64,000 nt of DNA from Phycisphaerae bacterium. Its GTDB lineage: Bacteria; Planctomycetota; Phycisphaerae; Sedimentisphaerales; Anaerobacaceae. The DNA lies in assembly GCA_012744475.1 (NCBI GenBank), contig JAAYBV010000065.1:110187-174186 (forward strand). The letters run 5' to 3'. The position numbers and the translations under genes are program-made. Every line of letters begins with the position of its first letter. Positions within the stretch are counted from its first letter, which is position 1. This document shows positions 1 to 64,000 of the stretch, piece by piece. A model generated the notes under the pieces. The model was not told the DNA's origin, did not search any database, and saw only the letters and a program-made list of their open reading frames with translations.

Positions 1-452
1 GAAAGGAACTCTTCCTGGCTCCAGCCAGTCTCCGTAGCCACCTGGGGAAGAAAACACCCCGACGAGCAGCCGCTCCTGATGTAGATTCCATCGGTCCCAA
101 GACGCAGACTGAGTGGATCGTCCGTCTTCTCCAGTGGCGACAGGACCGAAATCTCCACATCCAGCTTGTCCAACTCGCCCGGCGTGATCGGGTCGCCCAG
201 GAAGCGGGGATCGCTGCTGGCCGAGGCCTTGGCCATGTCCACGGTCAGCTCGATCAGAGGCTTGTCCGAGGTGAACTGACCGATGCAGCCGCGAAGTCGC
301 CGGCGGTTCTTGAGCGTGACGAAGCACCCGCACGGGGCGGTCAGTACCGGATCGTCCGACTGCGGCTTCGGTAGCGGCTGGCCCGTCACCACCGCTCGCA
401 CCGTGTCGCGGGCAATCCGCAGCAGTTCGTTTTGTTGGACTTCATTCAGCAC
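1..452 (-). CDS. AMMECR1 domain protein (C-terminus cut by window edge)
   Basis: About 150 residues are visible before the left edge. The translation carries the AMMECR1 family core: a helix LLRIARDTVRAVVTG near the N-terminus, then the signature CGCFVTLKNRRRLRGCIG, followed by DPRFLGDPITPGELDKLDVEISVLSPLE and the start of the RSGCSSGCFLPQVATETGWS segment. The family is the A component of the AmmeMemoRadiSam grouping; its biochemical role is unsettled, though the cysteine in GCIG is invariant. The reading frame begins directly after the stop of the upstream YqaA gene with no ATG available; a GTG giving VLNEVQQNELL at 452 aligns with normal family N-termini, and a TTG at 470 is the alternative. 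The genes are probably cotranscribed. The memo (MEMO1-like) and radical SAM partners are not visible and could lie beyond the edge. Confidence 0.85.
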   Translation of the reverse strand, partial: MLNEVQQNELLRIARDTVRAVVTGQPLPKPQSDDPVLTAPCGCFVTLKNRRRLRGCIGQFTSDKPLIELTVDMAKASASSDPRFLGDPITPGELDKLDVEISVLSPLEKTDDPLSLRLGTDGIYIRSGCSSGCFLPQVATETGWSQEEFL

Positions 453-488
453 GTCGGATGTCCGTGTCAAAGAGGATGTGGGAAACCG

Positions 489-1136
489 TCAGTGCAGCCA
501 CTTGATCGCGAAGAAACCACCGACCAACAGAACCACGAAGGCCAGAGACAGCCAGTTGAAGTGCTTCTCGATGACAGGTCGGATTCGCTCGCCCTTCCAC
601 CCCATCAGGCCGGCTACGATGAAGAACCTGGCCGAGCGGCTGATGGCTGAGGCGAGAAAGAACCCCGGAAAGCTGATCTGGGCGACGCCGGCCGAGATCG
701 TGCATACCTTGTACGGCAAAGGTGTGAATCCGCACGTGAATACAATCCAGAAGTCATATTTCGCGTACCAACCCTCGAATTTGGCGAAATTAGCCTCCGT
801 AAGGCCGATGCCGCCCAGATGCGCGTAGGCCCAAGGCCCGATTGCCGACCAGAGAAACATCCCGATGGCGTAGCCCAGAATCCCCCCCAGGACCGAGGCA
901 ATCGAGCACGCCAAGGCGAACCGGAACCATCTTCGCGGGGCGCCCAGCGTCAGGGGCGCCAGAAGGACATCCGGCGGGATCGGGAAGAAGCTCGACTCGG
1001 CGAAGCTCAGGATAAACAGAGCCGTCGGCCCATGCCGAGTCTCGGCAAAATGGATCACCCAGTCATAGAGTCGTCGGTGCCAATGCCACCACGCGACGGT
1101 CTTTGCTCCCTGCGGTTGCATCACAACGCCTGCCAT
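489..1136 (-). CDS. YqaA/DedA-type (VTT domain) membrane protein
   Basis: A 215-residue integral membrane protein of the DedA/SNARE-associated superfamily, closest in pattern to the YqaA branch. Early residues WHRRLYDWVIHFAETRHGP lead into the hallmark FAESSFFPIPPDVLLAPLTLG, then SVLGGILGYAIG and the conserved TPLPYKVCTISAGV re-entrant region; the last helix is near the C-terminus, ending IKWLH. Relatives are thought to act in membrane homeostasis or lipid scrambling; the substrate here is unknown. The reading frame is open further upstream, but a promoter at 1170-1198 predicts transcription starting near 1163, so the ATG at 1136 is preferred over the long GTG form that would overlap ispE. 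A second in-frame ATG lies at 1121. The AMMECR1 gene follows after the stop. Confidence 0.85.
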   Translation of the reverse strand: MAGVVMQPQGAKTVAWWHWHRRLYDWVIHFAETRHGPTALFILSFAESSFFPIPPDVLLAPLTLGAPRRWFRFALACSIASVLGGILGYAIGMFLWSAIGPWAYAHLGGIGLTEANFAKFEGWYAKYDFWIVFTCGFTPLPYKVCTISAGVAQISFPGFFLASAISRSARFFIVAGLMGWKGERIRPVIEKHFNWLSLAFVVLLVGGFFAIKWLH

Positions 1137-1164
1137 AGGAATCCACCAACTCGGGTCCGAACGC

Positions 1165-1193
1165 TCAACAAGATAGAACCGAGCGCGTATAAT
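1165..1193 (+). promoter_or_regulatory. Predicted sigma-70 promoter for ispE
   Basis: TCAACA (-35) and TATAAT (-10) separated by 17 bases, about 80 bases before the ispE ATG. The -10 is perfect, the -35 matches 4 of 6. It overlaps the opposing promoter. Confidence 0.55.
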
Positions 1194-1198
1194 GTCAA
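1170..1198 (-). promoter_or_regulatory. Predicted sigma-70 promoter for the YqaA gene
   Basis: On the minus strand TTGACA and TATCTT are separated by 17 bases, ending about 34 bases upstream of the chosen ATG at 1136. The element overlaps the ispE promoter almost base for base, so the two promoters cannot both be occupied by polymerase. Confidence 0.6.
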
Positions 1199-1273
1199 CC
1201 GACAGGTCCGGGGTCGGCTTTCCCAAAGGACACGGACCGATTCCCACACGGAAGACAAGAGCGAAAGGCATCG

Positions 1274-2173
1274 ATGACACATCCGCCGCAGTTCGAGGCA
1301 CTGGCAGAGGGCCTGCTCGTCAGAGCTCCGGCCAAGTTGAACCTCAGTCTCCTGATCGCCGGGAAGCGTCCGGACGGATTCCACGAGATCGAGACCGTCA
1401 TGGCCAAGATCGACTGGTACGACGAGGTGAGACTCGAGCCGGGACCGCCCGGAATCGACCTGACTTGCAACGGTCTCCACTGGGCGCCGCAGGGCAAGGA
1501 GAACCTCGTCTACCGAGCGGCCGAAGAGGTCTTCCGTGAGGCGGGCCGGACGGCGGGCGTTCGATTGACCCTCACCAAGAACATCCCCGCCGGCTCGGGC
1601 TTGGGGGGAGCCAGCAGCGACGCCGCCGCGACCCTGATGGGCCTCAACAGGTACTTTGACCTCGGGTTGTCTCCGCACCACTTGACGGAGGTCGCCGGGC
1701 GGCTCGGCAGTGACGTCGCCTTCTTCTTCGGCGGCCCATTGGCCCTCTGCACCGGAAGAGGAGAAAAAATAACGCCGTTGGACGTCACGTTCGACTTTGC
1801 CGCCCTGCTCATCCTGCCCGATATAAATGTATCCACAGCAAAGGTTTACGCCAACTACACGCACGACGAAAGTAAATACCGCCAGTGGCGCCTGCGCGCA
1901 AACGAATACCTCAGCAAAAACAGGATTGATTTCGTGGCGCGGATGTGCGCAAATATGTTAGAGGCAAGTTGTTACCGTGTTCTTCCGGAACTCGGGCAAC
2001 TGAAGGAGACCGTAGAGTCACTGGGCATCGGGTCCGTCTGTCTGAGCGGCAGCGGTTCGACCCTCTACGTGATGGTGCGCGACACGGATTCGGGACGCCT
2101 TGGTTCTCTGCGAGACCGGATAGCAGGCAAGACCGGCTGCCGCTGTATTGTTGTGGGGAACAATTCGTGGTAG
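1274..2173 (+). CDS. ispE: 4-diphosphocytidyl-2-C-methyl-D-erythritol kinase
   Basis: GHMP-superfamily kinase of the MEP (non-mevalonate) isoprenoid pathway; it phosphorylates CDP-methylerythritol using ATP in the cytoplasm. The 299-residue length is normal. Visible motifs are APAKLNLSLLIAGKRPDGFHE near residues 18-37 (substrate-binding lysine and the DGFH/DGYH loop), the ATP-binding glycine/serine loop IPAGSGLGGASSDAAATL near 95-112, and the C-terminal GHMP loop SLSGSGSTLY-like CLSGSGSTLYVM near 255. The ATG is preceded by GAAAGG at good spacing. spoVG follows 21 bases downstream; ispE-spoVG proximity is also seen in Bacillus and Clostridia, which supports both identifications. Confidence 0.97.
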   Translation: MTHPPQFEALAEGLLVRAPAKLNLSLLIAGKRPDGFHEIETVMAKIDWYDEVRLEPGPPGIDLTCNGLHWAPQGKENLVYRAAEEVFREAGRTAGVRLTLTKNIPAGSGLGGASSDAAATLMGLNRYFDLGLSPHHLTEVAGRLGSDVAFFFGGPLALCTGRGEKITPLDVTFDFAALLILPDINVSTAKVYANYTHDESKYRQWRLRANEYLSKNRIDFVARMCANMLEASCYRVLPELGQLKETVESLGIGSVCLSGSGSTLYVMVRDTDSGRLGSLRDRIAGKTGCRCIVVGNNSW

Positions 2174-2194
2174 AGCTTTGGGCGAGGCGAGAAC

Positions 2195-2635
2195 ATGGAA
2201 ATCACCGAAGTCCGGGTCAAGTTGGTCAAGAACAAGGACGACCGCCTCAAGGCGTTCTGCTGCATCACTCTCGACAACGAGTTCGTGATTCGCGACATCA
2301 AGGTCATTGAGGGAACGGACGGCCATTTCGTCGCGATGCCCTCGCGCAAGATGAGCGATCACTGCCAGAAGTGCGGCGGCAAGAACCACCTGCGAGCCCG
2401 GTACTGCAACAACTGCGGCGCCCCCTTGCCCGAGAACCGCACCAGAAAGGACCCTCAGGGCCGAATGAAGCTGCACGCCGACATCGCACACCCGATCAAC
2501 ACGAAATGCCGCCAGCGGATTCAGAAGGCCGTCGTGGCGATGTTCGAGAAGGAAGTGGAGAAGTCGAAGCTTCCGGGCTATCAACCCGTTGATCTCGATG
2601 ACGACGACGATGAGATCACGGAAACGGAAGGTTGA
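2195..2635 (+). CDS. spoVG: SpoVG family protein with an inserted zinc ribbon
   Basis: The ends match SpoVG, a small RNA/DNA-binding regulator: [11 protein letters not shown] at the start, [17 protein letters not shown] and FVAMPSRK in the middle, and [18 protein letters not shown] near the end. Between MPSRK (residue 52) and DIAHPIN (residue 96) there are about 40 extra residues with Cys57-x2-Cys60 and Cys71-x2-Cys74, the spacing of a rubredoxin-like zinc ribbon. In ordinary SpoVG (about 85-97 residues) this spot holds a short loop. The C-terminus ends in an acidic tail ([13 protein letters not shown]). The insert falls in a surface loop next to the helix used for nucleic-acid binding, so altered target recognition is a reasonable inference. 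Cotranscription with ispE is likely. Confidence 0.9.
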
Positions 2636-2772
2636 AGGCTGTGGCGGTCTCAGAAGATCGCCGGCGGGTGTGATAAGACAAGCATGGACATCGCTCCTCC
2701 GCCCAATCGGTCTACGCCGGACACACGAATCCGTCAGCCGAGCGGTAACAGACCGGGTCCGGCAGTTCTCGA

Positions 2773-3054
2773 CTATGCCGTCAGGTCTTCCAGCACCCTG
2801 TCGAGCGCCAGATCGAGGCGTTCCGTCAGATCGTATCTGCCCTCGGTGATCTGCCGGCGAAGTTTCAGGATCTTCTCCCGGCGAATCTCCGGCAGACAGG
2901 CGATCTGTTTGAGCACCTGGCCGATCGGCGTATTGTGAATGTTGTCGAGGATTTGTTCCATGACCATGTCCTGGTCCCGGGTCAGATCCATCTCAAGAGG
3001 ATCCACCCATTGCTCATTGTTGTGTGCGAACGTGCTGGAATCAAAGTCCGGCAT
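2773..3054 (-). CDS. Small FlgM-like (anti-sigma-28-like) protein
   Basis: A 93-residue acidic protein. Its C-terminal half, REKILKLRRQITEGRYDL followed by TERLDLALDRVLEDL, has the helix-turn-helix pattern of FlgM-type anti-sigma factors (KV..LR..I..G.Y......A..LL). The N-terminal half is rich in D, N and E and looks disordered, as in FlgM. No flagellar genes are visible in the window, so the partner sigma factor is unknown. A weak sigma-28-like box is discussed in the findings. The ATG has an AAGGTAAG ribosome-binding site. It could instead be an unrelated small helical protein. Confidence 0.5.
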   Translation of the reverse strand: MPDFDSSTFAHNNEQWVDPLEMDLTRDQDMVMEQILDNIHNTPIGQVLKQIACLPEIRREKILKLRRQITEGRYDLTERLDLALDRVLEDLTA

Positions 3055-3440
3055 GCTACTTACCTTGCCAATAACAAGCCTGAACGACCGAGCCCATCGC
3101 TACCGATGGAAACCCGCACCACTATATGTTGTAGGTCCCAAGAAACTCACTCAAACCTCAAATCAACATTGATATCGACATACCCGGTTTGAAAACTTTA
3201 GAGAAGTTTTGCCCGGAATCCACCCATTCGAGGCAGAAATCTCCGTCCAAATGCAGAAAAAGTGCCGCCTCTCAGTACAGGTCGAGGCAATCTTCGACAT
3301 TCGGACGTCCGAGGAATGGTCCGTGGCCCCGACCGGGGAGCACAATCGTGTGAATCTGGGAAACGTACTATATGTAGTGATAGGCGACGAAATGAAGATA
3401 TTCCGGTAAAAGGCTGGACAATGATACTGATCGGGCCTTT
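3055..3440. other. Intergenic region, AT-richer than its surroundings
   Basis: About 385 bases between the end of the gsp operon and the FlgM-like gene, both read leftward. It holds a hairpin next to gspM and presumably the promoter and leader of the FlgM-like gene. No convincing reading frame, riboswitch or tRNA was seen; short open frames on both strands lack start signals and recognisable content. Confidence 0.6.
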
Positions 3441-3441
3441 T
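3408..3441 (-). terminator. Possible terminator of the gsp operon
   Basis: On the minus strand, AAAAGGC starting within the gspM stop codon pairs with GCCTTTT after a 20-base loop. The T-run is in the right arm. The loop is long, so the terminator call is tentative. Confidence 0.4.
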
Positions 3442-3941
3442 CAGTAGTCGTACTGGAAGGTCATGTCCAGATCCCACTGGTCGGGCACGCCGGGCTTCTT
3501 CGTCAGCTTGAGCCGTTCGCAGTTGAGGTTCACCCACATCGACTGGATGGTCGAGAGGAATCTCGCGGCCTGAACGATGCTGACGCCGACAAGACCGACC
3601 CGGGCCTGTTGGCTTTCTTTCTTTCCAGTAGTGACAACCTGCCCCGAACTGAGCGTATACTGGCTCGACCGAATGCCACAGAGATTGACCACACGGTCCA
3701 CCGCTTCGGCATAGGCGAACTTTCCAAGGCTTTTGGTGTCCTGGGCAAGCTTCACACGCTCGGGGTCCCTTTCGATGATGCTCAGGATGGTGTTCTTGGC
3801 TTCCGCGTACAGTTTCTCATCCTCATCCCAAGCCTTCTGGGCCCGCGGCAGATACATGCCCCACACCAGCAGCGGCCAAAGGCCCACGAGGATCGGGGCC
3901 AGCACATAGTAGAGGATCGGGTTCTTGTATATGTCGCGCAT
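3441..3941 (-). CDS. gspM: Type II secretion GspM-like inner-membrane protein
   Basis: 166 residues with one N-terminal transmembrane segment (YYVLAPILVGLWPLLVWGMY, about residues 9-28) and a periplasmic ferredoxin-like domain, the PilO/GspM architecture. GspM sits in the inner-membrane platform with GspL and GspF. It is last in the gsp C-to-M order, which is the main evidence for naming it, because GspM sequences diverge fast. The ATG at 3941 has GGAG eight or nine bases upstream; a longer in-frame start would overlap gspL. A hairpin follows the stop. Confidence 0.75.
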   Translation of the reverse strand: MRDIYKNPILYYVLAPILVGLWPLLVWGMYLPRAQKAWDEDEKLYAEAKNTILSIIERDPERVKLAQDTKSLGKFAYAEAVDRVVNLCGIRSSQYTLSSGQVVTTGKKESQQARVGLVGVSIVQAARFLSTIQSMWVNLNCERLKLTKKPGVPDQWDLDMTFQYDY

Positions 3942-3957
3942 TGGCTCGTCTCCGGCC

Positions 3958-5400
3958 TTATTTCTTCGGCTCAACCGTTAGCGTAAACGTATCACGGCCG
4001 CCCTTCTCGACATACCCTTCTTTCTTTCGCGCCAGGCCGGCCTTCTCCATCGCGTCGAAGACCCTCAACGTGCTCGGGCGTCCGGATGTATCCCCGCTGA
4101 TGACGATGTTCGCGGCGCTGAGCGTAACGGTGTCGATGTTCAGATCGGTCTGGGCCGCACAGGCGTTCAGGGCCTGCAGCACCAGCGTCAGTTTGGCGGA
4201 TATGGTTCCCTGATCGGCGCCGACGCCGCTCTTGTGCGCGATGATGATCCTCAGAGCACTGGCCAGCTTCTGCGAGGCGCCCCTCATCGCGTCGGGGAGC
4301 TTCTCCTCGCCCGGCATCACCATCAGGTAATCGGGCTCCAGCTTCTCACGCAGAGCAGCCCTGTACCGATTCACCAGCATCAGCCGCGATTGCGCGTAGA
4401 CCCCGCAGGCCAGCAACAGGAGCGTCAGGGAGATGCTCAGGGACCGCACCGACCTCTCCAAACGGAGCTTCTTGCCCAGGTAGGGCATATGATCGTTGCG
4501 GAAATTGGCGCCTTTGTCCCTCTCCGACTCGGGAAGCGCCGCCCCGTAGGCGATGGCGAAATCCACCGGATTGCTGCAATCGGTCAGTTCGCCTCGATCG
4601 ATCACCCGAACGGCTGTGAGGTCGCAATCTTCGACATGGAAGGGGACCTTCTGACCGAGGTCCCGGGCCGTGAGGCCGTTCTGGACATCCAGGACGCATA
4701 GTCTGGGGCTCGAATCGCCCGCGCCGCTCACGGCAGCCGTGATCAGGGCCTCTCGAACCAGCAGGGCCTTGCGATCCTGCGACGGGCCGACGGGGAACGC
4801 CCGCATGAACGAGCCGCCGTCGGTGTTCTGTGGTCCGATCAGGTAGCCGCGTGTGTCCGAGAGCAATGCGTGGACGCGGCCGGCATCATCCGATGCATCG
4901 TGCATCTCAAGGTACTTCGACAGACACGAAACGTCGGGGCAGACCGCCACGGGATCGATCCCATTGCTTCGCAGGGACAGGAGGATGTCCGACAAGATGC
5001 TGCGCTGTGCGGTGAACACGTCGAGGCCGGCCCCGGTCTGGTCCTTCGAGGCAATCCGGAAGGCCACTGCCATGTCGCTGACATCTGTCGCGAGCGCTTC
5101 CTCTGTGTCGAACCTGACGGTGGCCGCGATCTTCTTGTAGTCGGCGAACTCGCTGTGAACCTTGTGCTGCATGAACAGGGCGCAATCCAACGCCACGGCC
5201 GACTCGGAGAATTTCAAGCCCCGCTCGGCACAGGTCTGTGCGATGCGGTCGGCCAGAACCTGCTGGCTCGGCGCGTCCTCGCCGGTCAGATCGAGCGAGA
5301 AACACCCCAGCAGCCTGGCCTGTCCCCCTTGCGGGGCCAGACAGACGACGGTCGCCCGGTCTTTCCTCAAATAGATGCCTAAACGCCTTCGCGACTCCAT
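3958..5400 (-). CDS. gspL: Type II secretion GspL-like platform protein
   Basis: 480 residues. The first about 300 form a cytoplasmic actin/PilM-like fold (N-terminal strand RRLGIYLRKDRATVVCL; later DCALFMQHKV and the SNPVDFAIAYGAAL end of the actin-like part), which recruits the GspE ATPase. A transmembrane helix near 320-340 (ISLTLLLLACGVYA) is followed by a periplasmic PilN-like domain to residue 480. This layout (PilM-like plus PilN-like in one chain) is that of GspL. The start at 5400 has GGGAG upstream; an alternative start lies 12 codons further. It is 16 bases from gspM and about 70 from gspK. Confidence 0.82.
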   Translation of the reverse strand: MESRRRLGIYLRKDRATVVCLAPQGGQARLLGCFSLDLTGEDAPSQQVLADRIAQTCAERGLKFSESAVALDCALFMQHKVHSEFADYKKIAATVRFDTEEALATDVSDMAVAFRIASKDQTGAGLDVFTAQRSILSDILLSLRSNGIDPVAVCPDVSCLSKYLEMHDASDDAGRVHALLSDTRGYLIGPQNTDGGSFMRAFPVGPSQDRKALLVREALITAAVSGAGDSSPRLCVLDVQNGLTARDLGQKVPFHVEDCDLTAVRVIDRGELTDCSNPVDFAIAYGAALPESERDKGANFRNDHMPYLGKKLRLERSVRSLSISLTLLLLACGVYAQSRLMLVNRYRAALREKLEPDYLMVMPGEEKLPDAMRGASQKLASALRIIIAHKSGVGADQGTISAKLTLVLQALNACAAQTDLNIDTVTLSAANIVISGDTSGRPSTLRVFDAMEKAGLARKKEGYVEKGGRDTFTLTVEPKK

Positions 5401-5470
5401 GCTCAAGAATCTCCCAAACTCAAGGCGGCCTTGCACCTGCCCCGACGGGGGCGCAGAAAGCGGCCCTTAC

Positions 5471-6778
5471 TTAGTCGGATATCACGGCGATCCGCTTTAC
5501 TTTGCGTCCTTCCTTGCTGACGCCCGCCACCGCTACCGCCCGGGCTGCGCCGCTGACCGCAGTGACCCGCACGGTGAAGACTGTGCTGGTGGTTGTCAGG
5601 AACGACTGGCATTTCTCGATGGCGTCGCCATAGCGAAAAATGTCCTTCTTGGCTTCTTCAATGTCCGAGAATGGCTGGACGCGCCTCCGCTGGATGATGG
5701 CCTCGGCGATCTTCGGCGCATCGGCGACACTGCCGAAGGTCAGGGCCGCCTCCAGGACGTGGCGAGGCGCCGAGTTGATGTTGACCTGCCGGGTCGCCCA
5801 GAGCCCGAGGTACTTCATCGCGGATTCGTTGCGGCTGCTGCTGACTACGCTCGGTCTCGTGAATATCTCGGTGTCGATCAGAGAGCTATGGAAAAGGCGC
5901 GAGAACGCGGCGTTCTGCTGGTCCATCTGCTCGGTCACGGTAACGGTGGTGCGGGCCGTACGCTGCACCGTCGACTTCGTGTTCGCGGTCCGGGTCCGCG
6001 TCACCCGGCTTCGCAAACTCGCCGGCGGCGCCGCCGCCGCGACCGACATGGCCTTGAACTCGATGGTGAAGGGTCGGACCTTGGCCACCTCCCCCAGGTC
6101 TTCTCTGACGCCTTTGATCTCGTCGGGCAGGTATCCCATCCACTCGCAGAACGTGACGAAACCGGCGTTGGCCTGGGCTTGGAGCTTCTCGTCCTGGATC
6201 AGCGCCCAGCCCAGAGGGTACTTCGCATTCTCATCTTCGACCTCCACCGTCACCCTGGCCGAACCGATCTCGAACTCCAGCGGCGCCGTCACGAGCGGCC
6301 AGCGCGGACCGTAGGGACCCGGTATCGTCACGGATGCCGTTGAAGTTGTTGTGAGGGCATCGTCGGCGCCGTTGGCATCGTTGACGTCCGTCGAGACCAC
6401 CCCTCTACTCCGATTCGTTTCGTTGAAGGATCTTTCTTCTCCGGTCAATCCGGCGGCGACCTCCGCCAGGAGTTCCTGGTACTGCGTCTCGGTCATGGCG
6501 AAGATATCGGAGAAGTCCGGCTCGTTGGGATGACTGACCAACTGGGGCTGAAGGTCGGTCAGCGAGGCCAATGCGTACTTCATCGCGGACGTACAGGCGT
6601 ACTGCGACTGGGCGTAGTCAATGATGAAGCGGTCCCGATGTCGACGGGTAGCCACCTGGACACTGAGCGTGTACCCCAGTGTCGAGAGGATGACCAGAAT
6701 CACCAGCGTGATCAGCAGGACCACGCCATGGCGGTTCCGGAGGCTATCGCTTTCTTGTCGGCTGGACCGATCGCACAT
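5471..6778 (-). CDS. gspK: Type II secretion minor pseudopilin GspK-like
   Basis: About 435 residues. A basic leader ends RHG and is followed by VVLLITLVILVILSTLGYTL, a prepilin-type hydrophobic helix that lacks Glu at +5, as is usual for GspK and unlike the other pseudopilins. The soluble domain is large (GspK is normally about 320 residues) and holds ENAKYPLGWALI and ATRQVNINSAPRHVLEAAL, the latter a helix-hairpin-helix-like NINTA motif typical of GspK. A strange Thr/Arg/Val-rich stretch (TRTRTANTKSTVQRTARTTVTV) sits in the middle. The start is uncertain: ATGs at 6841, 6820 and 6778 are all possible; the last has GGAAAG upstream and overlaps gspJ by 35 bases. GspK caps the tip with GspI and GspJ. 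Confidence 0.82.
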   Translation of the reverse strand: MCDRSSRQESDSLRNRHGVVLLITLVILVILSTLGYTLSVQVATRRHRDRFIIDYAQSQYACTSAMKYALASLTDLQPQLVSHPNEPDFSDIFAMTETQYQELLAEVAAGLTGEERSFNETNRSRGVVSTDVNDANGADDALTTTSTASVTIPGPYGPRWPLVTAPLEFEIGSARVTVEVEDENAKYPLGWALIQDEKLQAQANAGFVTFCEWMGYLPDEIKGVREDLGEVAKVRPFTIEFKAMSVAAAAPPASLRSRVTRTRTANTKSTVQRTARTTVTVTEQMDQQNAAFSRLFHSSLIDTEIFTRPSVVSSSRNESAMKYLGLWATRQVNINSAPRHVLEAALTFGSVADAPKIAEAIIQRRRVQPFSDIEEAKKDIFRYGDAIEKCQSFLTTTSTVFTVRVTAVSGAARAVAVAGVSKEGRKVKRIAVISD

Positions 6779-7565
6779 CGACTTGTTCGCTTTCCGATTT
6801 CTCGGCTTCTGCTTCGCCATCTGTTGAAGTATCGTTGCCATCCTGTGTTTCAGCGCCCGAACCGGCCGTCGTGCCAAATCGGATCGTCCGCAACCTGTCG
6901 ACCGCCATCGTCCGGCTGACCTTCTCCTCCTCGGCCACGTCCAGCGTCCCACGAACCGTCTCGTAGGGCTGGGCAAACGAAATCGTTACTCGGACCCCGG
7001 GCGGCGGTGAGGGGCTCGACCAGCGGTCCACGGCCCCGTCTCCCTTGGGGACCTCGATCCGGAAGTGCGTCACCCCTCGGCAGACGGGGACGAACGAGTA
7101 GTTGCTCTCCCACTGCTCCCGCTTGGCGTCGAGAAGCTTGTCTTCCAGCCCGATGCCGGTTCGGCTGCGGTAGATCACCAGGCCCGGGACGGCGCTGTCG
7201 TAGTCGTACCCCCCTCGCCAAGTGACTTCTTCGAGTGTCAGCTCTTTGTTCTCCGCATCCTTAAGAATCCGGCGCACGATCAGTTCGCCGGTGATGAACC
7301 CGTTGTCGAACCCGTTTCGGATCTGCACGGTGACGTTGCCGTCGGCGCCCACAATCCGGTCGAGGTCTTCGGCGATCCGTTGCAGTACCTCGGCCCCCAG
7401 CGCGGGCGTCTCGATCTTGTTGAGAACCGCTTCAGCCGCCCGGTTGGCCTGGCCGTAGACGCCCAGGATGGCGGTCAACACCATCGCGCCGATGACCAGG
7501 GCCGCCAGCATCTCTCCGAGAGAGTAGCCCCGGCGAAATCTCGATTGTCCGGCTCTCCTGTTCAT
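6744..7565 (-). CDS. gspJ: Type II secretion minor pseudopilin GspJ-like
   Basis: 273 residues with a prepilin peptidase site RRG/YSLGE (Glu at +5) followed by MLAALVIGAMVLTAIL. The body contains LQRIAEDLDRIVGAD, a pattern found in GspJ after the pilin helix (long alpha-helix then R..DL), and a beta-rich domain ending in an acidic tail. Position between gspI and gspK matches GspJ. The coding end overlaps gspK. The C-terminal about 40 residues are low-complexity (D, E, S). Confidence 0.8.
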   Translation of the reverse strand: MNRRAGQSRFRRGYSLGEMLAALVIGAMVLTAILGVYGQANRAAEAVLNKIETPALGAEVLQRIAEDLDRIVGADGNVTVQIRNGFDNGFITGELIVRRILKDAENKELTLEEVTWRGGYDYDSAVPGLVIYRSRTGIGLEDKLLDAKREQWESNYSFVPVCRGVTHFRIEVPKGDGAVDRWSSPSPPPGVRVTISFAQPYETVRGTLDVAEEEKVSRTMAVDRLRTIRFGTTAGSGAETQDGNDTSTDGEAEAEKSESEQVDVRSVQPTRKR

Positions 7566-7602
7566 AGCAAATTCAGGTCCTCAATCCCCGCGACCGCTAC
7601 GG

Positions 7603-8442
7603 TCAATTCTGTCGCTTCCTGAGCAACTCCATAACCTCTCCGACCTCCATCTCTTCCAGTTGGTCGTAGGGCAATCCCGTGGCGGGGTCCACGCCATCGT
7701 TGCCCCGACGAACGTCCGACTCGCTGCCGGTTTCCTCGGCCGCTCCCCGCAGGGTCAGGGCCAGAGCCTCGATGGACTCAACCTGGAGGTCTTTTTCTTC
7801 TTCGGTCGGGCTTCCCTGGCTGCGAATGTAGATATCCAGATTGTGCTTGATGAACGCGCCGTCCTCGGTCACGAGCAACCCGTTCTCGATCCACTTCTCG
7901 ATTGTCTCGGCGTCGACTCCGGCATAGCCGGCCGCGTCCTCGACCGTATCGAGAAGCTGCTCGGCCGCCAGCGTCTCCAGGTCCTCCTCTCCCAGAAGCT
8001 GCTCGGCCTGCTGGTCGGTCAGCGTGGTGATCCAGTGGACCAGCTCGACCGTTTGTGTCTCGCCCGACGGATCGACGTATTCAGCCGAGCAGACCGCGCG
8101 GAGCCACATCTGGCCCATCGCCGGTTCGGAGAAAGCTTCCACCACCGTCCGCCACGCGATGCCGGGATAGCGGTCGCTCGTACCGTATTCCACTTGCTCG
8201 CTGAGCGTGTCGGAGGCCAGGAGCGTTTCCAGATTCTCGCGGGCCGTCTGGAAAGCCGCCATCTGAAACGCCGAGTTGGCGGCAGTGCCCATGCACCGGT
8301 TCATCACGATCAGTACGCTCGAACTGGCGAACGCCAGAATCACCAGAGAAGTGACCACCTCCAGGAGCGTGAACGCCCCCCGTCGGGGACGCCCCGTCGC
8401 CCTGTCTGTCGTGTCCAACGTGCTGGTTCGGTTTTCGTACAT
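7603..8442 (-). CDS. gspI: Type II secretion minor pseudopilin GspI-like, unusually long
   Basis: 279 residues, roughly twice the family's usual 120-130. The leader ends RRGA and continues FTLLEVVTSLVILAFASSSVL, so the peptidase would cut after Ala with Glu at +5. The helix is followed by AFQMAAFQTARENLETLLAS, a GspI-like segment. The extra C-terminal part is very acidic (runs of E, D and Q such as TDQQAEQLLGEEDLETLAAEQLLD) and probably helical. Spacing to gspH and gspJ is about 35 bases, fitting one transcript. Assignment to I rather than another minor pilin rests mainly on order. Confidence 0.75.
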   Translation of the reverse strand: MYENRTSTLDTTDRATGRPRRGAFTLLEVVTSLVILAFASSSVLIVMNRCMGTAANSAFQMAAFQTARENLETLLASDTLSEQVEYGTSDRYPGIAWRTVVEAFSEPAMGQMWLRAVCSAEYVDPSGETQTVELVHWITTLTDQQAEQLLGEEDLETLAAEQLLDTVEDAAGYAGVDAETIEKWIENGLLVTEDGAFIKHNLDIYIRSQGSPTEEEKDLQVESIEALALTLRGAAEETGSESDVRRGNDGVDPATGLPYDQLEEMEVGEVMELLRKRQN

Positions 8443-8474
8443 GCTTGAGTCAAGGGCCGAAATCGGCCGGAATA

Positions 8475-9086
8475 TCAGAAGGACGGCACCTCGTCCTTGG
8501 CCTTGGGACGCATCAATTCGGCGTCACCTTCGAGCACCTGAACAATCGGAACCAATCGTCCGACCGCGACCGTGTGGGCCTGCTCGCCTTCGTCGAGAAA
8601 GACCACTTTGCCGCCATACTGCCAGCCGGCGTGGCCCACGCGAAACTTGGCCTGCCCCTCGTTGGCGTAGGTGCCGTCGTCGAACTCGACGTAGGAGACG
8701 CGACAACTGTCTCCGAACTGCCCGTCGACGATGATCTCCTCATCGAGCACCTCGGCCAGGTTCGACGAGCTGATCTGACGGAGCAGGTAGGTCTGCTCGG
8801 TGACGTCCACGATCACTTCATAGCGACGTCCCGTCTCGGCGGCCGTCGAGGCCGCCATCTGCATGGCCGAGACGAAACTCTGCACCTGCGCCTTGAACGT
8901 ACTGCGCCGCAGCGTCCCGAAAAGGTTCACCTGAGCCATCAACACGAACAGCGCCAGCATGGAAAGCACGACGATCAGCTCGATCAGGCTGAACGCTCCG
9001 ATCCGCGGCCTGGTCAACCGTCTGACGACCGGCGAATCAGGTTCGGCCCGAGGTCGATCAGCGATCCGTGCTGAGCAGGTCCGCAT
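8475..9086 (-). CDS. gspH: Type II secretion minor pseudopilin GspH-like
   Basis: About 203 residues. The prepilin motif is RIGA/FSLIE with Glu at +5, then LIVVLSMLALFVLMAQV, followed by a beta-rich GspH-type domain (FVSAMQMAASTAAETGRRYEVIVD). An ATG at 9086 with GAGG six bases upstream overlaps the end of gspG by 29 bases; a longer start at 9113 lacks such a site. GspH-type minor pilins help to prime pseudopilus assembly. The leader peptide before the cleavage site is long (about 30 residues). Confidence 0.8.
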   Translation of the reverse strand: MRTCSARIADRPRAEPDSPVVRRLTRPRIGAFSLIELIVVLSMLALFVLMAQVNLFGTLRRSTFKAQVQSFVSAMQMAASTAAETGRRYEVIVDVTEQTYLLRQISSSNLAEVLDEEIIVDGQFGDSCRVSYVEFDDGTYANEGQAKFRVGHAGWQYGGKVVFLDEGEQAHTVAVGRLVPIVQVLEGDAELMRPKAKDEVPSF

Positions 9087-9498
9087 TGTAGTCCTCGCCG
9101 CCGTCGAGACCATCGGCCCCCAAGCTCTTGATCACGAAGGGTTTGCCGCTCTCGGGATACAGCTCATAGATAAACTCGCGTCCCCAGCCATCTGTGGGCA
9201 CCTCCGTGGTGTCCAGATAGCCGCCCGGCTGCACATTCGTCACGTCTGGCGGTGCTTCGATCAGCGCGTACAACCCTTCATCCTCGGTGGGATAGCGGTT
9301 GGTGTCCATGTAGAACTGATTGACGGCGCTGGCCAGTTGCCGCAGACTCGCCTTCGTGGTCGTGACCTTGGCCCGTTCGGTCTGCCCGACGAAGTTCTTG
9401 ACCACGACGCCGGCCAGAAGCCCGAGAATGATCAGGACGGCCATCAGTTCGACCATCGTGAAACCGGTTCTGATTTGTCGCCTTTTACTCTCCTTCAT
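9058..9498 (-). CDS. gspG: Type II secretion major pseudopilin GspG
   Basis: 146 residues. Leader MKESKRRQIRTG, cleavage before FTMVE (Glu +5), then the hydrophobic helix LMAVLIILGLLAGVVVKN. The pseudopilin-specific features are present: TTKASLRQLASAVNQFYMDTNRYPTEDEGL (GspG helix with YPT..QGL-like motif), PTDGWGREFIYELYP (the DPWG.PY equivalent) and a C-terminal calcium-loop-like LGADGLDGGEDYNADL. Length and motifs are those of the main pseudopilus subunit. The ATG is preceded by AAGGAG. The gene overlaps gspH downstream. Confidence 0.93.
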   Translation of the reverse strand: MKESKRRQIRTGFTMVELMAVLIILGLLAGVVVKNFVGQTERAKVTTTKASLRQLASAVNQFYMDTNRYPTEDEGLYALIEAPPDVTNVQPGGYLDTTEVPTDGWGREFIYELYPESGKPFVIKSLGADGLDGGEDYNADLLSTDR

Positions 9499-9521
9499 AA
9501 TCCATCGACTCCTTTTCCTGC

Positions 9522-10739
9522 TCAGAAGTTTGCCACGGAAATCCGCAGAATCGGCAGGATGGTCGCGTACGCGATGACGCCGACGACTCCCGCCATGACA
9601 ATGATGATGACCGGCTCGACCGCCGCGCTGAGGCGCTCGATCACGACGTCGGTCGAAGACTCCAGGTTTTCGCTGATGCTCTTGAGCATCGTCTCCAGCT
9701 CGCCGCTTTTCTCGCCGACCGCCACCATGTGCGCGATGGCCGGATCGATCACCCCGCTGTCCCGCAGCGGCGTGGCGATATCCGCGCCGGCCAGGATGCG
9801 CTCGCGCGCGTGCTGGATCGCCCGCTTCATCAGACTGTTGCCGGTGGTCTCGGCGACGACGCGAAGCGATTCGGCCATCGCCAGACCCGAGCCGATCAGG
9901 GTCGAGAGCGTCGAAGCGAAACGAGCCACCACCCGCTGCTTGATCAAAGGTCCGAAGAACGGCAACGACAGGATGAATTTGTCCCGCAGATAGGCCCCGC
10001 GTTCGGTGCGGAAGATCTTCCGCAGAATCAGGACCACCGCCGCCAGGCCCGCGAGAATGACCAGAATCCACCAGCTCATGATCACGTGGCTGAAATTCAT
10101 CAGTTGGGCGGTGATCCAGGGCAATTCCTGCCCGGCCCGCTCGATCTGCGCCCCGATCTTCGGAATGACCTTGGTCGTGAGAATCAGAACCGCCAGGACG
10201 CAGAAACAGATCAGAACGATCGGGTAGATCATCGCGGTGACGACCTTGGCCTCGACGCGCTGGCGTTTCTCCATGAAGTTGGCGATGGTCCGCAGACTGC
10301 CGCCCAGCGTGCCGGTGACTTCGCCGACTCGCACCATCGCCACGTAGATCACGTCGAAGTAGTCGCGATACTCATTCAGCGCGTCGGTGAACGATTCGCC
10401 GGTCACGACGCGATCGCGAATCTCCGTCAGCGCCGTCTTGAACCGGTGATCGGACGTCTGAAGCGTCAGAACGGACAGGGCCTCGGTCAGTTTGATGCCG
10501 GAGTTGAGCAGTGTGGCCAGTTGCTTGGTGAAATCGACGATCTGCGACTTGCTGACCTTGCGAAACGAGCGGAGCAATGCGTGCTGGCTCTCGGCGGCGG
10601 AGGAAATCTCGGTGACGGACGAAGGATGAACGCTCCGAACGCGCAGTTGTTTTCGGGCGGCATAGGGACTCTCGGCAGTGATCGTCCCCTTGATCTTCTT
10701 GCCGCCTGCGGCGATCGCTGTGTATTGGTATCTCGGCAT
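9522..10739 (-). CDS. gspF: Type II secretion inner-membrane platform protein GspF
   Basis: 405 residues, normal length. Two T2SSF domains are seen: the first with FTKQLATLLNSGIKLTEALSVL and VRVGEVTGTLGGSL, the second with FASTLSTLIGSGLAMAESLRVV and VAVGEKSGELETML, each followed by hydrophobic segments; a last helix VEPVIIIVMAGVVGVIAYATILPIL closes the protein. The N-terminus MPRYQYTAIAAGGKKIKGTITAES is typical. GspF is the polytopic core that couples the GspE ATPase to pseudopilus extension. It ends 23 bases before gspG. Confidence 0.95.
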   Translation of the reverse strand: MPRYQYTAIAAGGKKIKGTITAESPYAARKQLRVRSVHPSSVTEISSAAESQHALLRSFRKVSKSQIVDFTKQLATLLNSGIKLTEALSVLTLQTSDHRFKTALTEIRDRVVTGESFTDALNEYRDYFDVIYVAMVRVGEVTGTLGGSLRTIANFMEKRQRVEAKVVTAMIYPIVLICFCVLAVLILTTKVIPKIGAQIERAGQELPWITAQLMNFSHVIMSWWILVILAGLAAVVLILRKIFRTERGAYLRDKFILSLPFFGPLIKQRVVARFASTLSTLIGSGLAMAESLRVVAETTGNSLMKRAIQHARERILAGADIATPLRDSGVIDPAIAHMVAVGEKSGELETMLKSISENLESSTDVVIERLSAAVEPVIIIVMAGVVGVIAYATILPILRISVANF

Positions 10740-10818
10740 AGAGAAATCTGAATATCAAAACACTTCAAATCCTTCAAGCGTTGACGTCGCCCAACGCTTG
10801 GTCGTTTGTGGAGCGATC

Positions 10819-12516
10819 CTACGACACGTCGGCCTGAGTCACTCTCAGGACCTCCGGGAGCGTCGTGATCCCGGCCAGGACCTTTCGAGCCCCGTCCATG
10901 CGAAGCGTCTGCATGCCCGCCTGGACAGCCAGCCTCTTGATCTGTCCGGCCGTTTCCTGTCGGTAGATCATCTCCTGAATCGCCTCGTTGATGAGCATCA
11001 CCTCGTAGATGCCCGTTCGCCCGCGATAGCCCGTCTGGAAACACCGCGAGCAGCCCTCGCCGACGAAGAACGTGGCGTCCTTGTACTCTTCCAGACCCAG
11101 GTCCCTCAACTCGTGCGGCGCCGGCGCCATGGGTCGTTTGCAGTCCGGACAGACCCGGCGCACCAGACGCTGGGCGATGATCGCGATGAGCGAGGAGCTG
11201 ACCAGGTAAGGCTCCACGCCGAGGTCCAGGAGCCGGCTCACCGCGCCGGCCGAGTCGTTCGTGTGGAGCGTGCTGAAGACCAGGTGGCCCGTCAAGGAGG
11301 ATTGGATCGCCATGCGGGCGGTCTCGATGTCGCGGACTTCGCCGACCATGATCACGTCAGGGTCCTGACGCAGCACGTGCCGCAGCGAAGTGGCGAACGT
11401 CATCCCTTTCTTATTGGCGACCTGAATCTGACTGATGCCCTCGAGCTGGTACTCGATGGGGTCTTCGATCGTCAGAACGTTCTTCTCAGCGGAGTTGATC
11501 CGGTTCAGGTAGGCATAGAGACTGGTGCTCTTGCCGCTGCCGGTCGGGCCGGTCACGAAGATCACGCCGTGAGCGCGGTGCAGCAGGCTATCGAGCTTCT
11601 TGAGGTCCTCCGGCCACAGGCCGAGTTCCTCCAGGGCGAGCACGCCGGTGCTCTTGTCGAGCAGACGCAGCACGCTGCGCTCGCCGAAGCTGGTCGGAAC
11701 CGTGCTCACGCGAAGGTCTACTTCGCGCTGTCCGAGCCGCACGCTGGATCGCCCGTCCTGAGGCATTCGGCGTTCGGCGATGTCCATCCCCGCCATGACC
11801 TTGATACGGGAGGTGATCAACGGCAGCACGTTGCGATTCAACGTCAGCACGTCGTACAGAATGCCGTCGATCCGATAGCGGATCTGAATCTTGGTTTCGT
11901 AGGGGTGCACGTGAATGTCGCTGGCCCTCAACTGGAGGGCGCGAAACAAAATGTCATTGACCAGCCGAATGACTGGCGGGCGATTGACCACGTCGAGCAG
12001 ATCGTCGGAGGCCGAGACCTCGTCGACGAGCTGATCGAGGTTCTGCGAATCCAGCTCTTCGGCGACCTCTTCGATCACAGTGTTGCGCTGCTCGTAGGCA
12101 ACGTCGATCACCGCCGTGATGGCGGCCCGTGTCGCCACCGCCGGCCGGACCGGCATCCCCGTCATCTTTGAGACGTTGTCCAGCACGTTCGTATCCAGCG
12201 GCCGGGACAGAACAACGGTCAGCTCCCCGTTGCTATCTTCCGACTTGACGCCGATCAGGAAGTGGTGCTGAGCATACGTCGGCGGAACGGATTGGATGAA
12301 TTCCGAAGGAACGGACTTCTCGGGAATCTCCGGGAAGTACTCCCAGCCCAGGGACTCGGCGAACAGCTTCAGGACCACGTCTTCGGTGAAGTACGGACAA
12401 TTGAGCAGCGCCTCGTCCAGCCGTCCCTGCCCGGCGTTCTGGTCCAGGAGGCTGGTCAACTGCTCGACGTTGACCAGTCCTGTCCTTTTCGCCGCTTGTA
12501 TGAGCAGATTCTTCAT
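10819..12516 (-). CDS. gspE: Type II secretion ATPase GspE
   Basis: 565 residues. N-terminal GspE_N (MshEN-like) domain to about 140, then the ATPase: Walker A GPTGSGKS at 323-330, Asp box LTIEDPIEYQLEGISQIQV near 348-366, Walker B DPDVIMVGE at 385-393, His box LVFSTLHTNDS near 412-422, and a zinc-binding tetracysteine module (Cys456, Cys459, Cys489, Cys492). The ISQIQV signature and the Cys module mark it as GspE rather than PilT. It powers pseudopilus assembly on the cytoplasmic face by docking to GspL. gspF follows after 79 bases. Confidence 0.95.
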   Translation of the reverse strand: MKNLLIQAAKRTGLVNVEQLTSLLDQNAGQGRLDEALLNCPYFTEDVVLKLFAESLGWEYFPEIPEKSVPSEFIQSVPPTYAQHHFLIGVKSEDSNGELTVVLSRPLDTNVLDNVSKMTGMPVRPAVATRAAITAVIDVAYEQRNTVIEEVAEELDSQNLDQLVDEVSASDDLLDVVNRPPVIRLVNDILFRALQLRASDIHVHPYETKIQIRYRIDGILYDVLTLNRNVLPLITSRIKVMAGMDIAERRMPQDGRSSVRLGQREVDLRVSTVPTSFGERSVLRLLDKSTGVLALEELGLWPEDLKKLDSLLHRAHGVIFVTGPTGSGKSTSLYAYLNRINSAEKNVLTIEDPIEYQLEGISQIQVANKKGMTFATSLRHVLRQDPDVIMVGEVRDIETARMAIQSSLTGHLVFSTLHTNDSAGAVSRLLDLGVEPYLVSSSLIAIIAQRLVRRVCPDCKRPMAPAPHELRDLGLEEYKDATFFVGEGCSRCFQTGYRGRTGIYEVMLINEAIQEMIYRQETAGQIKRLAVQAGMQTLRMDGARKVLAGITTLPEVLRVTQADVS

Positions 12517-12549
12517 AGATTCCGTTGCCTGTGCATCTGGACTTCCTGG

Positions 12550-15500
12550 TTACTGCGCTTCCAGAACCCGCTCCGGCTGAATCGGCTTCGGCTTGATCCC
12601 CGGCCAGTCCTGGTGGGTCTGGAACTCCTTCTCATGCTGCTCGAAGGCCAATCGGTTCCGCTCGGAGAGCCGTTCCAGCTCCTCCATGGCGTGCCCGGTG
12701 GCCAGATCGGGTCGGATCACCTCCGCCTTGACGAAGATGTACAGCTTGCTCTGCTTGTCCGAGTTGTTGATGCCCCGGAACAGGCCTCCGACCAGCGGGA
12801 TGTCGCCCAGGATCGGTACCTTCTTGCCGCCTTTGGTCTGATTGAGCTTGAGCAAACCACCGAGGATAACCGTACTTCCATCCGGTACGGTCACGGCGGT
12901 GTTGAGTTCGCTGGCGGTCGTGTCCGGCGGCTTCTCCGTGCCGGCGGTCAAGAAATCGGACCGGACCAGACCAATGTCCAGACGAAGAAGATCCCCTTCG
13001 CTGATGTGCGGCGTGATCTCCAGGGTGATGCCGGCCTCATAGGGCTCGTAATCCAATGCCGTCTGAATGAGCGAGGTTTCAGTGCCGGCGCCGCCCGAAC
13101 TGACGGGAATCGACGACTTCTTCTCGACGTACGTCGTGTCCGTCGTCTTGATCGTGCCCGGCTCGTTGTCGTTGACCAGAATCTTCGGCTTGGCCAGCAC
13201 GCGCCCGTAGTTCTTGGACTGCATCGCCGTCAGCAGAGCATTGACGTGCTTGTCCCCATAGAACGCTCTGAGGTCGCCTCCATCCGACTGCATATCGACA
13301 AACTGGGTCCGATCGCTTTGGGCCAGCTTGTCGAGAATCGTGTCGGAAGTCACCGAGGCAGCGCCCGTGCTGCCAGCTATGATGGTGTTCGTCAGGCCGG
13401 AGGTGTAGTTCAGGTTCGGGATGCTCTGGATCAGGTTGAGATCGTAGTTGAACGCGTCGGTCTTCGTAATTTCGACCAGGGTCACGTCGATAAGAACCTG
13501 CGGCCGGCGCTTGTCCAGCTTCTGAACCAGGTCGGAAATCCACGTCTGATTCCTCTTGCTGGCGTAGACGATCAGCGAATAGGTGTTGGGATCGGGAACG
13601 ATGACAATTTCGTCCTCGCGCCGCTTGGTGACGGTCGTCTGGATCTTGCCCTCGGCGTCCTGGTTCTGCGTCGTCTCCTGGATGAGACTCTGGAGCACGG
13701 TGGCCAGGTGATCGGGCGACGAGTTTTCGAGAGGATAGATCTTGTAGGGGATCTCATTCTCGAGCATCTCGCTGTCGACGTAGCTGATGATGGTCTCGAT
13801 CTGGGCGTGCTGTTCCTGGGTCGCGTTGACGAGCAGCGAATTGGTCGACTCCACCACCACCACCTGGGGTTCGCCCACGGGACCTTCTTCGGTGATCTCC
13901 GTCGGCATGGCCGCGGTCGGGGCGTTGACCGCCGCAGCCGCCCGAGCCGCCGCAGCCGCCTGCGCCGCTGCCGTCGGGCTGGTGGCGGTCCTGGGCCCTC
14001 CGGTCAGGCGACTGGAAGCACTCGTTTCCGGCAGCTTCGTAATAATGGACAACTCATAGAGCTTGCGGCTGACCTCGTCCGCGTCCACGTGTCGGATCCG
14101 GTACAGCTTCATCGAGCGCAGGTCCGCCTGTTCGACATCCAGAGTATCGACCAAATCCTCAACCACGTCCAACTGGTCCTTGACCCCGATCATGAGAATG
14201 CGGTTCGTCCGTTCGTCCGCATCCAGGTACACGCTGGGCTTGGCTGCCGCTTGCTCTGGCGCAGCGCCCGGCGTCGTGCGCCGGGCCGTAGCCGCCGCCT
14301 GGGCCTGGGCCCGCGCCCGCGCCTGCCGCTGGCGATATGCGACCTCGGATTCTCCCGGCGTTCTCTGAAGGGTCGTCGCGGCATCTTCGACACCGACCGT
14401 CACGGCAACGCTTTCGAGCTGCTCGGCCAAGGCCTTGACCTTCTCCGCCAGGTTGGTCGCCATCGTGTAGCGGAGCTGACGGAACCGGAATTTGCGCGGT
14501 TCGCCCGGTCTGTCCACTACCTCAAGCAACTGCTCGATCCGCGCCATGCGATAGGCATAGGCCGTGACAATCAGAGTCTTGCTCTCCGGAATGGGTGTGA
14601 CTTCGACGGAGAGCTTCATGTTGTCCAGGAGGGCCTGCGCCGTCGTCGTGTCAATATGCTGAAGCTCGAAGACGCGCGTGGCCACCACGTTGCCGGCCTC
14701 CGGGGGCTCTTCGCCCGGTTTCACGATCACAGGGTCGGCTTCGAGCGCATCGTCAACCGGGACGATGGTGACGATATTGCCCTTGTGTCGCGTCATGGCC
14801 AGCCTCTGGAACTTCAGTACGGACTCCAGCAGGAGATATAGGTCTCGGACTCTCATCGACCCGCGCAGGTTGCCATTCAACTTGAGCGTCACCTCGCCGG
14901 TGATTTTGGTGGGGTCGTAGACATAGTCGAGATTCATGTACTTGCCCACGAGGTCCAGTAACTGGATCACGGGGAGCCTCTCCGGCAGATTCAGGTCAAC
15001 GATCCGATCGTCTTCGGTCGCCAGCCGGGGCGTGTACGCATTCGCGTCGGGCGCGGGCGGCGGGAGTGGTCCCGGCCCTGCGGCCTGGGCAACCTGGATG
15101 GCCGGACCGGTTTCGGCCGGCACGACCTGGCCCGGTTGAAGAGCGATCGGCTCAGCGGGCCTCTCGGCGGCCGCATCGGCTCCGGCGGGAACCGGGACCG
15201 AGGGCTCCGGGACAGTCGCCTGTCCCAGCGCCAGATCCAGGGCCAGGGGCTTGCGCTCCGTCTCCAGAATGCGAGGCGGCAACGTCAGGGAATCGGGCGT
15301 CACAAGACGATCCGGATTCAACTCCGCCGCCCACAGCCGCGTTTCGAGAAGCTTGGTTTGCATATCATCGGGCAGCGTGATCTTTTCCGAATCGGCCCGA
15401 TTCGTTGCGGCCTCCGACGGCACAGGCAACGCGGGTCTCGGCGCTTGCCTGCTCGCGATCTTCCTCTGTCCCAACACCTGGGGCCCCAGTTCGACGGCCA

Positions 15501-16008
15501 GGGCAATATCCTGGAGCTGAAAAATCGGCGCCACGGCCCAAACGAAACCGTTATGAGTGTCGATGATGGCTTTGGCCTTCCCGGCCTCGGACGGGGGCTG
15601 CGCGAAGCTCCCGATGCAGACGCTGCCAACGGCCGCCGCGATGCGTTCGCTGGGCGGAAGACCCAGGGCCGAGGAAGCCGGCCCGAGTTGCTTGATCTGG
15701 AAATCCTCGTGCGCATCGACCAGACTCAACAGAGCGGCCACCTTCCGGAGATCGTCCGGACAGCCGGTCACCAGCAGCGCATTGGTGCCTGGCATCCGCG
15801 ACGCCGTCGCCAGATTGAGCGTCGAGAGAAATTCCCGTGCTCGCTCGGGGGAGATGTGGTTCAGCAAGAAGATTCGGTGGTCGGCCCCGGCGGATGGGAC
15901 GCCCGGATCCGAGGCCCACAGGGAACCGTTGCACAGCACGCAGAGGCCAAGGAGAGCCGCGAACAGGACCTTGTGGCGCCTCTTATCCAAGAAATGCCGT
16001 TCCGTCAT
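12550..16008 (-). CDS. gspD: Type II secretion outer-membrane secretin GspD, enlarged
   Basis: 1152 residues against about 650-750 for typical GspD. A signal sequence (VLFAALLGLCVLCNGSLWA) is followed by about 330 residues of non-secretin sequence, with two short secretin/TonB-like repeats and Pro/Ala-rich linkers, then N0-N3 ring domains (for example RVFELQHIDTTTAQALLDNM and YRIRHVDADEVSRKLYEL) and the secretin barrel. An Ala-rich linker with runs such as AAAQAAAAARAAAAV splits the N-domains. The barrel has the secretin signature VPDGSTVILGGL and GGKKVPILGDIPLVGGLF. It forms the outer-membrane gate through which folded periplasmic proteins leave. No pilotin gene is visible. Confidence 0.93.
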   Translation of the reverse strand: MTERHFLDKRRHKVLFAALLGLCVLCNGSLWASDPGVPSAGADHRIFLLNHISPERAREFLSTLNLATASRMPGTNALLVTGCPDDLRKVAALLSLVDAHEDFQIKQLGPASSALGLPPSERIAAAVGSVCIGSFAQPPSEAGKAKAIIDTHNGFVWAVAPIFQLQDIALAVELGPQVLGQRKIASRQAPRPALPVPSEAATNRADSEKITLPDDMQTKLLETRLWAAELNPDRLVTPDSLTLPPRILETERKPLALDLALGQATVPEPSVPVPAGADAAAERPAEPIALQPGQVVPAETGPAIQVAQAAGPGPLPPPAPDANAYTPRLATEDDRIVDLNLPERLPVIQLLDLVGKYMNLDYVYDPTKITGEVTLKLNGNLRGSMRVRDLYLLLESVLKFQRLAMTRHKGNIVTIVPVDDALEADPVIVKPGEEPPEAGNVVATRVFELQHIDTTTAQALLDNMKLSVEVTPIPESKTLIVTAYAYRMARIEQLLEVVDRPGEPRKFRFRQLRYTMATNLAEKVKALAEQLESVAVTVGVEDAATTLQRTPGESEVAYRQRQARARAQAQAAATARRTTPGAAPEQAAAKPSVYLDADERTNRILMIGVKDQLDVVEDLVDTLDVEQADLRSMKLYRIRHVDADEVSRKLYELSIITKLPETSASSRLTGGPRTATSPTAAAQAAAAARAAAAVNAPTAAMPTEITEEGPVGEPQVVVVESTNSLLVNATQEQHAQIETIISYVDSEMLENEIPYKIYPLENSSPDHLATVLQSLIQETTQNQDAEGKIQTTVTKRREDEIVIVPDPNTYSLIVYASKRNQTWISDLVQKLDKRRPQVLIDVTLVEITKTDAFNYDLNLIQSIPNLNYTSGLTNTIIAGSTGAASVTSDTILDKLAQSDRTQFVDMQSDGGDLRAFYGDKHVNALLTAMQSKNYGRVLAKPKILVNDNEPGTIKTTDTTYVEKKSSIPVSSGGAGTETSLIQTALDYEPYEAGITLEITPHISEGDLLRLDIGLVRSDFLTAGTEKPPDTTASELNTAVTVPDGSTVILGGLLKLNQTKGGKKVPILGDIPLVGGLFRGINNSDKQSKLYIFVKAEVIRPDLATGHAMEELERLSERNRLAFEQHEKEFQTHQDWPGIKPKPIQPERVLEAQ

Positions 16009-16486
16009 CGCTCATTACCCCGCATCAAAATCACCCTTCTCCATGCTACTTCAAAGACGACTGAGTCTTCTACGTCAAGAAAGCCGATGACGACTTCGCT
16101 GGACCCGGCCATCCGGTCCAGCCAGGCGACTTCCGGCTGTAGCTGTGCAAAGATTCACGGTCCGCCCTGTCGGCGAACCGGTCTGGACACACCGAATCAC
16201 ATACCTATTCAGACATCGCTGAGGAGGGAAAGTTCCCGCTTCGCCCACAAAAAACCGCCCTGCCAGCACTGCCGGACGAGGCGGATGTTCTCTGTGGAGA
16301 CGCGGCCTCGACGGCGCGCGAATCGATCGGATTCGACAGGAGATGACGCACCTGTCCTATCCGATAATAACGTGGCTGACGACACGCGTACGCATGGCGA
16401 GCGGGTGGTCCTGGCAGCCGTGCCGTGGGGCAAGGCGGAGGGTGTTGGGCAACGATATGGGGGTCGGTCCGCAAGGACCGAGAAGG
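16009..16486. other. Intergenic gap inside the gsp block
   Basis: About 480 bases between gspC and gspD, unusually long for this otherwise tight operon. It holds the GCAA-loop hairpin described separately and another short inverted repeat (GACAGG/CCTGTC near 16337-16358). Short open frames exist on both strands but none has a start signal or recognisable content. A processing site or an internal promoter for gspD onward is possible. Confidence 0.5.
16465..16480 (-). terminator. Tetraloop hairpin directly after gspC
   Basis: CGGTCC and GGACCG pair perfectly around a 4-base loop (GCAA on the plus strand, TTGC on the minus strand), 6 bases after the gspC stop. There is no T-run, so it may be an attenuator, an mRNA-stabilising stem or a weak terminator. 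Confidence 0.35.
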
Positions 16487-17473
16487 TTATTTTCGGATGG
16501 TGCGCGGAATATTCAGTTTTCGCCGCACGTCGCTGGGCCTGTCGGCAGTGGAAGGCTCCGCAGATTCATTCAATTCTCTTCCCAAGTCCTCGACTTTCTC
16601 GGCTTCCTCCGGACCTACGCGAGACGACCTGAATTCGGTCATCAGCTTCTCGATCGCCGCATCGTGGTCCTCAGGTGACAGATTGGCGTCCGGTGCGGCG
16701 GCATCGCCCTTCTGGAGTTCTCGGATCTGGCGGATGAGGTCCAACGCCTCCCGTTCCTGCTCGCGCGCCTCGTCGCTGCCAGGGACAGCCGGCTCGCCGG
16801 CGCCCCACGGGCGTGCCACCGGTTGGCCGGTGATCCGGCCGGCCGTCGGCGGAACGGGAGCGACCTGGGAATCGCTCGGCAGGACGGATGGGCCGCCCAC
16901 TTCAAGCAGGCTGGCCGTGTCCGGAACCGGCTCTTTAACCATCGGGATGTCAGCGCGGCCGTCCGAGCAGACGATCGATTCGTTCCGAATCTCCTTGATG
17001 GTCAGATGGCCGATCACGTCGCCCTGCCTGGCCCACCGATAGGTCTTGTCCGGCAGACGGATGTAGGCGAAGCTCTTCTCGGCGCTCACCGTGGTGGCGA
17101 CAAGGTCGAATTGCGCCGAGGACGTCACAGGCTTGACCACCGTCTTGCCTCTGTCGGCCACAGTGGTCTTCCTGGCCCCGGAATTGGCTGACGGCGGGGC
17201 CGGAGGCGGATCGATGATGTTCTTGAAGGCTTCGGCCTGCCTGACCAAAGGCGAGGTGGTATCCTGGTCACTCGAGTGGGTATCGCCGTTTTCCTCGATC
17301 CATCGTTGGACCACGCTGGGCTCACTCAGGATGCGCTCGATCTCCGGATCGCTCCGAAGGGCGAAACCCGCCAGCAGATTCGGAATCAGCGAACTCGGCC
17401 CGGCAACCAGCCCCACCACGACGGCTGCCGCAAAGATCACCACCACCGACGTTATGCGCAACGTACTGACCAT
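16487..17473 (-). CDS. gspC: Type II secretion GspC-like protein
   Basis: 328 residues. A single N-terminal transmembrane segment (ITSVVVIFAAAVVVGLVAG) is followed by a Pro-rich linker and a small beta domain (FDLVATTVSAEKSFAYIRLPDK to HLTIKEIRNESIVC, about 120-185) that has the pattern of the GspC homology region, which contacts the secretin N0 domain. No PDZ domain is apparent; the C-terminal 140 residues are charged and probably disordered or helical. Being first in the gsp order, immediately before gspD, is strong support. The ATG follows AAGGTAGGGTGG. The upstream cytochrome gene is 42 bases away. Confidence 0.72.
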   Translation of the reverse strand: MVSTLRITSVVVIFAAAVVVGLVAGPSSLIPNLLAGFALRSDPEIERILSEPSVVQRWIEENGDTHSSDQDTTSPLVRQAEAFKNIIDPPPAPPSANSGARKTTVADRGKTVVKPVTSSAQFDLVATTVSAEKSFAYIRLPDKTYRWARQGDVIGHLTIKEIRNESIVCSDGRADIPMVKEPVPDTASLLEVGGPSVLPSDSQVAPVPPTAGRITGQPVARPWGAGEPAVPGSDEAREQEREALDLIRQIRELQKGDAAAPDANLSPEDHDAAIEKLMTEFRSSRVGPEEAEKVEDLGRELNESAEPSTADRPSDVRRKLNIPRTIRK

Positions 17474-17515
17474 AGGCCACCCTACCTTCTTTAGTGATTT
17501 GACAGCGAAAGGGGT

Positions 17516-18886
17516 CTATGGTTCCCACCAATGCTTAATTTTCTCGCGGAACTCGTCCTCGTGGCCGGCATATCCGCTGCTGTGCTCGGGCGTATGGCAG
17601 TCCAGGCAGGTCATTTTCGGCTCGGTCGTCGGCAGCCCGCCGTTGCTGCGAATGTGCTCGGAGCCCGGTCCGTGGCAGCTCTCACAGCCGACATCCTTCA
17701 GATGGGGCGTCCTTTCCTCGTTGATATAGCCGGTTTCCCGGTCCATGCCCACCACATGACAGATCACGCATTCGGGGTCGCGGTCCGACCCGACCTCCAC
17801 AAGCGTAGCGAAGGCATCGGCATGGGGGTTCGGGCTCCATTCGGAATGCTCGATGACGTGGCACCAGCGGCACTGCCCGGAGCCGACATACCGTAACTGC
17901 CCGGGAAGCGGGACGCGGGGGTATTTCTCCAGCAGATCGCTCTGGCTGACGATTTGCTGGTACTGGCGATACAGCCTTGCCAGACTCTCGTTCTCGGGCA
18001 GGGTCTCCTCGACCGAGATGTCTTCAAGAGACAGGGCCGGCCCGGCGTCCGGGTCCGAGAAACCCACGCTCAGCCGGCTGATGTGCCGCCCGAAACGCCC
18101 GACGGTGAAAACCAGGGGCCGCTGCCCCGGCTCGCTGAGGACCTGAGGCTCGTCGGAATCTGAGGGCCAGACGATGCAGTCGACATCGGAAAACGCGGTC
18201 CAGATCGGGCGGGAATCGGCGTCGGCATTGCGCAAGATGAGGATGTCAACACAATATGTGCCAACCTGGACACCAAAGGCTTCGGCAGCAGACTCCGGCG
18301 AGGCTATCCGGGCGTCCAGAGCGGCGAAGCGAACGGTGATCTGCCGCCCCCGCGCTGCGAGACGCTTTACGAAGGTCCGGGGCGGATCGGCCTGATCCGG
18401 TCCCCAGGGTGTGCCAATGACCGAGAACGAACCGTCCTGAGGGGCCTCCAGACCCAGGCTTTGAGCGATCTGAACGTCTTCGTCGGTCAGGTGCACCAAG
18501 TCGTATCCAAGCAGACGGAAAGCCTCGAACAGAATCCGAAACTTGATCAGGTCCTGCTCGCCGGTTCCGGCGACAAGGGTTCCTGTGTCCACGATGGCCC
18601 TGCTGCCGGCAGGAACACGGTCGAAGACAACCGTCCGCTTCGACAGCCCGCCCAGTTGGCCGCCGGAGCAGCCGCAGGGCTTCAGGGCGCCCAGTTCGCT
18701 GCCCGTGAAGAAGATCGAGATCTCGCCTGCGTCGCCACTCCTTTCGGGCACGGCCAACCTGACCGGCTCGTCCGGGCAGGAAAGACCCCCTGCAAGCACA
18801 CAAACGCCTATCAGGACGCAAGTTATGCTCATGCGCCGGCCGGCCGACGCGTTCTGCCGGCGGATTGACGCCTCGCGGATCACCAC
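17516..18886 (-). CDS. Tetraheme cytochrome c fused to a UshA-like domain
   Basis: About 456 residues. After an export signal (ITCVLIGVCVLAGGLSC) comes a domain with ISIFFTGSELGALKPCGCSGGQLGGLSKR and a VDTGTLVAG motif, reminiscent of 5'-nucleotidase/UshA-type metallophosphatases, though the full metal-ligand set is not obvious. The C-terminal 130 residues carry four CxxCH heme sites: CRWCH, CVICH, CESCH and CLDCH, near residues 337, 373, 400 and 427, resembling cytochrome c554-type modules. The protein would act outside the inner membrane in electron transfer. The start is uncertain: a GTG at 18886 with GAGGAA upstream keeps basic residues before the signal helix; an ATG at 18832 is the alternative. 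It follows the DUF1573 gene by 14 bases. Confidence 0.72.
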   Translation of the reverse strand: MVIREASIRRQNASAGRRMSITCVLIGVCVLAGGLSCPDEPVRLAVPERSGDAGEISIFFTGSELGALKPCGCSGGQLGGLSKRTVVFDRVPAGSRAIVDTGTLVAGTGEQDLIKFRILFEAFRLLGYDLVHLTDEDVQIAQSLGLEAPQDGSFSVIGTPWGPDQADPPRTFVKRLAARGRQITVRFAALDARIASPESAAEAFGVQVGTYCVDILILRNADADSRPIWTAFSDVDCIVWPSDSDEPQVLSEPGQRPLVFTVGRFGRHISRLSVGFSDPDAGPALSLEDISVEETLPENESLARLYRQYQQIVSQSDLLEKYPRVPLPGQLRYVGSGQCRWCHVIEHSEWSPNPHADAFATLVEVGSDRDPECVICHVVGMDRETGYINEERTPHLKDVGCESCHGPGSEHIRSNGGLPTTEPKMTCLDCHTPEHSSGYAGHEDEFREKIKHWWEP

Positions 18887-18900
18887 TGCGATCGCTTTCC

Positions 18901-20049
18901 TCAATAGAAGCCGCGGCACGGGATGGACAGCGTTTGGCCGTCCTTGATCTTCACTTCGATTACGTCGGAAAGGACGGCGCGTTCGCCCTCAGCCGCTGGA
19001 GGGGTGATCCGGAGCTTCAGTTGGCAGCGGTTCTGGACCTTTGTCTTGTCCAGGAGTGTCACGATGTTCTTCTGCGATGAGACGGATTCGACCTCGAAGT
19101 CCTCCTGATAGTTGCTCAGTATCCAGACCTCCCGCTCGACAGGCTGTTCGGCCTTGAGGTTGAACAGCATAAGACTGTCCGGATTGATCGTGAACTCCGG
19201 CAGAACATCGAACATGACACGCACATTCCGGCACTCAGGATGCGTCAGATCGATGCTGATCTGCCCCCGGAGGGTGCGTTCGAGCTTCTCCGTGTCAGCG
19301 ATCGGCTTGAGGACGAATTTCGTCGCCTGGGCGGTCGGGTCGAAATCGGCCTGGATCGCATTGCCGGTGGCCCGGAAAGCCTTGATCGCGAAAGGTCTCC
19401 CGTCGAGGCTGGTCAGCGTGATATTGCCGGCCCCGGCGTTGTCCTGCCGGAGGAACAGCTTCAGATTCGACGGCTCGCACTGCACGCGGAGAGCGATCGT
19501 CGCCTTGACGGTCAGCGTGACCATGCTCTGGATCGGATCGTCCGAATGAATGGAGAGGTTTCGCCTCATCGAGCCCGGTTGCGCGCCGGCCCGGTAATCG
19601 ACTTCGAGCACGCCGGTCTCGCCAGGCGCATATGTCTGGCCCGCCTGGACCCCCCTGGTCACGACTCCACAGCAGCTCCTGACCAATGTGATCTTCAGCG
19701 GAGCCGTGCCCTTGTTGGTGAACCGGAACTCGGCCTTGTGGGACGTCTCCGGACCGATTTCGCCGAAATCGTGCTCCACCGACTCCATCACAATCCTCGG
19801 CACGTTGGCAGTCTGAGCCGGGGAGACCTGCACCGCCTCGGTCTGGCCGTCCTGGCCCGTGCTGGGGACCACGGCGGTGACCTTGACGGGCGTCTCCGTG
19901 GCCGGGGCCTGGGTCCCCGATGCCTCCTCTCGGCAACCGGATTGGCAGGCCAGTACGATGACAGAAACCAGCGCCAGCCCTGTCATGTGCAGGAAATCCA
20001 CCCTCTTGCGGTAGATAGCCGTGCTCTCGATCCTCGGATTCTCGGCCAT
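18901..20049 (-). CDS. DUF1573 domain lipoprotein
   Basis: About 382 residues with an export signal ending LACQSGC, a likely lipobox. The first domain reads VEHDFGEIGPETSHKAEFRFTN, KGTAPLKITLVRSCCG and YAPGETGVLEVDY, the DUF1573 (HYDIN/ASH-like Ig fold) pattern; the rest looks like one or two further Ig-like beta domains (PEFTINPDSLMLFNLKAEQPVEREVWI and following). Function is not established for the family, which is abundant in Planctomycetota and Bacteroidota. The ATG has GGGAG eight bases upstream. A promoter lies at 20100-20128. It is the first gene of the block leading into the cytochrome and gsp genes. Confidence 0.82.
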   Translation of the reverse strand: MAENPRIESTAIYRKRVDFLHMTGLALVSVIVLACQSGCREEASGTQAPATETPVKVTAVVPSTGQDGQTEAVQVSPAQTANVPRIVMESVEHDFGEIGPETSHKAEFRFTNKGTAPLKITLVRSCCGVVTRGVQAGQTYAPGETGVLEVDYRAGAQPGSMRRNLSIHSDDPIQSMVTLTVKATIALRVQCEPSNLKLFLRQDNAGAGNITLTSLDGRPFAIKAFRATGNAIQADFDPTAQATKFVLKPIADTEKLERTLRGQISIDLTHPECRNVRVMFDVLPEFTINPDSLMLFNLKAEQPVEREVWILSNYQEDFEVESVSSQKNIVTLLDKTKVQNRCQLKLRITPPAAEGERAVLSDVIEVKIKDGQTLSIPCRGFY

Positions 20050-20099
20050 ATCGTCAACTCCCAAATCTTCTGAACGTTCAGGTCTTCTTGTCTGCGAGT

Positions 20100-20128
20100 A
20101 TTGTAGCCTGCCCGGGTTCTGGAGACAA
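20100..20128 (-). promoter_or_regulatory. Predicted sigma-70 promoter, DUF1573-cytochrome-gsp block
   Basis: TTGTCT (-35) and TACAAT (-10) with a 17-base spacer on the minus strand, about 50 bases before the DUF1573 ATG. No strong promoter was seen within the block, so this could serve up to 13 genes. Confidence 0.55.
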
Positions 20129-20175
20129 GTCCCTGAAGATATCGGCACATGGCCCCGATCGTTGGAAAATTTCTA

Positions 20176-20203
20176 TTGAAACGAGCGGGTTTGCTGATAG
20201 AAT
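20176..20203 (+). promoter_or_regulatory. Predicted sigma-70 promoter for rpmE-prfA
   Basis: TTGAAA and TAGAAT with a 16-base spacer, about 33 bases before the rpmE ATG. Divergent from the DUF1573 promoter. Confidence 0.55.
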
Positions 20204-20236
20204 GCAAGGTTTCGAGCCTGTTCGGGAGTCCATTTT

Positions 20237-20470
20237 ATGAAGAAAGACATACATCCGGAATACCACAAGGTCGTCGTCCGCTGCGGCTGCGGAGCTACCT
20301 TCGAGACTCGTAGCACTTCGAAGGAAATCCATGCGGAAATCTGCTCGATGTGCCATCCGTTCTACACCGGCAAGCAGAAATTCGTCGACACCGCCGGCCG
20401 GATCGAGCGATTCCAGAAGAAGTACGGAACGTCGTACATCAAGAAGACCCCCAAAGCGCAGCAACCGTAG
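20237..20470 (+). CDS. rpmE: 50S ribosomal protein L31, zinc-binding type
   Basis: 77 residues starting MKKDIHPEY with the L31 pattern: [16 protein letters not shown], then [30 protein letters not shown]. The Cys-x-Cys and Cys-x2-Cys pairs make it the zinc-containing (C+) form, used under zinc-replete conditions. It is followed by prfA, a common bacterial pairing. The length is normal, with a short Lys-rich tail. Confidence 0.97.
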
Positions 20471-20606
20471 CTGGGTGCATCGTCTGCGTACAAGCTCCCG
20501 CCATCCGACCCGAGGGCGGAGCTTTTCGCTATTGCGGCGTCGTGTTTGCACGCGCCGGTAGCGGACCCGTCTGAGACCGAGTCCATCTCCTGACCCCGTG
20601 GGACCG

Positions 20607-21695
20607 ATGAGCGAAATACAGAACACCGTCGTGGCAAAGCTCGAGCAGATCGAGACGCGGTACCGCCAGATCGAGGAGCAGATCTCCGATCCGGCGGTTG
20701 TCAAAGACCCGACGCGGCTGGTGGCGCTGTCCAAAGAGCAGGGCAAACTCCGCTCCATGGTGACGAAGTACCGCGAGTACAGGAAGGCGGCGACAGGTGT
20801 CGAGGAAGCCTCCCAGATGCTCCAGGATCAGACGGCCGACCTCGACCTCAAGGAGATGGCCCGGGAAGAAATCGAGCAATTGACCACTCGGAAAGAGCAA
20901 CTGCTCGAAGAGATGCAGAACACGCTGGTCATGGCCGACGACCTCCACATCGACGCGGTCATCATGGAAATCCGCGCCGGGACCGGGGGCGAGGAGGCGG
21001 CGTTGTTTGCCAGAGACCTCTACGGCATGTACACGCGATATGCCGAAAGCCGTCGCTGGAAGGTCGAGCAGCTCGATTTCAGCCCGTCGGAAATGGGTGG
21101 CTTTCGAGAGGTCATCTTCGGTGTCAAAGGCGAAGGCGTGTGGGCGGAACTCGGCTACGAGGGCGGCGGTCACCGGGTCCAGCGGGTCCCTGAGACGGAA
21201 TCCCAGGGGCGCATCCACACCTCGGCGGCGACCGTGGCCGTCCTTGCCGAGCCCGAAGAGGTGGACGTTCAGATCAACCCGGACGACGTAATCGAGCACG
21301 TGTGCCGATCCAGCGGTCCCGGCGGGCAGAACGTCAACAAGGTCAGCAGCGCCATCAAGCTCGAGCACATTCCCACCGGCATCACGGTCAGCATGCAGGA
21401 GGAGAAGAGCCAACACAAGAACCGGGCCAAGGCCTGGCGACTCCTGCGAAGCCGCTTGTACGACCTGTACGAGAGCCAGCGTCGCGCCGAGCGGGACTCC
21501 CAGCGCAAAACCATGATCGGATCGGGCGACCGGTCGTCGAAAATCCGGACGTATAACTTCCCGCAGAATCGCGTGACGGACCATCGCATCAACCTGTCTC
21601 TGTACAGCCTGGATCGGATTCTCGCCGGCGACATGGGAGAGCTGATCGCCGCGATCCGGGACTACGATTTGCAGCAGCGATTGAAGAACCTCTGA
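20607..21695 (+). CDS. prfA: Peptide chain release factor 1
   Basis: 362 residues, the usual RF1 length. The catalytic GGQ loop is in SSGPGGQNVNKVSSAI and the UAG/UAA-reading tripeptide is present in the RF1 form (RVQRVPETESQGRIHTS, with the PxT-type PET). The N-terminal coiled coil (LEQIETRYRQIEEQISDPAV) is typical. The ATG at 20607 is taken as start; a GTG three codons upstream is in frame. No clear Shine-Dalgarno is present. rpmE lies about 135 bases upstream in the same direction. Confidence 0.97.
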   Translation: MSEIQNTVVAKLEQIETRYRQIEEQISDPAVVKDPTRLVALSKEQGKLRSMVTKYREYRKAATGVEEASQMLQDQTADLDLKEMAREEIEQLTTRKEQLLEEMQNTLVMADDLHIDAVIMEIRAGTGGEEAALFARDLYGMYTRYAESRRWKVEQLDFSPSEMGGFREVIFGVKGEGVWAELGYEGGGHRVQRVPETESQGRIHTSAATVAVLAEPEEVDVQINPDDVIEHVCRSSGPGGQNVNKVSSAIKLEHIPTGITVSMQEEKSQHKNRAKAWRLLRSRLYDLYESQRRAERDSQRKTMIGSGDRSSKIRTYNFPQNRVTDHRINLSLYSLDRILAGDMGELIAAIRDYDLQQRLKNL

Positions 21696-21747
21696 GCCCC
21701 GGTGCGGCGGTCGCAAGTGGCCGTGCGAGGGCATTCAGCGAGAGCGT

Positions 21748-22830
21748 ATGATCGTCGTCGTCACAGGAATGGTGGGCCTTGACAAGAAGAGCTACCTGGA
21801 GAAGGTCTGCCGCATCGCCGCGCAGAACGGCAAAGAGGTGCTGCTCTGCAACGTCGGCGATATGATGTACGCCGAGGCGCCCGATGTCCCGCCGGGCAAG
21901 ATTCTCGACATCCCCCTGAAGCGGCTGCACTCGCTGCGACGAAGCGTATTCAAGGACATCATCGCCCAGGCCCGGCAGGCCCCCAATCTCATCGTCAATA
22001 CCCACGCGACGTTTCGCTGGCGTCACGGACTCTTTCCGGCCGTCGACTTCGACCAGATGCGACAGCTCGACGCCGACATGTACGTCTGTCTCATCGACGG
22101 CGTCACGACCATGCACCAGCGACTCCTGGAGCACCGTGCCGTCGAGCACAGTCTCAAGGACCTCATCGTCTGGCGCGAAGAGGAGATCATCAGCACGGAA
22201 ATGCTCTGCAAAGGCATCGACGAGACGATTCCCTTCTACTGCCTGGCTCGCGGCGTTGACGAGGACACAACGGAGACGTTCTACCGGATAGCCTTTGAAC
22301 GGCACATCAAGAAGGCGTATCTGAGCTTCCCGATGACAGCGGTGGCGGAAATAGAGAGCGTGCTGGCGGAGATTCATCGCTTCCGTTCTCAGATGAAGCG
22401 TCATTTCAAGTGCTTCGACCCGGGCGACCTCGAAGAAGCCTATCTGCCGATGCGGGCGCGGCGGGCCAAAGAGGCTGCACAAGACTACGTGGACGTGGGG
22501 GTCTCGGGCCGGGCGATCCGGCTCAACGCCGACGAGGTCCTCCAGATCGAGCGCGACATCAACAGCCAGATCTATGCCCGCGATTTTCTGCTCATCGACC
22601 AGGCCGACATGATCGTCAGCTTCATTCCGTCCCTGCCCGACGGCCGGGCCGCCATCTCCAGCGGCGTCGAACGCGAACTCCAGCACGCCCACGAGGCCGC
22701 CAAGGAGGTCTACGTCATCTGGACCGCCAGACAGCACCCTTCCGTATTCATCACCCAGACCGCCAACGCCGTCTTCCGCAGCGTCGCCGAGGCCGTCGCC
22801 TTCTTCGAAAAACGCTATTCCACGCAGTAG
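21748..22830 (+). CDS. P-loop kinase-like protein fused to a deoxyribosyltransferase-like domain
   Basis: 360 residues. The N-terminal half opens MIVVVTGMVGLDKKSYLEKV, a P-loop-like strand-loop-helix in which the usual GxxxxGK(S/T) is degenerate (Asp before Lys, and an extra Lys before Ser). It continues with NVGDMMYAEAPDV and APNLIVNTHATFRW, like nucleotide/adenylate-kinase-like folds. From about residue 190 the sequence (KKAYLSFPMTAVAE; later DINSQIYARDFLLIDQADMIVSFIPS, ISSGVERELQHAHEAAKEVYVIW) resembles the nucleoside 2-deoxyribosyltransferase-like Rossmann fold. No named gene was recognised. A role in nucleotide handling is inferred only. It may be cotranscribed with prfA (52-base gap). 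Confidence 0.6.
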   Translation: MIVVVTGMVGLDKKSYLEKVCRIAAQNGKEVLLCNVGDMMYAEAPDVPPGKILDIPLKRLHSLRRSVFKDIIAQARQAPNLIVNTHATFRWRHGLFPAVDFDQMRQLDADMYVCLIDGVTTMHQRLLEHRAVEHSLKDLIVWREEEIISTEMLCKGIDETIPFYCLARGVDEDTTETFYRIAFERHIKKAYLSFPMTAVAEIESVLAEIHRFRSQMKRHFKCFDPGDLEEAYLPMRARRAKEAAQDYVDVGVSGRAIRLNADEVLQIERDINSQIYARDFLLIDQADMIVSFIPSLPDGRAAISSGVERELQHAHEAAKEVYVIWTARQHPSVFITQTANAVFRSVAEAVAFFEKRYSTQ

Positions 22831-22964
22831 CCGTTCACCACTTCTGCACGACCAGCGAATCGGAACCATTGCCAGCGACTCGTCTGCGCTGTATCCTTGT
22901 GTCAGTCGGCAGAATTGGACGGCAGACGCTGTTGTTGTTGCGCCTGTGCAGGGGAAGATAGGAC

Positions 22965-23297
22965 ATGGTCAGAGCAAAGAAGTCGGTAAGAGAGAAGATC
23001 GATCGCATGGTCCGACGAATCGTAGCGGACTTCGCCCCGGACCAGATCATACTCTTTGGTTCGCACGCGAGCGGTCAGGCAGGACCGGACAGCGACGTGG
23101 ACCTGCTTGTGGTGATGCCCATCGAGGGTTCCAAGAGAGCCAAACAACTGGAGATCCGGATGACGCTGCACGATGTTGGCATCCCGAAGGACATCATTGT
23201 GAGCCGGCCGGAAGAGTTCCAGTGGCGCAAAGACACCGTCGGCACGATCGAGCACCCTGCCGCACATGGAGGGCAAGTCCTCTATGCGCGGCCATGA
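22965..23297 (+). CDS. MNT-type minimal nucleotidyltransferase (antitoxin)
   Basis: 110 residues. The nucleotidyltransferase core LFGSHASGQAGPDSDVDLLVV gives GSx9DxD, and a third acidic residue is in KDIIV near residue 82, so the catalytic triad seems complete. MNT proteins paired with HEPN partners act as antitoxins, in the characterised MntA-HepT case by adding AMP to the HEPN protein. The next gene is a HEPN protein overlapping it by 14 bases, the usual arrangement. The N-terminus is basic (VRAKKSVREKIDRMVRR). Confidence 0.85.
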   Translation: MVRAKKSVREKIDRMVRRIVADFAPDQIILFGSHASGQAGPDSDVDLLVVMPIEGSKRAKQLEIRMTLHDVGIPKDIIVSRPEEFQWRKDTVGTIEHPAAHGGQVLYARP

Positions 23298-23709
23298 CAA
23301 GGCTATGACTGTCGTCACCGAGTGGATGGCAAAGGCGGAGAACGACCCTAAGGAGGCTACCCATCTGGTCAGAATGGCCGACTGCCCGACCGATACGGTC
23401 TGTTTCCATGCACAGCAGTGCTTCGAGAAATGTCTGAAAGCCCTGTTGGTCACCAAGGGAACGTCTGTTCGAAAGACGCATGATTTGGGTGAACTGATCG
23501 TCTTGCTGCCATCAGAGCTTCGTCCATCTATTATCAGCGAGGAACAAGACCGACTCACCGAATACGCCACCGTCACGCGCTATCCTGGCAATTATGACCC
23601 AATCACATTGGGCGAGGCCCGTCAGGCGGTCAGAATTGCACGCCGGGTTCGACAGGAGGTTGGCAGGTTGCTGAGCGAGAAGCCTCCATTCGCAGGCGGA
23701 CAGCCATGA
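23284..23709 (+). CDS. HEPN domain protein (toxin partner of MNT)
   Basis: About 141 residues. The HEPN helical pattern is clear: EWMAKAENDPKEATHLVRM, then TVCFHAQQCFEKCLKALLV, GTSVRKTHDLGELIVLL and later EYATVTRYPGNY. The conserved RKTHDL and RYP segments are typical; the strict Rx4-6H RNase motif of HepT is not obvious, so RNase activity is uncertain. The ATG at 23284 has GGAGGG about ten bases upstream; an ATG at 23266 is also in frame. Translational coupling with the MNT gene is likely. Confidence 0.83.
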   Translation: MRGHDKAMTVVTEWMAKAENDPKEATHLVRMADCPTDTVCFHAQQCFEKCLKALLVTKGTSVRKTHDLGELIVLLPSELRPSIISEEQDRLTEYATVTRYPGNYDPITLGEARQAVRIARRVRQEVGRLLSEKPPFAGGQP

Positions 23710-23741
23710 TCGAATTGCCAGTCCCGCTGATACGGCGAGAC

Positions 23742-23770
23742 TTGCGGTAATCCAGACAATGGCGTACCAT
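23742..23770 (+). promoter_or_regulatory. Possible promoter for deoC
   Basis: TTGCGG and TACCAT with a 17-base spacer, about 48 bases before the deoC ATG. Each hexamer matches only 4 of 6. Confidence 0.3.
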
Positions 23771-23817
23771 GACGCTGCAGGAGAGAGAAGGGTCGCCTGT
23801 TCAGTGGCGTTACCATC

Positions 23818-24537
23818 ATGACTGCCGAATCACGAACACCGCCGAAAGAAACGAGCCTGTCCAGCGAGGACCTGGCCCGGCGGATCGACCATACACTGCT
23901 GAAGGCGGAGGCGACGCGGGAGCATATCCTGCGCCTGTGTGAGGAGGCGCGAACCTGCGGCTTCGGCGCTGTGTGTGTCAACGGACGGTGGGTTTCGACG
24001 GCGGCCGAGGCGCTGCATGGCAGCGGAGTCCGCGTGGCGTCGGTGGTGGGGTTTCCGCTCGGCGCCGACACCACCAGGGCCAAGGTGGCCCAGACGAAAG
24101 AGGCGATCCACGACGGCGCCGACGAGATCGACGTCGTCGCGGACCTGGCGGCCATCATTGAAGGGGACACGCGCTACCTGCTGAGGCAACTGCTTGCGGT
24201 GTGGAATGTCTGTCGCTCCATGAGACCGCCGGTCTTGCTCAAGGTCATCATTGAGTCGGCGGCGCTGACGGCCGAGCAGAAGATCCTGGCGTGTCGGATC
24301 GCCGAGCAGGTTGGCGCAGATTTCGTCAAGACCAGCACGGGGCTGCACCCGGCCGGCGGCGCGACCGTGGAGGACGTCCGCCTGATAAGGGAAACCTCCC
24401 AGCGGTACAAGATCAAGGCCTCCGGAGGCATCCGGACGGCCCAGCAGGCGTTGGCCATGATCGAGGCGGGCGCCGAGCGCATCGGCACCTCGGCGGGAGT
24501 TCAGATTGTCGAAGAGTTGCGGGCCGCAGGCAGGTGA
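23818..24537 (+). CDS. deoC: Deoxyribose-phosphate aldolase
   Basis: 239 residues, class I aldolase that splits 2-deoxyribose-5-phosphate into glyceraldehyde-3-phosphate and acetaldehyde. Motifs: LARRIDHTLLKAEAT at the N-terminus, VGFPLGADTTRAKVAQT, DEIDVV, the Schiff-base lysine in FVKTSTGLHPAGGATVEDV, and the second active-site lysine in IKASGGIRTAQQALAMIEAGAERIGTSAG. Cytoplasmic, nucleoside catabolism. It lies a short distance before the DUF6504-like gene. Confidence 0.96.
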   Translation: MTAESRTPPKETSLSSEDLARRIDHTLLKAEATREHILRLCEEARTCGFGAVCVNGRWVSTAAEALHGSGVRVASVVGFPLGADTTRAKVAQTKEAIHDGADEIDVVADLAAIIEGDTRYLLRQLLAVWNVCRSMRPPVLLKVIIESAALTAEQKILACRIAEQVGADFVKTSTGLHPAGGATVEDVRLIRETSQRYKIKASGGIRTAQQALAMIEAGAERIGTSAGVQIVEELRAAGR

Positions 24538-24568
24538 GAACATCGCGGCGGGTCGGGAGGACAACGAA

Positions 24569-24898
24569 ATGAGCGAGCAGTTCGTCAGTGAGCCGATCCA
24601 CCCGGCGCCGGGCACATATGACTCAACCGGAATGACCCGGGGCGAACCGGGACTGCCAAGACAGTTCACGTGGAGAGACCGGCCGTACACCGTCGCAGAG
24701 GTGCTGGAGGTCTGGAAGGAGGACGGGCCCTGCCGAAACGGAAGTCCCGAGATGTACCTGCGGAAACACTGGTACAGGATTCGAACTGCCGAGGGCCTGG
24801 AGATGACGATCTACTTCGAGCGACAGCCCAGATCGAAACGAGAGAACAAGAAGCGGTGGTGGCTGTACACCGTCGCTTCGCACGAGCCGGTTCCATAG
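24569..24898 (+). CDS. DUF6504-like small protein
   Basis: 109 residues. The core FTWRDRPYTVAEVLEVWKEDG, then HWYRIRTAEGLEMTIYFERQ and KKRWWLYTV, matches the short beta domain named DUF6504 (a W-rich strand set seen in small proteins, often near DNA-polymerase or nucleotide genes in Actinobacteria). No function is known. The ATG has a strong GGGAGG site eight bases upstream. The truncated pabB reading frame continues directly from its stop codon in the same frame, suggesting a deletion joined the two. Confidence 0.55.
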   Translation: MSEQFVSEPIHPAPGTYDSTGMTRGEPGLPRQFTWRDRPYTVAEVLEVWKEDGPCRNGSPEMYLRKHWYRIRTAEGLEMTIYFERQPRSKRENKKRWWLYTVASHEPVP

Positions 24899-25009
24899 GC
24901 CATCCATGAACGCGCGACTCCCCTCGCCGCAAGACGGCCTGACGGCCCATCGGGAGATGGGTCGTTCGAAGGCAACTCGCCGGGCAGAGCCAATACAATC
25001 CCAGCCCGT

Positions 25010-25675
25010 ATGGCCTATGTCGATGCCGGCGGCTTCCAGATCGTCAGTGCATCGCCCGAGATGTTCATCCGCATCCACAACCGCTGGATCGAAACAAAGC
25101 CAATCAAGGGCGCCAGGCCGCGTCTGGCCGGCAGCAATCCGCACAGTGTGGCAGTCAATCGCCGCAACCTCCATGAACTGCTGACCAGCCAGAAGGAGCG
25201 CTTGGAACTGAACATGATCGTGGACCTGGAGCGCAACGACGTTGCCAGGGTATGCAAGCCTGGAACGCGGCGAGTCCTCCAGCCCAGGACAATCGAAGCG
25301 TACCCGACTGTTTTCCACGCCGCGGCCACCGTGGGTGGTGAACTGCGAGCGGGGACTCGATTCAGCGAGGTCCTCAAGGCCATGTTTCCCGGCGGATCCA
25401 TCACGGGGGCCCCCAAGGTCCGCGCCATGGAGATCATCGACGAATTCGAGCCCACTGCCCGGGGCGTCTATACCGGCAGTATCGGTTTTGTCGGCATCGA
25501 TGGGACTGCTTGCTTGAACATCGCGATCCGAGCGGTTATCATCGCCGCCCACAAGGCTTTCATCCAGACCGGTGGCGGAATCGTCGCCGATTCGGAACCG
25601 AAGGCCGAGTGGGACGAGACGATCGCCAAGGCAAGGGTACTTCTTGCCGGAATCGACGTCGTGCAGGAACCGTGA
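25010..25675 (+). pseudogene. pabB: 5'-truncated pabB (aminodeoxychorismate synthase component I remnant)
   Basis: 221 residues that match only the last half of a chorismate-binding enzyme (normally about 450 residues). Present are SASPEMF, the PabB-type KPIKGARPR with Lys where anthranilate synthase has Ala, NMIVDLERNDVARVC, AYPTVFHAAATV, the FPGGSITGAPKVRAMEII loop and TGGGIVADSEPKAEWDET. Missing are the N-terminal domain and the first part of the chorismate domain, including the AGDIFQ-type segment. Only 111 bases separate it from the upstream gene, too few to hold the missing part. The first ATG has no ribosome-binding site. No stop or frameshift is inside the remaining part, so decay is recent or a short product is made. 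pabC-like follows. Confidence 0.7.
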
Positions 25676-25706
25676 ATCGAAACGTTCATACGCGCCGTGG
25701 GACAAG

Positions 25707-26570
25707 ATGCAAGAGAAGGTCTTTCTGAACGACAAGCTGGTCGACGTCGAGCGGGCCCATGTCTCGGTCAGGGACAGCGGCCTGCTCTACGGCGCCGGGC
25801 TGTTCGAGACGATGCGCAGCCACAATGGAGTTGTCTTCCGGCTGGAAGACCATCTCGACCGACTGCTGAGCAGCGCCACGGCCCTCTCGATCCATCATGC
25901 CTACGACAGAGAATTCCTGCGCCAAGCCGTCAACAAGGTGCTCGCAGCCAACGGGCTGGCGGATGCCCGGCTGCGGCTGACGCTGACGAACGGCCCGATC
26001 GCCGAGACCGTCGAGCAGGCGTCGCCCACGCTGCTGGTCACCGCGACCAGTCTGCAAGGCTACCCAAGCGAGTATTATCAGACCGGCGTAATGGTCGTGC
26101 TGTGTCCCTATCGGCAGAACACGACCGAGCCCATCTGCGGCCACAAGACAACGAACTACTATCCGAGATTGCTGGCACTGACCTTGGCCCGGCAGAAGGG
26201 CGCCGCCGAGTCCCTCTGGTTCACGACCGACAATCGGCTGGCGGAAGGATGCATCAGCAACGTCTTCCTGCTGAAGACTTCCGTGCTCTATACGCCCCCG
26301 CTCCAGACGCCCGTGTTGGCAGGGATTGCCAGGAAGGCGGTCTGTCGGATCGCCAAGACCGAATCCATCGAGGTGGTCGAAAAGGACCTGCATGTCGCGG
26401 ACGTGCTGGAGGCCGATGAGATCTTCCTGACCAACGTCGTGATGGAGGTCCTTCCCGTCATCGGCGTCGAGCGGCATACCGTCGGGGACGGCAAGGTCGG
26501 GCCGGTCACCATGAGACTTCGTGAGAAATACTTGCAGACCATCGAAGAGGAGTGCCGGAGAAAGAGATGA
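25707..26570 (+). CDS. pabC: Class IV aminotransferase (aminodeoxychorismate lyase-like)
   Basis: 287 residues, PLP enzyme of fold type IV. Motifs: VSVRDSGLLYGAGLFETMR, RLEDHLDRLLSSA, the PLP lysine in HKTTNYYPRLLALTLARQKGA, and ISNVFLLK followed by AEGCISN-type contacts; TPPLQTPVLAGIARKAV and EADEIFLTNVVMEVLPV close the domain. Branched-chain aminotransferase and D-alanine aminotransferase share this fold, but adjacency to pabB favours aminodeoxychorismate lyase in folate synthesis. The start ATG follows GGGACAAG. Its stop overlaps the next ATG by 4 bases. Confidence 0.82.
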   Translation: MQEKVFLNDKLVDVERAHVSVRDSGLLYGAGLFETMRSHNGVVFRLEDHLDRLLSSATALSIHHAYDREFLRQAVNKVLAANGLADARLRLTLTNGPIAETVEQASPTLLVTATSLQGYPSEYYQTGVMVVLCPYRQNTTEPICGHKTTNYYPRLLALTLARQKGAAESLWFTTDNRLAEGCISNVFLLKTSVLYTPPLQTPVLAGIARKAVCRIAKTESIEVVEKDLHVADVLEADEIFLTNVVMEVLPVIGVERHTVGDGKVGPVTMRLREKYLQTIEEECRRKR

Positions 26571-27679
26571 AGGTGAAAGACATTGCCGGCGTGGTCGAGC
26601 AGATCGCTCCCCTGGGTCTGGCCCAGGACTGGGACAACGTGGGCCTGCTCGTAGGCGATCCGGAACGCCGGATTGAGAACATACTGCTGACGATCGACGT
26701 GACCAAAGCGGTCGTCGATGAGGCCAGGACCCTCAAGACAGACCTCATCGTCAGCTACCATCCGGTCATCTGGGACGGGCTCAAGCAGGTCCTCGCCAAT
26801 GGCCCGACCCGTGTGGTCTACGAGCTGGTCCGCTCGGGGATCGCGGTGTTCTCGATCCACACCGCTCTGGATGCGGTGGTCGGAGGCGTCAACGACGGCC
26901 TGGCCGAGATGCTTGGCATCGTGGACGCCAAGCCGTTGGGCGACTACGTCGAGTATGCGCCGCAGGAGAACTACAAGCTCGTGGTGTTCGTGCCGGTCGA
27001 TGCCCTGGACAAGGTGGCCAACGCGGTCTTTGCCGCCGGGGCGGGCGCGATGGGCAACTATCGCGATTGCGGCTTCCACACGGATGGAACCGGGACGTTT
27101 TTGCCCCTGGAGGGGGCGCATCCGGCTATCGGGAAACGAGGCCGGCGGGAAGCGGTCCACGAGATGCGGTTTGAAGCCATCGTGCCGGCCGAGAAGCTCG
27201 ACGCGGTTGTGGCCGCTATGAAGCAGGCCCATCCCTATGAGATGCCAGCATTTGACATTTTCCGGCTTTTCGGTTATGGAAGCCGGTTTGGCCTTGGGCG
27301 GATCGGTCCGTTGGCCCGGCCGGCGAAGGTTGCCCGGCTCATCGACCAGATCAAGAAGCAGACCGGCGCCAGGGCAGTCGGGCTGGTGGGCGATCCGAAA
27401 CGGCTGGTCCGAACGGCCGCCGTGTGCGCCGGGACCTGCGGCAGGATTCTCAATACGGTCATCGCCCAGAAGGCCGATCTGTACCTGACGGGTGAGCTGA
27501 AACACCATGAAGCCTTGGCAGCCCAGGAAGCTGGACTGACCTGTATCTGCCTGAGCCACACGGTTTCCGAGCGGTTCATGCTCAAGAAGCTGGCCCGGCA
27601 GTTGAAGGCCCGAATGAAACCGGTGGCCGTGAGGATCAGCAAGAAGGACGCGGACCCATTCACATGGAAGAACATATGA
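26567..27679 (+). CDS. Nif3-like dinuclear metal-centre protein (YqfO type)
   Basis: 370 residues, the long form with a middle insert domain. Motifs: AQDWDNVGLLVGD, SYHPVIWDGLKQV (metal-binding His), FSIHTALDAVVGGVND, and the C-terminal DLYLTGELKHHEALAAQEAG and SHTVSERF with further metal-ligand His and Glu. The insert (VPVDALDKVANAVFAAGAG to AHPYEMPAFDIFRL) is the YqfO/CutA-like domain. The family (NIF3, GTP cyclohydrolase 1 type 2 homologue) has no settled function. The ATG overlaps the pabC stop in an ATGA arrangement with GGAG upstream; scpB starts the same way at its end. Confidence 0.92.
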   Translation: MKVKDIAGVVEQIAPLGLAQDWDNVGLLVGDPERRIENILLTIDVTKAVVDEARTLKTDLIVSYHPVIWDGLKQVLANGPTRVVYELVRSGIAVFSIHTALDAVVGGVNDGLAEMLGIVDAKPLGDYVEYAPQENYKLVVFVPVDALDKVANAVFAAGAGAMGNYRDCGFHTDGTGTFLPLEGAHPAIGKRGRREAVHEMRFEAIVPAEKLDAVVAAMKQAHPYEMPAFDIFRLFGYGSRFGLGRIGPLARPAKVARLIDQIKKQTGARAVGLVGDPKRLVRTAAVCAGTCGRILNTVIAQKADLYLTGELKHHEALAAQEAGLTCICLSHTVSERFMLKKLARQLKARMKPVAVRISKKDADPFTWKNI

Positions 27680-28482
27680 CCGATGAGATGAGAGAGACGC
27701 TGGCAGAAGAACAGGCGGAAGATGCCCCGCCTGCGGCGCCTGCGCAGGGCGCGCTCGACACCGAGGCCGAACCCTTGGCCGACGACGAAGCGAATCGTCA
27801 GGCAGAGGAGGCGATTGAAGTCGAGTTCTCCGTCGAGGGCATAGGAGAGCCCCAGGACACGAAACAGGGCGACGTTGAGGATGACGCCGGACAGGAAGCC
27901 AGCGATGACACCGACACCGAGGTTTTCGAGAATGGTTCTCAACCGGCGGAGGACACTGAGGAGACTCCGACCGTCGAATCCGTGATCGAAGCGATCCTTT
28001 TCGCCAGCGAGGAGCCGTTGTCGGACAGCCGCCTGGCGGGCATCGTAGAGACCACGACCAAGCAGGTGCGCGACTGCATTGAGTCGCTCAACGAGAAATA
28101 CGAAAGCAATCACAACGCCTTCCGCATCGAACAGATCGCCGGCGGCCACCAGATGCTGACGCTGCCCGCGTACAACACCTGGCTCAAGAAGATGCTCAAG
28201 GTGCGCAGCGACAATAAGCTCAGTCCGGCGGCAATGGAAACGCTCGCCATCATCGCCTACAAACAGCCCGTGATTCGCGTGGACATCGAGGCCATCCGCG
28301 GCGTGGCGGTGGGCGAGGTGATTCGCAGTCTCATGTACAAGGGCCTGGTCAAGATCGTCGGGCGCGCCGAGATTCTCGGCCGGCCCATGCTCTATGGGAC
28401 GACCAAGAAGTTCCTCGAGGTCTTCGGCCTCAATTCGCTCAAAGACCTCCCCAAGGCCGAGGAACTCAAGAAGCCCGACTGA
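27676..28482 (+). CDS. scpB: Segregation and condensation protein B, acidic N-terminal extension
   Basis: 268 residues; ScpB is usually about 180-200. The last 170 carry the two winged-helix domains: VESVIEAILFASEEPLS, VRDCIESLNEKYESNHNAFRIEQIAGGHQMLT, then the signature LSPAAMETLAIIAYKQPVIRVDIEAIRGV and GRPMLYGTTKKFLEVFGLNSL. The first 95 residues are strongly acidic (many D, E and Q) and likely disordered. ScpB works with ScpA and SMC in chromosome condensation; scpA is not nearby. The ATGA overlap with the nif3-like gene implies coupled translation; a longer start at 27664 is in frame. Confidence 0.93.
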   Translation: MTDEMRETLAEEQAEDAPPAAPAQGALDTEAEPLADDEANRQAEEAIEVEFSVEGIGEPQDTKQGDVEDDAGQEASDDTDTEVFENGSQPAEDTEETPTVESVIEAILFASEEPLSDSRLAGIVETTTKQVRDCIESLNEKYESNHNAFRIEQIAGGHQMLTLPAYNTWLKKMLKVRSDNKLSPAAMETLAIIAYKQPVIRVDIEAIRGVAVGEVIRSLMYKGLVKIVGRAEILGRPMLYGTTKKFLEVFGLNSLKDLPKAEELKKPD

Positions 28483-28495
28483 CGCGACGGGCTTC
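28470..28495. terminator. Hairpin between convergent scpB and TauE genes
   Basis: GAAGCCCG pairs perfectly with CGGGCTTC across a 10-base loop containing the scpB stop codon. There is no T-run; it lies between two convergent genes and could act in either direction. Confidence 0.35.
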
Positions 28496-28546
28496 AAGCC
28501 CTCTGCCGCACCCACAGCGATTCTCGCGTGTGACTCAGCGCACCGG

Positions 28547-29368
28547 CTACCGTACAGCCGCGATCAGAATGCGCATTCCCACCAGAGCGAGCGCCACCGC
28601 CAGAGCCCTCAGGATCCAGCGTCCGTGAATGCGATGGGACAGACGGGCGCCGAGTTGCGCTCCGGCTACAGCGCCTACGGCCAGACAACCTGCTATAGCC
28701 AGTCCGGCCCGGAGCGACCCGTCCACCAGGTGTACGATCGTCCCCGCCAGGGTCATCGCCGCCAATACGAAGTGCGACGTAGCCGTGGCCAGGTGGACGG
28801 GAAAGTCCAATAGATGCACCATAGCCGGGACGTGGATGATCCCGCCACCGATACCGAGAAGACTGGAAGCGAAGCCAACAAAGAGACTCAACACAATTCC
28901 CACGGGCAGATTGTAGGCGAATTCGTGACGCGTGCCTTGGGCGTCGATCAGAGTCCGTCGGAAGCGAGTCCCGCCATGCGTCGACATGGAAGATCCCGAC
29001 TCCCGGGGCGGCCGAAAGAAGATGAACAGGCTGCCCGCAATCAGCACGAGGCCGAAGACGAGGTTGAACGCCTGGCGCGGGATGTACGCGACCGTCATAG
29101 CTCCCAGGACAGCGCCGGGAATCCCGGCCATCAGGAACAGCACGCCGGAGGTGTAATCGATTCGCTTCATCCGGGCGTAGGAGATCGACCCGGACGTCGC
29201 ATTGCAGCAAATCATGGCCAGCGAGATCGCGGTCAGCTCGTCGGCCGAACGCTGCGGATAGGACAGCAGCAGAATCGGCATCAGGATGAAACCGCCGCCA
29301 GCGCCGATCAAAGTCCCGAACGTGCCGACAGCGAATCCGAGCGCAACCAGCAGGAAGTAGGTCATCAT
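28547..29368 (-). CDS. TauE/SafE-family sulfite/organosulfur permease
   Basis: 273 residues, all-helical membrane protein. The family motif is seen twice: FGTLIGAGGGFILMPILLL near the N-terminus and ASSLLGIGGGIIHVPAMVHLL near the middle, each followed by ATSHF or NATSG helix starts; eight or nine membrane segments are expected. TauE/SafE proteins move sulfite, sulfonates or related anions. Last of a minus-strand set behind the heparinase and esterase genes (56-base gap), so a link to sulfated-glycan use is possible, but the substrate cannot be read from sequence. Confidence 0.85.
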   Translation of the reverse strand: MMTYFLLVALGFAVGTFGTLIGAGGGFILMPILLLSYPQRSADELTAISLAMICCNATSGSISYARMKRIDYTSGVLFLMAGIPGAVLGAMTVAYIPRQAFNLVFGLVLIAGSLFIFFRPPRESGSSMSTHGGTRFRRTLIDAQGTRHEFAYNLPVGIVLSLFVGFASSLLGIGGGIIHVPAMVHLLDFPVHLATATSHFVLAAMTLAGTIVHLVDGSLRAGLAIAGCLAVGAVAGAQLGARLSHRIHGRWILRALAVALALVGMRILIAAVR

Positions 29369-29424
29369 GCAGCCTCAGACACGTTTCTCATCGACGTCGG
29401 GCTCGGACCACAGACTGCGACGGT

Positions 29425-30618
29425 TCACCAATCCCAGGGCAGCGGATCGGTCGGGCCCACGGCGTGAGCCGGCCGAGGGTGCTGTGCGTTGAAGACGTAG
29501 AGGTCTTCGATCTTCTCGATGACGACAGGGGTCTCGTCGATGCGGCCCTCCCGGTCAATCACGTTGGCAAGGGACAGGCCCAGATGCTTGGCGAGGAACT
29601 TGTAGGCGCCGATCCGCTTGGACCATCCGTAGTCATGGCCCTCGTCGGCCAGGTGCAGATTCTCAACGCGGTCCTGCGCCGCGTACAGGCGATAGACATC
29701 GCGAATGTAGGGAAATTCGACGTCGGGAACGTTCTTCGTCCAGTCCTGCCCGTCGGAGATGATCAACTGGGGACGCGGCGCCGCCATCGCGGCGATGTCG
29801 GTGTTGTTCGTCTCATGGGACCGGCTCTTGTGAATGGGCATGCCGCTCTCGCAGACGCAACCGCCGAAGAAATGGGCCGAGACCATCACCACGGGGACCG
29901 AAACCGCGATGCGGTCGTCCACGGCCGTCAACAGGAACGTCTGCGTGCCGCCGCCGGAGGCCCCGGTAATGGCGATTCGCGACGAATCGACGTCCGCTCT
30001 CGTGCAGAGGTAATCCAGCAGGCGGATGCTGTTCCACAGTTGCATCTTCAACGCATCGGGCCGGCGGTGCTCCCAGCCGGCGTTGGCCCAGTCGCCGTAG
30101 CCGACCATGTCGTAGGACAGCGCGATGGCCCCCATGCGGGCCAACGTTGCGCAGCGTTTCTGCATGTCGGGACGAAAGCGTCCGTAGTCCTCGCGGCTGC
30201 TCCAATGCCCATGCGAACAGAGAACCGCCGGGAACGGCCCGGCGCCACCGGTGGGGCGATAGAGACTGCCGGTGACGAAGACGCCGGGAAGGCTCTCGAT
30301 AGCTACGTTCTCGACGGTGTAGCCTTCGTATCGTCGCAGGCTGTGGACAATCGGGTTCAGGGGACATCGCCTGGGCAGAGGCAACAGACCGGTGCCACGC
30401 AGGATGGCCTCACGATTGGTCCGAGCCCGCTGCTGCCACTCGGCCAGATTCGAATAGGTCTGCGCGAATCGGGCGAGTTGGGCCTTGGCCTCTTCGGCGC
30501 TCTGGTAGTCGCCCACGCAGAGCTGCGGCTCATCGTTGTCCTGGGCCTGGAGCGGCCCGCCTGCCAGCGTCACCACGACCAAAACACAGATCAGGCCATC
30601 ACGTACTCGTCGCAGCAT
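29425..30618 (-). CDS. Secreted alpha/beta-hydrolase, acetylxylan-esterase-like
   Basis: 397 residues with an export signal (LICVLVVVTLAGGPLQA). The fold is alpha/beta hydrolase: SLYRPTGGAGPFPAVLCSHGHW (oxyanion-side HG), YDMVGYGDW, the nucleophile elbow GASGGGTQ with Ser in GxSxGG, and a late DEGHDYGWSKR supplying the catalytic His. This combination is common in acetylxylan esterase/xylan-acting hydrolase groups of Planctomycetota, but exact substrate is unknown. The ATG has AAAGGAG upstream. It sits between the heparinase-like lyase and the permease and is probably in their operon. Confidence 0.78.
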   Translation of the reverse strand: MLRRVRDGLICVLVVVTLAGGPLQAQDNDEPQLCVGDYQSAEEAKAQLARFAQTYSNLAEWQQRARTNREAILRGTGLLPLPRRCPLNPIVHSLRRYEGYTVENVAIESLPGVFVTGSLYRPTGGAGPFPAVLCSHGHWSSREDYGRFRPDMQKRCATLARMGAIALSYDMVGYGDWANAGWEHRRPDALKMQLWNSIRLLDYLCTRADVDSSRIAITGASGGGTQTFLLTAVDDRIAVSVPVVMVSAHFFGGCVCESGMPIHKSRSHETNNTDIAAMAAPRPQLIISDGQDWTKNVPDVEFPYIRDVYRLYAAQDRVENLHLADEGHDYGWSKRIGAYKFLAKHLGLSLANVIDREGRIDETPVVIEKIEDLYVFNAQHPRPAHAVGPTDPLPWDW

Positions 30619-30659
30619 TGTCGCGTCTCCTTTATTGTTCAGATCGTCTGACCCCTCTG

Positions 30660-32525
30660 TCACCACTGCGTCAGCGGTTTGATCTCGATGCGTTCCGCCT
30701 GCGGCTGACCGTCGGCTCGGACGGGCGAAAACAGAACCGCAATGCGCACATCCCCCTGCGCCTCGGCCAGTCCGACCAGCAGACGTTTGACACCTTTGTT
30801 CGTCTTCTGCGGCGGCTCCTGCTCGGCCGATCCGGCCGTGAACACCGCTCCGGCCGGACTGAGCAGACGCACGACAAGCTCTTTGCCCTGGAGCTTCAAT
30901 CGGGCCAGCGAACCGCCCTCCACCTGGATGTCAGCGTCGGTCGTCATGCCCCAGACGAGGTCACAGGATTTCTCGACCGTGAATTCGTCCTGGACGAGGA
31001 CCGCCGTCCTGTCGGCAATCATCTTCACGCCACGAGAAGCGGACTGGGCGAAGTCGGCATACGCCTGCGTCAGATCGACAACCGCCGAGGGATCCGTCTG
31101 ATTCAGCTTCACACTGGTCAAAGTCGACGTGGCCAGAGGGTCCTGGTCCTGGCCGCCCAACATGCAGATGTTGTGACTGGCGGAGTTCAGACGATAGTAC
31201 GACCAGCGGTGGCCACCCCGTTTGCTTTCCCAGTAGCCGGGCAGATTGTAGTTGTCCGAACCGAGATCGCGGGCCCACCGCACACCCAAGGCGTCGATCT
31301 CGAATGCTCCCAGGTCGAGGTGTCCATGATTGACCTGGTTATAGCCCGCCTTGAAACCGACGAAGAGCGCATCGGGGTCGTCCCATGCGCTTCGCATCGT
31401 GACAACCTCGACCGGGCCGCGAAAACAGGCGTCGAGCTTCCGTCGAGCGGCCCGGGCCGGCGGCTTGGCCGCATACCAGACCAAGTGGGCCGCACCAGCC
31501 GGTCGTTTGGCGATCTCCTCGTGCTCGCTGTACGCATAGAGCGGATTGTGAAACGTGCCGGCCAGCCAGAACATGCAGGCCATCGGCCGCCGCGCGCTGC
31601 GCTCTCCCACATCGGCGAAGTTCAGGTACAGGCCGGTGGGTCCGGCCGTGTAGATGGGGAAGTCCCCTGCCTTTGAGAGCCCCTGGACATCAAGCAGCCC
31701 GAATGTGCTGCCCAGCGCGGTGTCCAGCGCGCTGAGCCCGTAGGCGGTATAGTGCGTCGCATAGCTCCAATAGCCCGGCCCCTCGCCCCATGCGCCATCG
31801 GGCGCGTAGGTCTTCAGTGCCCGAGGCAGCGACTTGACCGCCGCCGGGATAATCCGCTCGGCATAGCTCGGCTCGACGTCGGCGATGGCCAAAGCCCCGA
31901 TGATCATGCCACCGTTGCAGACCTGATTCCAATTGTGATCGCTCTGGGTCCACCAGCCGTTCGAATCGTAGACTCTCAGTCCCGGTTTCAAACCATTCTC
32001 GATCAAAGCACGTACGATAGTGTTCCGTGAGCCTGGATCGAGATAGTCATACAGCCAGTCGTATCCGACTCCCACCGCATGGGACATTTCCGCGGTGTCC
32101 AGGAAGTGCGACGGGTTCCAGTCCACGAATGCGCAGACCTCCAGAAGGTTCGCCTTGGCCTTGGCGGCGTAGCGATCTTCACCTGTCCAGCGATAGGCCA
32201 TGGCCAGGGCATAGATGCGATGAAGACAATCCCGACTGACGCTGAGCAGGCGCGGCCCGACCTTCTTGTAGACCAGGGGCGGCTTCTCCAGGCACGCGTC
32301 TGCATCGGCCTTCACGTCGTCCCAGCATTTCTGGAGAGCGGCATCATCGACTATGCTGGCCTTGAGCGACAACAGGTCGTTGTCCTTGAGCATGAGCCGG
32401 GGATGGCTCTTGTCCAGCAGGACGCCGAAATCCTCAATCAACGCGGCTTGTTGCGCCCGGGCAAAGGTCGATAGAACGAGCGAAACGACCAAACAGAGAA
32501 CCAGGGAATCCGGCATGCGTTTCAT
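30660..32525 (-). CDS. Heparinase II/III-like polysaccharide lyase, secreted
   Basis: 621 residues with an N-terminal export signal ([19 protein letters not shown]). An (alpha/alpha) toroid is followed by an antiparallel beta-sandwich, as in PL8/12/15/17/21-type lyases: [16 protein letters not shown]-like motif ([19 protein letters not shown]), [16 protein letters not shown], then [17 protein letters not shown] and [16 protein letters not shown] in the heparinase II/III beta domain. The catalytic Tyr/His set appears intact. Such enzymes cleave uronic-acid-containing glycans (heparan-, alginate- or chondroitin-like); which one is unknown. A promoter lies at 32601-32630. The start has AAAGGAG. 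Confidence 0.85.
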
Positions 32526-32600
32526 TGCGCTCCTTTCCACGTGCCACCCCTTGCGGCAGGTGTCCTGATGCCAGGGCAAATTGCAGGCGGAACCTACGCC

Positions 32601-32630
32601 GTTATAGGGACAACGCCGCAACAAACGCAA
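32601..32630 (-). promoter_or_regulatory. Predicted promoter for the heparinase-esterase-permease set
   Basis: TTGCGT and TATAAC with an 18-base spacer on the minus strand, about 75 bases before the lyase ATG. Confidence 0.45.
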
Positions 32631-32669
32631 GACAAATTCAGGCGTCTGCAAGGTTCGCGGCACGCGGCA

Positions 32670-32698
32670 TTGACAGGCCCGCCCCGGCGCGCTATGAT
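32670..32698 (+). promoter_or_regulatory. Predicted sigma-70 promoter for nagB-nagA-GH95
   Basis: TTGACA and TATGAT with a 17-base spacer, one of the best promoters in the window, 33 bases before the nagB GTG. Divergent from the heparinase promoter; no clear operator was recognised between them. Confidence 0.65.
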
Positions 32699-32731
32699 CG
32701 CTCGCGTCGCAAACCGATTCAGGAGCCTGCC

Positions 32732-33478
32732 GTGAAAAGAGCCGTCTACAAAACCAAGGGCGATATGGGGGCCGCGGCCGGCAGCACCGCCGCCGGCGCC
32801 ATTCGCCGGGCCATCGCCGACAAGAACCAGGCCAACATCATCCTCGCCACCGGCGCCAGCCAGTTCGAGATGCTGGAGCATTTGACCAGCGTGGATACCA
32901 TTGACTGGTCGAAGGTGACCATGTTCCACCTGGACGAGTACATCGGCCTGGGGCCCGATCATCCTGCCAGCTTCCGCAAGTATCTCCGGGAGCGTTTCGT
33001 CGACCGCGTCGGCCGGCTCAAGGCCGTGCATTTTGTCAACGGGGACGCCAAGGACCCGGCCGCCGAGTGCAGAAGGCTCGGAGACCTGATCCGCGCTCAT
33101 CCGATCGACGTCGCCTGCGTGGGCATCGGAGAGAACGGCCATCTGGCGTTCAACGACCCACCCGCCGATTTCGAGACGGAGGAGCCTTACCTCGTGGTCG
33201 ATCTCGATGAACGCTGCCGGCGGCAACAATTGGGCGAAGGCTGGTTCGCTTCGTTCGAGGCCGTGCCGTCGCAAGCGATTTCGATGGGCATCCAGCAGAT
33301 CCTCAAGAGCCGCCGCATCATTGTCACCGTGCCGGACCGTCGCAAGGCCGAAGCCGTCCGCAACGCGCTCGAAGGACCGGTGACTCCCAGGTGTCCGGCG
33401 TCCATCCTCCAGCAGCATGAGAACTGCTTCATCTTCCTCGACGAACCGGCGGCATCGCTGCTCGTCGCAAACGGATGA
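32732..33478 (+). CDS. nagB: Glucosamine-6-phosphate deaminase
   Basis: 248 residues from a GTG start with AGGAG eight bases upstream. NagB converts glucosamine-6-phosphate to fructose-6-phosphate and ammonia. Motifs: [13 protein letters not shown] (sugar-phosphate loop), [18 protein letters not shown] with the catalytic Asp, and [17 protein letters not shown] with the catalytic His and Glu; [16 protein letters not shown] follows. The family's allosteric N-acetylglucosamine-6-phosphate site cannot be judged. nagA follows after 14 bases; the two give a complete route for GlcNAc-6-phosphate. Confidence 0.95.
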
Positions 33479-33492
33479 CCGAGGGGTGATGC

Positions 33493-34479
33493 ATGGAAAT
33501 CCCCGGACTGATCGATCTCCAGGTCAACGGCTTCAAGGGCGTGGATTTCTCCGGCGCCCACCTGAGCGAGGAGGACGTTGTCCGCGCCTGCCGGGAGCTG
33601 CTCGAGGCGGGCACCACGGCCTTTCTGGCGACCCTGATCACCAGCCCGACGGAGATCTACGAGCGGAACCTCCCGCTGATCGCGAAGGTCGCTGGCACAG
33701 AGGAGTTCAAGGGTCGTCTGCTCGGCATCCACCTCGAAGGCCCCTTTCTTTCTCCGGTCGAAGGCGCCAGGGGAGCGCACAATCCGAAGTGGATGAGACC
33801 GCCGAGCATCGAACACCTGGATCGGCTGCTCGCCTGGGCCGATGGGACCGTCAGGATGTTGACCGTAGCGGCCGACCTCGACGGTGTCGAGCAGGTAATC
33901 CGGCATGCCGCGAAGCTGGGGATCGTCGTCTCGCTGGGCCATCACATGGCCAATGCAGACCAACTGAGACGATGCGCAGCGGCCGGCGCCAGGGCGCTGA
34001 CCCATCTCGGCAACGGCGTGCCCGCCCTGCTGCCCCGTCACGAGAATCCCGTCTGGGCCGCCCTGGACAACGACGATCTTGTCGCCACGATCATTCCCGA
34101 CGGTCATCATTTGCCGCCGGCGCTGCTGAAGACCATCATCCGGACCAAGAGCCCGGCCGGCTGCATCGTCATCAGCGACGCCTCGGAACTGGCGGGACTG
34201 GCTCCGGGACGCTACGAATCCATGGGAGCCGAGGTCCTGCTCGATCCGACGGGGCGCCTCTACAACCCCGCTACGGGCTATATGGCGGGCTCCTCGGCGA
34301 CTCTGCTGACATGCATGAACCACCTGGCCTCGTTGAACCTGGTCACCTACAGAGAACTGCTGTCGATGGCCTTCGACAACCCGCTCCGGCTGCTCGGGAT
34401 CGACCGAAGACACATCCGGCGCGGCAGAGTCGTCTCATATGACGAGCAACAACGCCTTTTCCGTGTAGAGAATCTGTAG
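33493..34479 (+). CDS. nagA: N-acetylglucosamine-6-phosphate deacetylase (short form)
   Basis: 328 residues, about 50 shorter than E. coli NagA because the N-terminal strand domain is missing: it begins almost at the GLIDLQVNGFKGVDF motif. The metal-site Glu is in GIHLEGPFLSP, metal His in SLGHHMANADQ and ALTHLGNGVPAL, and the catalytic Asp in IVISDASELAG. The QVNG and HLEGPF motifs mark NagA within the amidohydrolase family. The missing N-terminal part is usual for a few amidohydrolase subgroups, so activity is still likely. A GGGTGATG-spaced start follows nagB. Confidence 0.9.
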   Translation: MEIPGLIDLQVNGFKGVDFSGAHLSEEDVVRACRELLEAGTTAFLATLITSPTEIYERNLPLIAKVAGTEEFKGRLLGIHLEGPFLSPVEGARGAHNPKWMRPPSIEHLDRLLAWADGTVRMLTVAADLDGVEQVIRHAAKLGIVVSLGHHMANADQLRRCAAAGARALTHLGNGVPALLPRHENPVWAALDNDDLVATIIPDGHHLPPALLKTIIRTKSPAGCIVISDASELAGLAPGRYESMGAEVLLDPTGRLYNPATGYMAGSSATLLTCMNHLASLNLVTYRELLSMAFDNPLRLLGIDRRHIRRGRVVSYDEQQRLFRVENL

Positions 34480-34536
34480 AGCGTGCCCGCACATCATTCT
34501 CAACGTCTGTCAAGCTCATCTGCCTGAGGAGAGACC

Positions 34537-36912
34537 ATGAAAGGTCACCTTGTTCGATCCGCGATCATCATGCTCAGTCTCGGCGTCGTTTCACTCGGCT
34601 GGGCCGACGACGGCAGCCGATCCGACCTGAAGCTGTGGTACGCCGAACCCGCCCAGGCCTGGACACACGCACTGCCCGTGGGCAACGGGCGGCTCGGCGC
34701 CATGGTGTTCGGAGGCACCGCAGAAGCGCGTTACCAGCTCAACGAAGACTCGCTGTGGTGCGGCCGGCCTCATGTCTATGCCCGCGACGGCGCCGCCCGA
34801 TACCTGCCTGAGATTCGCCGGCTGCTCCTGGACGGCCAACAACGCCAGGCGGAGCAACTGGCGATGGAGCATTTCATGTCGTCGCCCCTTCGCCAGGTCC
34901 CCTACCAGCCGTTCGGAGACCTCAAGCTGAGTTTCCCAGGACACGAAGAAGTGGAGGCCTACCATCGAGAACTGGACCTCGACACCGCCATCGCCACGAC
35001 GACCTATCGCGTCGACGGCGTAGCCTACACGCGACAGACCTTCGCCAGCTTCCCCGACCAAGTGCTGGTGGTTCGCCTCTGGTGTGACGAGCCCGGCTCG
35101 CTGCGCTTCACGGCCACGCTGACCAGCCCCAACGAAGACGTGCGAACGCGAAAGGTGGATGACCGGACGCTGGCGATCTCCGGGCGGGCGCGTGACTTCA
35201 AGATGCAGGGGGCAGAGACCCCGATACCCGGCGCTGTGCGATTCGAGGGCCGCTGCCAGATCCGCATCCGCGGAGGCCAAGCCACGGTCGACGACAAACA
35301 GATCAGGGTCGAGGGCGCCAATGCCGCAATGCTGATCCTCGCTATGGCCACCAACGTCCGGACGTACAAGGATCTCTCGGCCGATCCCGGACAACGATGC
35401 GATGAGGTGCTCCGTAAGGCCGCCGAGAAGACGCCGCGACAGCTCCGCGACGCTCACGTGGCCGATCACCAGGCGCTGTTCCGTCGCGTCTCGCTCGATC
35501 TGGGTCCGGCGAAAACGGCCGAGTTGCCCACCGACCAGCGGGTGCTGAAGTTCGCCGAACGCGAAGACCCGCAGTTGGCTGCTTTGTTCTTCCAGTACGG
35601 GCGATACCTGATGATCGCCAGCTCGCGCGCAGGCGGCCAGCCTGCCAATCTCCAGGGACTCTGGAACGAGAGCACCAGCCCACCGTGGGACAGCAAGTAC
35701 ACGGTCAACATCAACACCGAGATGAACTACTGGTTGACCGAGCCGACAAACCTCAGCGAGTGCGGCCGGCCGCTGTTCGACGCCCTGACCGAGATCGCTG
35801 AATCAGGCCGATCTACCGCGAAGAAGCACTACGACGCCTCCGGCTGGGTGCTCCACCATAACTTCGACCTCTGGCGCGGCACCGCTCCGATCAACGCTGC
35901 CAACCACGGCATTTGGCCCACCGGAGGCGCCTGGCTCTGCCAGCACCTGTGGTGGCACTACGTCTACGGCGGCGACGAGCGGTTTCTCAGGGACCGGGCG
36001 TATCCGTTGATGAAGGGAGCCGCCGAGTTCTTCGTCGACTATCTGATCGAAGACCCGCGAAGCGATCGGCGATGGCTGATCAGCGGTCCGAGCAACAGCC
36101 CCGAGAACGGCGGTTTGGTCATGGGCCCGACGATGGACCACCAGATCATCCGCGACCTCTTCACCAACACGGCCGAAGCGGCGCGCGTGCTGGGCGTTGA
36201 TGAGGAGTTCGCCAGGAAGCTCGATGCGTTGCGGGTCCGCATCGCCCCCAACCGGATCGGCCGGCACGGCCAGCTCCAGGAATGGTTTGAGGACAAGGAT
36301 GATCCGAAGAACGAGCATCGCCACGTCTCGCACCTGTGGGGGCTGTTCCCGGGTAGTGAGATCACAGTCGATACGCCCGAACTGCTCGCCGCCGCGAGGC
36401 AGTCGCTGATTTTTCGGGGCGATGGTGGCACCGGCTGGAGCCGCGCCTGGAAGATCAACTTCTGGGCCCGCCTGCTCGACGGCGACCACGCCCACCTGAT
36501 GCTCAGGAATCTGCTGACGCTGACCGACTCGCCCCTGACGGACTACAAGGGTGGAGGCGTATACGCCAACCTCTTCGATGCCCATCCGCCGTTCCAGATC
36601 GACGGCAATTTCGGGGCCACGAGCGGCATCACGGAAATGCTGATGCAGAGCCACCGGAGCGACGCCGAAGGCCGCTACCTCATCGAACTCCTTCCCGCCC
36701 GGCCGAGCGCCTGGCCCGAGGGCAGGATCTCCGGCCTGCGAGCACGCGGCGGATTCACACTTGACATCGCGTGGAAAAATGGTATGCTCTCCGAGGCATA
36801 CATCAAAGGCTCAGGAGACAGTTCCTGTATCGTCCGCTATGGACGCCGGACGGTGCAGATCAAGCCTGCTGCAGCAGGTATCAGGCTGGACGGGAATCTG
36901 AAGTCATTTTGA
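34537..36912 (+). CDS. GH95-family alpha-L-fucosidase-like glycosidase
   Basis: 791 residues with an export signal (IIMLSLGVVSLGWA). Domain order is that of GH95: N-terminal beta-sandwich (LWYAEPAQAWTHALPVGNGRLGAMVFGG, EDSLWCGRP), a linker, then the (alpha/alpha)6 barrel with QPANLQGLWNESTSPPWDSKYTVNINTEMNYW, PTGGAWLCQHLWWHY, and FQIDGNFGATSGITEMLMQSH, and a C-terminal beta domain. The NINTEMNYW and QIDGNFG motifs hold the residues known as catalytic in GH95. It probably removes terminal fucose (or galactose) from host or algal glycans outside the cell. It follows nagA by 57 bases. Confidence 0.93.
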   Translation: MKGHLVRSAIIMLSLGVVSLGWADDGSRSDLKLWYAEPAQAWTHALPVGNGRLGAMVFGGTAEARYQLNEDSLWCGRPHVYARDGAARYLPEIRRLLLDGQQRQAEQLAMEHFMSSPLRQVPYQPFGDLKLSFPGHEEVEAYHRELDLDTAIATTTYRVDGVAYTRQTFASFPDQVLVVRLWCDEPGSLRFTATLTSPNEDVRTRKVDDRTLAISGRARDFKMQGAETPIPGAVRFEGRCQIRIRGGQATVDDKQIRVEGANAAMLILAMATNVRTYKDLSADPGQRCDEVLRKAAEKTPRQLRDAHVADHQALFRRVSLDLGPAKTAELPTDQRVLKFAEREDPQLAALFFQYGRYLMIASSRAGGQPANLQGLWNESTSPPWDSKYTVNINTEMNYWLTEPTNLSECGRPLFDALTEIAESGRSTAKKHYDASGWVLHHNFDLWRGTAPINAANHGIWPTGGAWLCQHLWWHYVYGGDERFLRDRAYPLMKGAAEFFVDYLIEDPRSDRRWLISGPSNSPENGGLVMGPTMDHQIIRDLFTNTAEAARVLGVDEEFARKLDALRVRIAPNRIGRHGQLQEWFEDKDDPKNEHRHVSHLWGLFPGSEITVDTPELLAAARQSLIFRGDGGTGWSRAWKINFWARLLDGDHAHLMLRNLLTLTDSPLTDYKGGGVYANLFDAHPPFQIDGNFGATSGITEMLMQSHRSDAEGRYLIELLPARPSAWPEGRISGLRARGGFTLDIAWKNGMLSEAYIKGSGDSSCIVRYGRRTVQIKPAAAGIRLDGNLKSF

Positions 36913-36924
36913 TCCTGTTGTGGC

Positions 36925-36965
36925 CTGATCGCGAACGGCGTGTTCGCTGCGGCGTAGCAGATCAG
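36925..36965 (+). terminator. Nested hairpin after the GH95 gene
   Basis: GCGAAC/GTTCGC stem inside a wider CTGATC/GATCAG pair, followed by GGTTTTG. A rough intrinsic terminator; the T-run is short. Confidence 0.35.
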
Positions 36966-37030
36966 GGTTTTGTACGTCCCTGGACCTCGGACAACGGAGT
37001 GGGTTCGGACACGTATTGACAAGGAGGTTG

Positions 37031-37081
37031 ATGTCATCTCGTACGTTCATCTCTGCTTTCGATGCGGCGGTCGCCCGATAG
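37031..37081 (+). CDS. Possible 16-residue leader peptide
   Basis: ATG to TAG, product MSSRTFISAFDAAVAR, with AAGGAGG four bases before the ATG and TTGACA just upstream. It could be a leader ORF or chance: no conserved feature can be seen. Confidence 0.2.
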   Translation: MSSRTFISAFDAAVAR

Positions 37082-37286
37082 GACGGCTCGCAGACCGCGC
37101 ATCCATACGGGACCATCATCAGCCGGCGGCACAGCCGCGTCCCATGCGCCTCGGGAGTCCGGGACTGGCTGGCATAGAGGGGAATGGAAAGGAGGGTTCG
37201 CACAGATCACATAGGTCCCAGCTTAGGAGAGGGTGATGAGAAGGGAAACTCAGGAGGAAACCTTCACCTAAGAAAAGGAGGACGAA

Positions 37287-38072
37287 ATGAAACGGATTTC
37301 TATTCTCGTCACCGTCGTGGCGTTGGCGCCGGCGGTCGGCCGGGCAAGCGGCTGGAGTTCGCAGCGCCATCAGATCATCTACAGTCCCTATGCCTTCAGC
37401 TACAACAATCCCGGCCTGATTCCCGGCAGCATCAAGTACTCGCCGTATGCGTTCAACGCGAACAGCGCCGGCCTGGTCTACGAAGGCGCGCGCTATACGC
37501 CGTACGCCTTCAATTACCGCAGCCCCGGTCTGGTCGTCGACTATTACTGGTGGCAGCTACCGTGCTGCCCTCCGTGCCGCGTCGTCGAGGCATGCCCGGC
37601 CCCTCAGAGGAGCGTGTCGGCCAGCCGCACGAGACACCGCGCGGCGGCCTCACGAGGACCGTCGGCGTGGACCAGAAGACTGCATGAGATTCGGCAGACG
37701 GACGCTGAACATATTGTACGCCGATACCTCCAAGCTGATGGATTGGACGATTTCCGTGTCGACCGCCGTCTGAGCATCGAGAACCGAACTGCCGGTGCCG
37801 CGTTCATCTTCCACGACAAGAACCTCGTCGTGAGATACACCAACCCCGAGATCATGGAAGCTCTCCAAGCTGAAGGTGGGAGCCGGATGAAGGTGGTCGA
37901 GCGGTACGAAGAGGCTTGGGCAACGTTTGCCAGGGACATCGAGGCACGCGGCGGAACCATCTACTGTGTCAGCGCCTCGGAGCCGGACCAGATCGTCGCG
38001 GCATTGGCCGCGTGCGACGCGCTGCGCCCCACAGGTCTTTCCGATCAGATCACGATGGTCGCTAGAGAGTAA
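37287..38072 (+). CDS. Exported protein with three 19-residue YSPYAF repeats
   Basis: 261 residues, no recognised family. A signal peptide (ILVTVVALAPAVGRAS) leads to three adjacent repeats of exactly 19 residues at about 32-50, 51-69 and 70-88, each starting Y(S/T)PYAF and carrying (N/S)(P/A)GL at repeat positions 10-13. A Trp/Cys segment (YYWWQLPCCPPCRVVEACPAP) and a basic linker follow, then a compact domain of about 140 residues (RQTDAEHIVRRYLQADGLDDFRVDRRL, and FHDKNLVVRYTNPEIMEALQ) ending at residue 261. The first ATG has AGGAGG at ideal spacing. It lies between the CAZyme set and the giant LTD genes and may belong to the same surface programme; that is inference. Confidence 0.6.
   Translation: MKRISILVTVVALAPAVGRASGWSSQRHQIIYSPYAFSYNNPGLIPGSIKYSPYAFNANSAGLVYEGARYTPYAFNYRSPGLVVDYYWWQLPCCPPCRVVEACPAPQRSVSASRTRHRAAASRGPSAWTRRLHEIRQTDAEHIVRRYLQADGLDDFRVDRRLSIENRTAGAAFIFHDKNLVVRYTNPEIMEALQAEGGSRMKVVERYEEAWATFARDIEARGGTIYCVSASEPDQIVAALAACDALRPTGLSDQITMVARE
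37380..37550 (+). repeat. Three 57-base coding repeats
   Basis: Encode the YSPYAF/YSPYAF/YTPYAF units. Period is 57 bases with no spacer; identity between units is moderate at DNA level but the first six residues of each are nearly invariant. Confidence 0.75.
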
Positions 38073-38104
38073 TCCTCACCCGGAGTGTGAGAGATCTCTC
38101 GAAA

Positions 38105-41100
38105 TCACGGTGTGCCGGGCGTGGGTGGTGATGGATACCAGTTCTCCGAGCGGTTCCAGGCCACCGCCGGGATGGTCACGTCTTCGACCGCCAGGGACCG
38201 ACCGTTTCCATCCGTGGTCGGGTACCAGTCGTCCTCATAGCGGAAACGCATGATGGCCGCCTCCAGCGGCGCTGCCAGATTCAGTACGATGTCTTCTCCA
38301 CCATCGCTGAGGCGCCCGGTGTATTCCCCCGCTACGGATAGCTCCATGCCGTAGCTGTCGCGAAAGGCCGCGAGGTCGTCGACGACCACGGTACACTGTC
38401 CCGCGTCGAGCATCATCGAGCCGAAGGTGAACTGAACCCCGTCTGTGAAACGCAGACCCGTCAGATCCAACGGCTCGGCGCCGATGTTGCATAGCTCAAT
38501 ATAGTCCAGTCGGTCCCCGGCCGGCGAATGGTACATCAACTCGGTGACACGGAGGAAATCGAGCAATCGAAGCTCCTCCAGATAGGGGTACTCGCTGTCG
38601 CCTCCTTCCACGACGGTCGCCTCCATCGCGACGGAGAAGATCAGGTCGCTACTCGTCGCCGGCGTGTTCAGTCCATGAATCGCCAGGAGGTTCTCTCCCG
38701 CGCGGAGACGGTCGGCGTATTCCGAAATGTCGAAGACGGCGTCGAACGTCCGGCCATAGGACTCATGGTCAGCCTCCGCCTCCGAGTCCCACTGCGGCAT
38801 CCCCGTGATATTGGCGCGAGCCACTTCCGCGCCGTTGAGATAGGCAACGAAACCATCGTCGAATCGAACGCTCAGCATCAGTTCGTTGAAATGACCGACG
38901 AGGCCTGTCGCCATCGTGAACGGAATACGGATGTAGCAAGTCGTGTTCTGCCCGTACATCTGATCCTCGATGTCCAGACTGATCCAGTCCTCATACCCTG
39001 TGCTTCGCTCGTAGCCGATTCCGCCGGGACCGCCGGACGACCGGAGCCAGGCCGAATCATCGAACGCCGGATCGGATTTCCATGTCTCGCTCACCTCGCC
39101 CGCCGAGGCAGGAATGATGACCCTCTTGTCCGCCTCTTCGGGCACGAGCACGATCCTTGTCGCGACGAGTTCCCGCCGCACAGGATTCGACATCCCCGGC
39201 GTGGGCAGCTCAAGCCAACCCAGCCGATCCGATCCATCGGGCGCCCGTCCCTGTGACACGTCGGGCGTCTGGGGGCCGAACAGGACCTTGTCGACTTCCT
39301 TCAGATCGCGGTCGAACAATCCGATCATCTCCCCATCCGGCGAAAGCTTGAAACCGACATGGCCAAGCGACTCCTCTCCATCGGCAGCAAAGACGGCGAA
39401 ACCCCGGCCCTCGACGAAGCTCAAGGCGGCGATTCGGTATTTGTCCGGCCGTACCATTGGACGGTCTGTGAGGTAGAACCCACCGACATCGACAGGACCA
39501 TCGCCCGGATTGTACAACTCGATGAAATCACGATCAGAGAGCACCTCGGCTTCCGCCAGCCATTCGTTGATCCGGACAGCCGATGGATCGCCGAGCGGCT
39601 GGGCCAGGTTGGCGAAACCGAACGTGGGAATCGCCAGACGCCATTCGCCGTCGGGTCCCGTCCGCCCGATTGCCAGATTTGGCAACTGTGGTCCGAACTC
39701 CACCGAATCGATCAGGCTCCCATCGCGGTCGTACAGACTGAGTTGCCCTCCTTTCCTGTCGAGGGCAAAGCCAAGATGTACGCCTGATGTCGTGACATCG
39801 GCATCAGCAAGCAGAACGAGGTAATCGCCCGGATTCATCGCGACGCCGGCGGGGAAGATGAACCTGTCCGGCTGCCGGGTGTCGTCACTGAGGCTCATGC
39901 CCGACAGATTGACCACTGATGGCCCATCGTAATACAGCTCGACCAGAGCAGGGCAGGTTCCTTCGTGCTCGAAGGTCTCATTGCCGGCAAGAATCTCGTT
40001 GAGCACGAGCCGCCGGTATGTGGTGTCCACAGTCCAGGTCCGTGACGCATTGGGCTGATCCTGCCAGGCGCCGGCGGAGTTCCTGCCTCGAACGTAGACC
40101 GTGTACGACTGCCCGTTCTTCAGGCCGGTCAGCAAGATCGGGATATCCACGGAACGCTCCTCGCTCCAAGGACCGTTCGGCTCGTTGACACTGTACACGT
40201 AATGGGTGATTCCCGGTCCGCCGACGGTCAGCATCACCTGCGTCCGATACGTCCAGCCCTCGGGCTCGCCGGCGACGGAGGCCCCCGCCGGAACGAACGC
40301 GCCCATATCCAGTCCGAGCATTCCCGCCCCGCGCGCTGCCGACCACGGCTTCAGATGGAAATCGCCATCGCCTGCGAACAGCGGATCGGCATCGATGTTG
40401 CCCTCGCCCAGCGCGTGCCAATCGCTCGGCAACAGGCATCGGTCGACCGCAATATCCGTCGTGCCCCACTCCGCATCGTTCACACGAAGGTCGCCCAGCA
40501 GCGTGGGACACTGCCGGAAGATGCATGAATCGATACGCACGCCCCGACCGGGGGAGGTCGTCTGGCCCGGGATCTCGAAGTGGAAGACGGCCGCGTTGGC
40601 GTCGACCACAGTGTTGTTCTCGAACCACATGAAGGCCCGGTCCTTGATTTGCGCGACGTGTTCGACCTGGCGAAAGACATTTCGCACGACGACATAGTCC
40701 CGGCCTGCACCGGCCGAAATCACGTTCGACTCGCGCGGCGTCCTGTTGAAGCGATCCTCGATGTAGTCCATGAATACGTTGCCCTCGATGTGGGCGTCGG
40801 TCTCCAGATCGAGCGCCTCGTCGCCCCCGCCGAGGAAGACATTGTTGAGGATCTGCGGGATCGCATCGGGTCGTGTCGCGCCGTCGAAATCAACAGCGTC
40901 GTTGTGGCCGGGTGTACGCCCGAAGACGTTGCCGTCGAGAATGAATCGGCCCGCCGCAGGAACACCGCGGCCCCAGATGTGCTCGCTGAGGTTGTCCGTC
41001 GATGGAGGCTCTCCCGGCGCGAACATGTCGGTGAATACGCAGTTCCGCACGACCAGCGATGAGTCTATGGTGCGAATCCGCCGGAGATCCGTGTGATCGA

Positions 41101-44100
41101 ACGTGACGTGATCGAGCAGGAGACTGGAGTTCTCCAGGCCCACCATGCCATCGATTGTCCGACCATACTCGATCACAGCGTGACAAATCCGGTTGTCGTG
41201 TGGGGAATCAAGGAATTGCAGGCCGCCCCAGGTTCCGCCCAGTTCCGGCGTGCGGGTGAAACGGATGGTCTCGTACGCCGTTCCCTCCGCCACGAGCCGG
41301 CCTTCGACGATCAACCGCACGTTCGGGTCGAAGAACACCGTCGTCCCCGCCCCGACCGTCAAGGTGACATCAGGCGGGATGGTCAGGTCGGCGGTGATTC
41401 GGTAGGGTCCTTCGTCGGCCGTCCAGAACAGATCCCCGCCCGTCAACGGGCTCGAGGGGAACGTCGGCGTGCTCTGATAGTAACCTAAGTCCGGCAACGG
41501 GTCGCCGGGCGATGCGGCTCCGATACAGGGTGACGTTGCCATGAGACGGTAGTTGCCCCTCTGCGGATCGACGAACAGCGCGTCGGCGCTCAGATTGCCC
41601 TCGCCCGGCCAGGTCTCTCCCGTCAGACAGCAATAGCTGATGTGAACATCGGACGGCTGGTAGGGCGCCTGCACATCCACCGGTACGGTCGCATCGATAA
41701 TCGAATTGGTCACGTTGTAGACGATGGTCCCTGACGTGACGCCCGTCTTGTTGTGCGACTGGAGTCCCACGTCGACGTGACCAGGCACTTTCGACGTCAC
41801 GATGGTGGCATGATCGATGTCAACGACGGCATCGGAACCGTCGTACGCCTTGGCGGCGACGCTGGCCACGGTTGGATCCTCAGGGGCGGTGTTGTTTGCC
41901 ACGATCAGACAGCGATCGATCTCCGTCCGGCCGCCGTAGATGCTCACGCCCTTGTCCCGGCAGTCACGAATGATGGAATCCTCGATGCGAATCTCGGACC
42001 CGAGCGTATCGACGCCGTCGTCGTCCATCCGGGCAATGACGCTGCGACGGATCACACACTGCTGGCCGGCGAGCTGATCGTGGATGTAGATCCCGTCGGC
42101 ATCGTCGGCGGCGTGCATATCCGTGATCCAGCCGTCCTCGAACCGCAGTGCGGTGCCCGCGATCTCAGGTCCCATCACCGACCGGGCCAACAGGCACTGC
42201 CGGAACGTCAGGTCCGTACCGGCGCCGGCATCCATGATCTTGCCCGCGTGGTCGGTCAGACAGACGTGATCGAAGAGCAGTGTCGAGTTGGCCACCCGAA
42301 CGGCCGGGCCCGAATGGGAGTGCCCTACCGGCGGCGAGTGACCCGCCCGCGTGATGTGAGTGTAGCGAAATGTCGAAAGAGCCGCGTCGACGAAGTGCAA
42401 TTCGCCCCAGTTCTGACCGGCCCCGAGGCACGTGAACGTCACCGGGGAGGCTGCCGTGCCAAGCGACTGGATCGCACCCTGCACGTCGATATCAGTCCCG
42501 CCGCTGCCGGAGGGAACGCCCTCGATCAGGACGAGCGTGCCGGGATCGAGCGTCAGCGTGACACCCGTGGGAATTGTGAAGTCGCCACCGGTCACGTAAC
42601 ATACTCCGCTCCAGGTCTCGGATTCGCGCAGGATACCCGACACGATCTTCACGGGCTGATCGCTGACGTCGGCCAGCGTGGCACTCTGCTCGACCCCATT
42701 CACACGCACGGTCAGTGTGAAATCGCCTTGGCCCGTGAAAGTGACCAGGACGCTGCCCAAGCCGTTGCACAGCGTGCAGTGGCCGGAACTGGGGCGAATC
42801 GCCGGATTGCCGGAGACCGAAAACGTCGCGGTCGAGTCCCATGCATCTCGATCGATCGTGCCATCTGCCGCAAGCAATTCGACGCGAATCAGAACGGGAA
42901 CGCCGGGAAGATAGCTGTCTCGAACGATCAGATTGACGCCAGATGAAGCGCCCGACGAAGGATCGCCGCCGATGGCGGATTCTTTCGGATAGTTGTTCGT
43001 TAAACCGGTCGGATAGTAAACGTCCACATATCCGCCGCCCAGCGGACGGCCCGTCCCTTCGGGCCCGTCGAAGGTCTCGACGATCATGCGATTGATGCCG
43101 GGCGACAGGTCCAACAGAGTTCTGCCCAAGGCCCACTGGCCCTCGCGCGGTGACCATTGAACCGGCCGGCCATCGACGAGCACCGACCGCGTCCGCGTGG
43201 CGTCGGCCGTACCGCGAACCTCCATACCGTGTACATACGGAACGGACGCGATGGGATAGCCGGCAAGATTCGGCAGGTCGCTGCCGGCGGTGAACTCCAC
43301 GGGAATCTGCGAGAGCACATATCTGCGTCTGGCCGCAACGAAGGTCTCGATCGCCTCGATAGTCGTCTGCGGAACCCAGTCGCCCAGGGTGTTTTCCACA
43401 AACGGATTGAACCGCTCGGGCGAAAAGACCGTCTCCGCAAGGTCCGTCAACTGGGCGTAGTAGCGCCCCACAAACACAGGATGTGTGAGAAAGCGCCTGA
43501 TGACCGGCAGACTGTTGAGCCTTCCGGCCAGCCAGATCGACGTATTCGGGTCGGGCGAATTCAAAATGGTGTCCAGATCGTAAGGCAACAGCAGGAACCG
43601 GGGATCTTCGATGCCGCGGTACATGCAGTAATCGTCGCCGTAGCCGTTGCCCAGGTTCGTTTCCCGGTTGGTCAAGAACGTCTCCATCGCGAACCACCGC
43701 ATCCATTGCTCGGTATTGACGACCTTCTCGACCTCCCGCACGTACATCTCGTCCGGCGACCGATCCAGCGCATAGGTCAACGCGATCAGGTCGGACCAGT
43801 CGTTGACCGCGGCATTCGACTTCTTGACGTACCAGTCTTCCTGACCGTACGTCTGCGGTTCGCTGCCATGATAGCGAAGGTCGCAGTGTCTGCTTCGACT
43901 GACACAACTATAGACATTGCCCTGGTTGTCGTCCGGGAAATGGTTGTCCGCCCAGTCGCTGTCGTAGACCTCCAGGTGCACGTACGATCCATACATCCGT
44001 CCGGGGTCGATCGGTGCCAGGTCCTGGCCGTTCACCCTCACCTGAACGCGCGTGACATCTGGGGCCGGCATATCGGCCATGCGGTAGAGCGCATGTCCGA

Positions 44101-45430
44101 GCCATTGATTGTAGGTGTATTTGCTGTTGATATTGATCGCCGAGACGCCTTTCCACGGCCGGTCGCCGGGGAAGCTCACGTGGTAGTTGTTCGGAGGCGG
44201 CGTTCGAGAGCCGTTGCCCCGGTTCCGGATGCCGACGTTGTGGCGAAGGAGAATGTCCCTGCCGTCGATGCTGATGAACGTCCCGTTCATCTGGGCGCGA
44301 GAAAAGGCCTCGTCGCTCCGCGTCCCAAGGTAGGCGAGTCGGCCTCGCTCCATCTCGGTCATCACCATGTAGTAGAGCGGCTGGCTTCCGATCTGCCAGT
44401 AGCTGTAGGGATTGAACGCCGCGTCCACACGATACAACGCGTTTGTCACCTGTTCGGGCCGGCCGTCCACAATGCTTGGAGCCGGCCACGTGCGCATCTG
44501 CCCACCATTGTCGATCGCCTCGACGTAGAACTCCACTACGGCGCCGTCGGGCTGCGGCGGAATCTCGACGCCGTACACGCGGTCGCCCGCAGCGCCGTCG
44601 GCGTGGGCGCCGTCGTCGAACATCGGAAGAACGGCATACTCGTTGGCATCGAGTGTCGGGTAGTTGCCTCGGTCGACAAACTCGGAGCGGTCGACACGAT
44701 ATCGCAGATTCACCGTCGGGCCGAATGGAGATTCGTCAACCGCCGTCGCCGTAACGGTCACAGGATCGACCGGTCCCGGGATCACGGGACGGTGCTGCAC
44801 TTCTGCAACCAGAGGCGCCACGTCAGCGGAAGCGATGGAGTTGGCGCGACCCGGCGTGCCGCCGACGTCCAGACTGGCGGCCCAGTTCGCGCCGTACTCG
44901 TTGGGCCCAGCCGCATTGATCAGTTCCAACGACTTGCCGCCGCCGTCGTGATCGTTGCGCCATTGCCAGCCACGATGGCCCCGGTCGACCGGGCCCAGCT
45001 CACGGACGCCCCAGTCTCCGCTGTCCGCATACGAGACCTCGTCGACTAGACCGCCTGAGGCGTCGCGCAATTCGATTGTCTCGCCGGAATTGCTCAGCCG
45101 TCCCTCCCAGCCGCCCATGATACAGGCGACATCCGGATGTCGGACGGCGAAGGCATCCGCGTCGGCGACGACCACCAGGTAGTCGCCGCCGGCCAGGGTC
45201 ACATCTCCAAATGTCAGGGAAACGGCTCGCGCCAACTGCCAGCCCGCGAGGTTGACGGCCTCGTTGCCCCGGTTGAACAACTCGATGTACTCGGCGGCAA
45301 GGTCCTCGGCCTGCAAGACCTCGGAGTAGGGATTGTACATGATCTCGTTGATCACGAGCGCCGCTCGACCAACCGTGCCGATGGCCGTCGTGCAAACCGC
45401 AAACGCCAGGAATAGGACCACCCGTTTCAT
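38105..45430 (-). CDS. Giant secreted LTD/CotH-kinase/beta-helix protein A
   Basis: 2441 residues with a signal peptide (VVLFLAFAVCTTAIGTVGRA). Order: lamin-tail (LTD) domain about 24-190 (VINEIMYNPYS, ends GGTPGRAN); linker with beta-sandwich; CotH-kinase region about 340-730, including IRNRGNGSRTPPPNNYHVSF and LLPYDLDTIL near 615, the metal-binding Asp end; a long right-handed beta-helix about 945-1770 with paired segments such as CVFTDMF and VFGRTPG; a fibronectin-like piece; LTD 2 (about 1805) and LTD 3 (about 1960); a galactose-binding-like sandwich (about 2093-2285, YGQNTTCYIRIPF); LTD 4 to the end, PTPGTP. CotH proteins are atypical kinases. A paralogue lies 51 bases upstream. No sorting signal is visible at the C-terminus. 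Confidence 0.85.
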   Translation of the reverse strand: MKRVVLFLAFAVCTTAIGTVGRAALVINEIMYNPYSEVLQAEDLAAEYIELFNRGNEAVNLAGWQLARAVSLTFGDVTLAGGDYLVVVADADAFAVRHPDVACIMGGWEGRLSNSGETIELRDASGGLVDEVSYADSGDWGVRELGPVDRGHRGWQWRNDHDGGGKSLELINAAGPNEYGANWAASLDVGGTPGRANSIASADVAPLVAEVQHRPVIPGPVDPVTVTATAVDESPFGPTVNLRYRVDRSEFVDRGNYPTLDANEYAVLPMFDDGAHADGAAGDRVYGVEIPPQPDGAVVEFYVEAIDNGGQMRTWPAPSIVDGRPEQVTNALYRVDAAFNPYSYWQIGSQPLYYMVMTEMERGRLAYLGTRSDEAFSRAQMNGTFISIDGRDILLRHNVGIRNRGNGSRTPPPNNYHVSFPGDRPWKGVSAININSKYTYNQWLGHALYRMADMPAPDVTRVQVRVNGQDLAPIDPGRMYGSYVHLEVYDSDWADNHFPDDNQGNVYSCVSRSRHCDLRYHGSEPQTYGQEDWYVKKSNAAVNDWSDLIALTYALDRSPDEMYVREVEKVVNTEQWMRWFAMETFLTNRETNLGNGYGDDYCMYRGIEDPRFLLLPYDLDTILNSPDPNTSIWLAGRLNSLPVIRRFLTHPVFVGRYYAQLTDLAETVFSPERFNPFVENTLGDWVPQTTIEAIETFVAARRRYVLSQIPVEFTAGSDLPNLAGYPIASVPYVHGMEVRGTADATRTRSVLVDGRPVQWSPREGQWALGRTLLDLSPGINRMIVETFDGPEGTGRPLGGGYVDVYYPTGLTNNYPKESAIGGDPSSGASSGVNLIVRDSYLPGVPVLIRVELLAADGTIDRDAWDSTATFSVSGNPAIRPSSGHCTLCNGLGSVLVTFTGQGDFTLTVRVNGVEQSATLADVSDQPVKIVSGILRESETWSGVCYVTGGDFTIPTGVTLTLDPGTLVLIEGVPSGSGGTDIDVQGAIQSLGTAASPVTFTCLGAGQNWGELHFVDAALSTFRYTHITRAGHSPPVGHSHSGPAVRVANSTLLFDHVCLTDHAGKIMDAGAGTDLTFRQCLLARSVMGPEIAGTALRFEDGWITDMHAADDADGIYIHDQLAGQQCVIRRSVIARMDDDGVDTLGSEIRIEDSIIRDCRDKGVSIYGGRTEIDRCLIVANNTAPEDPTVASVAAKAYDGSDAVVDIDHATIVTSKVPGHVDVGLQSHNKTGVTSGTIVYNVTNSIIDATVPVDVQAPYQPSDVHISYCCLTGETWPGEGNLSADALFVDPQRGNYRLMATSPCIGAASPGDPLPDLGYYQSTPTFPSSPLTGGDLFWTADEGPYRITADLTIPPDVTLTVGAGTTVFFDPNVRLIVEGRLVAEGTAYETIRFTRTPELGGTWGGLQFLDSPHDNRICHAVIEYGRTIDGMVGLENSSLLLDHVTFDHTDLRRIRTIDSSLVVRNCVFTDMFAPGEPPSTDNLSEHIWGRGVPAAGRFILDGNVFGRTPGHNDAVDFDGATRPDAIPQILNNVFLGGGDEALDLETDAHIEGNVFMDYIEDRFNRTPRESNVISAGAGRDYVVVRNVFRQVEHVAQIKDRAFMWFENNTVVDANAAVFHFEIPGQTTSPGRGVRIDSCIFRQCPTLLGDLRVNDAEWGTTDIAVDRCLLPSDWHALGEGNIDADPLFAGDGDFHLKPWSAARGAGMLGLDMGAFVPAGASVAGEPEGWTYRTQVMLTVGGPGITHYVYSVNEPNGPWSEERSVDIPILLTGLKNGQSYTVYVRGRNSAGAWQDQPNASRTWTVDTTYRRLVLNEILAGNETFEHEGTCPALVELYYDGPSVVNLSGMSLSDDTRQPDRFIFPAGVAMNPGDYLVLLADADVTTSGVHLGFALDRKGGQLSLYDRDGSLIDSVEFGPQLPNLAIGRTGPDGEWRLAIPTFGFANLAQPLGDPSAVRINEWLAEAEVLSDRDFIELYNPGDGPVDVGGFYLTDRPMVRPDKYRIAALSFVEGRGFAVFAADGEESLGHVGFKLSPDGEMIGLFDRDLKEVDKVLFGPQTPDVSQGRAPDGSDRLGWLELPTPGMSNPVRRELVATRIVLVPEEADKRVIIPASAGEVSETWKSDPAFDDSAWLRSSGGPGGIGYERSTGYEDWISLDIEDQMYGQNTTCYIRIPFTMATGLVGHFNELMLSVRFDDGFVAYLNGAEVARANITGMPQWDSEAEADHESYGRTFDAVFDISEYADRLRAGENLLAIHGLNTPATSSDLIFSVAMEATVVEGGDSEYPYLEELRLLDFLRVTELMYHSPAGDRLDYIELCNIGAEPLDLTGLRFTDGVQFTFGSMMLDAGQCTVVVDDLAAFRDSYGMELSVAGEYTGRLSDGGEDIVLNLAAPLEAAIMRFRYEDDWYPTTDGNGRSLAVEDVTIPAVAWNRSENWYPSPPTPGTP

Positions 45431-45481
45431 ACCGGTTGCTCTGTCCGCATGAGAAATCGATGCATATGCATGCCGCTTCCC

Positions 45482-48400
45482 CTAAAACTGGCCCGGCGTC
45501 GGCGCCGACATGCGCCAATTCGCAGGATCGTTCCAGGCCGCCACCAGCGCCACAGGATCGTGGGCCGTCAGCGACATCCCATCTCCGTCGGTGGCCGGAT
45601 GCCACTCATCATCATACCGGAAACGCGCGATCGCCGCATCGAAGGGTTCGGCCAGCTTCAGGACGATATCCTCGCCCTTGTCGCTAAGGCGACCGGAATA
45701 CTGACCGGCCACGTGGGCATCTGTTCCATATCTCGACCGAAATGCGGCGGGATCGTCGACGACGACGGTGCACTGCCCCGGTGCCAGTTCCATCGCAGGG
45801 AAGGTGAATTCGATGCCGTCTGCAAAACGTATACCGCTCAGGTCCAGAGGCACATCGCCGACGTTTGCCAGCTCGATGTAGTCCAGGCTGTCACCTTCGG
45901 CCGCGTGGTACATCAGCTCCGTGACACGAAGACCATCGAGCAACTGGAGCTCTCTCTGGTACGGATACGCCGCTCCCGCATACTCAACCGCGGTTCCACT
46001 CAGCTCCGTAGAGACCAGAAAATCGCTGCTGGTCGTCGATACGTTCAGGCCCTGAATGGCCAGGAGATTAACACCTTCGCGAAGCAGGCCGATATCCTCG
46101 GAGACATCGATCGTGGCGTCGAACCGCTCGGCATCGGCTTCGTTGTTGCCGGTGGCGACGGAGTTCCACTGAGGCGCTCCCGAGATGTTGGCCCGGGCGA
46201 TTTCCATGCCGTTGAGCCAGGCGACGAAGCCATCGTCATAGCGAACGCTCAGCGTCAGTCCGCCGAGGCTCCCGATCAATCCGGCGGTACCCGTAAAGGG
46301 AATCCGCACGTAGCACGTCGTGTTCCGGCCGTACATCTGGCTGCGGACGTCCAGACTGATCAGGTCCTCATAGCCGCTGCCGTCTTCATAGCCAACGCCC
46401 CCAGGCCCTCCCGAGGCGCTCAGCCAGGCCGAGTCGTCGAACGACGCATCCGAGCGCCAGCTCTCATCCACCTGATCGGCCGAGGTGGGAACCATGGCCC
46501 TCTTGGGTGCATCTTCGGGCACGAGCACAACCGATGCCACCGTCGGCTGTTCGATCACCGGGTTGGCCAGGCCGGGTGTAGGCAGATCGAACCAGTCGAT
46601 CCGATCTGCCCCATCGGGAGCGCGTCCCTGCGAGACATCCGCCACCTGAGGACCGTAGAACACCTTGTCCACCTCACGCAGGTTGGGGTCAAACAAGCCG
46701 ATCATCTCGCCATCGGTGGACAACTTGAAGTTTACGTGACCCGGAAGGTCCTCTTCGTCGGCGACGAAGACGCCAAATCCTTCGCCCTCGATGAACGTCA
46801 GCGGTCTCACTCGGAATTCTTCCGGTTGGGTCACGGGATTGTCCGTGAGACAGTAGCCGCCGATATCGACAGGCAACGCTTGAGGATTGTGAAGCTCGAT
46901 GAGATCGCTCTCGAACAGGACCTCGCCCCGCGCGAGCCACTCGTTGATGCGCACGCGATCCGGGTCTCCCACGGGCTGTGCCACATTGGGAGCCCCTAAG
47001 CTCGGAATGGTCAGACGCCAGAGGCTGTCGCGGCCGATGCGCCCGAAGGAAGACCCCCTCAATTGGTGACCGAATTCCACGCAGTCCAGCAGAACACCTT
47101 CACGGTCGTACAGATACAGCTCGCCGCCCTCTCGGTCGAGCGCAAAGCCCAGGTGGATTCCAGAGGTTGCACCGGCATCGGCGAACACCACGAAATGCTC
47201 TCCGGGCCCAATCATCACTCCGCTCGGGAACACGAACTTGTCGGGCTGCTGCGGATCGTCGCTGAGCATGGCCCCGGCCAGGCTCATCTCCGCCGGTCCA
47301 TCGTAGAACAGTTCCACCGCATCGAGGTGCTCAGAAGCGATCTCGCCGGACGCCAGAATCTCATTGATCACAAGACGACGATACGCCGGATCCACGGCCC
47401 AGTTGCGCGAGGCATTCGGCTGCTCCTGCCATCGACCCGCGGAGTTCTTGCCCAGCACGTAGACGGTATACGATTGCCTATCCTGCAAACCGGTCAGCTC
47501 GATCGGCACGTCCACCGGCCGCTCCTCGCTCCAGGGACCGCTCGGGCTGTTGACGCTGTACACGTAATCCGTGATTCCCGGTCCGCCCACCGTCAGGATG
47601 GCGTCCGTTCGATACGTCGTGCCGCTCGGCTCGCCTGTGATCGCCGCACCGCCCGGAACATACGCCCCCATATCCAGGCCGAACGGTCCCGACGCAACGG
47701 CGGCAGACATCGGTTTGAGATAATAATCGTTCGCGCTGACGAACAGAGGGTCCGCATCGATGTTGCCAACACCCAAGCCATGCCAGATTGCCGGAAGGAT
47801 CGAGGCCTCGACCACCAGGTCCGTCGGGCCGTAATCCGGCAGCGACTCGTCAAAGAAATGCTCGAACATCGCGGCATTGTTCCAGAAGATGTTGCCGGCC
47901 ATATAGGCCCCTCGCCCGGCTGGCCGGGGCGGACTGCGATCGGGCTCACCGAAACTGATCGTCGCGACGCCGGTGTTGACGAACGTGTTGTGCTCAGCCC
48001 GCAGGAAACCATCCTCCTTCACCAGCACGGCATGATCGTTATCGACGAAGAGATTCCGCACGAGGCAAAGAGCGGTCGTGTGATCGCTGTCGCGGCCCGT
48101 GGCAATTGCGTTCGAGGTGCTGTCGCCACCCTGATTGCGGTTGAAATGCACGAAGACGTTGCCCTCGATGTGGGCGTCGGCGCCGTCCAGGTCGGGGCCG
48201 TCATCGCCGCCTCCGAGAAAGACGCTGTCGTAGATCTGTACGATTGGGCCGGGACGTTGCCCTCCGGCGAAGTCGATCACATCGTTATAACCTGTGGCCG
48301 TGCCGAAGGTGCAGCGCTCGAAGACGAGTCGTTCATCTCCCGTCAGCCCGACGCCGTGTATCGGTTCGGCTCCACTGATCGACGGAAAGACGCAATCACG

Positions 48401-51307
48401 TGCGAGCACGGTGGGGTGATCGACATTGAGAATTCGCGTGTTCGTGCCCGCCCACGTCACGTTGTCAAGTTCCACGCGCGAATGCTGAACGTCGACAGAC
48501 TCACCCTGACCGTCGCCGGATTCCATATCGACGCAGTACAGTCGGTTATCCTCCAGACTGTCATCGAATCGGATGCCCTCCCAATGGCCCGTGCCGTTCG
48601 GCACGTGGGCCAGACGAACGCGTTGATAAGGCGTTCCTTCGATGTCGAGCCGGCCGCCCTGTCGCACCTCGATTCCCGCGCCCTCCTCGAAGAACAGCGT
48701 CGCGCCCGGTCCTACGGCAAGCGTGGCGCCGGCCTCGACAGTCAGGGTGGTCTGGACGTGCCAGGGGCCCGGTGCGGCATCGAGCAGCGTATCGTTCGTG
48801 ATGGTCCCTCCGATAGCCGTCATGTCGCCGTCGTCGTACCAGATGTCGATGTGTCCGCGTTCGAGTTCCTCGCCGGCGCCGCCCGGACCGTCGAAGGTCT
48901 GCACGATCACACGATTGATCCCCGGATTCAGAGCAACGTCGTCCATCGACCACGTGCCGTCCTTCTGGGACCAGTCGGATTCGTCGACCGGCACGCCGTT
49001 GACGCAGACCGAGCGGACCTTGATCGCGTTGGCCGTACCGGTCAGAGCAGTGGTGTTTCTGGTCGTGTACGGATATTCGCCGACAACGTCCGGACCGAGG
49101 ATGGCGAAACTCTGCGGAATCTGAGGGCTCGTGTCGGCGTCCGGATAGCCACCATCAAGCACACTGTTGACACGATCTCGCACGAACTGCCGGATTCCCC
49201 GGGCGCTGTTGATCTCCGAATCCGGAACCCAATCGGCCAGAAATCGGTCTACCAACGGATCGAAGCTCGCCGGCGCAAAAACGGTCCGGGCCAGATCGCG
49301 GCACTGCCGGTAGTACAGCCTCGTCACCTCGGGATGATTCAGAAGCCGCCGCAGGCCGCTGACCTGCGCGTATACCCAGATGTCCCGCTGCGGCTCATAC
49401 GAATGATCCCCTTGCCCGAGCACCGTATCCATATCGTGAGGCACGAGCCAGAAGCGCGGATCGATCACTCCGCTATAGAGTGCGTAATCGTCACCCGTCC
49501 CGCTGGTCAGGCCGCCCTCGCGATTGCCGATCAAAGCATCGACCGCCAGGAATCGCATCCATTCGTCGAGGTTGACGATCTCGCTCACCTGAGTCAGGAA
49601 GTCCTCATCGGAGAGATTGCGATTGTTGAGCGCCTCAATCAATCGGAACAGATCGTTCCAGTCGTCGGCCGCTTCGTTCGTCTTCTTGGGGTAGTTCAGA
49701 CGGTAATCGTTCGGATCGGGCGTCCGGCCGGCAGCCTCCTTGCGGTTCAGATCGGCGTAGGTCCGTGCGTGAACGCCATCCTCGTAGTAGGTGCAGCGAT
49801 ACAGGTTACCGTTGTCGTCATCGGGGAAGTGGTTCTTCGCCCAGTCTTTGTCGAGGACCTCGACGGCGCTGTAGAAGCCGTAGGTCCGGCTCATGTCGCT
49901 CCGCGCCGGCTCATCCGCATTCACCTTGAGGCGAACAGGTGTAACGTTCGCCGCCGGAATTCCGCTCATCTGGAACAGAATGCTGGCCATCCGTTCGAGA
50001 TGCGGATACTTGCTGTTGAGGTTCAGCGCACGAACGTCTTTCCAGGGACGGTCGCCGGCCAAGTTGACTCGATAGGACATCGGAGGATCGGCACGCTTTC
50101 GATTGCCTCGATTGCGGACACCCGCCTGATAGCGCACGTTCGCCCCCGTTCCATCGACGCTGATAAACGTCGCGTTCATCTGGGCGTCGCTCATCGGTTC
50201 GGCGGCAAAAAGATCGCCGCTATACTGCTCATCGCCGATCTGGTCCAGTTCCGTCCGTTCGCTGTCCGTCATGATCAGATAGTAGACCGGATGCGCGCCG
50301 GGGGTGTGCGAAGTCTGCTGATCGAACGAGTCGTCGACGATGTACAGCGCGTTGGTCGCCTGGCGGAGCGCGCCGTCGACAAGGCTCGGCGCGGGCCAGG
50401 TCCGTGAGTGTCCCGCGCCGTCCGCCGCCTCGATATAGAACTCGACCACGGTGCCGTCGCCCTGCGGCGGAATCTCGGCACGATATAACCGGTCTTTGGG
50501 CATGGCCAATGACGTGAATTCGCCGGCGCCATCGGCGCGGTAGTGCAGCACGGCCTGCATGTCCGCCGATTCCGCCGAGACAAGGCGGGCGCAGATCGTG
50601 ACCGGCTCGCGCGACGTTGGGATAGCCGGGGCGTGCGCGACGTCCAGAATCAGAGGCGCGGTGCGTGTCGAGCGAACCGAATTCGCCCGGCCGGGAGTCC
50701 CTCCTTCCACGGCAGCGGCGCCCCAGTTCTGTCCATATTCGTTGGGCATGTTGGGATCGATCAGCTCCAGCGATCTGCCCTGACCATCGTGGTCGTCGCT
50801 CCACGTCCAACCGCGATGACCGTGGTCCAGCGACCCAAGCTCGCGCTGGGCCCAATCCCCTTCGTCGGCGTATTCGACCCGGTCGATTGAGGTCCCTGCC
50901 GCATCCACTAACTCGATCGCTTCGCCGGAGTTGCTCAGCCACCCGCCCCAGCCTCCTGCCACAAGATCAGTCCCGGGATAACGGCCCCGAAAGGTATCCA
51001 CGTCGGCCGCAACCACCAGGTAAGACTGCGCCTCCAGCACGACGTCGGGAAAGACAAACTCAACTCCGTCGCTCAGACGCCACCCCGCCAGACTGACGGC
51101 CTCAGGTCCTCGGTTGAACAACTCGATCCATTCCCGACTGGTGTCCTCCGCGGTTTCGGGACGGTGGTAAGGGTGGTACATGATCTCAGAAATGATGATG
51201 CTCCGGGCACCGCCGTCTACGGATGGATTGTCCTGCCCACGGACGGCGGCGCATGGCAATGAAGACAGCAGCAGAAACTGCGCGAGGAGACGGACAACGA
51301 CTCGCAT
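45482..51307 (-). CDS. Giant secreted LTD/CotH-kinase/beta-helix protein B
   Basis: About 1941 residues from an ATG with GGAGG upstream, and a signal peptide (VRLLAQFLLLSSLPCAAVRGQ). The order is the same as in the downstream paralogue: LTD 1 (about 35-205, IISEIMYHPYHR), CotH-kinase (about 330-740, with VPHDMDTVLG near 622), a shorter beta-helix (about 905-1280), then LTD 2, LTD 3, a galactose-binding-like sandwich and LTD 4 (from about 1792, ending PTPGQF). The C-terminal 600 residues align closely with the paralogue; the size difference lies mostly in the beta-helix. The frame stays open further upstream, but a strong promoter at 51413-51441 rules out the longest form. An ATG at 51337 is an alternative. 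The two genes look like a tandem duplication in one operon. Confidence 0.83.
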   Translation of the reverse strand: MRVVVRLLAQFLLLSSLPCAAVRGQDNPSVDGGARSIIISEIMYHPYHRPETAEDTSREWIELFNRGPEAVSLAGWRLSDGVEFVFPDVVLEAQSYLVVAADVDTFRGRYPGTDLVAGGWGGWLSNSGEAIELVDAAGTSIDRVEYADEGDWAQRELGSLDHGHRGWTWSDDHDGQGRSLELIDPNMPNEYGQNWGAAAVEGGTPGRANSVRSTRTAPLILDVAHAPAIPTSREPVTICARLVSAESADMQAVLHYRADGAGEFTSLAMPKDRLYRAEIPPQGDGTVVEFYIEAADGAGHSRTWPAPSLVDGALRQATNALYIVDDSFDQQTSHTPGAHPVYYLIMTDSERTELDQIGDEQYSGDLFAAEPMSDAQMNATFISVDGTGANVRYQAGVRNRGNRKRADPPMSYRVNLAGDRPWKDVRALNLNSKYPHLERMASILFQMSGIPAANVTPVRLKVNADEPARSDMSRTYGFYSAVEVLDKDWAKNHFPDDDNGNLYRCTYYEDGVHARTYADLNRKEAAGRTPDPNDYRLNYPKKTNEAADDWNDLFRLIEALNNRNLSDEDFLTQVSEIVNLDEWMRFLAVDALIGNREGGLTSGTGDDYALYSGVIDPRFWLVPHDMDTVLGQGDHSYEPQRDIWVYAQVSGLRRLLNHPEVTRLYYRQCRDLARTVFAPASFDPLVDRFLADWVPDSEINSARGIRQFVRDRVNSVLDGGYPDADTSPQIPQSFAILGPDVVGEYPYTTRNTTALTGTANAIKVRSVCVNGVPVDESDWSQKDGTWSMDDVALNPGINRVIVQTFDGPGGAGEELERGHIDIWYDDGDMTAIGGTITNDTLLDAAPGPWHVQTTLTVEAGATLAVGPGATLFFEEGAGIEVRQGGRLDIEGTPYQRVRLAHVPNGTGHWEGIRFDDSLEDNRLYCVDMESGDGQGESVDVQHSRVELDNVTWAGTNTRILNVDHPTVLARDCVFPSISGAEPIHGVGLTGDERLVFERCTFGTATGYNDVIDFAGGQRPGPIVQIYDSVFLGGGDDGPDLDGADAHIEGNVFVHFNRNQGGDSTSNAIATGRDSDHTTALCLVRNLFVDNDHAVLVKEDGFLRAEHNTFVNTGVATISFGEPDRSPPRPAGRGAYMAGNIFWNNAAMFEHFFDESLPDYGPTDLVVEASILPAIWHGLGVGNIDADPLFVSANDYYLKPMSAAVASGPFGLDMGAYVPGGAAITGEPSGTTYRTDAILTVGGPGITDYVYSVNSPSGPWSEERPVDVPIELTGLQDRQSYTVYVLGKNSAGRWQEQPNASRNWAVDPAYRRLVINEILASGEIASEHLDAVELFYDGPAEMSLAGAMLSDDPQQPDKFVFPSGVMIGPGEHFVVFADAGATSGIHLGFALDREGGELYLYDREGVLLDCVEFGHQLRGSSFGRIGRDSLWRLTIPSLGAPNVAQPVGDPDRVRINEWLARGEVLFESDLIELHNPQALPVDIGGYCLTDNPVTQPEEFRVRPLTFIEGEGFGVFVADEEDLPGHVNFKLSTDGEMIGLFDPNLREVDKVFYGPQVADVSQGRAPDGADRIDWFDLPTPGLANPVIEQPTVASVVLVPEDAPKRAMVPTSADQVDESWRSDASFDDSAWLSASGGPGGVGYEDGSGYEDLISLDVRSQMYGRNTTCYVRIPFTGTAGLIGSLGGLTLSVRYDDGFVAWLNGMEIARANISGAPQWNSVATGNNEADAERFDATIDVSEDIGLLREGVNLLAIQGLNVSTTSSDFLVSTELSGTAVEYAGAAYPYQRELQLLDGLRVTELMYHAAEGDSLDYIELANVGDVPLDLSGIRFADGIEFTFPAMELAPGQCTVVVDDPAAFRSRYGTDAHVAGQYSGRLSDKGEDIVLKLAEPFDAAIARFRYDDEWHPATDGDGMSLTAHDPVALVAAWNDPANWRMSAPTPGQF

Positions 51308-51412
51308 TGTCGGCGGCGTCCTCCGAGACCGCAACATCTTGAAGGCGCCGCCCACCCCGGTCGTTTCCCGAAGAAACCCTCTCCAAAAGGCAAGACAAGC
51401 AGACATACCGCT

Positions 51413-51441
51413 ACTATAGCAGAAACAGGCACTTAAGTCAA
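51413..51441 (-). promoter_or_regulatory. Predicted strong promoter for the giant LTD/CotH pair
   Basis: TTGACT and TATAGT separated by 17 bases on the minus strand, placing the start near 51406 and giving a leader of about 100 bases. It also shows that the pair is transcribed separately from the PQQ gene that ends just before. Confidence 0.65.
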
Positions 51442-51470
51442 TCTGGCCGGCATTTGCCAAGACAGGTGCG

Positions 51471-54326
51471 TCACCCTGCTGCGGCGTCGGCTGCAAGCGT
51501 CTCCCAGGCGATCGGGGCATGGGCTTCGATGCACAGGACCAGCTTGCGGATGTAGAAAAGGTCGGCCTTGCACCAGGGCAGATCGAGAAACCGTGCGAGT
51601 TTCTCGGGCGACTCGCCGAGAACCCAGGCCCGAGCCGCAAAGATCTCATCGGCCATGGTCGGAAAGGCGAAGGCTGATTCGTTGCGCCACATCGATTCGA
51701 CGCCCCAGGCCAAGTACCACGTGGGCCGGTGGTGATCGACGTAGACATCCATCAGATGTCGATGCGTCGGGCCGACACAGGCTGCCAGAAACCGGCCCAC
51801 TTCGGGCGTCAGGTGCCGCCAGCGAGCGAAGATCGACCGCGAGACCGGCACTTGCGAAATCAGCCCGCCGTTCGAGTGGGCCAATTCGTAGGCCAGACGC
51901 TCCCGAAGAGCGGACCGTGTCCGATTCAATCCATCTGCAAGGGCTTTCCGATCGTCCATATGCGCCGCGATCCGGCAGTAGGCAATCAGGCCGGCGAGGT
52001 GTCCGTTGCGGCAGTCCTCTTCCATCTTATTGGCGGGACGATCCGCCAAGCCTCGGAGGTGATTCCAGTTTCTCTCGATGTGCCTCCAATCGCCGCTGAC
52101 GTGGGCCCAGAGCCACAGCGGATACAGCCGGGCCACCTCGTTTCGGACGACGTCATCCAGAACACGGAACAGCTTCTGCGGCGCGATATCGTAGTACGAG
52201 CGGACGGCCCCATCGGCCGGATCGACAGTATCCCTGCCGACGGGTCCATCTAGAGGACCTCCGGCTTCCCTCATGCGATCGACATAGCGGACGATCGCGT
52301 GCTGAAGGTCCTCGCTGACGTGAGGGTAAGCCAGAGCCAGGGTCAACAGCGTCTCTGTCGGATCGGCGAAGATGCGATACGCCTCCCTCGGATGCTTGCC
52401 GGGTGGAAAGACCAGAGGCTGCCACCGCCGGGAGACAAGCTCCCGCACGCTGGCCACAAGCCGCTCCTTCAGGCCCTCCAATCCATCGCGGTCGGCAACG
52501 CCGCGCCTCGGTACCTCCCAGATGAACCGATCCAGTTCGCCGTCGGCAATCCGGCTGACCCGTTCGGCTGCCTGCTCACTCAGCGGCGCTGCACGCGTGC
52601 CTGGGACGGCCTCTGGCAGGGCTTCGAGCACATGACGCAGGCGAGGCATCTGGAGCAGATCCCAGTCCCAAGGCAAGTCCTTGATTCTCTCCCACTCCGA
52701 TTCGGTCAGTCGAGCGGAAGGACTGTCTGACTTCCTGCCGGCATTGCCTTTGGCGTCCATGCGGAATGCGATGACCGCGGCGCCGGCACTGATCTCATGC
52801 GTGGGGATGTAATAGAAGCTATCGCCGGCCACGGACACCGCCGTGTCAATGACCGAGCCCCCTCCGTAGACCGCCGTGCCGCGGGCGAGCCACTCCTTGC
52901 CCAAGGGGAGAGTCTGGCCGCGCAGGAGCATCGCCCAGAGGCCGACCGCCTCGCCCGGCTGCGGCTCGTGCACACCGCGACAGAACGGCTCTTCATAGCC
53001 TTGCAGCGTGTCGAGGTCCATCGCGTTGACGTTGTCCTGGTGCGCGTTGACGAGAACGCGGCCCGCAACAGAAAGCTGACATTGCTCGTCGTGAACCAAC
53101 AGAAGGCTGTCGTGCCAGCCATACGTGCGCGATTGATCCATGATCGGGGTGATGTGCCCGGTCTCCGTGTCGAGATAGCCCACGTTCAAGAAAGGCGAAT
53201 AATGCTCGTAGCGACTTCGTAGCAATGCCTGGAACTTGACCACGACTTTGCCGTCGGGCGCGACCAGCGGTGGCGCGCCGGTGCCATTCATGCTCTCGGC
53301 GTAGACGATGGGCGTGACGAACTTGTGCCGGCCCGTGTCGGGGTCCAGAACGAAGAACGTCTGATAGGCGGGTTCGGATGTCAGACGCTTGCGGATGTGG
53401 TCCAACTGCGCTTCGTAGCTGCCGGGCTCGGCCATCCTCCTGAAGTTGGCCTCGCGCAGTCGCTCGTTCTCCTCCTTGTTGTGCCTCCAGCTTGCGAAGT
53501 CGCCGAACACGTTTCTGACCATATCCACCAGAACAGGCTCGAACGAATCCAGGGACAGGGTCGGCGTCACGGTCACCATCACGGAGCCGTCGGGCGCGAC
53601 CACCGGGTGGTATCCACGAAAGCTCACGCCGGGCAATTTCGGGCTTCGCCACCGCTGTATTCCGTCGGACAGATCGAAGGCGTAGACGTGCATATCTTCG
53701 CTGGCGATGTAGGCGCGGTTTTGTTTCGCATCGAGCGCGGGACTCGACAGAAGCGGACCGGCGGTTGCCGCCTTCCATCGTACATCTCCCCTCTCAACAT
53801 CGATGGCGTAGAGACTCCCATCGCGGCTGCCGATGAGAACCAGATTGTCCCAGATCAACGGGGCATTCCAGACCGCGGCGTCCGTCCGGATGGACCAGGT
53901 GAGCGTGCCTCTATTGGCATCAAGTCCGTAGACTCTGCCGTCCGCACAGCCGAAGACGACCGCGCTGCCGCCGGCGGCGCAGGTGTGCAGAATGGCTTGA
54001 GGGGCAGTGTACGTCCACACGTCCCGGCCCGTCCGGGCGTCCATCGCATGCAGAACGCCCTTCATCGTGCCGACGAACACCTTGCCTGCGGAGACAATCG
54101 GCTGCACGCCGGACATCAGACCTTCGTCGGGAAACAGGCGATACCACTTTCGCGCGAAAGGCGGACGAATCTCGGTGACCGTGCTTCCCGACCGCGCCGG
54201 ATCGTGTGCCAGCATGGGCCAGTCGCCCGATGCCGACACCGTCCCGGCAAGCATCGCCAACAGAAGACCGGCGCCGCCCACGATGACTCGAAGTCGAGCG
54301 ACCAAGTTGCCTGTAGGAATCGCCAT
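51471..54326 (-). CDS. Secreted PQQ-type beta-propeller with all-helical C-terminal half
   Basis: 951 residues with signal peptide (VIVGGAGLLLAMLAGTVSAS). Residues about 35-500 form PQQ-like propeller blades with AxD/W motifs: GKVFVGTMKGVLHAMDARTGRDVW, AVVFGCADGRVYGLDANRGTLTW, LVLIGSRDGSLYAIDVERGDVRW, RAYIASEDMHVYAFDLSDGIQRW. The C-terminal about 400 residues are Trp- and Arg-rich helices (LYPLWLWAHVSGDWRHIERNWNHL, PTWYLAWGVESMWRNESAF, AARAWVLGES) resembling an (alpha/alpha) toroid. That could be a glycan-binding or lyase-like domain; no catalytic set was recognised. The ATG at 54326 has GAGG upstream. DUF1080 gene precedes it by 47 bases. Confidence 0.75.
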   Translation of the reverse strand: MAIPTGNLVARLRVIVGGAGLLLAMLAGTVSASGDWPMLAHDPARSGSTVTEIRPPFARKWYRLFPDEGLMSGVQPIVSAGKVFVGTMKGVLHAMDARTGRDVWTYTAPQAILHTCAAGGSAVVFGCADGRVYGLDANRGTLTWSIRTDAAVWNAPLIWDNLVLIGSRDGSLYAIDVERGDVRWKAATAGPLLSSPALDAKQNRAYIASEDMHVYAFDLSDGIQRWRSPKLPGVSFRGYHPVVAPDGSVMVTVTPTLSLDSFEPVLVDMVRNVFGDFASWRHNKEENERLREANFRRMAEPGSYEAQLDHIRKRLTSEPAYQTFFVLDPDTGRHKFVTPIVYAESMNGTGAPPLVAPDGKVVVKFQALLRSRYEHYSPFLNVGYLDTETGHITPIMDQSRTYGWHDSLLLVHDEQCQLSVAGRVLVNAHQDNVNAMDLDTLQGYEEPFCRGVHEPQPGEAVGLWAMLLRGQTLPLGKEWLARGTAVYGGGSVIDTAVSVAGDSFYYIPTHEISAGAAVIAFRMDAKGNAGRKSDSPSARLTESEWERIKDLPWDWDLLQMPRLRHVLEALPEAVPGTRAAPLSEQAAERVSRIADGELDRFIWEVPRRGVADRDGLEGLKERLVASVRELVSRRWQPLVFPPGKHPREAYRIFADPTETLLTLALAYPHVSEDLQHAIVRYVDRMREAGGPLDGPVGRDTVDPADGAVRSYYDIAPQKLFRVLDDVVRNEVARLYPLWLWAHVSGDWRHIERNWNHLRGLADRPANKMEEDCRNGHLAGLIAYCRIAAHMDDRKALADGLNRTRSALRERLAYELAHSNGGLISQVPVSRSIFARWRHLTPEVGRFLAACVGPTHRHLMDVYVDHHRPTWYLAWGVESMWRNESAFAFPTMADEIFAARAWVLGESPEKLARFLDLPWCKADLFYIRKLVLCIEAHAPIAWETLAADAAAG

Positions 54327-54373
54327 GCCGTCCACCTCGAACGCAAGTCCCGGCCGAGAAGGGCATTCGTGAG

Positions 54374-55183
54374 CTACTCGATCAGATAGGGCTGCTCGGG
54401 CAACTCACGCACCCATATGTTGCGGAAGCTGATCGGGTTGCCGTGATCCTGAAGGCCGATCGGCCCGTCGCCATGCGGAGTGTATTTGGCTTTGACCTTG
54501 TGCGACGTCGTGCCTTCAATCTCGAGATTGTTGTGCACGCAGACGCCGTTGTGGAATACGGTGATGCGGGCCTTGCGCACCACGTTGCCCTTTTCGTCGA
54601 ACAGCGGACGGAGGAACGCGATGTCGTAGTTCTGCCACTGGCCGGGTGCCCGGCAGGCGTTGACCATCGGCGGATGCGAGCCATAGATCGCCCCCGCCTG
54701 GCCATCGGCGTAGGTCTTGTTCGTCGCGTAATCGTCGTCGGTGTACGAGTCGAGCACCTGCACCTCGTAGCGGCCCATGAAGAACACGCCGCTGTTGCTG
54801 CGGTTCTGGTCGGTTACCCGAGCCGGCACCCCTTCGGGTGTCTTCCACTCGATGTGCAACTGGCAACTGCCGAACGATCTCTTCGTCTGAATGCTGCCGC
54901 CCTTCCGCGTGACGGTCATGGCATCCCCCACGATCTCCCAGGTCGCAGGACTGCCGTTGCCCTTCTGCCACTGGGAAAGATCGGCGCCGTCGAACAGGAT
55001 GATGGCGTCAGATGGAGGCTGTCCGAATTGCGCCGCCGGTGTCACGACAGGAGGTCTCGGGCGGTTCCTGTCGTGAACGGCGTATCTGGTAACCTCCGCA
55101 ACCGCATAGGCTCCCGCCGCAACGGTCAGCGTCGCGGCTAACAGACCCATCCATGGTTTCTTGACGGCGGATGTGCTTTTCAT
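54374..55183 (-). CDS. DUF1080 (3-keto-disaccharide hydrolase-like) protein
   Basis: 269 residues. A membrane anchor or signal near the N-terminus (MGLLAATLTVAAGAYAVAEV) precedes a concanavalin-like beta-sandwich: IILFDGADLSQWQKGNG, QLHIEWKTPEGVP, SNSGVFFMGRYEVQVLDSY, and GPIGLQDHGNPISFRNIWVREL. These are the DUF1080 hallmarks (DG..L..W, EV Q LDSY, LQ.HG..V.FRNI). The family includes 3-keto-glycoside hydrolases in Planctomycetota and Bacteroidota. The ATG has GAGGAG six bases upstream. Close spacing to the PQQ gene suggests they are transcribed together. Confidence 0.88.
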   Translation of the reverse strand: MKSTSAVKKPWMGLLAATLTVAAGAYAVAEVTRYAVHDRNRPRPPVVTPAAQFGQPPSDAIILFDGADLSQWQKGNGSPATWEIVGDAMTVTRKGGSIQTKRSFGSCQLHIEWKTPEGVPARVTDQNRSNSGVFFMGRYEVQVLDSYTDDDYATNKTYADGQAGAIYGSHPPMVNACRAPGQWQNYDIAFLRPLFDEKGNVVRKARITVFHNGVCVHNNLEIEGTTSHKVKAKYTPHGDGPIGLQDHGNPISFRNIWVRELPEQPYLIE

Positions 55184-55234
55184 GGTGTTCTCCTCTGACA
55201 TGGATGTGTTGTCGGCAGGCTTTGGCCAGCCGTG

Positions 55235-55768
55235 CTACGAACGCTCGCAGACGACCTGCTCAATCGCCGAGGCCACGATGTAGTCGGGCAGTTTCTGAAG
55301 CGTGGGTCCGGCGGCGTAGCCGGCGACAATGCTGCGATCGGGAAAGGCCCCTGCCTGGTGGATGAGCTCGTCGGCAAGCTTGTGCAGCACCTCATCAGAC
55401 ATATCGTCCGGCGCGTCAGAAACGAGGGCCCGGGCGGCCGCGACAAGGTCCTCGAACTCGCGGCGACTGTCGTACCAGTTGATCTGGAACTCCAGATCGG
55501 CCGCCTGACGGCTCGCGGGACGATCGAACGTGTACTGAATCCCGATGGGGTTGTACATCTCCACTCGCTCGTCGACAAAGGCCAGGCACGCCTCACGGTA
55601 GGCCTGCACCTTGTGTGCCTCCATCGGCCCCAGTCCTTGTCGCTCGATTTCGGCCGGCAATGCCACCTCGATCCACGCATCAAGCCGAACGCGGTTTGCC
55701 GTCATCCGCTCGTAGAGTCGCTCATAGTACGCCTTCAACAGGAGCCGCGCGAAATGCCTCTGGCCCAT
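55235..55768 (-). CDS. Uncharacterised protein
   Basis: 177 residues of mixed helices, no family recognised. It begins MGQRHFARLLLKAYYERLYERM, and later has RVEMYNPIGIQYTFDRPASRQ, WYDSRREFEDLVAAARALV and a final DYIVASAIEQVVCERS. No signal peptide or membrane helix is apparent. The ATG has GGAG eight bases upstream. It follows the response regulator by about 98 bases and precedes the DUF1080 gene by 51, so it might be the last gene of the hydrogenase block or the first of the secreted-protein block. Confidence 0.55.
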   Translation of the reverse strand: MGQRHFARLLLKAYYERLYERMTANRVRLDAWIEVALPAEIERQGLGPMEAHKVQAYREACLAFVDERVEMYNPIGIQYTFDRPASRQAADLEFQINWYDSRREFEDLVAAARALVSDAPDDMSDEVLHKLADELIHQAGAFPDRSIVAGYAAGPTLQKLPDYIVASAIEQVVCERS

Positions 55769-55866
55769 GATCCCGTCTCCGCGTCTCTGGTGCCCTTTCG
55801 CGCATCGGGTGAGATCCTGCGACAGGAAAAGGACCAATGCGCTTCTGGGACACCTTCCCTGCCGCG

Positions 55867-56262
55867 TCAGCGCCTGGGCAGAAGGCTCTGGACTTTCTCC
55901 AGGAGCACATCCGGCTTGACCGGCTTGTCCAGGAACGCCTCGACAGGCAGCCAGGCCTGGTCGCCGGCATTGGCTTTGAAATCCAGTCCGGTCTTGTCCT
56001 TCACGGCGGTCAGCATGAGGATCGGGATGTCCTTGTACTCGTCGCTGCCCTTGAGTTCCCGCGCCAGTTCGAAACCTTCCTGGCGGGTTCGCATCATCAC
56101 ATCGAGGATGATCAGGTCCGGCCGGCTTTCTTCCACCCGGTCCATGCCTTCGCTGCCGTCGGCGGCGCTGCGGACCTCGTAGCCCTTGTTTTCCAGAACG
56201 ACGCTCATCGCTTCGGTGATATCAGGATCGTCGTCGATGATCAGAATCCTGCCCTTTGCCAT
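55867..56262 (-). CDS. Single-domain response regulator
   Basis: 131 residues, a lone CheY-like receiver. The acidic pocket is IIDDDPDITEAM, the phospho-acceptor Asp is in LIILDVMM, Thr in LMLTAVKDK and the conserved Lys in FLDKPVKPD. No output domain is present, so it must act through protein contact. A histidine kinase is not visible nearby. The ATG is preceded by AAAGGAG. It lies 83 bases after the hydrogenase protease in the same direction. Confidence 0.9.
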   Translation of the reverse strand: MAKGRILIIDDDPDITEAMSVVLENKGYEVRSAADGSEGMDRVEESRPDLIILDVMMRTRQEGFELARELKGSDEYKDIPILMLTAVKDKTGLDFKANAGDQAWLPVEAFLDKPVKPDVLLEKVQSLLPRR

Positions 56263-56345
56263 CTTGTCTCCTTTGTCAATTCCCGGCCAACCTGCGCCTT
56301 TCTCGCGCGATCTCGCGCTCAGGACCTGTGAGAAACGGACCGCAT

Positions 56346-56807
56346 TCAACTCTCAATCTCGGATCGGATCTTTACCAAATACTGATCGATCCTGTCCCGC
56401 AGAACCTCGCTGAGACCCTGGCGGAATTCAACGACCTGCGGCTGAATTCCGAAAATCGCAATCTGCTCCGGCGACTGGCCCACCTGCTCGGCCAGCGCCA
56501 GGATCCGCAGAAGGTCCGCCTCATGAAGCGACTGGTGGGCGAGGACCTTCGTGCTGCGAACCTCGTCGGGCGTAAAACGCCGGATCGTCCCCGGCGCTTC
56601 GTCCATGTACGCGCAATCGACAAACACCGCCTTGCGACGCCCATCGATCAGGTGCAACACCGCCATGCCGCCGGTGCCTGCGTCGATGAAATCAACCGAC
56701 GGGTACCGGGCGGCCTCCTGCGCGAGCCGCGCTACCAGATCGGTCCCTATCCCTTCGTCGGCCATGAGCGGATTGCCCAGACCGAGCACCACGATCGGCT
56801 TCTTCAT
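56346..56807 (-). CDS. NiFe-hydrogenase maturation protease (HycI/HyaD family)
   Basis: 153 residues. The family motif GLGNPLMADEGIGTDLV (nickel-binding Asp/Glu) opens the protein; further conserved residues are in DFIDAGTGGMAVL and the metal His in LAHQSLHEADLL. The protease removes the short C-terminal peptide of the large subunit once nickel is inserted, and the adjacent large subunit ends with exactly such a tail after DPCISCSTH. It lies 10 bases after that gene, strongly linking the two. Confidence 0.93.
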   Translation of the reverse strand: MKKPIVVLGLGNPLMADEGIGTDLVARLAQEAARYPSVDFIDAGTGGMAVLHLIDGRRKAVFVDCAYMDEAPGTIRRFTPDEVRSTKVLAHQSLHEADLLRILALAEQVGQSPEQIAIFGIQPQVVEFRQGLSEVLRDRIDQYLVKIRSEIES

Positions 56808-56817
56808 CGCCTCGGAG

Positions 56818-58125
56818 CTACCTGACGAACTCCACGTTCAGCATGTGCGTCGAGCACGAGATGCACGGATCGTACGAACGCACCAGCATCTCGAGTTTCA
56901 GACGGACCGCGTCCTCGCCTTCATCCAGAATCTCCGGCACGAACTTCTCGAAGTCCTTCTGGATGGCGGCATGGTTCTGGTTCGTCGGAATACAAATATC
57001 GGCGCCGACGCAGTTGCCCTTGCGGTCGAACTCGTACTGGTGGAACAAAATGCCGCGAGGCGCCTCAACGCAGCCGCTGGCCTTGCCCGCCTTCGGCGAG
57101 GTCTTCACATTCTCCGGCTTGATCCCTTTGGTCAGCAACTCGTCGATCATCGCAATGCTGGTTTCGACCACGTGCACACATTCCACCAGTTGGGCGACGC
57201 TGTTCATGAACGGGTTGCAGCAGCCCTGAGTGAGCCCGAACATCTTCGCGACGTCTTTGGCCAGCGGCGACAGTAACGGAGCATTGTTGTTGAACCGGGC
57301 CAGCGCGCCGACGGTGTACGAATCACGGTGCCACTTGGTCCACTTGGCGGTCGATTGATCGTTGACGTACTCATTGGCCACGCTCTGCCAGTCATGGATC
57401 GAAACGGCGCCGTCGTAATCGGTGGAGGTGATGTCACCGTGGTAGAACGTATACGTGGGCGGATTGTCCTGCTTAAGCGAGATGTACTCGGTCTGGCGCG
57501 TGAAGTTGGGGAGGTTGCCGGCCACGGAAAGCACCGCTGCGGCAACCGCCTTCAGATCCGCGACAGAATTCTTGAGTCTTTCCTGGAGTTCGCGCAGTTC
57601 CTTGGCGGTCGGGAACTTCGTCAGGCCGCCCGGCTTGAGCGTCACCGGGTGTGTCGTCCGCCCGGCGATCAGGTCCGACCACTCGTTCGCCAGACGGTGC
57701 AGGCGAATCACCGCCATCACCGCATCCGGCGCCTTGGCCGCCAGCGGCACCACCGACGGTAGACCGAACAGATCGGGCGCCACCAGGTAGCCGACGTGCA
57801 GCACGTGGCTCTGCAACTGCTCGGAATAGTGCATCAGGATACGAACCTTGTCGGCCTGCTCGGAGACCTTGATGCCCAGCGCATTCTCGACGGCCTTGGT
57901 AGAGGCCAGCGAGTGCGTGATCGAGCAAATCCCGCAGATGCGGCTGACGATCGTCTGGATGTCTTCATAGCTGCGGCCCCGCACCATCGCCTCGAAGAAC
58001 CGTGGCGCTTCCGGAACCTGCCACTCGACCTTCTCGACCTTGCCGTTGGTGGCATTGACCACGATGTTGCCATGTCCCTCGACACGCGTCACATGGTGTA
58101 CGTTTATATTCACTGTCTTAGCCAT
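56818..58125 (-). CDS. NiFe-hydrogenase large subunit, group 3b-like
   Basis: 435 residues. The L1 motif RVEGHG and RICGICSITHSLAS give the first Cys pair; the C-terminal DPCISCSTHMLNVEFVR gives the second pair and a predicted cleavage after His leaving an 8-residue tail. The CxxC pairs hold the Ni-Fe centre. Together with the small, FAD/NAD(P) and Fe-S subunits upstream this matches the four-subunit group 3b (sulfhydrogenase/NADP-linked) type; assignment of the exact group rests on gene set and not on a tree. It overlaps the small subunit by 8 bases, with GGAG before the ATG. Cytoplasmic. Confidence 0.93.
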   Translation of the reverse strand: MAKTVNINVHHVTRVEGHGNIVVNATNGKVEKVEWQVPEAPRFFEAMVRGRSYEDIQTIVSRICGICSITHSLASTKAVENALGIKVSEQADKVRILMHYSEQLQSHVLHVGYLVAPDLFGLPSVVPLAAKAPDAVMAVIRLHRLANEWSDLIAGRTTHPVTLKPGGLTKFPTAKELRELQERLKNSVADLKAVAAAVLSVAGNLPNFTRQTEYISLKQDNPPTYTFYHGDITSTDYDGAVSIHDWQSVANEYVNDQSTAKWTKWHRDSYTVGALARFNNNAPLLSPLAKDVAKMFGLTQGCCNPFMNSVAQLVECVHVVETSIAMIDELLTKGIKPENVKTSPKAGKASGCVEAPRGILFHQYEFDRKGNCVGADICIPTNQNHAAIQKDFEKFVPEILDEGEDAVRLKLEMLVRSYDPCISCSTHMLNVEFVR

Positions 58126-58873
58126 AGATCGTCGGCTCCTGTCTGCTTCCAAAGAGAACCATTTTGGTCTTGAGGTGATCCACGGTCAGGCCGAACTTGT
58201 CGATGACCTCCTTGGCGGCATCGACATTCGGATTGCTGGTGTAGCCCCGGCAACCGAAACAACGGAACCCGTTTGACGGGCAACGGGCGCCGCATCCGGC
58301 ACGGATGATCGGTCCGAGGCAGACCTGGCCGTACTGCCACAGGCACGGGTTGCCCTTGGCCTTGCACTCGACGCAGACCGGGTAATCCGGGATCTCCGGC
58401 GTCTTGCCCAGCAGCAGACAGCGCACGATGTACGTGAATTCCTTGCGGTCGATCGGGCAGCCGTGAACGTAGAAGTCCACATCGACCACCTCATCCACCG
58501 CCTTCGTCGGCTGCGTCGCCAAGTGTGGCTTCTTCGAATCCTTGCCGTACACACACTTCTTGACCTCATCCAGGTCGTTGAAGTTGTTCTTGAGCTTGTT
58601 GACCCCACCGATGGTGGCGCAGGCCCCCAAGGCGATCAGGACCTTCGCCCGGCTGCGGATCAGCTTGAGCCGCTCTTCGTCTTCCAGGCGGGTGATCGAC
58701 CCCTCGATGATGGCGATGTCATATTCCTGGCTCTTTTCGCTCATCGCCTCTCGCCACTCCACCACGTCGGCCACGCCGATCAGGTCCAGCAGCTCTTCTT
58801 CGAGATTGACGAACTGCAACTGGCAGCCTTCGCAACAGGCGAAATCGAATATCGCAATCTTCGGTTTGCTCAT
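58118..58873 (-). CDS. NiFe-hydrogenase small subunit, group 3b-like
   Basis: 251 residues, iron-sulfur relay. Motifs: FDFACCEGCQLQFVNLEEELLDL at the N-terminus, ALGACATIGGVNKL, VHGCPIDRKEF, and a Cys-rich C-terminus CVECKAKGNPCLW, VCLGPIIRAGCGARCP, GFRCFGCRG, enough for about three Fe-S clusters. No Tat signal, so the enzyme is cytoplasmic, unlike group 1 uptake hydrogenases. The ATG lies just past the upstream stop with GGAGG at 10 bases. It corresponds to the delta subunit of Pyrococcus hydrogenase I. Confidence 0.93.
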   Translation of the reverse strand: MSKPKIAIFDFACCEGCQLQFVNLEEELLDLIGVADVVEWREAMSEKSQEYDIAIIEGSITRLEDEERLKLIRSRAKVLIALGACATIGGVNKLKNNFNDLDEVKKCVYGKDSKKPHLATQPTKAVDEVVDVDFYVHGCPIDRKEFTYIVRCLLLGKTPEIPDYPVCVECKAKGNPCLWQYGQVCLGPIIRAGCGARCPSNGFRCFGCRGYTSNPNVDAAKEVIDKFGLTVDHLKTKMVLFGSRQEPTIYG

Positions 58874-58875
58874 GA

Positions 58876-59715
58876 TTAGATTGCCTCCGGCATCGTGGCC
58901 AAATCGGAATATCGGAATACGGGCCCGTCCATGCAGCAGTAGACGCCGTTGATCTGGCAGTGCCCGCACTTGCCTACGCCGCACTTCATCTTGCGCTCCA
59001 GGTTCAGGAAGATGTTCTCATGGGGCACTTCGTATTCTTCCAGCGCCATGAGGACGAACTTGTACATCACCGGCGGACCGCAGACCAGCACGACCGCCGA
59101 CTTCAGGTCCGTCTTGACCTTGGGGATCAGTTTCGTCACGACGCCGACGTTGCCCTTCCAGCAGTCGTGGCCTTCGTCGATCGTTTCCAGCATGTGCACG
59201 TCGCTCCGCTTCTCCCAGGCGGCCACTTCCTTGACGAACAGCCGCTGCTCGTAGCACTTGGTCCCCTGGAGAATCGTCACCTCGCCGTAATCCTTGCGAT
59301 TGTCGAGCACGTAATTGATGAAGGCCCGTTGCGGGACCAAACCAAGACCGCCGCAGATGAAGACCAGGTTCTTGCCCTTGGCTTCCTCCACCGGGTACGT
59401 GCCGTCGCCCAAGGGCCCGCGAATCCCGATCTTGGCCCCTTCCCGGAGGTTGTGGACCGCGTTGGTTACGTTGCCGATCTTGCGGATGACCAACTCGAAG
59501 CCGCCCTTCTGCGTCGGGGACGACGTGATCGTGATCGGCGCCTCGCCGATCCCCGCAACGGAGACCTCCACAAACTGGCCGGGGATGTAGTCGAACTGGC
59601 CGTCATCCATCGAGAGCCGCAGGTACCGCTCGGTCACGTTCATGGCTTCCGCCTTCACGACCGTCGCCAACTGCGGCAGATAGATGTCCTTCTTTTCCGT
59701 ACAGCACTGACACAT
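58876..59715 (-). CDS. Hydrogenase FAD/NAD(P)-binding subunit (HydG/gamma-like)
   Basis: 279 residues, ferredoxin-NADP reductase type. The FAD part has YLRLSMDDGQFDYIPGQFVEVSV and APITITSSPT; the NAD(P) part has FICGGLGLVPQRAFI and VVLVCGPPVMYKFV; the C-terminus has Cys-rich CGVGKCGHCQINGVYCC for a 2Fe-2S cluster, as in sulfhydrogenase gamma and dihydroorotate electron-transfer subunits. It moves electrons between the Fe-S chain and NAD(P)H. The N-terminal Cys pair (MCQCC) is unusual but precedes the FAD domain. It ends 2 bases before the small subunit start. Confidence 0.92.
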   Translation of the reverse strand: MCQCCTEKKDIYLPQLATVVKAEAMNVTERYLRLSMDDGQFDYIPGQFVEVSVAGIGEAPITITSSPTQKGGFELVIRKIGNVTNAVHNLREGAKIGIRGPLGDGTYPVEEAKGKNLVFICGGLGLVPQRAFINYVLDNRKDYGEVTILQGTKCYEQRLFVKEVAAWEKRSDVHMLETIDEGHDCWKGNVGVVTKLIPKVKTDLKSAVVLVCGPPVMYKFVLMALEEYEVPHENIFLNLERKMKCGVGKCGHCQINGVYCCMDGPVFRYSDLATMPEAI

Positions 59716-59730
59716 TCGTCAAACCCCTTC

Positions 59731-59802
59731 AAGAGAAGTTTCAAGTTTCAAGTACCGAGTTTGAAGTCCCACTTCATACTTCAAACTTCGCACTCCAAAC
59801 TC
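59731..59802. repeat. AAGTTTC tandem and inverted repeat
   Basis: A 7-base unit AAGTTTC repeated about 2.6 times at 59736-59753, followed by AGTTTGAAGT (59758-59767) and its perfect inverted copy ACTTCAAACT (59778-59787), and then another CAAACTC copy (59796-59802). The whole block sits between hydB and hydG. Confidence 0.7.
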
Positions 59803-59803
59803 C

Positions 59804-60838
59804 CTATCCGATTCCCTGATCGTCGATCAGGCGGTTATAGACGCTCACCGGATTGGCGATATCCGGCAGACACGCCGCAACACACCGGCCGCAGCCCACA
59901 CAGGCAATCTGACCGCCGATCTTGGACGGCACATACTTCGCCTTTCGGTACAGGCGATGCCGGAATCGATCCGACCGCTGGTTCCGGAACTCATGCTCCC
60001 CCGCCACCTTCGTAAAGCCGTTCAGGAGGCATCCATCCCAGGCCCGTTCCCGTTTGCCCGTCTGGAGGTCCCAATTCACGTCATCCTGGACGTTGAAGCA
60101 GTAGCACGTCGGGCAGACCTGATTGCACGATCCACAGGCGAAGCAGGTCCGCGCCCGCTCTTCCCAGACGGGATGGTCATACGCCTTGTCCAGCAATCTC
60201 GGCAAATAGGCCGGATCGCACTTGAGCTCGTGGCGATTGAGCCCCTTCTTGTTCTTGGCCCACACCGACTCGCGGCTCTTCAGGGCCGCGTCGTCGGCCG
60301 TAACGCCCTTCATGCCGGCCAGCAGCTTCTCGCCCTTGGGCGTCCCCGACTCGGCTACATAGGCGTTGCCAATATCGGTCAGAAGTACATCGTACCCTCC
60401 TCGCACGACCGCGGTGCCCATGGACGAGGCGAACACGTTTTCCGACGGCTTGACCACATCGCAGGCGATGATCGTGGCGTTGTTGCGCCGCTTCATGTAG
60501 TGCGCATCGTAATTGTCCTGTTGGAAAAGCTCATCCATCTGATTGATCGCGACCATGTCGTACGGGTGGACCCCCAGCAGAACGAACGGCTCGTCCTCAT
60601 ACGCCGACCTGTAGGCCCCGCCGATCTCGAACGTCATCAGCACTTCCGTGGGAGGCAAGAAGTACTTCTTGGGCGGCTGGAGTGTCACATCGTAGTCCAG
60701 TCGCAGGTTCTTCGCCGACTCCAGGGGCGCAAAGTCGAAGCGATCGCCTTTGGCCTGGACTCCAATGACGCTGGTCTTGGCGATCAGCGCATCCACAAAC
60801 ACGGCAAAATCGTCCTTTGCAATCTTCTTCACACTCAT
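59804..60838 (-). CDS. Hydrogenase Fe-S subunit (HydB/beta-like)
   Basis: 344 residues. The first 220 residues form a domain of the sulfhydrogenase beta/anaerobic sulfite reductase A type (LRLDYDVTLQPPKKYFLPPTEVLM, VLLGVHPYDMVAI). Two ferredoxin-like clusters follow: CFACGSCNQVCPTCYC with RARTC before it, and CVGCGRCVAACLPDIANPVSVY. This subunit passes electrons between the small subunit and the flavoprotein. It opens the structural part of the operon, 100 bases after rex; no separate promoter or operator was seen in the gap. Confidence 0.92.
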   Translation of the reverse strand: MSVKKIAKDDFAVFVDALIAKTSVIGVQAKGDRFDFAPLESAKNLRLDYDVTLQPPKKYFLPPTEVLMTFEIGGAYRSAYEDEPFVLLGVHPYDMVAINQMDELFQQDNYDAHYMKRRNNATIIACDVVKPSENVFASSMGTAVVRGGYDVLLTDIGNAYVAESGTPKGEKLLAGMKGVTADDAALKSRESVWAKNKKGLNRHELKCDPAYLPRLLDKAYDHPVWEERARTCFACGSCNQVCPTCYCFNVQDDVNWDLQTGKRERAWDGCLLNGFTKVAGEHEFRNQRSDRFRHRLYRKAKYVPSKIGGQIACVGCGRCVAACLPDIANPVSVYNRLIDDQGIG

Positions 60839-60938
60839 CGCACAATCCCGGCTCCAAAAGCCTCAAAAACGGTTCTCAACGATGTCCGACGCCACGCCGT
60901 CTCTCGTCGGACCCGATCGGTGTTCCGGACCGCTTCGG

Positions 60939-61562
60939 TCAGCTGACCGGCATGTAGTACGGCAGCCGGGCCAGCTCCATGGCGATATCCAACGTAATGA
61001 CTTTGACTCGTTTGGGGGCCTCGACCTTGCACGGGGCGAAATTCAGGACCCCCTTGATCCCGGCGGCAACGAGCCGATCTACGGTCTGCTGCGCGACTTG
61101 ACGTGGCACCGCCACAATGGCCAGGAAGATGCTTCGCTGCACCAGCGAGTCGATGCCTGACACATCTTCGATTTCGACGCCGCTAATCGTGCGGCCGATC
61201 TTCTGCGGATCGATGTCGAAGGCGGCGACGATGTCCAACCCGTACGCGCCAAAGCCCGGGTACGCCAGCAGGGCCGACCCCAGATCCCCTACCCCGACCA
61301 ACGCCGCTCTCTTGATGACGTCCAGACGCAGGATCTTCTGGATCTCTCTGGCCAGCTTACCGATGTTGTAGCCCACCCCAGGGGTACCGAAGTCGCCGAA
61401 GTACGAGAAATCCTTGCGAATCTGCCACGAATGGACCCCCACCGAGGCGGCCAGCGACTGGCTGGAGATGTGTTCGTTGCCCTTTTCCGCCGAGAACATC
61501 AGCCCTCGCAGGTAGATTGGCAACCGCCGAACGGTCTCGTCAGGAATCTTGTGATACCTCAT
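60939..61562 (-). CDS. rex: Redox-sensing transcriptional repressor Rex
   Basis: 207 residues. The N-terminal winged helix (LAASVGVHSWQIRKDFSYFG, the usual Rex VNSAQVRKDLSYFG-like stretch) is followed by a Rossmann domain with NAD-binding AALVGVGDLGSALL and DIVAAFDIDPQKIG, and a C-terminal swapped helix. Rex binds DNA when NADH is low and releases it when NADH rises. A matching operator sits just upstream at 61587-61604, on top of the transcription start. The gene heads the hydrogenase block, so it likely controls both itself and hydB to the protease. Confidence 0.95.
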   Translation of the reverse strand: MRYHKIPDETVRRLPIYLRGLMFSAEKGNEHISSQSLAASVGVHSWQIRKDFSYFGDFGTPGVGYNIGKLAREIQKILRLDVIKRAALVGVGDLGSALLAYPGFGAYGLDIVAAFDIDPQKIGRTISGVEIEDVSGIDSLVQRSIFLAIVAVPRQVAQQTVDRLVAAGIKGVLNFAPCKVEAPKRVKVITLDIAMELARLPYYMPVS

Positions 61563-61586
61563 GCGAACGCCACGACGAGTTAGTGC

Positions 61587-61604
61587 TTGTGCTCACATTC
61601 ACAA
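61587..61604 (-). promoter_or_regulatory. Rex operator
   Basis: TTGTGAATGTGAGCACAA on the minus strand, 18 bases, against the Rex consensus TTGTGAAnnnnTTCACAA: left half 7 of 7, right half 5 of 7. It covers about +6 to +23 of the predicted transcript. Confidence 0.85.
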
Positions 61605-61617
61605 ACTTGAAGGCAAG

Positions 61618-61647
61618 ACTATACCGCATCAGCATCCCCCCTGTCAA
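61618..61647 (-). promoter_or_regulatory. Predicted sigma-70 promoter for rex-hydrogenase operon
   Basis: TTGACA (-35, perfect) and TATAGT (-10) with an 18-base spacer on the minus strand. The Rex operator begins 13 bases after the -10, the position expected for repression by blocking the transcription start. Confidence 0.75.
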
Positions 61648-61869
61648 GCACTGCCGGACGACTTTGTCATGGGCCCGTCACATCATCCCGCGCAAGTTCT
61701 TTGTGGCGCGGCGGTTATCCTGCCACAAGACAGGAACCGAAAATCTTGTCGGACGATTCAACCAGCCTGCTCTGCTCGCAGGTTGGCTACGCGCGTCCCG
61801 TCGCGACAATCCCGCTGGATCGTACAAATCTGCTGTCGGATCGGCCAGACGAAGCCGTCGCAGTCGCGA

Positions 61870-62244
61870 TCAATCCCCCGTCAGGGGACGGACTTTCTCG
61901 ACTCTGAAGTGCACCAGGAACTTCAAGGCATCCCCAGGGTCGTGGCCCTTGCGCGCTCCGCGGCGAACGGCTTCGATACGCGCCGGGTCCGTCTCCTCGT
62001 GCGTCCTGGTCAGATAGAGCCGTTTGCCTTTGTACCCCTTGCCGCCCTCGACAAACAGGTACGCCGCATGGGGGTTCGCCACGATGTTGTTGTGGCTGGT
62101 CCGATCGCTCATGATCAGAGCCACCGATTCATCGTCTGCCACGTGAGGCCGGGCATAGATGGCCAGATCAACCCTGCCCTCGGCGTCCGCGGTGCCCAAC
62201 ACGCCTATGCCTTCGGTACTCTCGAAGTAGTCATGCAGATTCAT
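61870..62244 (-). CDS. Pyridoxamine 5'-phosphate oxidase-like protein
   Basis: 124 residues, split-barrel flavin-binding fold. Pattern: IGVLGTADAEGRVDLAIYARPHV, LIMSDRTSHNNIVANPHAAYLFVEGG and KGKRLYLTRTHEE. Such small PNPOx-like proteins bind FMN or F420 and have diverse or unknown reactions. It ends at an LTGD tail. The gene lies 4 bases after the TIGR01777 gene, in a tight three-gene operon with the photolyase. Confidence 0.85.
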   Translation of the reverse strand: MNLHDYFESTEGIGVLGTADAEGRVDLAIYARPHVADDESVALIMSDRTSHNNIVANPHAAYLFVEGGKGYKGKRLYLTRTHEETDPARIEAVRRGARKGHDPGDALKFLVHFRVEKVRPLTGD

Positions 62245-62248
62245 GCTG

Positions 62249-63169
62249 TCATCCTCGAATGATGTCTGTCAGTGCGGCAGCAGCGTCGCGGTGCCTGAAT
62301 TCGAAACCCACCTCGGCCAGGCGTTTGGGAACCACCCTCTGGCCTCCCAGGAGCACCTCATCGGCCATCTGCCCGAAGGCCAGCCGCAACACGAAGCCAG
62401 GGACAGCCGTCCAGGCGAACCGTCCCATAACCTTGCCCAAAGCCTTGCAGAATTCCTTCATCGTCACCGGCTCAGGAGCAGTCACGTTGAAGACACCCTG
62501 CGCGCCGGGGTTCTCAATGAGGAACCGAATCGCCCGGACCTCATCCTGAAGGCTGATCCATGCGAACCACTGCCTGCCCGTGCCCATGTGCCCGCCGAGA
62601 TGAAGACGAAAAGGCCGCATCAGCTTTGGCAGGGCCCCGCCTTCTGTCCCCAGCACGACTCCGGTACGCAGGACGACTCGTCGAACACTGAACCGCTCCA
62701 CTCTCTCGGCGATCATCTCCACTCTGCGGCAGACCTCCGCCAGCAGCCCCGTGCCGGGGGCCGAATCCTCGTCCAGCACCCCATCGCCCCGCACCCCGTA
62801 AAAGCCGACGGCCGACGCCTGCACGAAGACCCTGGGCTTGTCCCGCGCCAGTTCGATCGCGTCGATGATGGCTCTGGCCGCATGCGTCCGGCTCTGTAGA
62901 ATGTCGGCCTTCTTCGCCCGGCTCCAGCGTCCCGAGCCGATGCTCTCGCCGGCCAGATTCACCGCCGCATCGGCGCCGTCGACCTCATGGGCCCACGGTC
63001 CCGTCGTGCGACCGTCCCACTCCACGACCTTCGCATAGGGCCCTACGATGCCGGTGGCCTTCTTGGCGTCGCGAGACAGAGCCACGAGGTCGTAGTCGCC
63101 GCAGAGATCGCGACACAGTGCCTGTCCGATAAAACCCGTTGCCCCTGCAATGACGATACGCTTGCTCAT
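62249..63169 (-). CDS. TIGR01777-type NAD-dependent epimerase-like protein (YfcH/SulA-like)
   Basis: 306 residues, short-chain-dehydrogenase/epimerase fold. N-terminal RIVIAGATGFIGQALCRDLC (NAD(P) loop GxxGxxG), then DAAVNLAGESIGSGRW, SAVGFYGVRGDGVLDEDS (active-site Tyr region) and the C-terminal DUF1731 part MKEFCKALGKVMGR with VLLGGQRVVPKRL. This length and motif set match the TIGR01777 family, called YfcH in E. coli; reaction unknown. It shares an operon with the photolyase, a frequent pairing in bacteria. Confidence 0.93.
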   Translation of the reverse strand: MSKRIVIAGATGFIGQALCRDLCGDYDLVALSRDAKKATGIVGPYAKVVEWDGRTTGPWAHEVDGADAAVNLAGESIGSGRWSRAKKADILQSRTHAARAIIDAIELARDKPRVFVQASAVGFYGVRGDGVLDEDSAPGTGLLAEVCRRVEMIAERVERFSVRRVVLRTGVVLGTEGGALPKLMRPFRLHLGGHMGTGRQWFAWISLQDEVRAIRFLIENPGAQGVFNVTAPEPVTMKEFCKALGKVMGRFAWTAVPGFVLRLAFGQMADEVLLGGQRVVPKRLAEVGFEFRHRDAAAALTDIIRG

Positions 63170-63174
63170 CCTCT

Positions 63175-64000
63175 CTACCGGCCCGTCTCGATGTGTTCCA
63201 CCTTGCGGACATAAGCGTCGGGGTCAAACTTCCGCTTGAGCCCGGCCGCGTTCATGTAGCGAACCTTGCCGAACACCGGCCGCTCGGCCCAGGCACGGTC
63301 ATGTTTACCGAAACACCAGGCCACGCCGGCATAGCCGTTCGGGTCCCGTCCGTCGAGCTCATACTTGTTGTTCAGGTGCAGCGCGATACGGAAGCCCTCT
63401 TCGGGACTCCTGCTCCACTCGAGCATCTTCTTGCCCCAGTACATTCTCATGTAGCCGTGCATTTTGCCGGTGAGCGTCATTTCCTTCTGTGCCGCGTTCC
63501 AGTACGGGTCGTGGGTCTTGGCGGTTTCGAATTCTTCCAGGCTGTACACATATTGGCGTCGGTCGCGGCGGTGGAAATCCAGCGTTCGCCTGACCCAGGG
63601 CGGCAGGCATTCGTAAGTGTCGTACTGGTGGTTGTAGTAAACGAAGTTGAAGCTCAGCTCCCGGCGGACGATCAGTTCCTCGAGAAACGCGCCCTTGCCT
63701 GGGCTCTGCATTTGGCTGACTGCCAAGGCGATCTGCAAGGGCGAGATTTGACCGAAGTGTAGATACGGACTGAGGTTGGATGTCCCATCGAGATTGGGAT
63801 CGTTCCGCCGGTCCGCGTAGCCGTCGAGTTTGCGACCGATGAAGTCATCGAGATGGCGTTTCGCCTGCTCGCCGCCTCCGGTCAGGCTCGGGGCCGGGCC
63901 GATGGATCGGTCGATTTTGAGCTGCGCGCTCACCTTGTCGATGTCGCGCAGATCGAGGCTCTCCAGGGACAAACCAAGCGAAGGGAAGCGGACCTTGCGA
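63175..64000 (-). CDS. phr: Class II deoxyribodipyrimidine photolyase (N-terminus cut by window edge)
   Basis: About 275 C-terminal residues are visible and the frame stays open to the edge. The FAD-binding domain of a class II CPD photolyase is seen: SNLSPYLHFGQISPLQIALAV, ELIVRRELSFNFVYYNHQYD, THDPYWNAAQKEMTLTGKMHGYMRMYWGKKMLEW and PNGYAGVAWCFGKHDRAW. The RRELSFNFVYYN and MHGYMRMYWGKK stretches are class II markers. The enzyme uses blue light to split cyclobutane pyrimidine dimers. Together with its neighbours it forms a tight three-gene unit (5-base gap). Confidence 0.93.
   Translation of the reverse strand, partial: RKVRFPSLGLSLESLDLRDIDKVSAQLKIDRSIGPAPSLTGGGEQAKRHLDDFIGRKLDGYADRRNDPNLDGTSNLSPYLHFGQISPLQIALAVSQMQSPGKGAFLEELIVRRELSFNFVYYNHQYDTYECLPPWVRRTLDFHRRDRRQYVYSLEEFETAKTHDPYWNAAQKEMTLTGKMHGYMRMYWGKKMLEWSRSPEEGFRIALHLNNKYELDGRDPNGYAGVAWCFGKHDRAWAERPVFGKVRYMNAAGLKRKFDPDAYVRKVEHIETGR

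Follow-up and report, generated by a model that had tools for sequence, protein, structure and literature searches.

Two adjacent giant genes within a 64,000-nucleotide stretch of DNA from a Phycisphaerae bacterium (hereafter the window) encode proteins, P1 and P2, whose CotH domains belong to a conserved clade in which, judging from alignments, the catalytic Asp of the family is exchanged for Glu and the metal-binding Asn for Asp. Since the catalytic set is changed in the whole clade, the name "CotH kinase" is right for the fold and unproven for the activity, and kinase annotation of CotH-family proteins that rests on profile alone is unsafe for this branch, whose catalytic residues differ from those of the family and are strictly conserved. 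The reading to which we lean, with some reserve, sees P1 and P2 as extracellular multi-domain proteins with a retuned CotH fold, acting probably in a polysaccharide setting and by other than ordinary kinase chemistry. Exported via Sec, both would hold the CotH-fold domain between binding modules—LTD (lamin-tail), Fn3/Ig, beta-helix, and GH2-type jelly roll—and this domain would keep its fold and one metal Asp, ordinary CotH protein phosphorylation being most likely lost. The pocket might then catalyze a modified reaction dependent on a nucleotide or a metal, or act as a conserved pseudo-kinase binding module; an active pocket would mean new chemistry of an extracellular kinase fold and an inactive one a conserved extracellular group of pseudo-kinases. 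We know of no biochemistry for any member of the clade.

Genes, domain order, and predicted folds

Both genes occupy the minus strand with a gap of 51 bp, and the two adjacent reading frames described in the earlier note were found at full length. The frame of P2 stays open upstream to 51748; the ATG at 51307, with which a typical signal peptide starts, lies past the stop codon (51471) of the gene before it. By reading of the sequence both N-termini are ordinary signal peptides, and P1 and P2 are probably Sec-exported and sited outside the cell; a surface anchor was found in neither. NCBIfam gave a match to a choice-of-anchor X domain in P1 and no match at all in P2. Features of the pair are as follows (all minus strand).

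38105..45430, minus: P1, 2441 aa, LTD-Fn3-CotH-(insert)-helix-LTD-LTD-jelly roll-LTD (ORF; Pfam: four LTD, CotH, Beta_helix)
38342..38554, minus: P1 LTD4 (LTD profile match)
38612..39166, minus: P1 jelly roll, approximate (alignment to P2)
39284..39583, minus: P1 LTD3 (LTD profile match)
39695..40021, minus: P1 LTD2 (LTD profile match)
40151..41434, minus: P1 second helix-like region, limits approximate (homology to P2 from residue 839 on)
41425..42943, minus: P1-only insert, about residues 830-1335, with the Beta_helix match (Pfam; P1/P2 alignment)
43391..44230, minus: P1 CotH (Pfam CotH match)
43577..43663, minus: P1 altered catalytic segment, E590..D599-D600..D618 (alignments)
45026..45364, minus: P1 LTD1 (LTD profile match)
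45482..51307, minus: P2, 1941 aa, paralogue of P1 (ORF; Pfam: four LTD, CotH; AlphaFold models of residues 32-828 and 1290-1941)
45650..45931, minus: P2 LTD4 (LTD profile match)
45986..46543, minus: P2 GH2-N-terminal-like jelly roll (model residues 300-485; beta-glucuronidases, Z 12.0)
46652..46960, minus: P2 LTD3 (LTD profile match)
47072..47386, minus: P2 LTD2 (LTD profile match)
47528..48796, minus: P2 counterpart of the P1 helix region, limits approximate (homology to P1 1333-1760; no Pfam match of its own)
49241..50119, minus: P2 CotH, Pfam extent, the fold match reaching further (PF08757; 5jd9 profile; 5jda fold match)
49433..49519, minus: P2 altered catalytic segment, E597..D606-D607..D625 (alignments to 5jd9 and paralogues)
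50324..50671, minus: P2 Fn3/Ig-like domain between LTD and CotH (AlphaFold model residues 182-297; Fn3 and Ig-like matches, Z ~10-12)
50867..51205, minus: P2 LTD1 (Pfam PF00932; lamin A/C 1ifr, Z 10.3 over 98 residues)

Pfam recognized four LTD stretches in each protein (PF00932; 166 and 170 bits, far over cut-offs), one CotH domain in each (PF08757; 97.3 and 105.4 bits versus a gathering threshold of 23.8), and Beta_helix (PF13229) in P1 with 28.9 bits at a cut-off of 25.9, with no match in P2. The order LTD, CotH, helix, LTD, LTD, sandwich, LTD proposed previously holds, the helix of P2 being assigned by homology to P1 only; the Fn3/Ig-like domain between LTD1 and CotH (P2 ~213-328) had been overlooked, making that list incomplete. 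The difference in size had been ascribed mainly to the beta-helix: an extra helix-like region is indeed present, but as part of one single insert (P1 ~830-1335).

The AlphaFold model of P2 residues 32-828 (mean pLDDT 84) resembles over model residues 306-701 the B. cereus CotH with Mg/AMP (5jda; Z 28.5, 334 residues, 2.7 Å), the best non-CotH rows of the fold search having Z ~12.6, and a CotH alignment profile run against PDB retrieved 5jd9 (E 7.5e-15). Phmmer searches of PDB with single sequences, namely the CotH region of P2 and that of one paralogue, gave no match; PDB matches to CotH were obtained with alignment profiles and with another paralogue. The model of residues 1290-1941 (pLDDT 85.5) shows a jelly roll between LTD3 and LTD4, best matched by the N-terminal domains of GH2 beta-glucuronidases (Z 12, 137 residues, 2.9 Å), in a stretch having neither Pfam nor NCBIfam match. 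Foldseek results agree with the fold search for both models, and the CotH fold, the lamin-tail folds (1ifr for LTD1 of P2), and the galactose-binding-like sandwich called earlier from sequence are all recovered, the latter as a jelly roll of GH2-N-terminal type. The best PDB profile match of the C-terminal part, to an enterotoxin B chain (E 0.0064), is weak, misses the jelly roll, and was judged to be a chance one. For part of the C-terminal model (window 45485-47440) a resemblance to BT_1938, a DUF4876 protein of solved structure, was also seen (4q1z; Z 11.3, 149 residues).

A conserved branch with a changed catalytic set

Residues of CotH matching D166, N171, and D184 of PKA are kept according to a review (PMC12189002), and B. 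subtilis CotH carrying D228Q has no catalytic activity (PMC7821199); the residue roles used here were taken from these secondary sources, i.e., the review and the later mutant study. The catalytic position (equivalent of PKA D166 and B. subtilis D228) is occupied by Glu 590 in P1 and Glu 597 in P2, the metal-Asn position (PKA N171) by Asp 600 and Asp 607, and the second metal Asp (PKA D184) is kept as D618 and D625, being invariant in the clade. Glu and Asp at the first two positions were found in 28 of 28 clade sequences and in 30 of 30 when two more distant members are included. In the CotH tree, computed without active-site columns and sampled outside the phylum by B. cereus only, the window clade (n=30, support 99) is uniformly E/D/D in the order of positions given above, while its sister group (n=11) comprises eight E/D/D, two D/D/D, and one T/D/D sequences; CotH domains outside both retain the catalytic Asp without exception (28/28: 21 D/N/D, 5 D/D/D, and 2 D/S/D). 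The tree requires at least three D/E changes. Loci of the sister group with intermediate pockets—D/D/D, E/D/D, and T/D/D (L105, L107, L109, and L110-L115)—provide material for tracing the change. Structure prediction, proposed in the earlier note as a check of the kinase assignment, returns the CotH fold; by alignment the second metal Asp is retained, with Glu in place of the catalytic Asp and Asp in place of the metal Asn.

Among 13 other CotH domains of the same genome the only invariant columns are two Asp, whose counterparts stand at a distance of 23 residues in 5jd9 (NFD...PWD); this spacing fits D228 and what we take to be D251 of B. subtilis CotH. The Lys conserved in 12 of these 13 canonical paralogues is replaced by Pro here. 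At a mean pairwise identity of 49%, 11 of the 32 invariant columns of the clade fall within the 29 residues E597-D625 (hypergeometric p 7e-6), and because they cluster there the pocket is under selection rather than decaying; the E/D/D swap, as read from these columns, is a fixed and selected change.

An active extracellular CotH protein kinase, in which Glu would take over from the catalytic Asp and Asp from the Asn, with surface proteins as substrates, is in our estimate rather unlikely. It would agree with retention of the fold and one metal Asp, with replacements that are acidic and strictly conserved, and with the occurrence of Asp at the Asn place, the catalytic Asp being intact, in five CotH domains from beyond clade and sister group. 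Glu is sometimes able to stand in for a catalytic Asp, and the repeated D/E changes on the tree would fit a tolerated conservative swap, counting against altered chemistry. Opposed to this are the invariance of the catalytic Asp throughout the CotH beyond clade and sister group, the substitution of Pro for the common Lys, and the loss of activity of B. subtilis CotH upon replacement with Gln (PMC7821199). The "atypical kinase" of the earlier description therefore stands as a fold and is weakened as an enzyme, two of the three PKA-matching residues being replaced clade-wide. The same two replacements favor a dead pseudo-kinase retained in a surface scaffold only for structure or for nucleotide binding, that is, one branch of our preferred reading taken alone. 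A further pointer in this direction is the position directly preceding the metal Asp, which nearly all clade members fill with His or Tyr: by the 5jd9 alignment and a one-residue numbering offset it probably corresponds to Trp245 of the adenine sandwich in B. cereus CotH (PMC12189002). Within the domain, conservation is densest at the pocket, more so than a mere scaffold needs. We consider this explanation unlikely when standing by itself. The clade lends itself to a clear test: the fold is common, the residue swap is fixed, and D/D/D and E/D/D intermediates are available in related planctomycetes.

The combination of an atypical kinase with four lamin-tail domains and a glycan-type helix had been regarded as striking, yet chains with LTD and CotH are the rule in this genome (5.7 Mb; closest named relatives: metagenome-assembled Sedimentisphaerales/Phycisphaerae, Planctomycetota), where profile searches gave 25 CotH and 63 LTD matches, mostly in the same frames, and where some 20 further CotH proteins nearly all carry LTD. 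CotH is present in 82 of 294 genomes sampled from the phylum. An "LTD, LTD, Fn3, CotH" protein, Cthe_0239, has been published from the cellulosome of Clostridium thermocellum (PMC6083626), and a giant protein of a planctomycete has also been described as containing LTD (PMC5177795); in the accessible literature no paper combining "CotH kinase" and "Planctomycetes" was found. The domain combination is thus already known, size and extra modules making a variant of it. Like P1 and P2, Cthe_0239 is an exported chain that unites LTD, Fn3, and CotH in a polysaccharide-degrading setting (PMC6083626), but it has 117 kDa against ~200-260 kDa and is listed without helix, jelly roll, and C-terminal LTDs. 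The LTD-CotH paralogues of the genome, some also with C-terminal jelly roll and LTD, are smaller than P1 and P2, and those aligned retain the catalytic Asp. Compared with the Bacillus spore-coat kinase (5jd9/5jda), the CotH fold and second metal Asp are common, whereas P1 and P2 have Glu for the catalytic Asp, Asp for the metal Asn, and Pro for Lys, and their domain sits in a 2000-residue exported chain with no spore context. The jelly-roll fold is common to the N-terminal sugar-binding domain of GH2 beta-glucuronidases and beta-galactosidases (Z 12), but the GH2 catalytic domain is missing and the jelly roll lacks a Pfam match; the Ig-like LTD fold of P2 is that of the eukaryotic lamin tail, but P1 and P2 are exported bacterial chains with no coiled-coil rod and no cytoskeletal role implied.

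History of the pair and its genomic surroundings

P1 and P2 align with 44% identity in the N-part and 53% in the C-part, bearing out the common origin claimed for them; unrelated origin is ruled out by this alignment and by the CotH tree. CotH domains of P1 and P2 types form separate subclades, each with members from other genera, and the split between them, to judge from the tree, is old. The phylogeny suggested in the earlier note gave conflicting trees for the N-part and the C-part. In L092 the N-parts of the tandem copies (54.5% identity) belong to opposite main clades, and the C-parts show 86.6% protein and 90.5% DNA identity; in L088 an N-part of P2 type is combined with a C-part grouping with that of L086. 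From the tree conflict and these two patterns the C-terminal part appears to have been exchanged or converted between copies, with two CotH types maintained. The P1-only insert (830-1335), seen in L052, L056, L088, L091, and L092 and missing from the P1 orthologue of G002, is found with either N-type. Between the tandem giants at L092:1411-16211 the DNA identity of 90.5% extends through 3.1 kb of the C-terminal part, against 68% in the N-terminal one, a sign of recent gene conversion. A more far-reaching proposal, which we hold to be rather unlikely, is that the clade might represent a distinct CotH/Fam20-like enzyme branch with a Glu/Asp/Asp pocket and a reaction distinct from protein Ser/Thr phosphorylation, e.g., extracellular glycan modification, carried on a giant surface protein whose C-half is homogenized among tandem copies, the two old CotH types staying separate.

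To the left of the pair and convergent with it lie x37287, without family, and GH95, and further left heparinase II/III-like and glucuronyl-esterase-like genes; on the right, a PQQ propeller is followed by a 3-keto-disaccharide hydrolase and a hydrogenase cluster. Varying subsets of this order recur around clade members (L052, L053, L055/L098, L084, L096, and L099). Because GH95, heparinase-II/III-like, glucuronyl-esterase-like, and 3-keto-disaccharide-hydrolase genes are recurring neighbors and the jelly roll is of GH2 type, breakdown or capture of polysaccharides would be the likely setting of P1 and P2. Part of the region is accessory:

51471..54335, minus: PQQ-type beta-propeller protein (Pfam PQQ_2), missing, as are P1 and P2, from three genomes of the genus
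38068..54373, no strand: accessory block of 16.3 kb comprising P1, P2, and the PQQ gene, missing in G001, G004, and G005

In these three genomes of the same genus (94-97% complete) no clade member and no PQQ gene was found, the absence being likely rather than certain in draft assemblies. Homology of the left flank stops at 38015-38067 and that of the right flank starts at 54374-54376, on other contigs; since both flanks are kept without the block, 38068-54373 is accessory. In G002 the pair is located between x37287 and the hydrolase, the PQQ gene being absent there, and in G004 x37287 is joined to an inverted segment at the block site. As the block-free arrangement varies between species, loss with rearrangement seems likelier than clean insertion. 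GH95, heparinase, esterase, and 3-keto-disaccharide hydrolase are retained without the pair in G001, G004, and G005, which counts against a glycan partnership and makes the association of the pair with its neighbors a loose one. Obligate partnership with GH95 or x37287 is ruled out, both persisting without the pair; in G016 and G057 a clade member is present and a GH95 match was not found.

Absence of the 16-kb block from three congeneric species and swapping of halves between copies would also suit a neutral expansion of giant genes, in which shuffled domains without specific function are readily gained and lost. Against it, frames of ~2000 codons stay open, the pocket is invariant in families of 37-85% pairwise identity, and the tandem pair persists in the window, G002, G003, and L092; we regard such expansion as very improbable.

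The window contains GspD, E, F, and an L-like gene, and a secreted-surface programme uniting them with the pair had been suggested, which found no support beyond co-residence. In G002 a distance of 1.1 Mb separates the secretin orthologue from the pair, and in G029 one of 20 kb. G005 lacks the pair but retains, in collinear order, the segment of the window that begins at 12.1 kb and contains the secretin gene; genomic linkage of Gsp and the pair was rejected on the arrangements in G002 and G005.

Two further observations concern the flanks. The gene x37287 (window 37287-38072, plus strand; 261 aa), convergent with P1 and conserved beside GH95 in the genus, encodes an exported-looking protein with three "YSPYAF..PGL"-type repeats and without Pfam match. 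Beside the accessory block, a NiFe-hydrogenase-type cluster (window 56346-60838) is strongly conserved, consisting of a large subunit, a small subunit-like protein, a flavin/NAD reductase, an Fe-S protein, and a maturation protease.
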